Assembly: GCF_964355755.1 (NCBI RefSeq)
Contig: NC_092677.1
Coordinates: 18,942,101 to 19,006,100 of the forward strand
From: Antedon mediterranea
Lineage: Eukaryota > Echinodermata > Crinoidea > Comatulida > Antedonidae
Direction of reading: 5' to 3'
DNA: 64,000 nt
Position numbers and translations under genes: made by a program. The notes beneath the pieces are model-generated. The model was not told the DNA's origin, did not search any database, and worked only from the letters and a program-made list of their open reading frames with translations. Positions 1 to 64,000 of this stretch are shown here, one piece after another. The first letter of the stretch is position 1, and each line of letters opens with the position of its first letter.

Positions 1-2
1 GG

Positions 3-275
3 AAAAGAGGCAGGGAGCTACGAGAAGAGCTAAAAATAAAAAGAAAAGATGGGCAGAAATGGAAGATAGAGAAAAACAAAGTTGTTCTAGTCACAACCAA
101 GAAGGATAACAATATTATGAAAGAAACTCCTGTAAAGGGTGCTGTACCTAAAGAAATAATGGTAGGAAGCAAATCGTTTACTGATTCAGAAGACAGTGAG
201 GAGGATGAGATATATGTGGAACGTCAACCTCATCAGCCCTTTCGGAGAACGAAAGGAACAGATGAGAGACGTTAG
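3..275 (+). CDS. LINE ORF1, C-terminal fragment
   Basis: An open frame enters from the window edge and stops with TAG at 273-275. It encodes about 90 residues. The start is basic and charged (RGRELREELKIKRKDG), resembling the end of the ORF1 nucleic-acid-binding proteins of CR1/L2-type LINEs, and an acidic stretch (DSEDSEEDE) follows. It overlaps the beginning of ORF2 by 80 bases in another frame, a normal ORF1/ORF2 arrangement. Assignment to ORF1 rests on position and composition only. Confidence 0.5.
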   Translation, partial: KRGRELREELKIKRKDGQKWKIEKNKVVLVTTKKDNNIMKETPVKGAVPKEIMVGSKSFTDSEDSEEDEIYVERQPHQPFRRTKGTDERR

Positions 276-3159
276 AAAACATGCAGAAGCTATAGAAAAT
301 GTAAATATTGTAAATAGAGAGTCTTTAAATGTTTATTACACAAATGCACAAAGTATTGTAAAAAAGATGGATGAACTCAAAATGGATATTGAACTCTACA
401 AGCCACACATTATTGGAATTACTGAAACGTGGGGCAAGCAAACAGTAACAGACGGTATACTTTCTATTCCTGATTACGACCTTTTCCGAAGGGATCATGA
501 TGGCGAAACCTCAGCAGGAGGAGTAATGTTGCTCTGTCACAAATCATTGCAGGCCACTTCATGCTATGTGCTAAATGAGAATCAGTTCAACGAAAGTATT
601 TGGTGCAAAATCAAGTTAACATTATATGAAACAATATTGATTGGAGTATGTTACCGAAGCTGTGTCAGTAGCTCAAGACAAAACAACAGAGCCCTCAATA
701 TACTAATCGAGGAATCCATGAAGCAGAATGTAACTCATAGACTGTTAATGGGAGACTTTAATTATCCCCAGATCAAGTGGGAGGAATATAGAGTGGAAGC
801 TGAAGGCATAAAGGGAGATGATGCTGAGAGTTTCTACGAAACAAGCCAAGACTTATTTCTACATCAGCATGTAATTGAGACGACAAGACACAAAGAAGGA
901 CAAAGGCCATCAATGCTTGACCTGGTATTGACAAATGATGAAAGTGCAGTTGAAGAGATACAACATTGTAGCCCACTTGGGAAAAGTGATCATGATGTAT
1001 TGTTTTTTGAGTATACCTGTTCAAGAAATCCTATTGGAAGTGATGAGAAAAAACAAAAGAATTACGCAAAAGGTGATTATGAGAAACTAAATGATTCATT
1101 TGGGAAATTAAATTGGGATGCTCTGCTTGATGATAAAAGTTGTAACCAGGCATGGGAAACATTTATGGAAATCTACAATGCAGAAACTGAAAAATATATA
1201 CCTAAGAGGTCAATGAGAAAGAACATGAAACCTGTATGGCTGAAAGCTAGAATAAAAAAGAGTATAAAGAAGAAACACAAATTATACAAAAAGTACAGAC
1301 AGACAAACCAGTACAAGGACTACCTTGAGTACAAGAAACAGAGGAATGTCGCAAGTGCAAACGTGAGAAAGGCACGTATAGAACATGAGCAAAAGTTAAT
1401 GAAGAACTTTAAGAAAAATCCTAAGCCAGTATACAAGTACATTAGGGAACAACAAAAAGTAAAAGAAGGTATAACTAATCTCGTAAAAGAAGATGGAAGT
1501 TTGACCGAAAATGACCAGGAAGCAGTTGAAATGTTGAGCAAATTTTTTCAATCTGTATATACCCATGAACCAGATGGTGACCTACCCCAGTTTGATAGCA
1601 GGAACAGCGACAACATTCTTGAAAATATTGTATTTTCGGTAGAAGATGTTCAGAAAAAATTAAATCAACAGCAACCAAACAAAGCTCCTGGTCCAGATGG
1701 TGTCCATCCTATGGTTCTGAACCAATGTGCCAGTTCTCTAGCTCATCCACTTACTATCATTTTCAAGCTCTCACTTGAGACAGGTAAATTACCAAAAGAT
1801 TGGAAGACTGCAAATGTCACACCAATTTTCAAGAAAGGATCCAAGAAGAAAGCTGAAAATTATCGGCCCATCAGCCTAACATCAATACCATGTAAAGTTT
1901 TTGAATCAATCATCAAAGACAATGTGCTTGGCTTTGTTAAAGGAAGTAGAATGCTGTCTAGGTGTCAACATGGATTCCTAAGTGGTAGGTCTTGTCTAAC
2001 AAATTTGCTACAAACATTCGAAACAGTCACTGAAGCTCTAGATAGTGGTGAAGATGTGGATATCGTATACCTTGATTATATGAAGGCGTTCGATAGTGTT
2101 CCACATCGAAGACTAATTCACAAGCTGATAGGCTATGGAATATCTGGTAAGACTATAAATTGGATAGCTGAGTTTCTGGCAGGAAGAACACAGAAAGTAA
2201 TTGTAAGAAATACAACATCCAAGCCGGTAGATGTAGTGAGTGGAGTCCCACAAGGATCAGTCCTTGGCCCAATCCTATTCATCCTCTTCATAAACGATCT
2301 TCCAGATAAAATTATCAGCGCAGACTTTAACATGTTTGCAGATGATGCAAAGATTATAAAGACCATCAAAGAAAAATCGGATTCAAGAAAACTTCAAATT
2401 GATCTTGATAGGGCTCAGGAATGGTCAGAGGACTGGCTGCTAAAATTCAATACCAAGAAATGCGAAGTGCTCCATGTTGGTAGAAAGACAGAGAAATCAG
2501 AATATTGTCTAAATGGAGAAACGTTATTGGCAGTAAAGGAAGAAAAAGACCTTGGTGTTATCTTCACTAGCGACTGCAAGCCAAGCCGACAGTGTGCTGC
2601 AGCAGCAGCTAGAGCGACGAATAGTATGAGAACTGTCAAAAGAACATTCAAAAATATTGACAAAGAAAGTTTTCAGGTCATGTACAAGGCATACATCCGT
2701 CCACATATGGAATACTGTATACAGTCCTGGTCTCCTTACTATAACAAAGACAAAGAAATCTTGGAGAAGGTGCAGAGAAGAGCTACAAAGATGGTCAAGT
2801 CAATAAGTGATCTACCATATGAAAAAAGGTTAGAATATCTTGATCTTCAACCATTAGAGACAAGAAGACTACGAGGAGATTTGATTGAAGCTTTCAAAAT
2901 TTTGAAAGGCTTTGAGGATATTGACCCAAAAGATTTATTTAAATTGTCTCACAACATCAGAACCAGGGGACACAGCTTAAAACTATATCGTCCAAAACTT
3001 AGAGGAAATCTTATGTGCAGGGTCAACTTTTTTACCATCAGAGTCATACATCACTGGAATTCTCTGCCTGAATATGTAATACAAGCCTCTTCAGTGAACA
3101 TCTTTAAGTCTAGACTTGACAACTATTTTCGGCTAGAAATGGAATCTAATAGGCACTAG
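196..3159 (+). CDS. LINE ORF2: APE endonuclease and reverse transcriptase, 987 aa
   Basis: This enzyme nicks target DNA and reverse-transcribes its own mRNA at the nick. The N-terminal third is an apurinic-like endonuclease: YYTNAQSIVKK near residue 50, GITETW (the catalytic Glu), LMGDFNYP, and SDHDVLFF near its end. The reverse transcriptase follows, with APGPDGVHP, the YRPISLTS block, YLDYMKAFDSVPH (first catalytic Asp), VPQGSVLGPILF, and FADDAK near residue 713 (the catalytic Asp pair). The C-terminal part (HMEYCIQSWSPYY, TRGHSLKLYRP) is usual for CR1/L2-type elements. No stop or frameshift interrupts it. The first Met at 196 precedes the endonuclease by about 45 residues and overlaps ORF1, so the true start may lie slightly downstream. 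CR1 versus L2 is not resolved. Confidence 0.93.
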   Translation: MRRMRYMWNVNLISPFGERKEQMRDVRKHAEAIENVNIVNRESLNVYYTNAQSIVKKMDELKMDIELYKPHIIGITETWGKQTVTDGILSIPDYDLFRRDHDGETSAGGVMLLCHKSLQATSCYVLNENQFNESIWCKIKLTLYETILIGVCYRSCVSSSRQNNRALNILIEESMKQNVTHRLLMGDFNYPQIKWEEYRVEAEGIKGDDAESFYETSQDLFLHQHVIETTRHKEGQRPSMLDLVLTNDESAVEEIQHCSPLGKSDHDVLFFEYTCSRNPIGSDEKKQKNYAKGDYEKLNDSFGKLNWDALLDDKSCNQAWETFMEIYNAETEKYIPKRSMRKNMKPVWLKARIKKSIKKKHKLYKKYRQTNQYKDYLEYKKQRNVASANVRKARIEHEQKLMKNFKKNPKPVYKYIREQQKVKEGITNLVKEDGSLTENDQEAVEMLSKFFQSVYTHEPDGDLPQFDSRNSDNILENIVFSVEDVQKKLNQQQPNKAPGPDGVHPMVLNQCASSLAHPLTIIFKLSLETGKLPKDWKTANVTPIFKKGSKKKAENYRPISLTSIPCKVFESIIKDNVLGFVKGSRMLSRCQHGFLSGRSCLTNLLQTFETVTEALDSGEDVDIVYLDYMKAFDSVPHRRLIHKLIGYGISGKTINWIAEFLAGRTQKVIVRNTTSKPVDVVSGVPQGSVLGPILFILFINDLPDKIISADFNMFADDAKIIKTIKEKSDSRKLQIDLDRAQEWSEDWLLKFNTKKCEVLHVGRKTEKSEYCLNGETLLAVKEEKDLGVIFTSDCKPSRQCAAAAARATNSMRTVKRTFKNIDKESFQVMYKAYIRPHMEYCIQSWSPYYNKDKEILEKVQRRATKMVKSISDLPYEKRLEYLDLQPLETRRLRGDLIEAFKILKGFEDIDPKDLFKLSHNIRTRGHSLKLYRPKLRGNLMCRVNFFTIRVIHHWNSLPEYVIQASSVNIFKSRLDNYFRLEMESNRH

Positions 3160-3183
3160 CCTAAACTATTTCCATCAAACATT

Positions 3184-3210
3184 AAGTGTAAGTGTAAGTG
3201 TAAGTGAAAG
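3184..3210 (+). repeat. (AAGTGT)n 3' tail of the LINE
   Basis: Four or more imperfect copies of AAGTGT lie just after the ORF2 stop and before an A-rich stretch. Short tandem repeats at the 3' end are the priming tails of CR1/L2-type LINEs. Confidence 0.6.
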
Positions 3211-3439
3211 TACAAATACAAATAAATCTGACATTTAATTTAAAGGTAGTGTCATGTTTATTGTAATTTGTTTTGTTAACAAAAGCAAATAAAATGTTGC
3301 CACTGTCACTCAAACAAAAGCAAAATACCATACACAAACACAGTTAGTTATGTAAATTTAATATTTATTTAAAAATGTGTCTTATTATCACAAAATAATC
3401 CTAATCAGGCTTAAAATGTCACACATGAGTACATGCGTT

Positions 3440-4217
3440 TTTAGTCGCGTGGAAGCGACTCTATAGTTCACTATGTCGGTCGGTCGGTCGGTCTGTCTGT
3501 CTGTCTGTCGGTCTGTCTGTCTGTCGGTCCGGTATCACTATGCGTTTTATCGCTTTATGACCTTATCTTGATATCAGTTTAATCTAGCTAAGTCAATTTT
3601 TCACAGAATATTCCTTATGGCCAGGAATCGATGTGGTTATGTTTTCACGGTGCGCAATAACAAATTACGCGGTCTACGCACGATTTAACGAAATCACGTT
3701 TGTAATCATATCTTAACAACCATGAATCACAATTAAATAAAATTTGGTATTTATAAATTTCAGGGCATAAATCATCATATGGCAATACAATTACGTGCGT
3801 AGCGCATGTAACGCATGCGTACGCGCGCTTAAAATTTTCAAAATTTATTTTCGATGAAATAAGAGTACGTTTCAGGCAATTTTAAGCGTTTACAAAATTG
3901 CCATGAGTGCGCAGATTTTTGCGCGCGCACTACGCGTTAAATGTTATTGCGCACTCTTTTTGCCCGATTTCTGTTTTCTTGACTTACTTTTCAACTCGAA
4001 ATTACGTTATACGAGCACGTCAGAAGTGACAGGCTACGCACGTGTAAATTAAAAAAATATAAATGTTTTTAAACATTTCAACATTTTTAAACATGTTCAG
4101 TAATTTCGGTCAGTATAGTTCACTATGTCGGTCGGTCCATCTGTCTGTTGGTCTGTCTGTCTGTCGGTCTGTTTGTCTGTCGGTCCGGTATCACTATGCA
4201 TTGTAGCACGCGACTTA
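3440..4217. mobile_element. Short nonautonomous element with GTCG/GTCT blocks
   Basis: The segment has inverted ends built on TTA(A)GTCGCGTG at about 3440 and 4215. Inside each end lies a direct copy of an 82-86 bp block (3462-3543 and 4114-4199). Each block runs from TATAGTTCACTATG through a GTCG/GTCT tetranucleotide microsatellite to CCGGTATCACTATGC. The middle is rich in GCGCGC and ACGCAC words. There is no coding capacity. Related GC-rich words and ATACGAGCACGT recur near 52550, so a family is present. Its class is not recognised. Confidence 0.5.
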
Positions 4218-5163
4218 ATGGCTGTTGGCCTTGTTTTACAATAAATTAATACTAATCAAATATAATAAATATTATTGCACACACTAAACTAACTAATAAT
4301 AAATAACTAGACCCTGTAGAATTAGGAATACTGTATAATATAGCAGAGGAATGTAAATGCCTCGACATCTGAGTTATTAAAAATGAACTTAAGCAAATTC
4401 AAACATACTAGGCATTTGTGAATAAAGTGAATAAATAGCACGCATCAAATTCTATTGCAAACTCTAACTAAATAATAAATAATATTAATTATAGGGAGCT
4501 TTCAGAAGCACATAAACATTTAAACTTTAACGCTATTTTACAACAAGCTCCACCCACAATCAAAACGAAAAAAGTATGTTTAATGCAACTGTTCGCTGAA
4601 CAATGCTGCTGTAAATGAGTAGAATGTTGATGTCATCCGTTAAAGTAACATGCTCCTGCAAAAGCGCCCTAATTATAATATTAGACCCTGAACAAGCTGA
4701 GTTATTAAACCACTCTATCATATTTAATACAAATAACCATTTAATGAATAAATAAAACACATTTAAACTTAATTGCACAATCTAACTACTGTAACTAAAG
4801 TAAAACTAACACTGATCATTATGATATGCACAATGTACATTTTGAGAAAATTCTTCTTCTTGATAGTGTCTTCAACCACTCAAAACATATTGAACATTTC
4901 ATTAAGTTTACTGAATCATTACAAATGAAAATACACTTTGTTTTTGTAATTTAAGTGGAGGGTCACAATTGCATATCAAGCATAAACACTCAAATAGTAC
5001 AAATATGCACTTGTATATAACGAAAGATATCATGTGACCTACGGTCCTCCACTCAAATGAAAAGGATCTACTTAACTTAGGTGTTTATATAATTTGTCTT
5101 CAATAATTTAAATATGGCTTAATGTATTTAATTCAAATGTTGTGAAAAGAGCAAATGGAACAC
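4218..5163. other. AT-rich sequence, nothing recognised
   Basis: The sequence is AT-rich, with scattered stops in all frames and only short chance ORFs. No repeat, RNA gene or splice-bounded coding segment was recognised here. Confidence 0.4.
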
Positions 5164-5247
5164 CTGCAATGATACTACTCAGTCCATTGGTCTTCCATGG
5201 TTCTCCTCGCACTATTCCAACTTCCTTTGTCTCCATACTACCAAGAG
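5164..5247 (-). CDS. Possible further exon of the minus-strand membrane-protein gene
   Basis: On the minus strand an 84-bp segment lies between an acceptor-like TTTTCGTCAG and a donor-like GCAG|GTGTTC. Entered with one base from the previous exon (8242-8444), it stays open for 28 codons (LGSMETKEVGIVRGEPWK and on), and reading through the donor stays open to a stop near 5109. Matching phase and flanking splice consensus are the only support. No family similarity is visible and the open stretch is short, so it may be chance. Confidence 0.2.
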
Positions 5248-5330
5248 CTGACGAAAACAAGAGATCATTCACACTTTTATTTTTTTATATATTTAATATC
5301 ATCTTTAATGAGGGTGGCCTATCCAGTTCT

Positions 5331-5844
5331 GGGTCATTCCATCTTAGTTCACCCAAAAATAATGCATTTTTAAACCTTACCTCTTTCAAATTTGATGAAA
5401 TTCGGTATATGGATAATTTTTAGCGAGTAAAGTTCAAATTTCAAATTTTAACTTCATCAGACTAGCGTTTTTTCACAATTTTAATTTTTCTTTTTTTGCA
5501 CGAAAAACAGTGTGCCCACCACATTTCATATAGCTATTTCTCTGGAAATACATGTCTGATTTTAAAAAACAAGGTAATTTTGTAAAGGGGAGATCAAAGG
5601 AATCTAAATTTTTATTGTGTGTTTTTGTTTGGATGAAACTTTGAGCGATATTTTGACCATTAAATTAACCCTATGGAACACGCACAATATTTTTTAAATT
5701 AAAATCGCTATATCTTGAAAATTGCTAGTCCAATTAAGTTAAAATTTTAACTTTAATCACCATAAATTACCTCTACACCAAATTTCACCAAAATTGAAGG
5801 AGGTAGGGTTTAACTCATTGGGTGATCCGAGATGGAATGATCCC
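5331..5844. mobile_element. MITE-like element with GGGTCATTCCAT ends
   Basis: The left end reads GGGTCATTCCATCTTAGTT and the right end is its imperfect reverse complement (GATGGAATGATCCC). About 514 bp of AT-rich noncoding sequence lies between. The same terminal word, GGGTCATTCCAT, starts the foldback at 32849-33190, so both may belong to one terminal-inverted-repeat family. Confidence 0.5.
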
Positions 5845-6124
5845 CTTCTAGTGAAGGAATTGATCAAACATAAACATATAACATACAATGTCATGGTTAG
5901 CGAACGCAATGTCAACCCATGACAAATATTAAATAAATCAAATCAAATAATTTTTTATTCCATAAAACTTTAAAATAAGGTCAAGTATCAGAAAGTCATC
6001 AAAGTTTATGGAAAAGGGAATTCAAAATAAGCAAAGCTTTAGAAGTGACCCTTAAAATACAATACTCTAAAGTAAGGTTAAAGGTTGTTGCACATGTGCA
6101 GTAAACAATAGATTAGGCATTTGA

Positions 6125-6425
6125 CTGAAAATTCGAGCTAAAAACAACAAGTATTTGTAATTAACAGGTAAATTAATTTTATTACATTTTGTCTGGAAAA
6201 TCGTCACGAGCAAAAGTAAACAAAGATTTCAAACCACGAGTATGCATTATGCATTATGCTAATTAGAATTTTTTACAACTCGTCACGGTTGAGAAGGTGT
6301 TTTCACACAGATCGCGAGGAAGTTTTATGATTATGCATACAGAGTAGCCAAACAAGCGCATTGCATTATGAGATATGTTTTGATCAAAAACTTTGACAAG
6401 TTAAAGTTTGTTATAGTTTATCAAC
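6125..6425 (+). repeat. Dispersed repeat, copy 1
   Basis: About 300 bp closely matches 39185-39430 (same strand) and 11953-12420 (opposite strand). Shared words include AAATTCGAGC, TAACAGGTAAATTAATTTTA, GTCTGGAAAATCGTCA, CAGATCGCGAGGAAGTTTTA and GATCAAAAACTTTGAC. The 39-kb copy lies inside a TTAA-flanked inverted-repeat element, so this is probably a truncated member of the same family. Confidence 0.6.
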
Positions 6426-6625
6426 ATAGTAGTAGCGTTGGACGCATTTTTTGGTCGTACTAGCAACCACACAGCGCCATCTATTTTATTGTGACGTCAT
6501 ACAGGAGTACTCTATAAGCGCTCTAGCGCAACTAGTTCCTTTGAGTTGAGTTGGGTTGAGTTTCGTCTCGACATAAGCACGCCTTAATGCTGTCATTGTT
6601 TTAGCTCATTTGTACCAGTATTTAA

Positions 6626-8219
6626 AGGGGGATTCTGGGTTTAAAATTGCTTTTAAATATCGTTTATTTATTAAATAAAAAATATCATAACAATATAGAC
6701 ATGTCAGAATGAAGAAGTAATAACGAGAAATTAAAAAATTTAATTTCATATACATTTTAGGGTAAATTCATGGAAAGTCTGTTTTTCAGCAGCTTAGGGA
6801 AGGTCATTAATATTCATGAGATATTCACAAAATCACGTCATCAGTGGATTCCAAACTTGCGACGTCATGTACGTTGTGTTTGTTAACTAATTTCCCCTGT
6901 CAAACGACGACCGCCCGATCATTGTGAAATACATTTTTTGTAGATTTTCTAAGCTAGGCCTAAAGTGTAATAATAACAGCAGTAGCATATATTTATTTGA
7001 CATTTAGTAATACAAAAAAGGTTACGGAGTCTTAAATTATATACTATTTTTATACCTCGAATAGTACAGATCGTATTATCGGCTTCACATATTACTAGGC
7101 TAGGCCTAGCCTAAATCATTTTTTTTCATGGGTGTTGAGAGCCATTCTGACTTGGGATTCCATGCCACGATGGCTACGTTAAAACATTGGGGCCCATCAT
7201 GGGCCTAGCTAGCCTACTAAACGATTGGCCAATAAATAACACAACTCAGTGGATTCCAAACCTATCCTATCAACCAAACTCCTAAAACAATCTAAACCTA
7301 AAACATTCTACAAAATCGGCTGTAAATATTGAGGCAAAACAAGGTCCGATCGCCGTCCGCACGTATGGTGTCCCGATCGTCTACTAAGTAGGCCTAAAAT
7401 AGGCCTAGTTTACTCTCCAAAAAAGCAGATACTGCATCAAGCAAGTAGACCAGGTAGTAGGAAGGAGACCTAGCCGATTCGGCCCAGTTAAAAATTGAGC
7501 TAGCTAGTGTAGAGTAGACCCTATGCGAATTGATACTACCAGGCCTTTTACTATAGGCTACACTTGTTAAAATTAGCAATATATATTCCAACTCTCTCAT
7601 TCGAGCTATATTATCTATACCATTCCGGTAGGTCGAGTCGACCTTCAACCAAATACTGTACATCGTTCATGTTGTGATTATAGACGGGGTATACTCGACC
7701 GACCAGTTTGGTATTGTATACTGTATCTGCTTATCACCTGACAATGCCAGGCATGGGCAGAGAGAGCACGTGTATCGTCGTCTCGCTCTCCTCGCTCAGC
7801 TCTAGCAGGAATGTATACGTTACGCTTCATTGATTTTGAAGGCTTTCCCTAAGTCAGTGCGAAAATCGGCAAACGTAAAGTGCAAACATATCTAATTTTT
7901 CACTGTTTTGATGAATTTTCATAGAAAATTGACTTTATAAATGAGAAGACCGACTAAAATTACATTAGATAAGTATAATTTTACAAAAGTAATTGATATG
8001 GTTAATGATAACCAGTCGTCGGAAGATTGACCATTTCACGAATTTCCTATTCTGTAACACAGTGTCATATCGCCGTAGCTGCACTTGTAATCTGGCCTCA
8101 TTTCACAGCCTTCGTTCTGCTTCACTGGGCGCTTATATAAATTGAAACTTTTACCGTTCAAGAGACAAACAAATATATTTTACATTTTTTACTATTCATT
8201 TTAAACCCGGAACCCCCCT
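6626..8219. mobile_element. 1.6-kb nonautonomous DNA element flanked by TTAA
   Basis: A TTAA sits directly outside each end (6622-6625 and 8220-8223). The ends are inverted: AGGGGGATTCTGGGTTTAAA on the left and, reverse-complemented, AGGGGGGTTCCGGGTTTAAA on the right. TTAA target duplications are the hallmark of piggyBac- and Kolobok-type transposition. No transposase ORF exists inside. The interior holds several TAGGCCTA words and GGATTCCAAAC repeats. The element ends 22 bp below the last base of the exon at 8242-8444. Confidence 0.6.
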
Positions 8220-8241
8220 TTAAAAATGTAACAATATTTAC

Positions 8242-10905
8242 CAAATGCTCCTATTGTCTTGCTAACAAAGTGCAGTAAAGAAGGTCCCCAACACACATAG
8301 CCTGCCTTGATAGCAACCCAACTGCATGGATAAGAGGTTAAGATGGCTGATAGGAACAACCTGTGTCCACTCCATGTTGATTCAAAATCACCTTTACCCA
8401 ATAACAGGGCCATTGGTACTGTGTATAAGCTCCATATACACCCACTATACAGATACAAAATACAGTATTAGTTTAGAGTTACTGTAATATCAAATAATGG
8501 TATGGTGATATATTAAAGAAACATCATTAAAGCTCTTGTACATTCTAGCCTAGAGAATTGTAAACTACAGTACCTGCATTGTGTAAAAATACATGAATAT
8601 GAACAGTACAACTGGTTATTCACAATTAAAGAACTTAGTAGTACTAGTTAGTATGTTGGCCATTGAGACAAGTGACAGTTTGAGTTTGAGCCAGTAAAAC
8701 GAATTTACTGAAGACGTATCATCATCATCTGAATGTATCATCAAGGATATTATTGTTTTCACTCAGGTATAATTAAAAAATGTATTGATAAGTACAGAAC
8801 TAATATAAGAACAGGTCTGCAGGCCAATGGCCTGAAAACCCCCATGGCAGACATGTAAGCCTTCCAGCAACAGTTTTAAATTATGTTAAATTATGGCAGC
8901 AGACTTGTAAACGAGATGGATATTAAGTCAAGGAGGCAATAAAATCACACTCACAGTAAAACATGATTAGACCCCCCCCCCCCCCCCACCTCACCGGGAC
9001 ACCCATATTAAGGTCCCAAATGTCTCCCCCTAATAGGGATTCTACTGTAATCAAAGGACCTGGATAAGTGTGTGGGCCTACCGTAAAGTATTATTTATAA
9101 TAATTTAGTATAAGCTGGTGAAACACATCAGCATTAATTGTCTTACCTCAAAGCAATGGCCTGCCCTGTTGTATAATGCATCATCATCAATGGCAACAAG
9201 TAACATCTAACAACTAGCTCTTCAGCAACAATACAGAAGAACTCAGGTACCAGCATAAGGTATTCGTGTATGGTGCCAACATCACCAATGTCTTCATCAA
9301 TTTTGAATTCTCCCCATTTCATATTATGAGCAACAAACATGCGAAGAGTGACAACGGTAAAAGCAATAGCTATACTGATAAAACATGATGGGATCGTACC
9401 AATTATCTACAGTTAGAAACCAATTAAAGTCAATTAAAATAGAATTCCTCACAATTTTATCTAGCAATATAAAGTAATATAAGAATTTCAAACCTTCCAA
9501 CTTTGACAAATGGAAAATCAGAAGGTTTGTGGAAATTATAAAGGGTACTCTAATGTACATCAAATCGTAGATGACGCTATGAAAACCCTAAAGATATTGC
9601 CATTTTCAACTGTAAACATGGGTAATGTCAGGGGTAACGACAAAGGTGGAAAATGTGGTGGTAACTCATTATTCACTTAAAACAATGCATGAATTGATTA
9701 CAAAATTTAAATCAAATATTTTCTAGTATTTAATTATTTAATATTATTAGATCATATATTATATGATCTAATAATATTAAATAATTAAACAATAACAGTA
9801 TGCTTTCTATTCTCTAATCTAGAGGGACTTGGATTTATAAATTATATTTAAATACATATTAGGAGATTTATTTGGTGCGCAAAAACAATAATTCATTATT
9901 GATTTATGGTTAATTTAATCAATAAATCAATTCAATACAATCATTATAAAATACCATTATTGATTAGGCCTAGGAAGAAAAAAGGACTTGAACATAAAAT
10001 AAAATCTAGCTGGCAATATCAGCAACTCTTACCAGGGAAAAATTTCATTTTGAAATTCTGTTTAGCAATATTGCCAATCAAACTGATTTTTGATTCGAGA
10101 AACATAGTTTTGTATTGTATTTTTTACTACACAATTGTACAAATCTGTAGCAAAAAGGTTGTTTTGTATAGTTTTTTGCTATGCTACACTGGCGAAATTA
10201 TTCCCTGCTTACTCGTTCATGTGAGTGTGTGGCAGACTGAAATCTGACTGAACACAGTATTTATCCGACAATATAACTTGCATATATATCATGGAATATT
10301 TTTCTAGCCATAAACAACAAAACATATCGTAGGCACAGTAATTTAATTAAAATTGACAAAAGAAAAACCCGGACTGATTTTGGCAGTGGCGGAAAATAAA
10401 TAAATCTATAAATTGCACAAAACATACATACAAAATAGCGCGACCGATTTCAAACTTGACCGATATCATCAAAAGTATAGTTCTAGTGGCGTGTGCCAAA
10501 AAATGCCGGAAGGTGATTTTATCGCAACCAAAATTAGACGCGACCAATTTCAAATGCCACTGCTTTTGGCCACAAATTTAGAGCCAAAACTGGTCTGACC
10601 GGACCATATTTGTTGTAACACAGACTACTACCCTCTACTCTTTTTTCACGTTTTCTTCAGTGAGTGTCCTGTCCTGTCCCCAGCATTGTTTGATGAGATT
10701 ATGACTGCCGTAAAAAATAAAAGCACGTTATCTCTAGGCCTATGGATAACCATCTTCTCCCTGAGAATGGAAGAGAATGAAGGAAGCGTACCTGCTGGGG
10801 CTCCTCTTTATGATGATGAGTTGTCGTCTTTGTTGTTGTCTTTGAATTTGCAGACCATATCGGGTGTTCAGAGCCTAGAGATCGCGCGAAAAATGTTCCC
10901 ATCAT
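8242..10905 (-). CDS. Multipass membrane protein gene, CPBP/CAAX-protease-like (partial model)
   Basis: Two exons are well supported on the minus strand. Exon A (9147-9406; acceptor CTGTAG, donor AG|GTAAGA) encodes 86 codons. Exon B (8242-8444; acceptor CTGTATAG, donor G|GTAAAT) continues in phase. Joined, they give a hydrophobic protein: a membrane segment (CFISIAIAFTVVTL), a polar stretch (KWGEFKIDEDIGD), AEELVVRCYLLPLM, two further hydrophobic stretches, and SLLHFVSKT. EELVVR fits the EExxxR motif of CPBP intramembrane proteases (RCE1/Abi group), and SLLHxxxK resembles their last His motif. The middle His motif (usually WHxP-like) reads SLYTVP, so catalysis is uncertain. A plausible first exon at 10792-10905 starts ATGATGGG and ends CAG|GTACGC in a compatible phase. 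The 3' end is unresolved. The family assignment is inference from motifs. Confidence 0.5.
8970..9048 (-). repeat. Fragment of a MITE terminus with a C16 run
   Basis: Read on the minus strand, CAGTAGAATCCCTATTAGGG matches the word just before the 32-bp minisatellite at 12600 (CAGTAGAACCCCTATTAAAG). It leads toward a run of 16 cytosines at 8972-8987. It looks like a small remnant of a short inverted-repeat transposon family. Confidence 0.45.
9729..9789. repeat. Perfect 61-bp AT-rich palindrome
   Basis: Two 30-base arms are exactly complementary around a single central T at 9759. I checked every base pair, and the pairing first fails at 9728/9790. Only the central GATC words break the A/T composition. 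It lies upstream of exon A of the minus-strand membrane-protein gene, in its predicted first intron. Confidence 0.9.
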
Positions 10906-11480
10906 TCCATTATAAGATTGATAAGAAAGAAGCACAAATAAAGGCAGTGCCTTCGCTACATCAATTCGTTGCATTCCTTTACTAATGTTTATACTTTTTC
11001 TACGTTTACACCATTAAATGTTTCCTCAGTTTTGTCAAATAAAAACTCAGCAAGAAGACACACACCGCGATCGATCTCCACACTTTAAAACACGCCCTCT
11101 ATTATGAGAATGTTCCTCTATGTCAACCAAGTAAGGTACAAAAAAACTGACCACCTAAAATATACAGTAACAAATAGGTGGCCCCATAATATTTTGATAT
11201 GTTTTGATATTTGAAATTTAAACATTATGCAACAATTTATTTATTGCAAATTGAAGTCAAAACTTTGTCAAGCCAATGTTTGTAACCCTCATCACTATTA
11301 TATCTGTGAGCTAATTTGTAGGTTCATGTATTATGATTTTTTTTTAAATTTAATTATTTTTCCTTTTTATTTCTGTTGTTGTCACTATAATCTTTATAAT
11401 TAGCTTACAGATAGTAATTGTTCTGTTACGGTCTAGTAATTACGGTGGCCCACAACTGTCACGCACACTATAAAACACAG
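10906..11480. other. No feature recognised
   Basis: AT-rich sequence between the possible first exon of the membrane-protein gene and the 20-bp tandem repeat. It would be the 5' flank of that gene if the exon at 10792-10905 is real. No TATA box or other element could be assigned with confidence. Confidence 0.3.
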
Positions 11481-11815
11481 AATCACACAATTAAAGAAGG
11501 AATTACACAATTAAAGAAGGAATTACACAATTAAAGAAGGAATAACACAATTAAAGAAGGAATAACACAATTAAAGAAGAAATCGCACAATTAAAGAAGA
11601 AATCGCATATAAACAAAAGAAAGAATGAAAACATAAAACGAAAATGCACAAATAAAGAAGAAACGCGCAATTAAAGAAGAGCTAAGCACAATTAAAGAAG
11701 TCCGTAACAAATTCGAAAGCTCCTCGCACAATTAAAGAAGTCCGCAACAAATTCGAAAGCTCCTCGCACAAAAGAAGTCTGCAACAAATTCGAAAGTACC
11801 TCGCACAATTAAAGT
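11481..11815 (+). repeat. 20-bp tandem repeat
   Basis: Units of AA(T/C)NRCACAATTAAAGAAG repeat head to tail with a 20-bp period, cleanly over the first six or so copies. They then become irregular, with inserts such as AAATTCGAAAGCTCCTCGC repeated twice. Noncoding. Confidence 0.85.
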
Positions 11816-11952
11816 ACAGTAGTCCGGGTGGAACGCCATCGCTGCCTCCGGCAGCAACCTTTAATTCTATTCGGCTCTTTTACCATTACGTTCGGGTCTT
11901 TTAGCATTCGGCGCATTTCTATTCGGCCTATTTACCATTACGTTCAGCTCTT

Positions 11953-12420
11953 TCAGCATTATTGTCCCTAATTCCAACAAAATTAAAAAAAAAAGATTTT
12001 GAAAAAAGTGGGTTATTTTGAAGTATCATAATAGTTGATGACTTTCACCAAAAATTAGTCACAAAATCATTTACCATCATCATACAGACGTTTTTTTGTA
12101 AAAAAAAAATAACTTTGACTTCCAGTAAAAGTTTTCATTCAAAACATATCTCATAATACAACAGGCTTTGTACTACTATATGCATAATCATAAATCTTCC
12201 TCGCGATCTGTGTGAAAACACCTTCTCAACAACCCTGACGAGTTGTAAACAATCCTAATTAGCATATGCATAATGTATACTCATGGTTTGAAATCTTCGT
12301 TTAATTTCGCTCGACGTTTTCCAGACGAAATGTAATCAAATTAATTTACCTGTCAATTACGTAAACTTCTTGTTTTTGGCTCGAATTTCGACTTAAAGTG
12401 AATAATTTTAATTTTACTTT
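11953..12420 (-). repeat. Dispersed repeat, copy 2 (inverted)
   Basis: This is the reverse-complement relative of 6125-6425 and of the interior of 39093-39606. Shared words include AACTTTGACTTCCAGT, CTTCCTCGCGATCTGTGTGA and TTAATTTACCTGT. ATTGTCCC near 11958 matches the terminal word of the 39-kb element, so this copy reaches close to one end of the ancestral element. Confidence 0.6.
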
Positions 12421-12599
12421 GATATGACCAATTTAAATTCAGAATATTTTGACAGATAACTTTATTAAAACTGCAAAATTACCTATTCAAAATTTGATTT
12501 TATTAATCTCTAATTTTCTTGTTTTGGACTAAATACATATTTAATTTTAACACATTTCCAATCCCAGTCATTTGTTTGACCTTTGAATAAAACTGTATA

Positions 12600-14281
12600 C
12601 AGTAGAACCCCTATTAAAGGGACACCTTCTGGAACTAAGGAAGTGTCCTAGGGGTGTCTGCTGTAACTAAGGAAGTGTCCTAGGGGTGTCTGCTGTAACT
12701 AAGGAAGTGTCCTAGGGGTGTCTGCTGTAACTAAGGAAGTGCCCTAGGGGTGTCTGCTGTAACTAAGGAAGTGTCCTAGGGGTGTCTGCTGTAACTAAGG
12801 AAGTGTCCTAGGGGTGTCTGCTGGAACTAAGGAAGTGTCCTAGGGGTGTCTGCTGTAACTAAGGAAGTGCCCTAGGGGTGTCTGCTGGAACTAAGGAAGT
12901 GTCCTAGGGGTGTCTGCTGTAACTAAGGAAGTGTCCTAGGGGTGTCTGCTGTAACTAAGGAAGTGTCTAGGGGTGTCTGCTGGAACTAAGGAAGTGTCTA
13001 GGGGTGTCTGCTGGAACTAAGGAAGTGTCTAGGGGTGTCTGCTGGAACTAAGGAAGTGTCCTAGGGGTGTCTGCTGTAACTAAGGAAGTGTCCTAGGGGT
13101 GTCTGCTGGAACTAAGGAAGTGTCCTAGGGGTGTCTGCTGTAACTAAGGAAATGTCCTAGGGGTGTCTGCTGGAACTAAGGAAGTGTCTAGGTATGTCTG
13201 CTGGAACTAAGGAAGTGTCCTAGGGGTGTCTGCTGTAACTAAGGAAATGTCCTAGGGGTGTCTGCTGGAACTAAGAAAGTGTCCTAGGGGTGTCTGCTGG
13301 AACTAAGGAAGTGTCCTAGGGGTGTCTGCTGGAACTAAGGAAGTGTCCTAGGGGTGTCTGCTGGAACTAAGGAAGTGTCTAGGGGTGTCTGCTGTAAGTA
13401 AGGAAATGTCCTAGGGGTGTCTGCTGGAACTAAGGAAGTGTCCTAGGGGTGTCTGCTGTAACTAAGGAAGTGTCCTAGGGGTGTCTGCTGTAACTAAGGA
13501 AGTGTCCTAGGGGTGTCTGCTGGAACTAAGGAAGTGTCCTAGGGGTGTCTGCTGGAACTAAGGAAGTGTCCTAGGGACGGTCTGCTGGAACTAAGGAAGT
13601 GTCCTAGGGGTGTCTGCTGTAACTTAGGAAGTGTCCTAGGAGTGTCTGCTGTAACTAAGGAAGTGTCCTAGGGGTGTCTGCTGGAACTAAGGAAGTGTCC
13701 TAGGGGTGTCTGCTGTAACTAAGGAAGTGTCCTAGGGGTGTCTGCTGGAACTAAGGAAGTGTCCTAGGGGTGTCTGCTGTAACTAAGGAAGTGTCCTAGG
13801 GGTGTCTGCTGGAACTAAGGAAGTGTCCTAGGGGTGTCTGCTGTAACTAAGGAAGTGTCCTAGGGGTGTCTTCTGGAACTAAGGAAGTGTCCTAGGGGTG
13901 TCTGCTGTAACTAAGGAAGTGTCCTAGGGGTGTCTGCTGTAACTAAGGAAGTGTCCTAGGGGTGTCTGCTGTAACTAAGGAAGTGCCCTAGGGGTGTCTG
14001 CTGTAACTAAGGAAGTGTCCTAGGGGTGTCTGCTGTAACTAAGGAAGTGTCCTAGGGGTGTCTGCTGGAACTAAGGAAGTGTCCTAGGGGTGTCTGCTGT
14101 AACTAAGGAAGTGCCCTAGGGGTGTCTGCTGGAACTAATTAGGAAGTGTCCTAGGGGTGTCTGCTGTAACTAAGGAAGTGTCCTAGGGGTGTCTGCTGTA
14201 ACTAAGGAAGTGTCTAGGGGTGTCTGCTGGAACTAAGGAAGTGTCTAGGGGTGTCTGCTGGAACTAAGGAAGTGTCTAGGG
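12600..14281 (+). repeat. 32-bp minisatellite, first block
   Basis: About 50 head-to-tail copies of a 32-bp unit (core AAGGAAGTGTCCTAGGGG followed by TGTCTGCTG(G/T)AACT). Variants include one-base-shorter units reading GTGTCTAGGGG and G/T alternation in CTGGAACT/CTGTAACT. The array starts from a unique word, CAGTAGAACCCCTATTAAAG, that resembles a MITE end. The block is cut at 14281 by the hAT-type element and resumes at 15809. Confidence 0.95.
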
Positions 14282-15808
14282 CAGCCGCGTAACAAGGGGG
14301 TCTTGTCAGGGGGGGCAAAGAGGGAAAAATCCTTCCAGACACCAAGTACTTGAGCCACAGCCCCCCCATGGTGGGGGCTGTGGCGAAGCGAATTTTGGTA
14401 AATGACACCCCTAGATCGTCGGAAATGGTACTCTCGCACATAAAATTCATGATAAATGGCGCCTAGCTAGTAGTAGTTGGCCTGGAAATAACACTCCCAT
14501 TTATTGCACAGAAGCAAAATGATCGTACATTTTCCACCGTTAAAAACTCAGGTGACATAACATTTGAACATGTGAAAACCCAATCTAACATTGGATCCGC
14601 ACCTGGCAAAGGTAGTAATTTTTCCGGTTAGAAGACTGAAACAGGGCCGTAACCAGGTTTGACGGCGGGGTGGATCGTTAAATTGTTTAGTGGAACCATA
14701 CCCTCGAATTATTTTTTCTCTATAGGCCTATGTATGGCCGCAAATCGCATTTCCGGCTAAACTCTTTTGTTTATGAACTATATAATTTGGTGAAATTTCC
14801 AGCCCACGAATTTCAATTGCCGACCTTAAATTGTCAGAGGAAGGCATTCTCTTGCCGACCGAAACTAGGCTAGATCCCTCCTCCCTTTAAGCCTCCTAAC
14901 AACAACATGGTACATTAAGGGATCGTATCATTGAGACTTTAACAGGCATATTCACCATCATGTGGTGTTTAGGTAACAAACCATGGAATTAAGGTGATCC
15001 CTGAATTCACTCAACCATTGCATCTTGCACTTGCGTGAGCTGCATGCTTTCTCTCTATACTATCAAGCAGCTGGCTGGGCACGTCACACGCACGCAGAGA
15101 CCTGTGTAGGGGAATACCCTTTTATGTCAAGCAAACAACTATGCTCTGTGCCACGATGTTCAGCAGTTATCAAATAGAATTTATCTTGTAAATTTAGTGT
15201 TAGGTTTTTATATTTTAGTTAAAATATACTTTATATTCTTATGTCGATTTATATTAATTAAATTTATTAAGGCTTGACTAGACCTGTAGTAAACAATCGT
15301 AGTGTTGTGTTAGTATGCCTGTGAAAGATTGAGTATTGGAGTGACAGCCAGCCACGAAAGTACGTTCATTTTGCTGATCGCTAGCGCGTTACATACGATT
15401 AGTAGGAGTGTATTTTTTTAAGGTGGCCTCACACGCACAGCACAGCGTCACAATTGTGTATGAGATGCCCGCGATGGCGGCTTAGATAAAAGACGCCAAA
15501 AACCAGTCAACTGACCGCATGTTAATGTACTGATAAGCAGTGCGTCTTCCCACGAGTTGTCAGTCAGGATTTTGTGTATTTCATATCATCTTACTTGAAT
15601 ATCATACTGTACTGTTGTGACTCATTTGAAGCCATATCATATATCGTATATTTTATTCTTATCTTATATTTTCTTTCTTCTATCCCTTCTTTGTATTTTA
15701 TTTTTTTTACTTGTTACCCAGCCCGATCGAACGCTTCTCAACCCGGTAAAATCCGCCAGGGGGGTATTCCGCCCCCCTGCCCCCCCCCCCCCGCCTGTTA
15801 CGCCACTG
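14282..15808. mobile_element. Nonautonomous hAT-type element (1,527 bp) inside the minisatellite
   Basis: The ends are inverted: CAGCCGCGTAACAAGGGGG on the left and, reverse-complemented, CAGTGGCGTAACAGGCGGGG on the right. The 8-bp word GTCTAGGG flanks both sides (14274-14281 and 15809-15816). An 8-bp duplication and CAG...CTG ends are diagnostic of hAT transposition. No transposase ORF is present. An internal word, CGGAAATGGTACTCTCGCAC, recurs near 56880 and in part near 53343, marking related elements. Confidence 0.85.
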
Positions 15809-17640
15809 GTCTAGGGGTGTCTGCTGGAACTAAGGAAGTGTCCTAGGGGTGTCTGCTGTAACTAAGGAAGTGTCCTAGGGGTGTCTGCTGGAACTAAGGA
15901 AGTGTCCTAGGGGTGTCTGCTGTAACTAAGGAAATGTCCTAGGGGTGTCTGCTGGAACTAAGGAAGTGTCTAGGGGTGTCTGCTGGAACTAAGGAAGTGT
16001 CCTAGGGGTGTCTGCTGTAACTAAGGAAATGTCCTAGGGGTGTCTGCTGGAACTAAGAAAGTGTCCTAGGGGTGTCTGCTGGAACTAAGGAAGTGTCCTA
16101 GGGGTGTCTGCTGGAACTAAGGAAGTGTCCTAGGGGTGTCTGCTGGAACTAAGGAAGTGTCTAGGGGTGTCTGCTGTAAGTAAGGAAATGTCCTAGGGGT
16201 GTCTGCTGGAACTAAGGAAGTGTCCTAGGGGTGTCTGCTGGAACTAAGGAAGTGTCCTAGGGGTGTCTGCTGGAACTAAGGAAGTGTCTAGGGGTGTCTG
16301 CTGGAACTAAGGAAGTGTCCTAGGGGTGTCTGCTGTAACTAAGGAAATGTCCTAGGGGTGTCTGCTGGAACTAAGAAAGTGTCCTAGGGGTGTCTGCTGG
16401 AACTAAGGAAGTGTCCTAGGGGTGTCTGCTGGAACTAAGGAAGTGTCCTAGGGGTGTCTGCTGGAACTAAGGAAGTGTCTAGGGGTGTCTGCTGTAAGTA
16501 AGGAAATGTCCTAGGGGTGTCTGCTGGAACTAAGGAAGTGTCCTAGGGGTGTCTGCTGTAACTAAGGAAGTGTCCTAGGGGTGTCTGCTGTAACTAAGGA
16601 AGTGTCCTAGGGGTGTCTGCTGGAACTAAGGAAGTGTCCTAGGGGTGTCTGCTGGAACTAAGGAAGTGTCCTAGGGACGGTCTGCTGGAACTAAGGAAGT
16701 GTCCTAGGGGTGTCTGCTGTAACTTAGGAAGTGTCCTAGGAGTGTCTGCTGTAACTAAGGAAGTGTCCTAGGGGTGTCTGCTGGAACTAAGGAAGTGTCC
16801 TAGGGGTGTCTGCTGTAACTAAGGAAGTGTCCTAGGGGTGTCTGCTGGAACTAAGGAAGTGTCCTAGGGGTGTCTGCTGTAACTAAGGAAGTGTCCTAGG
16901 GGTGTCTGCTGGAACTAAGGAAGTGTCCTAGGGGTGTCTGCTGGAACTAAGGAAGTGTCCTAGGGGTGTCTGCTGTAACTAAGGAAGTGTCCTAGGGGTG
17001 TCTGCTGGAACTAAGGAAGTGTCCTAGGGGTGTCTACTGGAACTAAGGAAGTGTCCTAGGGGTGTCTGCTGTAACTTAGGAAGTGTCCTAGGGGTGTCTG
17101 CTGGAACTAAGGAAGTGTCCTAGGGGTGTCTGCTGGAACTAAGGAAGTGTCCTAGGGGTGTCTGCTGTAACTAAGGAAATGTCCTAGGGGTGTCTGCTGG
17201 AACTAAGGAAGTGTCTAGGGGTGTCTGCTGGAACTAAGGAAGTGTCCTAGGGGTGTCTGCTGTAACTAAGGAAATGTCCTAGGGGTGTCTGCTGGAACTA
17301 AGAAAGTGTCCTAGGGGTGTCTGCTGGAACTAAGGAAGTGTCCTAGGGGTGTCTGCTGGAACTAAGGAAGTGTCCTAGGGGTGTCTGCTGGAACTAAGGA
17401 AGTGTCTAGGGGTGTCTGCTGTAAGTAAGGAAATGTCCTAGGGGTGTCTGCTGGAACTAAGGAAGTGTCCTAGGGGTGTCTGCTGTAACTAAGGAAGTGT
17501 CCTAGGGGTGTCTGCTGGACCTAAGGAAGTGTCCTAGGGGTGTCTGCTGGAACTAAGGAAGTGTCCTAGGGGTGTCTGCTGTAACTAAGGAAGTGTCCTA
17601 GGGGTGTCTGCTGGAACTAAGGAAGTGTCCTAGGGGTGTT
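15809..17640 (+). repeat. 32-bp minisatellite, second block
   Basis: About 57 more copies of the same 32-bp unit continue after the hAT insertion. Rare variants found in the first block recur here in the same order: CTGTAAGTAAGGAAATG at 13394 and 16494, CTAGGGACGGTCTG at 13571 and 16671, CTAGGAGTGTC at 13636 and 16736. The array ends in unique sequence (GTGTTTCCTGTATTTGGGTC). Confidence 0.95.
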
Positions 17641-19234
17641 TCCTGTATTTGGGTCACCGTAATTTTATAGTGTCCAAAAGGACGCCTCATGGATGGGGTT
17701 GAGTTTTTATCGGTGATAAGATGAACTTGAAGCCTTCTACAGTAATCTGGTTTTCAGCTCCAGCGTTCATCAGATATCTGTATATTATTTGACGATGTTA
17801 GAAGTATTGTTTGTGCTGAACAAATACGTTTATCATGGAGCTATACAATTTTATAGCTCCATGCCTTTAATCAGTTTTAACAACCAGAACAAAATGTACA
17901 TATTTTAAATATTTGTCTAATCCCATCTCCTAGTAGTATGTATAAGCCTTGGTTGACAATGTACCATAATCCAACTAAACTTTTTAATTTTGATTATGTC
18001 TATATCTACAAATTAAATATTGAACACAAAACTAAGAAAAATATTTGGATATATTTTGTATCTTTATTCCACATATATACTCTATTCATAATATTTACAG
18101 AAATTGTCAAAAAAACAATGGGAAAAAACAGGGAAAATTCCTTTTCCCAAATTAGTTTTTCTTGTTAACACAAATCACAATCAAATACGAAATATTGTCT
18201 TAAACAATTCCGTGTTTTAATTAGTATGTGGAATAAATCTGTCATTGATTGATGTCTTTGAAAATGAGCAAATACTTATTAAACAATATACCTTATTATT
18301 ATTGAATGTTCATTAAATTTATTATAATTACATTACTATTTATTTTATTCCTACCCATAAACAATACTAACAATATACCAAACAAATAATTATGTTTAAA
18401 ATAATACAATTAATTATAACTTTGTTATACTTAATTATAAATGAGATATCTGGGTAGAAGGTGATTGAGTCAACTGGACACATTTAGGCTGCTGCTGTCC
18501 ACAAATTATAAACGTACTATAACTAAATAATATAATAACTATTCTTAATATTAAAAGGAATTATTGAAGTAGCATAAGATTTGACCTGTTTTTTTTGGTG
18601 TCCCTGGGTAAGGATAACGGTTAGAACGCTGCATACAGGAATAGTGGTACATATTGAAAGTCATGTTTTCACTTACTTAATGTCACTACAGAATTACATA
18701 CATATATGTCTTACTAGAAAATATTCCTTTATGATTGTTTCAAATGAAAACATCCTATTTTATACATATTATGGCTTCTATATTGGAATGATACTTAAAG
18801 TGATATCGAGTTGTCTACATCATAGTACATCTATCACTTTTGCAATACTGCACAAACACAAACTATACATACATTCATATTTACCTCTCATTCAGAATAT
18901 ATTCTAATAAATTATCTATCTAGCCAATATAATTTGTAGGATTTCTATACAGTTTCTGATCAAATTTATCCAAAATTGTATTATAGAAAGATGCATTATG
19001 AATGCTCATAAACATGCTCATCATTTATTTGGGTTCATTTACTAGAGCGAGTCAACCCATGGTTTAACCAACCCAGGGCCAGCCCAATAAGTGCAAGTGG
19101 GAGGTTAGACGTGGTTTCCATGAAATCATACAGGGAATATCAGGTTTTACAAACATAATTGTAATAACATTTACTTTCCAACAACGATTGGCCTTCATAA
19201 TATTACCATTATTATTATTATTTTATACCAATGA
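17641..19234. other. AT-rich intergenic sequence with one short hairpin
   Basis: No gene recognised. A 12-bp perfect stem (CATGGAGCTATA, 17834-17845) pairs with 17852-17863 across a 6-base loop. The other ORFs here are short and compositionally biased. Confidence 0.4.
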
Positions 19235-20090
19235 CAATAGAGAGAAATGGCGAACCGGCGTCTAAAATCCGAGTGGGTATAAAATCATAACAAACCGTTG
19301 AGGGCGGCACATTTCCTATGTTTATACACGGGAATATGGCGTCGTCTAACCAATGTTGTTGCTGTAACGCTCATAATTCTTGTTATGTATAAAAGTCATC
19401 CATCATTCACAATCATATTCCTAAAAATATCTCATATCTGTAGGTCTACATTAGACTAGGCCTATAATATTATAGTAGAATGGTGTTATCAAGTATTCAT
19501 TACTGGCGATAGCCCCCTGCAGGAAGGAAGCATCACTAGCCACATAACAAAATGGCAGTTGTCAAGCTGAAACTAATGCTAGGCCTACATCTACTAGAGA
19601 TGCTCTATTTAGTCTTACTACCTAGCTAGGAGAGGCTTAGCAGCACCCTAGCTAAAGTAGTAGTAGTAGTAGTACAGTATGCAATAACGAATTTCCAATA
19701 TTATTATTATTATGATTATTATTATTATTATTATAATAACCGATAATCCGTGCTAGGCTCGAGTACTCGAGGTACTACAGCATATACAGGCCAACTATCT
19801 AGGGCCTAGAGCTGGGTACAGTATATAACAAAAACGCGTCTTAATTCAATCCAAATTAAAATAAAATATGTTAAGATTTGCCCATATAACATTAAAATCG
19901 TTAAGGGGTTGCAAAAAAAAAAAGATACTGCTATTATGTGTGTTTTAAACGTTCTTTTCTACCTACTTTTTTAACTCAACCCATCGGAATTTCCCATACA
20001 AAAACATGTGGCGAAATGGTTTGTTTACAATCTATACCCACTCGGTGAAATTTGAGTGACGTCATCGCGGTTCGCCATTTCTCTCTATTG
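19235..20090. mobile_element. MITE-like element with CAATAGAGAG ends
   Basis: The ends are inverted copies of CAATAGAGAGAAATGGCGAA. A second inverted word, CCGAGTGGGTATA, lies just inside each end, giving interrupted arms of about 60 bp. The 856-bp interior has no ORF of note. It lies about 130 bp beyond the ATP6V0D stop codon, so it may fall within or just past that gene's 3' UTR. Confidence 0.65.
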
Positions 20091-20219
20091 TGAACCTGGA
20101 AGAACAAAATAAGAGGAATAATTAGCATATTGATCCCATACATTTCATGGAAACCAGTCATGCAGAACATTTAGATTTTAAAGATGAGTGATGATTAGTG
20201 AAATGTGTGGTCAACACAA

Positions 20220-23200
20220 TCACATTATTGGTATATAATTGTCAATCTTTCCTCGTTGGCGTTGGGCAACACATTCTCCAATCCAAACTACATTGCGACA
20301 CTCTTGTTCTTTTAACTTAAGGTAGGCATAGAAGACGCCATAATGAAACTGCTGGATGAAAGCTAGCACATTCAGTTTAACCTGAAAAATTTAAAAACCC
20401 TAAATGTTAATCACACAATATTATAATGTATATCAATCAAAATGAAAATAAGAAAACTTATTATAGCATTGCAAACTGTCTGTCAGATGTCAGCCTGTAC
20501 TGTCATATTTTTGTCTCTGAGGAAACAAAATCTATATGTATATTATATGCAAATAAAAAAAACACATACCTCATGTTCAAAAAACACATACCTCATGTTA
20601 AAAAAACACATACCTCATGTTAAAAAAACACATACCTCATGTTAAAAAAACACATACCTCATGTTTAAAAAACACATACCTCATGTTTAAAAAACACATA
20701 CCTCATGTTAAAAAAACACATACCTCATGTTTAAAACACACATACCTCATGTTTAAAACACACATACCTCATGTTTAAAACACACATACCTCATGTTAAA
20801 AAAACACATACCTCATGTTTAAAACACACATACCTCATGTTTAAAACACACATACCTCATGTTTAAAACACACATACCTCATGTTAAAAAAACACACATA
20901 CCTCATGTTTAAAACACACATACCTCATGTTAAAAAAACACATACCTCATGTTAAAAAAACACATACCTCATGTTAAAAAAACACATACCTCATGTTTAA
21001 AACACACATACCTCATGTTTAAAACACACATACCTCATGTTTAAAACACACATACCTCATGTTTAAAACACACATACCTCATGTTTAAAACACACATACC
21101 TCATGTTTAAAACACACATACCTCATGTTAAAAAAACACATACCTCATGTTAAAAAAACACCTACCTCATGTTCAAAAAACACATACCTCATGTTCAAAA
21201 AACACATACCTCATGTTCAAAAAACACATACCTCATGTTAAAAAAACACATACCTCATGTTAAAAAAACACATACCTCATGTTAAAATAACACATACCTC
21301 ATGTTTAAAAAACACATACCTCATGTTTAAAAAACACATACCTCATGTTTAAAAAACACATACCTCATGATAAAAAACCCATACCTCATGATAAAAAAAC
21401 CCATACCTCATGTTAAAAAAACACATACCTCATGTTAAAAAAACACATACCTCATGTTTAAAAAACACATACCTCATGTTTAAAAAACACATACCTCATG
21501 TTAAAAAAACACATACCTCATATTAAAAAAACACATACCTCATGATAAAAAAACACATACCTCATGTTTAAAAAACACATACCTCATGTTAAAAAAACAC
21601 ATACCTCATGATAAAAAAACACATACCTCATGTTTAAAAAACACATACCTCATGTTAAAAAAACACATACCTCATGTTTAAAAAACACATACCTCATGTT
21701 AAAAAACCACATACCTCATGTTTAAAAAACACATACCTCATGTTTAAAACACACATACCTCATGATAAAAAAAACACATACCTCATGTTAAAAAAACACA
21801 TACCTCATGTTCAAAACACACATACCTCATGTTCAAAACACACATACCTCATGTTAAAATAACACATACCTCATGTTAAAATAACACATACCTCATGTTA
21901 AAATAACACATACCTCATGTTTAAAAAACACATACCTCATGTTTAAAAAACACATACCTCATGTTTAAAAAACACATACCTCATGTTTAAAACACACATA
22001 CCTCATGTTCAAAAAACACATACCTCATGTTTAAAACACACATACCTCATGTTTAAAACACACATACCTCATGATAAAAAACCCATACCTCATGATAAAA
22101 AAACCCATACCTCATGTTAAAAAAACACATACCTCATGTTTAAAAAACACATACCTCATGATAAAAAAACACATACCTCATGTTTAAAACACACATACCT
22201 CATGTTAAAAAAACACATACCTCATGTTTAAAACACACATACCTCATGTTTAAAAAACACATACCTCATGTTTAAAAAACACATACCTCATGTTTAAAAC
22301 ACACATACCTCATGTTAAAAAAACACATACCTCATGTTTAAAAAACACATACCTCATGTTAAAAACACACATACCTCATGATAAAAAACCACATACCTCA
22401 TGTTAAAAACACACATACCTCATGTTAAAAAAACACATACCTCATGTTAAAAAAACACATACCTCATGTTAAAAACACACATACCTCATGTTTAAAAAAC
22501 ACATACCTCATGTTAAAAACACACATACCTCATGTTTAAAAAACACATACCTCATGTTCAAAACACACATACCTCATGTTAAAAAAACACATACCTCATG
22601 TTAAAATAACACATACCTCATGTTAAAAACACACATACCTCATGTTAAAAACACACATACCTCATGTTTAAAACACACATACCTCATGTTAAAAACACAC
22701 ATACCTCATGTTTAAAACACACATACCTCATGTTTAAAAAACACATACCTCATGTTAAAAAAACACATACCTCATGTTTAAAAAACACATACCTCATGTT
22801 AAAAACACACATACCTCATGTTTAAAAAACACATACCTCATGTTAAAAACACACATACCTCATGTTTAAAAAACACATACCTCATGTTCAAAACACACAT
22901 ACCTCATGTTAAAAAAACACATACCTCATGTTAAAATAACACATACCTCATGTTAAAAACACACATACCTCATGTTAAAAACACACATACCTCATGTTTA
23001 AAACACACATACCTCATGTTAAAAACACACATACCTCATGTTTAAAACACACATACCTCATGTTTAAAAAACACATACCTCATGTTAAAAAAACACATAC
23101 CTCATGTTTAAAAAACACATACCTCATGTTAAAAACACACATACCTCATGTTCAAAAAACACATACCTCATGTTAAAAACACACATACCTCATGTTAAAA

Positions 23201-26200
23201 GAACACATACCTCATGTTAAAATAACACATACCTCATGATAAAAAACCACATACCTCATATTAAAAGAACACATACCTCATGTTCAAAAAATTTGTCCTC
23301 TAACGTTTTATCACCAGGGTTGGTTCCAGCACCCTCAAACAAAGCTTTATATTCCTATACAAAAATAAGTGATAATATAACTTAAATCTACTTGACAAAC
23401 CATTGTATAATATTGGTAGGAGGAAGAGATCAAAGAATAAAATCAAACCAAGCTGAGGATATTGTTTTGTTGGAACACTTACAGCATAGTAGTCTGCAAC
23501 GGCCCTCACTTGCTCATAGTCGTCACACTTGGCCAAAGCAGCAAGACCATCTGGGGCTAGCTGACCACAGCTGGGGTAAAGCCGGGCACGGTCCTCTTTC
23601 GTCAACTCTGTTCCAAATGAGTTGATTGTAATGATAAAGGCTCTCCTATCTGCTTCAAACTAAAGAAAACAATTTATAACTACTGACTATTTTAATGTGA
23701 TAATTTTATTTATGCAGACCCGCCATTTATTGTATGCTCACTGCGTTTAATCATAACGGGTACTTAACAGACCACGCCATGATGGCCCAAAAAGAATGAT
23801 TATACTTTATTTTCATACGCTCTTTTAAATTCTATTTCTTATCTTGTTCTTTCTTATAACTAGCATGTGTCTTCATTATGTGATGACTTACTTACCCCCA
23901 ATATTTTACACATGACATCAGCAGTCGTTCCGCCAAGGGATTGACAGAATTTGTAGAAAGATTCCAAGTAAGCTTTATAAAGTGTGTTCCTAATGATCTC
24001 AATATTCATCTCATCTAGATCTTGTTCAGATATACATTCTTGAAAGAATGGTGCTAGCAAAAATAGCAAACAGTTTATTTAAAGACATCATTTGATAATC
24101 AGTTGTTTATAATTTTTTAAAAACCTAGACAGGTTTATTTACCTATTCTGCTATAAAAACCAGTAGACCTTTTATTGCAGAAGTTGAACCAAGTTATATT
24201 ACATAGTAATCTGACTGACTCTTAATTATGTGTAATTGCCTATCCATTTATATAAAGAATAGGATTTATTGGGTAACTTTAACTATTACTCCACTGATTT
24301 CCTGGAACATTAAAAAAAAGGCAGACGAAAAAATATGAAACTACTGTATTATTGGAATGTATGATCAATAGAAGTGAGCTAAAGTAAAAAGGGAAATATC
24401 TCACTGACTTAAGTGGCATTGGTGATTACGGCCACTGGTTCTCGTAAAGGAAACAATGGAACTTAAAGAAAAAAAAATGGAAACATCTATAAAGTCTGTT
24501 TTCCAGTTGACATTGAGTTGCGTTGAGTTTTCAAATCGTTAAAATTGAGAATAAATAACAACAATGATGATGTATATTTACACATTTTTTCGTGATTGTT
24601 TTTTGGTTCTATTGAGTATTGCTGGGACATTTTGTTTCTATTTTGTTCAACAATTTGTAAACCATTTGATTGGTCAGTTTTAACAATACTATCTTATCTT
24701 ATTGTAGAGCAAGTAAAAACTACAAAACAAGAGCGACCTAGGCCACTATGACTCAGTGAAATAAATGTTTTAACCTAACATATAGGCTTAAAGATATATT
24801 GTCTCCCTGAAAAGATTTTTTTGTAAATGTTTTATTTGAATATGCCGTTTGAATGTCAGATAGTTATTCACTTGACCAACAAATTATTTACCGAAAAAAC
24901 TGTAATTCCAACCAAAAAAATTGTCAAATTGACTGGAAGTGAATGGGTTTTTTTGTTGATTTTTTTTTTTTATACGAAGTGATTAACTTTATTATTAATC
25001 TTCATTTTTCATGTTTTTTTGGGGACAATATCACATACATACCAAGTGGTGTATCAACAATAATAGCATTGAAGAGCTCCGCTGGAGTGCTTGCAATGTT
25101 TACTGCTTCCATTTGCTCAAAGCTTCCTAAAGGATGACACTTGGAGATCAGTTCTGAAATGGATCGTTGATGAAGAGTTCCAGTGATTAGCAGAATGATG
25201 TTGTCAATCATATAACTATACCTGTTTAAAGTTAAACACAAAAAAATAAAAATTACTTTCAGTCACATAAAAGGTAAGTGTGAGTCCTGTATTCCTTCTG
25301 GACATAAGGAATGAGCTGTGAGCTGTTTGGAGTGCATTGTACTAAGCAGTTTTGGGCCTTATTGAGATCAAAGGGGTCCTTAATTGGAATATATGATATG
25401 TAAACTTACGTAATGTAATCCAGAAACGTGGATAGAGGTGCCACAGCCTGATTCCGGATGTGTTGGAATTCAATCACCAACTTCTCCTTCAGTTTATCAT
25501 CAATCACAGATACGTTTAATGGAGAAGGTTCGTTTGCCAAGAAATTTCCATAATCTGTACTCTGAAGGTGCAACTTCAAATCTAATTTTAAACATGTAAT
25601 TATAAGTATTGCTCCGAACAACACTACAGTATCAGCAGTAACACTAACAGCATTTTTATTGATACTACGGTATATTGAAATAAAACATGTTTTTCACCAA
25701 TGTGCTATTTATTATTTTCCGAGTGAAACTAGCCTATCTACTAATCTGTTTTCTTTGTAATTTCTTTCTGTTTTTTCTCCCAGCGCTTTAGGACAATCTT
25801 TTGATTGTAAAAGCACTTTATAAATCGAACAACATTACATTACATACAACAATGACAAGTGCATGTAAGCCGATTTATAGTAAACTTATTTAAAAATATT
25901 TTAGAACAGAACATACATATTCAACAATATTTAACAATATTTACAATTCTGGGAGCCGAAATGATGAATGTAGGACCAGTTTTTCCATCTTGGTGACCTG
26001 AATTTGACCGTTCCCTAGCCTGGTAAACCCCTAGCCTCCTAGCTAGGCTAGTAGTAAGTAGGCCTACTGTAGTAGTAGTAAGTAACAGCCGAAATTATCA
26101 GACACCGGTGTCACTGTCAGGTGAAGGTGGTAGGCCTAGCTAGGTCAGCCTTCCCTCTCTCTGTCTGAGTGAGTCTAGCCTAGCTACTAGCTAGGGCCTT

Positions 26201-26545
26201 AGACTTAATGCCTCCAGGCCCTAGTAGTAGGGGCCTAAGTAGTAGTAGTGAGTAGGCCTAGTAGGCCTAGTAGTAGTAAGAGGCGTATTAATATTAGGCT
26301 AGGCCTAGGCTAGACTAGCTAAGGCCTAGGCCCTAGCTAGCCTAGCTAGTAGGCCTACCGGCCTAGGCTAGGCCTAGAGATAGTGTAGGCTAGAGATTGC
26401 GTTTTTTTTTTTACTCACCCTCTAGAATTTCACATTGTACAAGATTTAGATAGTCCGTTTGCTTCAAGATTCCGCCTTTGAAGCCCCGAATTAAACCTTC
26501 TAAATATCCATCATTTATATTGAAAGTAATTTCAGGCATATACAT
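20220..26545 (-). CDS. ATP6V0D1: V-type proton ATPase V0 subunit d, 350 aa, 7 coding exons
   Basis: Subunit d caps the V0 c-ring and links it to the rotating central stalk of the V-ATPase in acidifying membranes. Coding exons in transcript order: 26545-26419, 25581-25410, 25221-25043, 24053-23896, 23659-23483, 23354-23277, 20381-20220. All boundaries are GT/AG with matching phases. They sum to 1,053 bases: 350 codons plus TGA, against 351 residues in human d1. Recognisable stretches are [121 protein letters not shown] and the C-terminal [14 protein letters not shown] chose the start MYMPEITF by comparison with the family N-terminus; MPEITF two codons later is possible. The last intron is filled by an unusual 22-bp array, and a TTAA element lies 10 bp past the exon 3 donor. 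Confidence 0.96.
20555..23285 (-). repeat. 22-bp minisatellite made of copies of a 5' splice site (about 124 units)
   Basis: The plus-strand unit is ACACATACCTCATGTT plus A-rich filler, period 22 bp. On the transcribed strand it reads AACATGAGGTATGTGT followed by a T-rich spacer. Its first copy is the real exon 6/intron 6 junction of ATP6V0D (GAACATGAG|GTATGTGT, boundary 23277/23276). Some units keep the exonic C (GTTCAAAA on the plus strand, TTTTGAACATGAG on the gene strand), matching the exon end most closely. Variants alter mainly the T-rich spacer, while the MTGAGGTATGTG core is almost invariant. Confidence 0.95.
24792..25030. mobile_element. TTAA-type MITE in ATP6V0D intron 3
   Basis: The left end TTAA|AGATATATTGTCTCCCTG and the right end GGGGACAATA are inverted copies of the ends seen at 32578 and 39093. 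Shared interior words such as GAATGGG and a T-rich stretch confirm the family. The right end lies about 10 bp from the 5' splice site of ATP6V0D exon 3. Confidence 0.6.
25740..25855 (+). repeat. Possible SINE/LINE 3' tail
   Basis: The words CCCAGCGCTTTAGGAC and TTGTAAAAGCACTTTATAAA, followed by a run of ACATT repeats, resemble the common GCGCTATATAAAT-type 3' ends of L2-mobilised SINEs. No tRNA-like head was seen nearby, so this is a weak call. Confidence 0.3.
26000..26395. repeat. TAGGCCTA/CTAG-rich tract in ATP6V0D intron 1
   Basis: About 400 bp is dominated by overlapping TAGGCCTA, GCTAGCC, CCTAGGCC and TAGTAGTAG words. It begins shortly inside the first intron. A matching tract lies at 28015-28310 in AHCY intron 1. 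This is low-complexity palindromic sequence without coding content. Confidence 0.75.
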
Positions 26546-26693
26546 GTTTTTTAATATCACTTTATCGATATATCGAAAAAAATTATGAAGAATCTCAACT
26601 AGCCTGGCCTGTCGTCCGGTCCGTACCCTTACAATTATTTTATTATTCTTTCTATATTCGACACACATCACATGACCCAATTATTACCCTTGA

Positions 26694-26703
26694 GACACGT
26701 GAC
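26694..26703 (-). promoter_or_regulatory. CLEAR-like E-box upstream of ATP6V0D
   Basis: On the gene's strand the site reads GTCACGTGTC, one base from the CLEAR consensus GTCACGTGAC that TFEB-family factors bind in lysosomal and V-ATPase promoters. It sits about 150 bp before the start codon. A single site can occur by chance. Binding is inferred from the known regulation of V-ATPase genes. Confidence 0.45.
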
Positions 26704-27805
26704 GTATGTGCGGTGGTGCGTGAAAAATTATAGTATTGTAGAGTACTGCTCCTAGGAGGAGGGAAAGAGATCAAAAATTTGAACGATTTTAAAGAGTCAA
26801 ATTAATGATATAATTTAAATTCCGAAAGTGAGTGAGGCGAGCGATCTAAAATGTTAAGAGGGCTAAAAAGTAAAATAAAACCATAAGCATCGAACGACAT
26901 TTTTTTCTTACTGTACATGTTATTTATATGGTATGTATAGATACCTAGGTAGTATAAAATCAATTTTATATCTCCATGGATAGTATAGTACAATTTTTAT
27001 AAAATTAACAAATTTGTAAGAAGTTAAATGACAAGATAAATTGGTCATTAAATGTTCACATACACGTTCTTGGGGTGGGCGGCGCATATGCTGATGGCTC
27101 TGATCTGGCGTATCTATTAATATTATTTATCCATCATTTTGTTTTGGGGTTTTTTTTGTGTTAAACTTTATTAATATGTATAATCACAAAACCTTTCTGC
27201 AGTTAGATAAAATTCAACATTTTTTTAAAATATTTTACCTTGGCTCACCGTCGGGGCACATGGACGCTTTATTGGTGCATAGTTCGTTGTTTGGGAATAG
27301 TGGGGAATTCCCGTTTCCGAGGATTTAATCACCTACGAGTTGGTTCTACGGCAATAGTTTTCTGTAGTTTCTGCCGAGGGCTTTTAAAATTCAGCTTTAC
27401 TTGTACGATGTACCGGATATAATAGGCGCAACACAGGCGTATAGCAGTGCATATTGCGTAGGGATCCCGGTAGGGTTATCTGATCAAGATTGCAGAAAGT
27501 CACCATCTTGTTGGTTCCCTCTCTCTAAGGAGAATCACTTTTTGAACTGCGATAATATTGTAGTTTGCCATCCAGCCGTCGGCTATTGTAAATATCATTG
27601 GTTAAAATATGTAATAACTCGATTTGAAAGAGTTGACCTTTTCCAGATGTTTTTGTAAAGTAATCGTTGATTGGCGGGAAGGCCATTATGTAACAAATTA
27701 TGTCCAATTGATTATGGCGTTTATTTTATGGGCGGTCCGTGATATAACAACCAGAGAGGGAGACCTAGATGAAGACGCGGCGACCGGGGGATCGGCTTAA
27801 AAGCA

Positions 27806-27811
27806 CACGTG
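27806..27811. promoter_or_regulatory. E-box (CACGTG) upstream of AHCY
   Basis: A perfect CACGTG, in the context CACACGTGTT, lies 87 bp before the AHCY start codon, within or near the 5' UTR. bHLH-zip factors such as Myc/Max or TFEB/USF recognise this word. Function is not shown by sequence alone. Confidence 0.4.
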
Positions 27812-27897
27812 TTGGATCCTTTCTCATCAGCCGACTCGAAGGTGCAGCACTGCAAACCAGTTCTCTCTCCAAAATTTACATCTAAAGATCAGAAAAT

Positions 27898-39927
<12,030 letters not shown>

Positions 39928-40008
39928 GCAATGCTATAAACGAAGCACAAGTCCTGAAATGTCTGTAATTGTTCATGTTTTATTAACCTTATATGTAGCA
40001 AACATGAA

Positions 40009-40014
40009 CATTAA
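40009..40014 (+). terminator. Candidate AHCY poly(A) signal (ATTAAA)
   Basis: ATTAAA lies 82 bp after the AHCY stop codon, a common variant of the AATAAA cleavage signal. Other A/T-rich words occur further down, so the cleavage site is uncertain. Confidence 0.35.
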
Positions 40015-40353
40015 AATTAGTTACGCCAATCAACAGTTTGTTTTCAATCTGTTTAAAGATTAAAACAATTTGATTTCAATAATAATTGTATTGTCAATAA
40101 CATGGTTTCAAATAATTGGTTGTAAACAAAATTAATTTGTTAAAAATATCATTTAAGTAAAAATTAAACTGTAGTGGTAGAGGGTCTTTAATTGTTTTTA
40201 TACACAATTTTGGGAAATTATATCTTTAGGTACTTCTGCTTTTTTGTACACTTCTGGGTAATAAAATATATACCAGCTGAATTTACTTTATGTCTATATC
40301 TTTTGTATAAATTGTATACCAGCATGCAATGTACCTGTCTACTCTATTTTGCT

Positions 40354-40655
40354 ATAATAATAATAATAGTTCATTCTTATATAGCGTATATCTCTCAATG
40401 CACTGAACATTATTAACCCAGTCATTTTTTTTGGATCAAAAGCATATGGAAACATACTCCCATAATGCAGCTAGTAATCTGTGCAAAGTTGTGCCTTGAT
40501 CTAACCGGGTACCCATTTATACACCTGGGTGAAGAGAGGAAAACGTAAGTAAAGTATATCTTGCCTATTAGGACACAAGCAATGCGCAAGAGTTGGATTC
40601 GAACCTCGATCTCGCGATCAGTAGACGAACGTCCAACACACTGCGCCACACGCCC
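40354..40655 (-). mobile_element. tRNA-derived SINE with L2-like tail
   Basis: On the minus strand the element opens with a pol III promoter region: box A-like GTGGCGCAGTGTGTTGG and box B GGTTCGAATCC (40605-40595). A body with TCACCCAGGTGTATAAATGG and GGTACC follows, a block I recall as widespread in marine invertebrate SINEs. It ends in CGCTATATAAGAATGAAC and an (ATT)n tail. It appears full length and lies 3' of AHCY in antisense. Confidence 0.8.
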
Positions 40656-40741
40656 TCAATAATAGTCCTCACTGCCAGTGTTCTTGTGTGGTACAAGAGA
40701 ATTAATGCCTAATAATCTGCTTGGTTGCTATTACAATTATT

Positions 40742-41655
40742 ATTCTGTACAAGTGCACCCTTTTACTACACATACACCTACTGATGGTGCTGCTGCTGCA
40801 CACCTTCTACACAACATTGTACAAGTGCACCCTTTTACTACACATACACCTACTGATGGTGCTGCTGCTGCTGCTGCACACCTTCTACACAACATTGTAC
40901 AAGTGCACCCTTTTACTACACATACACCTACTGATGGTGCTGCTGCTGCACACCTTCTACACAATATTGTACAAGTGCACCCTTTTACTACACATACACC
41001 TACTGATGATGATGGTGCTGCACACCTTCTACACAACATTGTACAAGTGCACCCTTTTACTACACATACACCTACTGATGCTGCTGCTGCTGCTGCACAC
41101 CTTCTACACAATATTGTACAAGTGCACCCTTTTACTACACATACACCTACTGATGATGATGGTGCTGCACACCTTCTACACAACATTGTACAAGTGCACC
41201 CTTTTACTACACATACACCTACTGATGATGATGGTGCTGCTGCACACCTTCTACACAACATTGTACAAGTGCACCCTTTTACTACACATACACCTACTGA
41301 TGATGATGGTGCTGCTGCACACCTTCTACACAACATTGTACAAGTGCACCCTTTTACTACACATACACCTACTGATGATGATGGTGCTGCTGCTGCTGCA
41401 CACCTTCTACACAACATTGTCCAAGTGCACCCTTTTACTACACATACACCTACTGATGATGATGGTGCTGCTGCTGCTGCTCACCTTCTACACAACATTG
41501 TACAAGTGCACCCTTTTACTACACATACACCTACTGATGATGATGGTGCTGCTGCTGCACACCTTCTACACAACATTGTACAAGTGCACCCTTTTACTAC
41601 ACATACACCTACTGATGATGGTGCTGCTGCTGCACACCTTCTACACAACATTTTC
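40742..41655 (+). repeat. Composite VNTR, 12 units of 66-78 bp, open in frame
   Basis: Twelve tandem units each contain a constant part (GTACAAGTGCACCC onward through CACACATACACCTACT, in slightly varied form) and a variable part of GAT and GCT triplets. Unit lengths differ by multiples of three, so one frame stays open for 344 codons (40678-41712), encoding repeats like VQVHPFTTHTPTD followed by D/G/A runs and HLLHNI. Other frames on both strands are also open, and no promoter or known domain is visible, so coding is unproven. It lies about 0.8 kb downstream of AHCY. Confidence 0.9.
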
Positions 41656-41712
41656 CACCATACAGTTTTGACACAGACCGACAGTTGCATTCTGGGTAAT
41701 AATGACTTATAA

Positions 41713-43486
41713 CCAAGACCAGGGACAGGTTGCTATAAAATAATCTTAACTGATTATCAGATAAACAGTCTTTACTAATATGCTATAAAACAGTAAGCTA
41801 AGGCTGCGAACAGTAACAAATTGAGGGCTCACTTTACACATAGAATACCAAATAAGGCGATATTCGTCACGCTTGCTCAGTCCTCAATCATAAAATAGTA
41901 CGTATATTTCTGCGCAAAATCTATTTTCAATATAACATCATCGTTATTATGTGATCTATCACGGAAAACTTATTCAATGCGTGTTGTATTTCATGATCAT
42001 GATACCAAGGCTTAATAATATCCATAAAAACAGAGTTTTCGAGTGTAGACTTGAAGGTTAGACCGCGGTATAGCAATGGTGATTGTTATGGCATGACTAA
42101 GACCGTTCACCTCTCGCATTACATAATTACACGGTGTGTTCTGAAAAAGTTGACACAAAAATTATAATCTACAGAAAACATTTTCAGTTGGAATATAAGT
42201 TGTATCTGAAGTTTGTAACTATTATAAAGAGTATTTTTAACTATTACGAGTGTATAAAATAAATAAATTTAATTCATCCATACATTGAAGTCATAGTTCA
42301 ATCAATCGCACCGTTTTCAAACACCACCATTTTTCACCATCACAGCACCATAACAAATAGCTGAATTGTGGTTGGCTTAAAGTTAGAATTAAGATTTGAT
42401 TACGGTAAGGCTACTATGGAAAGCCAAACCCGCCAAAAATACATACTGTAATACATATACACCAATCAATAATTATTCATTCGTACAAAAATCAAAACAT
42501 CCATTCTTATCTCATGCAGTTCAATGAAAATCATTCACTTCACTGTATCCTACACCATCCACTACAGTGTGTGACCATCTACCACTAGCCCAAACGACTA
42601 CGCCAAACCATTTATTTATTTATTTATTCATTTATTTTATTTATTCATTTCCCAACCAACAGTGAGCTCATGGTTCACCACTTACAGGAGGGAACATAAA
42701 TAACATAAATCTAATCATAATAGTCTTTATTTACAGACACGTATCGCTCGACACATTATGTCTTTTCTTTTGTTTAATGTCGGGCGACAATTACAACTGA
42801 ATTGAAAAAACAGGAAATTTCAGGAGGCGCCAAAGTTATAACAATGGCGCCCATTACTTGGGTAATAATGTTCAGTTAGAGGTTCCACAACATTAGGCGC
42901 TATATAAATCCAGGATATTATTATTAATACTATATATACTGTCGTCTGTGACTTTTTTTTACTCCTTTTCTTTTCCTTTCGTTTTTTTTTTTTTTTTACA
43001 AATATGATATAATGAGGGAGGGGCGCCGGCTGGGTCCTGTCGACGTCCCTGGAAAAGCACTCTTTTCCGCCATGTGCAAACACTGACCAGCGCGTAGTGG
43101 TGCCCAGTTGCGACGAGGCCTATCGGGGAAAACGTCACCTTTTAATAGGCTAGTACCTCAGTTCATATTTAAAATATAAATTGTTAATACATTTATAATA
43201 ATTAACGTGAGTGCCATTTACGCCGACCATCTAGAGGTGTCATATTTTTTCAAATTGTTCACATACAACTCAGCCCCCCAAACATGGTGGGGTGGGGCTT
43301 AGTTGGTGTAATTATTTATTTATGCAGACAAGTTATTTACCAATGTGATTGGCGTCTGTGGTGTTGAAGTTCCGATCGAGGGCTATGTTGAAATTATTTT
43401 GTAAGTACTAAGCTATAACTTGTATATGCTGTGGGGAAACCACTACGTTAAACTAAAAAAAAAATCGCTTTTCCACAAGCATTGGA
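41713..43486. other. Intergenic sequence, small repeats only
   Basis: No gene recognised. It contains an (ATTT)n microsatellite at 42610-42650, a poly-T-rich stretch near 42953-43000, a GCGCTATATAAATCC word with ATT repeats near 42898 (SINE-tail-like), and an 82-bp segment shared with 62230-62311. Confidence 0.4.
42762..42843 (+). repeat. 82-bp segment repeated at 62230-62311
   Basis: CTTTTCTTTTGTTTAAT, CGGGCGACAATTACAACTGA and CAAAGTTATAACA occur in the same order and spacing at both sites, at roughly 90% identity by eye. The flanking sequences differ. One copy is between the two AHCY genes; the other is in intron 1 of the second. Confidence 0.6.
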
Positions 43487-43876
43487 TTGACAGTGGCATT
43501 GTCAGTATTAAAGACATTGTTAATAAGAACACTTTTTTCTATAACAAAAAAAAAACTGAACACATATGCTAATTTTAACACGAGGTATGATCGAACAATT
43601 GGTAATCTGAATACAAAAGTAATACGCATTGCCACAGCACAGGGCTATTTTGGAATGCGATTACATACAAATTTTACTTTACCTAATGATCTTGGAAAAG
43701 GTAGTTGCCCACTGATAATTAGTAATAAAAATTACTGGATACTTGAAGTTAATACTAATTACGACTCTTTCATTTCGGCCGGAACATGGTGTATAGACAT
43801 TGTTGGGCCCCTTAAAAACTTCAGAAAAAATACTGTTAAAATAAAAGAAAATATAGGAGAGCAATTAATCAAGTAA
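43487..43876 (+). CDS. ORF of unknown function, possibly a LINE ORF1 remnant
   Basis: A 129-codon open frame contains KKKLNTYANFNTRYDRTIGN, YFGMRLHTNFTLPNDLGKGS and SAGTWCIDIVGPLKNFRKNT. I do not recognise it. It lies directly upstream and on the same strand as the decayed Tx1/L1-like ORF2, with similar AT-rich codon use, so a degraded ORF1 or 5' region of that element is the simplest explanation. Sequence after its stop (43877-44112) has another partly open frame. Confidence 0.3.
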   Translation: MTVALSVLKTLLIRTLFSITKKKLNTYANFNTRYDRTIGNLNTKVIRIATAQGYFGMRLHTNFTLPNDLGKGSCPLIISNKNYWILEVNTNYDSFISAGTWCIDIVGPLKNFRKNTVKIKENIGEQLIK

Positions 43877-44112
43877 ACTTATAATCGTCTGTAATAAAAA
43901 TTTAATTAACATAAAATGCAAATTTTACGAACGTGGTAAAATACAATGCAATAGAATCGGTCCGTTACCCACCGAAGCTAAAACAATCTTTGGACTGCTA
44001 TGGTTTATGGTTGTTGCACAAAACAACCATTATGACACCATATATACCCTTGCTTTATTATTTTATCTACCGTTATATATAAACAAAATAAGTAAAAAAA
44101 TAACAATAAAAA

Positions 44113-47100
44113 ATGTCTAATAATAATAATACGCTATCAATAGTTTCAATGAACTGTCGAGGTCTAGCAGAAAAATCAAAACGCAAAGATGTGTTACACT
44201 ATCTAAAGTAAAAAAAATACAATATTATCTGCCTCCAAGATGTACACTTCTCGGCAGAAACTGAGTCACTTGTTAGATTGGAGTGGGGCCTTGATTGTTT
44301 TTTTAGTTCATATCGTAGTAATGCAAGGGGAGTCGCAATCTTTTTCAATAATAACTTTCCCTACACTGTTACAAAGCATAAAAAAGATAATGATGGAAAT
44401 ATGTTAGCTTTGGAGGTAAAGGTTGATGATCTAAAATCTACGCTAATCTCAATTTATGGGCCCAACAACGACACCCCCGGTTTTTACGACAAAATGAGGG
44501 AAGTTGTTTTAGAATATGAAAACCCACATAATATCGTTTGCGGCGACTGGAACTGTATTTTGGACAAAAAATTAGACTGTAAAAATTATCTAAAACTTAA
44601 TAATCCAAAGGCAAGAGAAAAGATAATAAATATTTGTAGTGAATTTAATCTTACAGATGTTTGGCGTGTTTACAACCAAGAAGAACAAAAGTTTACCTGG
44701 AGACAAATTCAATAAACAAGCCAGGCTTGATTATTTCCTAATCTCATCTGAACTAAACAGCAAAATGCTGGATTGTAATATAAAACCAGGCTACCGAACC
44801 GATCACTCACTTGTAGATATTAAAATGACGATGAACCAGATAAAACACGGGCCAGGATACTGGAAATTTGACAATACCTTATTAAAAGATATTCAATACG
44901 TGCAACAAGTTAAAGAAACCATAAATAGAGTCCTAAAACAATATATAGTGCAAAACGAAAAAGATAATAAAGATGCTAATAAAGCGCTGTTTAGCATCAG
45001 TGATCAACTTCTTTTAGAAATGATATTAATGGAAATTAGAGCAAAAACAATTTCTTACGGGGCTTATAAGAAAAAGATTGAAAATAAAAAAGAAAAAGAA
45101 TTAGAAAGGGAAATAGAAAAAATAACACTTGATACCAATAAGGGCGACGCCACGTTAAACGATACACTAGAACTTAAGTCCGGCGAACTTATGAGTATCT
45201 TAACATGGAAAAGAAAAATTTTGTTGATAAAACTATAAATAAAATAGTAAAGGAAAGCAACAATAGTATTCTGCAAAACACAAATGAAATTCTTGTTGAG
45301 TCTAGACACTTTTATAAAAACCTTTATTCCTCAAACCACAATACAGATGATGAAAAAAATATTGTAAAACTTCTTAAAACTATGAATACATTACCAACAT
45401 TAACAAAAGAACAACAAAATAAAATTGAAGGGCCAATTACTTATAATGAACTTTTAGTGGCTCTTAAGAGGTCACAAAATGGAAAGTCACCTGGTATTGA
45501 CGGCTTTAGCTATGAGTTTTTTAAGTTCTTTTTTGCGGATTTAGTTTGCTATCTTTTGAGAGCTATTAACGAGTCGTATAACTCAGGTCAACTGTCAACT
45601 TCCCAAAAGTCAGGAATAATTACTTTACTCCCTAAGGGGGATAAACCCAGAGAGTATCTAAAAAACTGGAGACCTATTACCCTGTTAAGTGTCACTTATA
45701 AACTTGTTTCGTCATGCATTGCAGAACGAATAAAATCGGTCCTTGATATATTAATTAGTTAACAACAGAAAGGATTTATTAATGGGAGATATATAGGCGA
45801 AAATACAAGACTTATGTATGATGTTATTCAAATTTGTGAAAGGAAGAAAATTCCTGGTCTGCTTTTACTGATAGACTTTGAAAAAGCGTTCGACTGCATT
45901 TCTCACACATTTGTTAACTGCGTTCTTAAACATTTTAACTTCGGACAATCCATTCAAAAATGGGTGAAAGTACTATATAAAGATGCAAGATCCTCAGTTC
46001 TTGTCAATGGCTTTCTCTCCGAATCATTCTTAATCGAAAGAGGATGTAGACAAGGGGATGGGTTGAGTCCATACCTGTTTCTTCTGTGCGCAGAAATTTT
46101 ATCCTCAATGATATCTGAAAATAAACAAATTAAAGGAATATCAATTGCAAATCATGAGTATCGATTATCTCAGTATGCGGACGACACTGTATTGTTTCTT
46201 GACGGTAAAGAAAAGTCAATGCACGAAGCATTTAAGACTCTCGACGTATTTTCCAAAATTTCCGGGCTAAAAGTGAATGTGAACAAAACAAATGCTGTCT
46301 GGGTTGGCTCTTTTAAAGACCGAGGTGACTCAATATGCGAAAACTATAATATAAAATGGATCAAACATGGAGAACCCTTTGAATCATTGGGTATTCGGTT
46401 TAGTACAAATTTAAATAAAATGGTAGATTTGAACTATGAAGACGTATATAAATCAATAAAAAATACAATGAGACATTGGACAAAAAGAAACTTAACTGTT
46501 TTGGGAAGAATCACGGTAGTGAAGTCTTTATTACTGTCCAAACTTACCTATATCCTTTCGACATTACCCGATCCCCCTGAAAATGTAATAAAATCACTCA
46601 AGTCAGAACTATATCGTTTCATATGGAAAGGGGTGGATAGAATATCCAGAGATCAACTTATACAAGAAAATAAATTTGGAGGCTTACGAATGGTCGATAT
46701 AAACGCATATATTCAATCGGTAAAAATCACGTGGGTTAGACGGTTAGTAACGTCCAATGAGACGGGATGGGCTCTTTTAGTTCCACTCGTGTTGAATATT
46801 CATAAAACTTGGCTCATAGAAGGCGGATCATCGAAATTAATCAAATTAGCGAAGGTTAAGCCTTACAATGCATTTTGGCTGGATGTAATAAAGGCGTGGT
46901 GCGTATTTGTGAAACACAACACTCCTATGAGCACCGAGTCGATATGTAGACAAACACTCTGGATGAATGACAATATTAAAGTCGGCGGAGAAAGTATCTA
47001 TTATAAAAACTGGAGTAATCATGGGGTGAATTTTATAAATGATTTAGTTGATAGACATGGAATAACTCCATTAAAACAACTTAGTAAACGTCATAATCTT

Positions 47101-47857
47101 AACATCAACTTTCTTCAATATGAAGGCCTAATACATGCGGTCAGACAACATACGTCTTTATATCAAATTTTTCCAAAAGGAAAAATAAATAGCCCACTAC
47201 TACCTTTTAACCTTAGCGTAGTAATAAAAAATAAAAAAGGATCAAAGCTAATTTATAATACTCTAATCAACTCTAGAAAAAAACAATCGAAAGCTAAAAT
47301 TAAGTGGAAGAAGGCACTGGATACTTTATATGTTGATAAAGAGTGGGAAATTATTAATACCATGTTTTTCTCACTTACTATGTCCACACCACTAATCTGG
47401 TTTCAATATAAAATTGTGCATAGAATTTTAGGTAATAACTCCTTTTTGTATAAAATTGGGAAAATTGACTCACCTTTATGTGCTTTATGTAAAGCAGAAA
47501 CAGAAACCTTAACACATATTTTTGCACAATGCTGTGAAATTAAAATATTTTGGAGAAAGATTAAACAATGGTTGAAATCATATTTTAATATAAATGTAAT
47601 TATCAACCCCGAATTATGCCTTTTTGGAGTTAGAAAAAAAAACATTTAAAGCCCTAAATACTATTTTACTAATTTGTCGACACTACATATATAGCTGTAA
47701 AATGAGAAAAATTAAGCCTAATATTGCTCGATTCGTGAATGAGATTAAGTTACACGTTAAACAAGAAGAATTTATTTTGAAAACTAAAGGGGAGCATCAT
47801 ACTTACTTAAACAAATGGAGTCCTTTCTTGGAAAAACATGAACTTATTGACTGGTAA
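44113..47857 (+). pseudogene. Tx1/L1-like LINE ORF2, disrupted
   Basis: This is an endonuclease plus reverse transcriptase of the L1/Tx1 branch. It starts at SIVSMNCRGLAEKSKRKDVL, then CLQDVH, IYGPNNDTPGFY and VCGDWNC, and after a frameshift RLDYFLISSE and YRTDHSLVDI (endonuclease). The RT follows: GKSPGIDGFSYEFFK, NWRPITLLSVTYK, LLLIDFEKAFDCISH, GCRQGDGLSPYLF, QYADDTVLFLDG. A C-terminal zinc-binding stretch, CALCKAETETLTHIFAQC (CxxC, H, C), is usual in this branch. It is broken by in-frame stops at 44209 and 45760 and by frameshifts near 44710, 45205-45238 and 47635, the last at an A-run. All catalytic motifs survive, so decay is recent to moderate, but it cannot make a full protein. Confidence 0.88.
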
Positions 47858-47928
47858 CTTGTTATCACGACTTGATGCTGTGTTATACGTTGGTGTTGTA
47901 TAACTTGAGGTACTATTATTTGTTCGTT

Positions 47929-48167
47929 GTTGGATTGGTGTTGTGAATTATTACATTATTACTTATTGTTATAATTGTCTGTTAGATACAGTGGTTGTTA
48001 TTTGTTATTCATATTTTTCAGGGCTTGAATTCCTGTACTTGAAATGATTTAGGCCTATGTAATGATTTGACGCTGAAGTACAATATATACGAAACTAATA
48101 AATCGGACTGAAGGAAAGAAAAAACCAAGTGTATAATTCTCCTCTTTATTTGTTCGGAACCACGACA
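47929..48167 (+). mobile_element. LTR-like sequence (solo), plus orientation
   Basis: This 239-bp sequence starts GTTGGATTGGTGTTGTGAAT and ends GGAACCACGACA. It is about 95% identical by eye to the reverse complement of 51004-51236. An AATAAATCGG word inside may be a poly(A) signal. It begins some 70 bp after the end of the LINE ORF. No primer-binding site follows, so it is a solo or truncated copy. Confidence 0.55.
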
Positions 48168-48616
48168 TTAAGCCTGGTTTGCTGTCGGCAAAATGCACAA
48201 TGCATACATTGTGTTACGACTCCACGACTATTACGCAAAGTTCGCCCAAACAAAAACGTCAGAATCCACCGTTTGGACATTTACTTTGCGAGCGACAAAG
48301 TAAAGGGCGATATCAACAGGCTTACGTCGTGTACGATAGGTTGAATTTTTGACCAAAACTGTACAATCTTCGAGCCATTCCCGCAACGTAACATCCCCAG
48401 GGGATTTTGGACGACCCCCTAAATTTAGCCAACTTAATAGGAGGAGGAACTTTTTGAACACCCACACCTTTCAACACATCAGTAAGCGCAGCAATCATAC
48501 TATTAATTCCTGTGGTCTCAGTATCGGTTTCTCAGCTTTCGCCATATTAATATACACAGATGATATAACGAGTTTAAATCGAGAATATACGAACAACGAT
48601 CATTCATAAACTATTA

Positions 48617-49253
48617 AGGGGCGCTACTGCACTTTCGCACCACACTGTTAAATCTTCGATTTATCGCTTAATTTTTGTTCTAACACCCACATCATACAAT
48701 TTTGGGCCATTATGTAACATGTTCCGCGAATACCTCGATCGAACTGTGGCCATTTTAAAATCAGAAAATGGCCAGAAATCAATGTATGTTTTATTTTCTG
48801 TTTTTATTTTTAAACTGCAAATAGTGGTTTTTATAAAGAACCAGCTACCTGTACATATCAAAACGGCGACGATATGAGTCTGTACATAAAACATTGTACA
48901 TAAAACATTGATAGGACCTATTAATATGAATAATAATATTAATATTAATAATGAAATATTAATTAAACCTCTTTTTCGCCAGCTGAAAATATTTCTATAG
49001 CCTCTATAGTTTCTATATTTTTTGGGGAAAATGAAGCGTACATTCTGGCAATTAAGTGATAAATATAAGATGGCATCGAGTTCAGTATTGTTTAAAATGT
49101 TTTGAAAAGTATTGTTATTTAAAAAAAATTACTTCGTAAGTGGTCGAATCTTATAAACATGTTACATAATATTATGTTGTGAGTGTGAAAAAGAAAAATT
49201 TAGGTGAGAAATCGAAGATATAACGGTGTGGTGCGAAACTGCAGTAGCGCCCT
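48617..49253. mobile_element. MITE-like element with GGGGCGCTACTGCA ends
   Basis: The terminal inverted repeats run about 45 bp with few mismatches: AGGGGCGCTACTGCA, then TTTCGCACCACAC and ATCTTCGATTT on both arms. The 637-bp interior is AT-rich without coding potential. The flanking duplication is unclear. Confidence 0.75.
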
Positions 49254-50687
49254 ATAAGGTACTATCTATATATAAATTTACGTAAGGGCAAAATTCGGTA
49301 AATCGCGCGTAATTTCTAGAATGTTTACTCGATGGTATATAAAGTTGGTTCGTACTTTCGGTACTGATTTTAACCGCCTGATGTAACCCTGTTTGGTAAT
49401 TAAATTGAGTTCGATAATTAGTTATTGACGATTAAAACGAATTTAGGTTCAACGATTTGCCCCAAATAGGGGTGTTTTCCGATCGTGGTATACACTGTCT
49501 AATGTATGTCCGTCTTGAAAAATACCCGCAGACAATAATACGAGGATGCTTCGCATTTTCCTATCTCCTCCTACGATAATTGTTTTTAATGGCTGAAAAC
49601 CGGTTTAACAGCTCGAGTACAGCATCATAATGTTGAAGACAGGCCGATTTTCTTTAAAAATACTATTTTGATAGATTTAATATACGTTTATTCAAATGTA
49701 TTGATTTGAAATAAATGGAACATTCCAATCTCTGTTCAACAAGTGTCTATTCCTTCAGGTGTCGTAAAGGCAAGTACTGTATAGGCCTACTCATAACAGA
49801 AATTTGATCCATTTTTTTTTCAATCTGTGCTGCAGAGGTCGGATATAGATTTTTTTAAACGGATAATGAGCTAGCGTTTTCAGTCGCCGTATATTATGTA
49901 CAAATCTTTATTATTGCAGTTAAACCACCCACGTGACATCATCACCCTTCCCTCACTACACTGGCATGAGTAGCGTTGTAAAGCCAGTAGAAGATAGGCC
50001 TACGGTGCACCACATGCCCTAAACGCAGAACAACTTTGGTGGGTAGGGTAGGAACCAACTTAAATATGAATTGGCTCTAAGAAACAATTGAAAACCATTA
50101 GGCCTACTAATTAAGTTGAGTTAGATAATTTAATACTTATTGACGATTAAATCGAATTTATGATTTGCCACGAATAGAGGTACGTGGTTTTCACAAATTG
50201 TTTTACATTATATAAACATATACACGTCGTAGTGATGTATCGTTACATGTACTGTACTATTTCAATCGACTAGGGCGGTGATAGTTTCAACAAAGTATTA
50301 CATCGCAATGTTTTACTGTGTTTAGTGGTATATTATTTGTAAAACATGAAAACAATTACTATTTCGTTACTACATGGATAAAGAATATATTTAAAAATTG
50401 TTCCTCTTTGCACCCATCCTCTTTCCTATCCCTCAACCCTAATGTTACATACAAAACACAAATTAAGTTTGGTTAAATTTGACTTAAACAATTGGTCTCA
50501 TTTTGTGACAAGTTTCTCTTTCGGAAGTAATTCCCAGGGTGCTAATTTTAGTTCAGTACATAAATCACAGTGTCTATTTATTCGTTCCTGTAAACGACAT
50601 GTATTATTGTCCTGCGGTACGTACATTTGAAATCGCATTTTTAACGCTGAAATTATTATGTATTCGAGAACCATCTGTGGGCACGAC
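49254..50687. other. No feature recognised
   Basis: AT-rich sequence without a supported ORF. Two related phrases (around 49390-49460 and 50105-50180, both with TTGACGATTAAA and GATTTGCC) suggest an old partial duplication of about 70 bp. Nothing else could be assigned. Confidence 0.35.
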
Positions 50688-50724
50688 CTAGATGGTACGC
50701 GAGCGAAGCGAGCGTACCATCTAG
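50688..50724. repeat. Hairpin with 13-bp perfect stem
   Basis: CTAGATGGTACGC (50688-50700) is exactly complementary to GCGTACCATCTAG (50712-50724) across an 11-base loop, GAGCGAAGCGA. No surrounding gene explains it. Confidence 0.75.
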
Positions 50725-50981
50725 TATAAACAATTGATCACAGATAACATAACAATATATTTTAACAGGTCCACACTTGTCAATGATTATAATTCCAAGC
50801 AAGAGTATTGTATGTCACACCAATTATTAGAATTATCAATTTAAATTAAATGGTCAACTTCCCAAATGTTAAATTTTAATCAACACATTCATAAGTATCA
50901 ATGTTCTTATCTTCTTATCTGAATTCATAACTTGAGAGCCTAAATTTCGGTAACTGGTCCTCTTCGATCTTGATGCTTGGT

Positions 50982-51236
50982 ACCCTGCTCGCAGCGCCAA
51001 GTTTGTCGTGGTTCCGAACAAATAAAGAGGCGAATACACTTGGTTTCTTTCCTTCAGTCCGATTTATTAGTTTCGTATATATTGTACTTCAGCGTCAAAT
51101 CATTACATAGGCCTAAATCATTTCAAGTACAGTAATTCAAGCCCTGCAAAATATGAATAACAAATAACAACCACTGTATCTAACAGACAATTATAACAAT
51201 AAGTAGTAATGTAATAATTCACAACACCAATCCAAC
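50982..51236 (-). mobile_element. 5' LTR plus primer-binding-site-like sequence, minus orientation
   Basis: 51236-51004 on the minus strand is an LTR-like sequence paired with 47929-48167 and ending CCACGACA. After four bases it is followed by TGGCGCTGCGAGCAGGGT (50999-50982). That word starts with TGG as a primer-binding site must, complementary to a tRNA CCA end, and sits where such a site belongs. I could not name the tRNA. No gag or pol ORF follows, so it is a fragment of an LTR retrotransposon. Confidence 0.5.
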
Positions 51237-51613
51237 TCCTGATTGTTATACTTCCGATCGAGCAAAACTAAGATAAATATTGTAAATGCAAGTTTCATTA
51301 ATTGTAAGCATGATTAGGGCCTATAGTTAACATATGGTAAATCAGTTGCTTATACATATACAAGTTAAGCTTAGTACTTACAAAATAAGAACATAGTAAG
51401 AGCTTAAACAAACTCTCAAACAAAACTGTAAAATAGCGAGAGCCTGAAAAACAACGAACAAAAGACCCGCTCTGCTTACGCACGGTCCTTTATCACACAA
51501 TGTCACCTGTATTCCAATTACAGAATGACTACGCAGCGCTCTCAATACACAATTAATCCAATTCATCACATTAATCTGCAGACGTGCAAGCTACACAGTC
51601 GGTGCGGGTCTTT

Positions 51614-51635
51614 TCTCTCTCTCTCTCTCTCTCTC
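51614..51635 (+). repeat. (CT)n microsatellite upstream of second AHCY start
   Basis: About eleven CT dinucleotides lie 25-46 bp before the ATG of the second AHCY copy. The first copy has a shorter CTCTCTCC word at a similar place, so this is probably an expansion of a shared 5' UTR pyrimidine tract. Confidence 0.8.
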
Positions 51636-51659
51636 AAACTACCACAAGACCAAACTAAG

Positions 51660-54600
51660 ATGACGAAAACATTTAAAGTTGGTAAGTGTATGTTTTATCT
51701 TTACATTATTGTGTATATATTATGCACGTATACTTACATACTAATTATTGAATTGAATGGCAATTTGATTGAATAGGCTTGCTAAACCAGGTGGAAATTA
51801 TGATACAAATTTATTCACACTTTCACAAAATGAGTTCGCTTATAATTTGACAAGAAAAAAGGCTTTTACATTATAAAACACTAACAATTACCGGTGGCCT
51901 AAATCTCCAATGAACACTATGTTGAACGCCACTGTCATCGAATGTTAGTGACGCACGTTGCGAAGAATTAGGCCTACTTTGGAACAATAATGTAATAACT
52001 TTTTTAATAACGGCACATACTTCGATACGAAAAACTAAACTTAAACTAAAGTAGGTGTACATTTACACATGATAGCGTATTAACACGGTTCAAAATGGTC
52101 TAATGAACTTAACCTTACGTGGTTAGTTTTATTATCTTTTTGGTTATCCGCTCTTGGCGGATAACCCCTTGTTATTGTCAGGATCTTTTGACTTTAGAGT
52201 CGCGCAGCGTAAGTTACGCGCGATTTTGTTAATTTTGCGTATTTAACATAGATTGAAAACCAAAAAGCAATTTTAATTGAAACTTGGCAAAAGTGTAATT
52301 TATATCATGCGCTAACTTTCTATGGATTTAAAATGGCAGTTTTCAAAATGCGAAAATTCATTTTCTAATCAACTTTCTACGCGTTTCAGGTCATTTTGAG
52401 CATTTCAAAAATTCCCACGCGTGCGCAATTTTTTTACGCGCGCGTGCGCACGTAGCGCAAAAACATCTTTTTTTTGCTTGATTTTTGTTTTTCCTATCTT
52501 TTTTAGTAAATTTACCAACTTTCAAACAATTTCGACTTAAAATCACCTCATACGAGCACGTAGAATTGAACAATTTGCGCGCGTTTTTGATGAAAAAGTT
52601 CAAAAATTCATGAAAATTATGCCTTTTTTAAAACAGTCATAGATTGTAAACTACGAGGTGAACTTTTTTTAAATTACACATTCTGGAAGTTGATGAGTTG
52701 CAGATATCGAATCATGCATCGATATGGCTAACAGGACATAGTGACGTCATCGTATGGCCACTCAAATATAAAATATAGGATTTTTGTCTCTTTCGTCATA
52801 GCTCATCACATTTAATAGAGCGCATCTCCACTTATCCTAATTCCATTTCCCCCCATTTTTTTATATTGTCTATGCCAATCAATTATCTTTCGCATGATAT
52901 ACCGTTTTTAAAATTGTGATGACGTCATCATGTCCAAAAGCGTCAATAACTTGGGCCACTTATTTTCACATATTCTTCACTGTATGTAGTACGTATACAA
53001 TATATAGTGTATACTGTGTATACTTAGACGTGACGTAAAATAGAGAGCGCACTAACATTTTTTCAATGGCATAATGGTTTTCTCTGCGCAATATTCTAAC
53101 GTATGACGTGCACGTGGCGTTTGCTCTGCGGATAACCTAACTCGTCCGTAGTGACGAGTTCAAATCTAGTTATGGTTAGTATTGCAGATATAATTATAAT
53201 GTAAACATCTACGTTCAAATTGGAATTCTGTAATATGTGTCAATTTAGTTGTCCATGTCAGGGGCGGATCCAGGATTTTGTGAAAGGCAACTGTAGAGAG
53301 TCCAGGCGATTTTGAAAATATGACACCCGCTTAGCTAGATGGTCGGAAATGGTACTCTCACGTTATTATAAATTAAATGTAGAACAAGAAATATTTCTTA
53401 CAAAAAACGCCGCGTAACTTTTTGACTGGACAGTTGTAAGAACAGTCTTCATTAATCTAATATAATAGGTCGGCCAATCAAAACGCAAGTGAACAATTGG
53501 GACTTTACTTGTGATTTATGTCATTGGCCTGTCAGCACAGTCGTTTCTTTCTAGAATTAAACGCACAAACTTGTATTGGGAATAATGTATGTGGTTATTA
53601 CTATCGCATTTAGGTATTGATAATAATAATAATATGGCTTTTGAATATATAATTACTGTCTGTAGAATAACATTTATACATTTTTGGTTCGCGATGAAAA
53701 GTTATATGAATGGATTTGTAATAGGTATTTATAATAATAGTATATGGGTTGTATTATTGCTAAGCTATCACCAAATCGCGTTATAACATTATTTCTCATG
53801 GTTTTTTGCACCATTGATCAATACCAAACGCGTATCGGTATTATAGTTTTTAATGAATCATTACATTAATAAAAATTCCCAATTAAATCAATCGCGTCAG
53901 TCCAATTCCGACTTATGTTTCGATCACATAGTTCTGTGTCTACACTGTCCCAACTAGTTTAACAAAAAAAGTGTGATGTGCCCAAATATGGTAGTGATAT
54001 GCCCGATTATCGTAGTGATATGACATCGTCATGTCTATATAATATGGGCACATCATATTTAGCTTGATAGCATAGACATAGCTTAAGGATTACATTTAAA
54101 AAATATTACATTTTGAACGGAAGTATTTATTTGTTTATAAGCCCAATTTTCCAGTCTTAATTTTACATTTTGAAAAAAAAGTATTTATTTGTTTATAAGC
54201 CCAATTTTCCAGTCTTAATTTTACATTTTGAAAAAAAAGTATTTTATTTGTTGATAAGCCCAATTGTGCAGTCTTATTTTACATTTTGAACAAAAGTATT
54301 TATTTGTTGATAAGCCCAATTTTGCAGTCTTATTTTACATTTTAAACGAAATTATTTATTTGTTGATAAGCCGAATTTTCCAGTTTAATAATAATGACCC
54401 CTTCCACAGTGCTTATACCATATACATTTTACATGATATTGACCGTGGGTTCTTTACGCCTCTGATGATGCATTTGTTTTTATTGTACCTTTTTAATAAA
54501 TTATTATATGTTTAGGCCTAATCACACCCAATTTAATGAAACGGTCAGATTTCGATTTCAATTGAACGAAAGTAGTACTGTATTTATTATTCATTGATAA

Positions 54601-57600
54601 GCCAAGGGTCCCATGGCGTTAGCCGATATCTTGAGCATTTGACTCTTGTGTCAACCTGTAACACAAATCATTCTTCAAAATCTAAAGAAAGAACCCCACA
54701 CGTCTTTTTTGTGAGTGATACACTATGGATATGCCCACGGAAATAATATGTGGACATTGCAAACAATCATAGGCCTACAGTAACAAACATAACATGGCTA
54801 ATAAGCATAACATTCAGACTTGCTTGTTTTCTAGTGGATTTTTATTTACTTTAGCATGTAGAATAAAACTAGTAACAGTGGCTATATTAATAATTATACT
54901 GTTTATCCTTGATGTTATCGCGTCTAATAATAAAATATTTTGTTGTTGATAAGCCCAATTTTTCAGCCTTGATTTTACATTTTGAACGAAAGTATTTATT
55001 TGTTGATAAGCCCAATTTTACATGATATTGACCGAGGGTTTTTACGCCTCTATAGCCACTGATCAATACCATAATTAATGTACTTTTTTAAATGAATATT
55101 GAAATGTTTCAACATACCCAATTCAAAAAAACGGTCCGTTTTCGAGTTCAATCTTTTGATTAGAGAGGTTGGAATTTCATTTTGAACGAAAGTATTTATT
55201 TGATTGATAAGCCAAATTTCTAGTCCTAATGATTTGAGATTCAACGGGTTTTGCTTTCAATTGTATAGGCCTAATAATATAATTATATATATATATATAT
55301 AAATATAATATTAAGTATAATTATGAATTCACCAACACTTTCAGGCCCGGGGCCGAGTTTGTGTAGACCAGACTTCCATGCACAGCCACATGTTAAGGAA
55401 TATGAATCTCTTTATGATTTTAATATGGTTCGAAATGATATTACACAACAACGATTAGACAGCAACTGTGCAAGAGTCCAACTAATAAAATCGGAATGAT
55501 CAATTAATTGAACATTTACAGCATAAGGCCCATACACTAGGAAGATAACGATCGACGATAAATAGACAAATGTGCACTTTTAATACATAAACCAAAAGAA
55601 ATATAAACAATTCCTTTGATGAAAATTATATTTTCACACGTCCAATCAAATGACGTGACAATACAGCGATTTTATTGTTTTTATTTATCATGACGTCATT
55701 TGATTGGAATTTGAAAAACATTATTTTTATCAAAGACAGCATAAATGATTATCCATAGGTCTAGAACGAAAACCTTTCTAATTTCTTTTGGTTTATGTAA
55801 AAAAAATGCATGCTATATATTTATCGTCCGTCTTTATCATCATAGTGTAATTGGGCCTTTATACAAAAAAAATAAATTGATTACGAAGTTACATGTCATT
55901 TTCACCTATCACCAAAAAACTAACCTTTTCAAAACTAATTAATTGTTACGAAGCCAATTTATGTTATATGTTTCATTAAAACTGAACTTTACGGTAAATG
56001 AAGAGTAAGTATCAGTTAATATGAATAATATAACTAGTAGGTGAACTTGCGTCCAGACACAGAACTGTGACATTACTATCATAAATGTTGAAACCAATTA
56101 TAAAAACTTTTTTTTAAAGAAAATATAATTGTGTTAGGAGAAGGCTAATAAACAAATAGATAATGTACAAACCCTTTTCTGGATTAATTAATGAAGCAGG
56201 CGTTCCTAATATTCTGCTGCTGCGACCTAGACTGCTGTTCACCTTCTGACGATAATTGATTGGACCCCCCACGGCATCTGATAACCAACAAAAAATTTAC
56301 GAGGACTGTTTCAATGATTTAATATCTGACGGCGTATTATTATAACATTGGCCTAGATTGACAGTCAAAAAGTCATTGTAAATACCCACCTCCCTTTATG
56401 TTGACAGAGCCAAAATAAAGTTTTGACCATTATCGAACGATTATTTGACAGTGACTTATTATAATACCGGCCTGGTTGACAGCAAAAACGAAGTTATTAT
56501 TTATTGATCAAGATTTTACAGATTTCCGTCTACATCTCAATAATACTGTATTATCAGCAAAGGCTTTCATATAGACTCTCTTCTCCCAGACGTTTTTTGG
56601 GTCCAGCAGCTACCTATAAATTATAGTCGAGTTTCCAAATTCACAAAACTGTCAGCCTTAGATACTAAAGCTACCGCTATGAAACAGCTTATTAATGAAT
56701 GTGTCCTCCTGTGACATAGCTGGCTAGAGCCGCGGCGCGAAAAAATAATATTTTAGATATGAAAACTGAGATACTACCCTATTAAAAGGTGACATTTTCC
56801 CCACAAAGTTAGCGTTTGCACTGCTGAAAAAAGTGCTTCTCCAGGACATAGAACATTGTTAAATGATGCCCCAGATAGCCGGAAATGGTACTCTCGCACA
56901 TAAAATTTATGATAAATGGCAAAACGATCATACTTTTCCCCTCCAAAAACACACGTGACAAATTAAAGGACGATAACATTTGTTTGCCGATTTCATTCAC
57001 TCAGTATTTTGATTGCGTTGCATTCAAGTTCAGTGCAAACGTACATCTTTTAGGGGAATGCTTATTATAGTTCTATATTTATTTAAATCAATTGAAAATT
57101 AAATATATCAATATAAATATGTATTGATACAGTTGAGTACGTATAGATGGGTTGCCTAGAAAAAAAAATCGGTTGCTATAATGTAAACTAGAGTAGGCCT
57201 TTAGTGAGATCCAACTTACCCACTATACTGTGTTGTGAGAGCATGCATTGGGTTCAAATATCATTAGTAACTTCTTATACTTGGCTCCGTAATTATATAC
57301 ACATAATATATTCCAATAATAATGGTTTCTTCTGTACATGTACAGGATACGCAAAGTTCCTTGTGTTAACAAACAACGGTAAGTAAAATAAATACGTCCT
57401 GCTTGTTCGACGGTCGGTAGTTGAGAGAGAGAGACAAAGAATAAAAAGGTTTGCATGCCGTTCGTTACACCTGCTAACACATATGCAAATTGCCTCTACA
57501 TCAGCTCCCCTCTAGATCGCAAATGAAATGTTAGCGAGCGATGAATAAAAAAAAATGATTCTAGTATAAAACTTCCAGCACAATAAACTAACAGAATTTC

Positions 57601-60600
57601 TTCAACCGCAATCATAATCTGCAAGCTTACGTGGCCAGTGTACATGTCGTCCGCTACGCGTTTGCCGTGGCGGAGGTGCGACTGGAATAGCACTTGCGGT
57701 TGGGGAAAGCCCTGCTTCCGGTTGCCTTGACGATTCTGGAAAGTTGTTAATAGCTTTACCATTATTTACATAGGCGACTTTTAGTCTGTCCAAACTAACA
57801 GTTTCATGTTTACCTGCGATGCTCAAAACAAAGTATTTGTCAGTTCTGTTTAAAACTTTAAATGGCCCATTGTAAGGAGACTGAAGAGGTTTCTTTACGC
57901 TATCGCAACGAACAAACACGTGAGTACATTCACGCAAATCGTCGTGGATTTGTGCGGTGCGTTGATTCGCTCGTGTTGGCACTGGTCGAATATTCTGCAT
58001 GTGTCTTTGCAATCTATGTACGTAATTCGCAGGCTCATGTGAGGCGATATCAGTAGGCGCGACAAACTGCCCCGGAAGTTTCAGGGTTGCTCCATACACC
58101 AGTTCCGATGAAGAACAGCCTAAATCAACTTTGACCGCTGTCCGGAGACCCAGAAGAACTAAAGGTAAAGTTTCACTCCACTTCTGAGGATCATCTTGAG
58201 CCTTAAGCGAAACCTTTAATTGGCGGTGAAAACGTTCAACTAATCCATTTGACATAGGATGGTAAGATGTTGTTCGAATGCGTTTTGTGCCCAACATGTT
58301 AGATAGGGCGGTGAATAGTGCCGATTCGAACTGACGACCACGGTCTGTAGTGATGGTGGATGGCGCACCGAATCTGGATACCCAAACAGTGACAAACGCT
58401 TTGGCTACAGTTTCAGCGGTAATATTGGTGATTGATATGGCCTCTGGCCATCTTGTAAAGCGATCGATACATGTAAGTAGGTAAGTATAACCATCCGATA
58501 CAGGTAGAGGTCCTACCAAGTCTATGTGGACGTGGTCGAATCTTATGTCGGGCGTCGCAAACGTACCTAATGGTGTCACAGTGTGGCGATGAACCTTATT
58601 CTTCTGGCATTTTAAACAACACTTAGCCCATGTCCGCACATCACTGTTCATACCAGGCCAAACATACCGTGAAGCGATTAATTTTAGTGAAGCTCGAATC
58701 CCTGGATGAGAAAGTGAATGCAAAGAGTCAAACACTAACCTACGCATACCTTTGGGCACGAACGGTCTATGATTACCAGTGGTGACATCGCATACAATAG
58801 TACCGCCGCTAGTCGCTATCGGTACGTCTCTCAACTTGAAAACAGACTTATGCTGATGTTCGAGCAACTCCGCATCTTTTTGCTGGTGCCTAGCCATGAC
58901 GTCATAATCAATAGAAAGCTCCGATGAAGCTGACACTGCATTCAAGTCCATACGTGACAGTGCGTCTGCTACGGTATTCTCGCTACCCTTGACGTGTCGA
59001 ATGTCCGTGGTAAACTGTGAGACGTAGTCTAAGTGACGTATCTCTCGCGGCGAATATCGATCTGCGCTGGAACGTAATGCGTGTGTTAAAGGTTTATGGT
59101 CAGTTAAGATATAAAATGTTCTAGCTTCTAGAACGTGGCGAAAATGCTTAACTGCAAGATAGGTAGCTAGTAATTCCCGTCCAAAAGTACTATATCTCCT
59201 TTCCACCGGATTTAGACGTCGGGAAAAAAATGCAAGTGGATGCCAAATCCCTGCTACCATTTGTTGCAACACACCACCTACAGCGCAATTGGACGCATCT
59301 ACCATTAAACACAATGCAGCGTCAGGATGTGGATGTTCTAGAAGAGTTGATTCGACGAGTGCATACTTGACCTTGTTGAACGATTCAATTTCCGTCGGAG
59401 ATAGTTCAATCGCCTTTTTAGGTTTACCGACAAGTAAATCAGTTAATGGATGAATCAAATCCGAACATCTAGGTATAAACCGTCTGTAGAAATTAATTAA
59501 TCCCAGAAACTCACGTAATTTACGCACAGTATCTGGTACTGGAAACTGTTCAATCGCCTCAACCTTGGAACGCAATGGCTGTATCCCAAACTCGTTAATT
59601 TGATGACCTAAAAATTGTAGTGAAGACACACCCCATACACACTTGGACGGATTAACAATGATACCAAATTCATCGAGACGTTTAAAAAGTGCCTGAAGAT
59701 GCAATTCATGTTCAGCAGTATCCATGCTGGCAATAAGTAAGTCATCAATGTAAGCATACACGAAATTCATACCCCGCAACACCTGGTCAATAAAGCGCTG
59801 AAATGACTGTGCCGCATTTCGAAGACCAAATGGCATTCTTAAGAACTCGAACATGCCAAACGGCGTAGTAATAGCGGTTTTTGAAATGTCTTTAGGATCG
59901 ACGGGTATTTGATGATATGCACGTACCAAATCTATCTTAGAAAAAATCTTGCAACCCGAGAGAGTCGCGGTAAAGTCATGAATGTGAGGGATGGGGTACA
60001 TATCTGGAACAGTCACATTATTTAACGCTCGGTAGTCCCCACATGGCCTCCAATCACCTGTTGTTCCTTTAGGCACCATGTGTAGCGGCGACGACCAGTT
60101 ACTATCTGAGGGCCGTATAATTCCTAATTGTAACATATGATCAAATTCAGCCCGTGCAATTTTCAATTTCTCAGAAGACAATCGGCGAGGTCTGGCACAA
60201 ACTGGCAACCCATTTGTATTTATCTGATGTGTAACGTTATGTTTCACGCTTCCATTACGAAAACATGGTTTGGTAATCGTTTTATATTTGTTTAATATTT
60301 CCTGAAAACGAGGATTTACTTTTGGGGTCGGAAAGACCGGACTAAGTGATGCTAGGGTACATTCTATTCCCTTGACACTGATACTAGTAGTAGCATCGAA
60401 AAGTTTACGATTTTTTAAGTCCACAATTAAACCAAAACGTCGTAAAAAGTCGGCCCCAATAATCGCATTAGGCACATCAGCAACAGTAAATATCCACCTA
60501 TACGTGCGTCGAAATCCAAAATCAACTGTTAAGGAACGCTCCCCATAAGTAGATATTGTAGATTTGTTTACTGCTTGCAATACAAAGTCAGTTTTTCGGT

Positions 60601-63600
60601 GCAACTTGTCTGTTATTGATGGAGGTAACACGCTAACCTCCGCTCCAGTGTCAACTAAGAATCTAAGTCCCGAAGTACGATCAGAAATAAAAAATAGACG
60701 ACTACCTTCACCAACGCCAGCAGCTGTCGCCGTCTCTAGTCGCTGGCTTGGTCGTTTCCCGCCTTCTGTGAGGAAAAAGAGCATGGTGAATTACATTTAT
60801 ATGCCTTGTTACCATATCGATGATGATACCAGCATAAACCATCATTAGATGTAGCAGAGGGCGAGCGTTTTCGGCTTTCACGTTGTTTACTACGGCTTCT
60901 GCCTCTGACTTGTTTCGCCAAGGAAGAAACGAGGCTAGTCAGCTTATTAACTTCAGCTCTCAATTCTCGTAATTCGTCTGACGTTGCGCGTGCACCTGTA
61001 TCCTTAATTGTCGTGGCAATAGTAGGTGGTGGTGGAGAAACTTCCAAAATTTTATCGGCCAACGCTGCCAGATCTGAAAGGTCCATATCCTCACGGGTGG
61101 ACGCTAATATCAATTGAACATTAGTAGGCAATCTTTGCACAAACAACTGTTTCAGGATGGATGTCTCTAAATCACGATCCCCCAGCAATTGGTACATCTT
61201 GCGTAGTAACTGACTAGGCTTGCGATCACCTAATTCTTCCGTTGTTAACAACTGATGAAGACGCTTTTGCTCCGACACGGATGTCCTTTTAACCAATTCC
61301 GATTTCAAATGGGTATATGGCCTCTGGTATGGAGGGCTTAGCAATAAATCCCGAACCTCCTGTGCGATATTAGGCGGCAAAGAAGCAATTATATACGAAT
61401 ACTTTGTTTCCTCAGCCGTAATTCCTCTGGTAACAAACTGAGCCTCCACTTGCGCAAACCAAATAAGTGGGTCATTCGGCCAAAATGGCGGCAATTTTAA
61501 ACTTACAGCAGCCGCCACAGGTGGTGCCTCATCCATTCTAGCGGCCATTTTGATCGGTGTAGCTCTTCCCGGAGAAGGTCTTGCCATAATTCCATTCACG
61601 TATCAAACAACGACAACTCAAAGTAATCTTGCAACAACGACGAAGAAAAAATATTTAAATATTCCAAGCACTCTCGTTAGATCACGTCGGGGTCACCACT
61701 TTAGTGAGATCCAACTTACCCACTATACTGTGTTGTGAGAGCATGCATTGGGTTCAAATATCATTAGTAACTTCTTATACTTGGCTCCGTAATTATATAC
61801 ACATAATATATTCCAATAATAATGGTTTCTTCTGTACATGTACAGGATACGCAAAGTTCCTTGTGTTAACAAACAACGGTAAGTAAAATAAATACGTCCT
61901 GCTTGTTCGACGGTCGGTAGTTGAGAGAGAGAGACAAAGAATAAAAAGGTTTGCATGCCGTTCGTTACACCTGCTAACACATATGCAAATTGCCTCTACA
62001 GGCCTATACATTTACCACAGTTAGTGCATGGACCTCTAATTTATAGGTCCATGGTTAGTGTACTACAGTATATTAACATATCCTCTATGATGATGATATA
62101 GCCACACATACTGTAGGTAACCAGCCACGGCTTTCAATTGTTGTCCTTTGTACGAATCGTCTGTGCCCCAGCTCGCGTCAACGTCAAGTTACATCCAGGG
62201 ACCAAAATGTGTTTGACTTGATCGTTGTACTTTTCTTTTGTTTAATCTCGGGCGACAATTACAACTGAATGGAAAAAACAGGTCATTTCGAGCGGCGGCA
62301 AAGTTATAACATTAAATGCACTTTATTTAAAGTTTATATAGGCCTATTAACATTGAACTTAGAATTTTGATTATAGCATTCAATTTTCTTTCAATTCTTT
62401 TGTTGATCATATTGGTTTTGTATTTTTTAAACAGCTGATTTATCCCTGGCCGATTGGGGTCGTAGAGAGATGACCCTGGCAGAGAAGGAAATGCCTGGTC
62501 TGATGGGGATGAGAAAAAGATACGGGTCTTCCAAGCCATTGAAAGGGGCGCGCATAGCTGGTTGTCTGCACATGACCATCCAAACAGCAGTGCTCATTGA
62601 GACCCTGACAGAACTTGGAGCTGAGGTAACCATTTTTTTCTTGGTACTATTGAACGATGAGTTCAATAATTTTGGAAAAATGACAATGCAAAATAAAACA
62701 TAACTTCATATCTTCATTTTACAAAATTTAACTAATCAATTAATAGTCTTTAGGCCTATAGTATTTCAACCTTGCCTACAATGCTATATGCATGTGTCCT
62801 AAAGGTGTTTATGGTTTCAAAAACTCACTTGCATCATTTCTCTTTCGCTAAAAATTGACTGATTTATGTGTAGTGGGTTGAGAGTATATTAGCAGATATT
62901 GCTTCTTCAGTAGAAAACTTATTTGTTCACCTTGACAATCTTACTCGTTTTCGACCCCTAATTATGAGTTTGTATAGTGTACGATTTACTAAACCTTATA
63001 GATAGCCTTGCAGATAGCATACATGATCCAGTGAAAGTTCATGTTGGGTTTAATAAGTTGCAGGACTTTCTGTCTAGACTAGACTAGAATGCGCCACTGG
63101 TCCTGATGCGCCACTGGTCCTGATGCGCCACTGGTCCGGATGCGCCACTGGTCCTGATGCGCCACTGGTCCTGATGCGCCACTGGTCCTGATGCGCCACT
63201 GGTCCTGATGCGCCACTGGTCCGGATGCGCCACTGGTCCGGATGCGCCACTGGTCCGGATGCGCCACTGGTCCGGATGCGCCACTGGTCCGGATGCGCCA
63301 CTGGTCCGGATGCGCCACTGGTCCGGATGCGCCACTGGTCCGGATGCGCCACGGGTCCGGATGCGCCACTGGTCCGGATGCACCACTGGTTATATTCACG
63401 CAAAATCTCTTAGATACTTATTTTCTGAAATTACATACGATAGATACGTCATGCGTGTCATAGAATACCTTCTTTCAATTTCATTTCAATTATTCAATGA
63501 TTTTTCTGTTGAAAAGTGAGGGGGGTCAATCCCCCTCCCCAGGATCTGCGCCAATGCTCTTGGAAGTGGCCCTTGCTTCAGATATCGCTAATTTGACATA

Positions 63601-63947
63601 AGACGATATAGCCGCTTGAACTTTAGGTCTACTCCATGCGATGTAATACGTTTTATCGTTTCATGTTTTTGTATTATGCAAATTTATGACAGCTAAATTA
63701 ACTATCTGTTTCCATTAGGTGCAATGGTCAAGCTCCAATATATTCTCCACCCAGGACCATGCCGCTGCCGCCATCGCAAAGACCGGTGTCCCAGTGTACG
63801 CATGGAAAGGAGAGACAGACGAAGAGTACATCTGGTGTATTGAACAAACATTGGTATTCGCAGATGGAAAACCACTGAACATGATCTTGGATGATGGTGG
63901 AGGACTTGCAAATATTGTCCATGACAAGTATCCACAGTATATTCCAG
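51660..63947 (+). CDS. AHCY: Second adenosylhomocysteinase gene, exons 1-3 (runs off the window)
   Basis: Exon 1 (51660-51681) encodes MTKTFKV and ends G|GTAAGT, exactly as exon 1 of the first gene. Exon 2 (62435-62625, 191 bases) and exon 3 (63719-63947, 229 bases) have the same lengths and phases as their counterparts at 31706 and 34160. The protein so far contains [21 protein letters not shown] and [13 protein letters not shown], so it is the same enzyme. Differences from copy 1 include R/K changes, WSSSN for WSSCN and DDGGGLAN for DDGGDLTN. Intron 1 is about 10.8 kb and contains a Ty3/Gypsy element. No stop or frameshift is seen. Exons 4-8 would lie beyond the window, so whether the gene is intact is unknown. 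Exon 1 assignment rests on family N-terminus, phase and splice consensus. Confidence 0.88.
52142..53137. mobile_element. Possible element with GGTTATCCGC ends
   Basis: GGTTATCCGC at 52142 and its reverse complement GCGGATAACC at 53128-53137 bound about 1 kb of sequence rich in ACGCGCG and GACGTCAT words. Part of it resembles the interior of 3440-4217 (ATACGAGCACGT, GCGCGC). With only 10 bp of clear inverted end, the boundaries are tentative. Confidence 0.35.
53259..53420 (+). mobile_element. hAT-like terminus and fragment
   Basis: CAGGGGCGGATCCAGGATTT at 53259 is a typical hAT-type end. It is followed by GTCGGAAATGGTACTCTC, which also occurs at 14413 inside the intact hAT-type element and near 56877. 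The other end could not be found, so this is a fragment. Confidence 0.5.
54105..54385 (+). repeat. About 60-bp tandem repeat, five units, with outlying copies
   Basis: Units of ACATTTTGAACGAAAGTATT followed by TATTTGTTGATAAGCCCAAT and a TTTTCCAGTC spacer repeat about five times. Further single copies lie near 54940-55015 and 55180-55220. AT-rich and noncoding. Confidence 0.8.
55525..55859. mobile_element. MITE-like hairpin element with AAGGCCCA ends
   Basis: The left end AAGGCCCATACACTA and the right end TAGTGTAATTGGGCCTT are inverted, and pairing resumes inside (GACGATAAAT, then AACCAAAAGAAAT, then CCAATCAAATGACGT). The 335-bp unit would fold nearly end to end. A palindromic TGACGTCA (55691-55698) lies near the centre. 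Confidence 0.7.
55860..57195. other. Intron sequence with one hAT-related fragment
   Basis: This is part of intron 1 of the second AHCY gene. GCCGGAAATGGTACTCTCGC at 56878-56897, with the following 60 bp, matches the interior of the hAT-type element at 14282-15808, so a decayed relative is present. Nothing else recognised. Confidence 0.4.
57201..57500 (-). repeat. 3' LTR of the Gypsy element
   Basis: 300 bp, starting TGTAGAGGCAATTTGC in element orientation and ending GGATCTCACTAA. Identical to 61701-62000. The outer flank carries one copy of the GGCCT target duplication. Confidence 0.93.
57602..60784 (-). CDS. pol: Gypsy Pol polyprotein (PR-RT-RNase H-IN), 1,060 aa
   Basis: This polyprotein copies and integrates the element. 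In order: aspartic protease with [13 protein letters not shown] (Asp near residue 45); reverse transcriptase with [35 protein letters not shown] and YIDD near 345; RNase H with [24 protein letters not shown] and [11 protein letters not shown]; integrase with an HHCC zinc domain ([10 protein letters not shown] to CLKCQKNK), [20 protein letters not shown] and GLVERFHR (the D, D, E triad). The C-terminus ends in a basic stretch without an obvious chromodomain. It is uninterrupted. Its frame is -1 relative to gag with a 49-base overlap, so it is probably made by -1 frameshifting. The first Met (60784) is therefore not necessarily a real start. Confidence 0.95.
60736..61599 (-). CDS. gag: Gypsy Gag, 287 aa
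   Basis: This is the capsid and nucleocapsid precursor that packages element RNA. It starts near an Ala/Pro-rich N-terminus, then [19 protein letters not shown], the usual opening of Gypsy capsid domains. [37 protein letters not shown] and [13 protein letters not shown] follow, also typical of the Gag family of Mag-like Gypsy elements. A basic Arg/Ser/Lys segment precedes a C-terminal zinc-binding cluster, [18 protein letters not shown] (C256, H259, C269, C273), the variant knuckle common in this branch. The first Met at 61599 is the longest choice; later Met residues (MARPS, MAARM) are equally possible. It overlaps pol by 49 bases. Confidence 0.92.
61681..61698 (-). other. Primer-binding site for tRNA-Trp
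   Basis: On the element strand TGGTGACCCCGACGTGAT lies two bases inside the 5' LTR. It is exactly complementary to the 3' end of cytosolic tRNA-Trp (ATCACGTCGGGGTCA plus CCA), as I recall that conserved sequence. The same 18 bases are the known primer site of avian alpharetroviruses. Confidence 0.85.
61701..62000 (-). repeat. 5' LTR of the Gypsy element
   Basis: 300 bp, identical to 57201-57500. It is followed on the plus-strand side by GGCCT (62001-62005), the second copy of the target duplication. Confidence 0.93.
62230..62311 (+). repeat. 82-bp segment repeated from 42762-42843
   Basis: Same words in the same order as the copy downstream of the first AHCY gene. It lies about 120 bp upstream of exon 2 of the second AHCY gene. 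Confidence 0.6.
63090..63386 (+). repeat. 17-bp minisatellite in intron 2 of second AHCY
   Basis: About 17 head-to-tail copies of GCGCCACTGGTCC(T/G)GAT. The first units mostly carry CCTGAT and the later ones CCGGAT, a clean polarity along the array. Because 17 is not a multiple of three and the unit has no stop, several frames on both strands are open, producing spurious ORFs of 60-109 codons. Confidence 0.95.
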
Positions 63948-64000
63948 GTATATTATTTAATCAATTTTACATTTTTGACTTTTAACATTGTGTGTTCTGT

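What the first reader, a model, noticed from the sequence alone, without database searches (positions are those of the whole stretch)
20555..23285. Minisatellite built from a gene's own 5' splice site
The 22-bp unit of this roughly 124-copy array is, on the gene strand, AACATGAGGTATGTGT plus a T-rich spacer. The array ends exactly at the ATP6V0D exon 6 donor, GAACATGAG|GTATGTGT, and units that keep GAACATGAG match the coding exon end. So an exon/intron junction, including the last codons of a coding exon, appears to have been the seed of a tandem expansion. The MTGAGGTATGTG core is nearly invariant, while the T-rich spacer varies. I know of no described satellite made of a host gene's own donor site.
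Basis: partly seen in the sequence, partly recalled or inferred. Interest (0 to 1): 0.92.

Follow-up and report, generated by a model that had tools for sequence, protein, structure and literature searches.

The report
Tandem array of a gene's splice site
In a feather star, the last 15 coding letters of one exon plus the first 7 letters of the following intron are repeated about 124 times in a row inside that intron; the same kind of array sits in several other genes of this animal, and it belongs to a rare but already described kind of repeat.

Summary
The gene is ATP6V0D (V-ATPase subunit d), minus strand; the 350-aa product joined from the window is 100% identical to an Antedon mediterranea (crinoid) protein. 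Exon 6 ends TTTTTTGAACATGAG|GTATGTG. This whole 22-mer is the array unit, including the "T-rich spacer", which in the exon encodes Phe-Phe. There are 124 donor cores; 119 have the true donor's -3..+6. The exonic unit and the most distal unit are identical. The encoded FFEHE is conserved (20 of 24 animal proteins aligned), so the exon seeded the array. Without the array the intron is 188 nt. Every later donor tried brings the same early stop ([11 protein letters not shown]). The 15-mer core has 108 places in the genome, 107 of them here: not a genome-wide satellite.

The claim of no precedent is wrong: amphioxus "mirages" and the human IFI6 minisatellite are of this kind. New here: of 19 donor-motif arrays read in this 354-Mb genome, 6 start inside a coding exon and run through its donor (ATP6V0D, DHX8, TDP2, UTP6, a rabaptin, a TPR gene). 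So junction seeding recurs in this crinoid. No RNA or population data were available; splicing and function are inferred. Likely a near-neutral slippage product spliced at the first donor.

The parts
20556..23291 (-). 22-bp tandem array, about 124 units; gene-strand unit TTTTTTGAACATGAG|GTATGTG and variants; 2707 nt from first to last donor
23270..23291 (-). founder (seed) unit: last 15 nt of exon 6 (codons F F E H E) plus first 7 nt of intron 6
20563..20584 (-). most distal unit, identical to the seed unit; followed by further T and unique intron sequence
22463..23144 (-). 15-unit (330-bp) block in two tandem copies inside the array: the run of 16 unit types at 23144 recurs at 22814 (longest repeated run 16; 200 shuffles of unit order: mean 4.2, maximum 7)
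23277..23354 (-). ATP6V0D exon 6 (78 nt, [26 protein letters not shown])
20382..23276 (-). intron 6, 2895 nt with the array, 188 nt without it
20220..20381 (-). ATP6V0D exon 7, coding part and stop (VKLNVLAF...NYIPIM*)
23483..23659 (-). ATP6V0D exon 5
23896..24053 (-). ATP6V0D exon 4
25043..25221 (-). ATP6V0D exon 3
25410..25581 (-). ATP6V0D exon 2
26419..26545 (-). ATP6V0D exon 1, coding part

Best explanation
A junction-seeded intronic minisatellite ('mirage' type). Shown: the unit is the last 15 nt of ATP6V0D exon 6 plus the first 7 nt of intron 6; it lies directly downstream of its founder; both end units keep the founder sequence; the encoded residues are conserved in other animals, so copying went from exon to intron. 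Inferred: the pre-expansion allele read ...AAATTTTTTGAACATGAG|GTATGTGTTTTTTTTATTTGC..., with a T tract in the exon and another in the intron 22 nt apart. Slippage or short-homology repair between the two T tracts would duplicate exactly 22 bp including the donor. The array then grew and was homogenised by slippage and unequal exchange (15-unit block duplication). It is tolerated because the spliceosome pairs the exon-proximal donor with the acceptor; a later donor inserts about 22n nt with an immediate stop, so such transcripts would be non-productive (nonsense decay expected from about donor 5 on). Function is most likely none. The same kind of event has happened at donors of at least five other genes of this genome.
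For: Unit equals exon end plus intron start, exact over 22 nt, sharp 5' limit. First and last unit identical to seed. FFEHE in 20 of 24 animal proteins aligned (24 picked by hand from the 120 listed hits) and in the best PDB chain, V-ATPase subunit d 1. 100% match of the product joined through donor 1 to the Antedon mediterranea record. T tracts at both ends of the seed. 330-bp block duplication and excess of identical neighbours, 31 versus mean 17.6 in shuffles. The same immediate stop for donors 2, 3, 4, 5, 10 and 124, all the later ones that were tried. Five more arrays in this genome with the unit starting in a coding exon tail: DHX8 29 nt, TDP2 23 nt, rabaptin-like 11 nt, UTP6 22 nt with 2-3 mismatches, TPR gene 32 nt. 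Coding on both sides shown by homology for DHX8, TDP2, UTP6 and rabaptin, and by long open frames with weak TPR matches for the TPR gene.
Against: No RNA was read, so use of donor 1 rests on a database protein that may be a gene prediction. No orthologous intron without the array was available, so the pre-expansion allele is inferred. FFEHE is not conserved beyond animals in what I saw: the chains shown from other entries (7uw9, 36qu) have FYEEE. The T-tract mechanism fits this locus but not all others: I saw no comparable short homology at the rabaptin array. 12 of the 19 donor-motif arrays examined show no coding exon at their 5' end and one more shares only 5 nt with the exon, so a donor-like motif in an array does not by itself mean junction seeding.
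Confidence: 0.88

Rival explanations
1. The array is a functional donor ladder: about 120 equal 5' splice sites compete for U1 and give a controlled share of stop-containing transcripts, tuning V-ATPase d output, somewhat like the multiple donors used in IFI6.
For: 119 of 124 units keep the true donor's nine-mer GAGGTATGT; GAGGTA is kept in 124 of 124, though units were found by that word; the later donors tried are all unproductive; IFI6 is reported to use two downstream repeat units as donors (PMC4526556 passage).
Against: Core conservation is what homogenisation of a young array gives; the core excess is weak on independent events (P = 0.029). Arrays in DHX8, TDP2, UTP6, rabaptin and the TPR gene have unrelated units and copy numbers, which argues against a gene-specific device. 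In amphioxus mirages are reported not to disturb regular splicing.
Confidence: 0.07
2. An unrelated genome-wide satellite landed in the intron and its match to the exon end is chance or gene conversion of the exon.
For: The genome has many minisatellites, several with donor-like words.
Against: 107 of 108 genome places of the 15-mer ACATGAGGTATGTGT are in this array and the other is a lone one. 15 of the 22 bp encode a conserved peptide. No exact copy of the exon 15-mer lies elsewhere in the window.
Confidence: 0.02
3. The units are recursive-splicing ratchet points (T tract, AG|GT), so the intron is removed stepwise.
For: Each unit reads T-tract...GAG|GTATGT, i.e. AG followed by a donor.
Against: The AG is preceded by G (GAG), a poor acceptor (recalled rule); units are 22 nt apart, too short for splicing between neighbours; the 188-nt base intron needs no such help.
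Confidence: 0.02

Closest known systems
'Mirages' of amphioxus (Adh3, TnC, globins BflGb6 and BflGb9; similar imperfect repeats in PGBD5)
   Same: Minisatellite-like tandem repeats that span an exon-intron boundary, many with AG/GT signals; concerted evolution inside, boundary units left out of it (passages read in PMC3087553; PMC3902484).
   Different: There in a cephalochordate; BflGb6 has 6 and 3 units of 150-160 bp in two haplotypes and Adh3 units are 10-72 bp; acceptor and donor sides known. Here an echinoderm, donor side, 22 bp, about 124 copies, plus five further genes. The original Adh paper was not held.
Human IFI6 (6-16, G1P3) minisatellite
   Same: A minisatellite that supplies several splice donor sites (title of Turri 1995 seen in reference lists; a passage of PMC4526556 says two downstream repeat units serve as donors).
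   Different: There later donors are used and give isoforms; here every later donor tried adds a stop at once and use is untested. The paper itself is not held; its 12-bp unit at the exon-2 donor is recalled.
Intron gain by tandem duplication of AGGT (Rogers model)
   Same: Tandem copying of a segment that contains AG|GT inside a gene (listing only; discussed in the PMC3087553 passages).
   Different: No new intron is made here; an existing short intron is lengthened.

Membership tests
'Mirage' minisatellite | Tandem repeat whose unit spans an exon-intron boundary | tested here: met
   15 exonic + 7 intronic nt, exact
'Mirage' minisatellite | Units carry AG/GT splice signals | tested here: met
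   124 GAG|GTA; 119 with the true donor's -3..+6
'Mirage' minisatellite | Homogenisation inside, ancestral units at the borders | tested here: met
   Both end units equal the seed; 15-unit block duplication. By my arithmetic the last unit being a seed copy has chance 5/123, so this row is modest support
'Mirage' minisatellite | Length instability between alleles, somatic change | not testable with these tools
   one assembly only
'Mirage' minisatellite | Normal mRNA splicing kept | tested here: inconclusive
   product with donor 1 matches the NCBI protein 100%, which may be a gene prediction; no RNA read
IFI6-type donor minisatellite | Later units used as donors in transcripts | not testable with these tools
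   only the predicted outcome computed: early stop
Genome-wide satellite | Same unit at many loci | tested here: not met
   107 of 108 places of the 15-mer core are in this array

The most novel reading that the evidence does not exclude
This crinoid has a recurrent, perhaps lineage-specific mutational process that turns 5' splice junctions into tandem arrays across many genes, for example breaks or re-replication favoured at donors by co-transcriptional U1/R-loop structures. The resulting donor ladders would be raw material for exon extension and intron gain.
Probability: 0.2. Interest if true: 0.8.

Novelty: new member of a known kind. Interest (0 to 1): 0.5.

Why it matters
It shows with unusual clarity (exact founder, both end units ancestral, conserved coding seed) that a splice junction can seed a minisatellite. 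It extends a phenomenon known to me from amphioxus and human IFI6 to an echinoderm, with six genes in one genome. Because nearly every unit is a complete donor, such loci are natural tests of how the spliceosome picks one donor among more than a hundred equal ones, and of intron lengthening or gain by tandem duplication.

Tried and rejected
Considered and rejected: genome-wide satellite; selection on the donor core as a firm claim (too few independent events); recursive splicing (poor GAG acceptor, 22-nt spacing); a general T-tract or short-homology rule for all arrays (not seen at rabaptin). L051 (31-bp array with CAG|GTAAGT) looked like another case but lies antisense to an open exon of a gene that I take for titin-like (name recalled). 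L064 starts at a donor-like site of an open exon but shares only AAAAG with it, not counted. Twelve arrays with donor words showed no coding exon at the 5' end by eye: L009, L048, L049, L050, L051, L053, L054, L057, L059, L060, L061, L063. One of the 20 distinct arrays found, C3:22236198, was not read. An array-level control with the reversed motif could not be run: the genome search stayed busy. I have only the tool's place counts, 528 versus 180 reversed for AGGTATGT triples and 468 versus 311 for AGGTRAGT triples, which count places, not arrays. Three further surveys did not complete: AGGTAAGT triples with wide gaps and with narrow gaps, and AGGTGAGT triples. Papers: all 10 searches used; no listed title or abstract start tells of a crinoid or other echinoderm case. 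Of those listings I looked for passages in PMC3087553, PMC3902484, PMC2812944, PMC3618361, PMC2572611, PMC4526556, PMC2721852 (donor sites in echinoderms; no 'minisatellite', 'tandem' or 'crinoid') and PMC12783039 (earthworm intronic minisatellites, no junction-seeded unit in the passages). Subscription journals are not held.

Full report
What is there. The window is most likely from a crinoid, Antedon mediterranea: the 350-aa V-ATPase subunit d joined from seven minus-strand exons is 100% identical to a record of that species (taxonomy), and the next best hit is a starfish at 89%. The own assembly has 354 Mb in 18 contigs and the window is C8:18942101-19006100. Tandem Repeats Finder places a 22-bp array of 124.3 copies at 20556-23291.

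The unit. Exon 6 ends ...AAATTTTTTGAACATGAG and intron 6 begins GTATGTG. The exon tail of 15 nt recurs exactly 6 times in the array, 16 nt never. Donor cores: 124, 119 of them with the true donor's -3..+6. Six of 124 units, the exonic one included, are identical to the seed, among them the first and the last.

Direction. FFEHE is present in 20 of 24 animal subunits that I picked from the 120 listed hits and aligned (variants FYEHE, FFEYE twice, FFDRE), and in the best PDB chain; two further PDB sequences shown (7uw9, 36qu) have FYEEE. A satellite cannot be expected to deliver a conserved coding tail, so the exon is the founder. The 15-mer ACATGAGGTATGTGT has 108 places in the genome, with 0 for the reversed control; 107 are in this array and the remaining one, on C3, is alone.

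How it grew. Beyond the last unit the intron reads GTATGTGTTTTTTTTATTTGC. Joined to the exon this gives a founder with T tracts 22 nt apart, so one slip between them duplicates exactly this unit; this step is inference. Within the array a 15-unit block of 330 bp is duplicated in tandem (longest repeated run of unit types 16 versus a maximum of 7 in 200 shuffles) and identical neighbours are in excess (31 versus mean 17.6, maximum 26). Most non-seed cells are at seed positions 7 and 2 (155 of 186). Core positions 11-22 hold 5 of 186 non-seed cells, but only 10 derived alleles exist, 2 of them in the core (P = 0.029). That is compatible with a mutable T run and does not show selection.

What it does to splicing. 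The intron is 2895 nt, 188 without the array; the other introns of the gene are 128-989 nt. Use of donor 2, 3, 4, 5, 10 or 124 always gives [11 protein letters not shown]; the stop lies 1, 23, 45, 67, 177 and 2686 nt before the new exon junction, so nonsense decay would be expected from about donor 5 (general rule, recalled). The productive protein needs donor 1. No transcript was read.

Is it alone? In the window, none of 27 other junctions has tandem copies. In the genome, three patterns were searched and only the first 100 listed places of each could be seen: TGAGGTATGTGT (214 places), three AGGTRAGT in tandem (468 places) and three AGGTATGT in tandem (528 places). The two triple lists reach only into C3, the first into C8. 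They gave 20 distinct arrays including this one; I read the 5' end of 19 (not C3:22236198, which has the same 23-bp unit as C3:21102838). Six of 19 have a unit that begins inside a coding exon and runs through its donor: ATP6V0D; DHX8 (L047, 37-bp unit, 29 exonic nt); TDP2 (L052, 31 bp, 23 nt); a rabaptin (L055, 17 bp, 11 nt); UTP6 (L058/L065, 31 bp, 22 nt with 2-3 mismatches); a TPR protein (L062/L066, 39 bp, 32 nt). The exons before and after the array join into one recognisable protein for DHX8 (E 1.9e-58), TDP2 (E 3.9e-35), UTP6 (E 2.1e-34) and rabaptin (PF09311, E 7.2e-20; the exons before the array alone gave only E 1.7e-4, below Pfam's cut-off). For the TPR gene the support is open frames and weak TPR matches (E 2.8e-4, below Pfam's cut-off). 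One further array (L064) starts at a donor-like site but shares only 5 nt with the exon. Twelve show no coding exon at their 5' end; non-coding exons were not tested. Reading past the first donor meets an in-frame stop early in all six.

Known or new. [quoted passage not shown] The human IFI6 minisatellite 'provides multiple splice donor sites' (title in reference lists; paper not held). So the kind is known. What I did not find in ten searches of open-licence papers (listed under Tried and rejected) is any crinoid or echinoderm case, or six genes in one genome. An array-level control with a reversed motif could not be run, so enrichment at donors is not measured; the place counts (528 versus 180, 468 versus 311) only hint at it.

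Verdict. Real, clearly explained in origin, an impressive member of a known kind; function probably none. The recurrence in this genome is the most interesting lead.

Noticed in passing
L058 (C1:454400-455000) and L065 (C1:455090-456000): UTP6: the array intron is bounded by CCAG|GTATGTAG at the donor and CTAAG|GTATGTGG at the next exon's start, i.e. AG|GTATGT on both sides, as expected if the intron itself arose by tandem duplication of an AGGT segment.
   Followed up: partly
L062 (C2:637950-638650): TPR gene array: the usual 39-bp unit is a multiple of 3 and, by eye, stop-free in the exon's frame (adds 13 residues per unit); the first intronic unit is 40 bp and breaks the frame.
   Followed up: partly
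G000:C3:21102838-21107987 and C3:22236198-22237307: The same 23-bp unit AGGTATGTACACACTATAACAAA forms arrays at two places 1.1 Mb apart; one starts at a donor-like site of an open exon (L064).
   Followed up: partly
12629-17639: One 32-bp minisatellite (CTGTAACTAAGGAAGTGTCCTAGGGGTGTCTG), about 109 copies, split by a foreign stretch of about 1.5 kb (14282-15810).
   Followed up: no
62434-63952: A second, partial AHCY copy on the + strand (another AHCY at 31.7-39.9 kb) with a 17-bp minisatellite (63089-63390) in its intron, not at a junction.
   Followed up: partly
40666-41712: 75-bp tandem repeat that stays open as a 348-codon frame (VQVHPFTTHTPTDGAAAAHLLHNI repeats), with further open frames; no gene evidence.
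   Followed up: no
166-3159; 44212-47649; 57602-61602: Long reverse-transcriptase-like frames: two non-LTR types on + and a gypsy-like polyprotein on - (names recalled from the sequence, not searched).
   Followed up: no
L009 (C5:4890500-4900400): 62-bp array of 48 copies with TGAG|GTATGTG, 99% alike, next to an 81-bp repeat; no coding exon found.
   Followed up: partly
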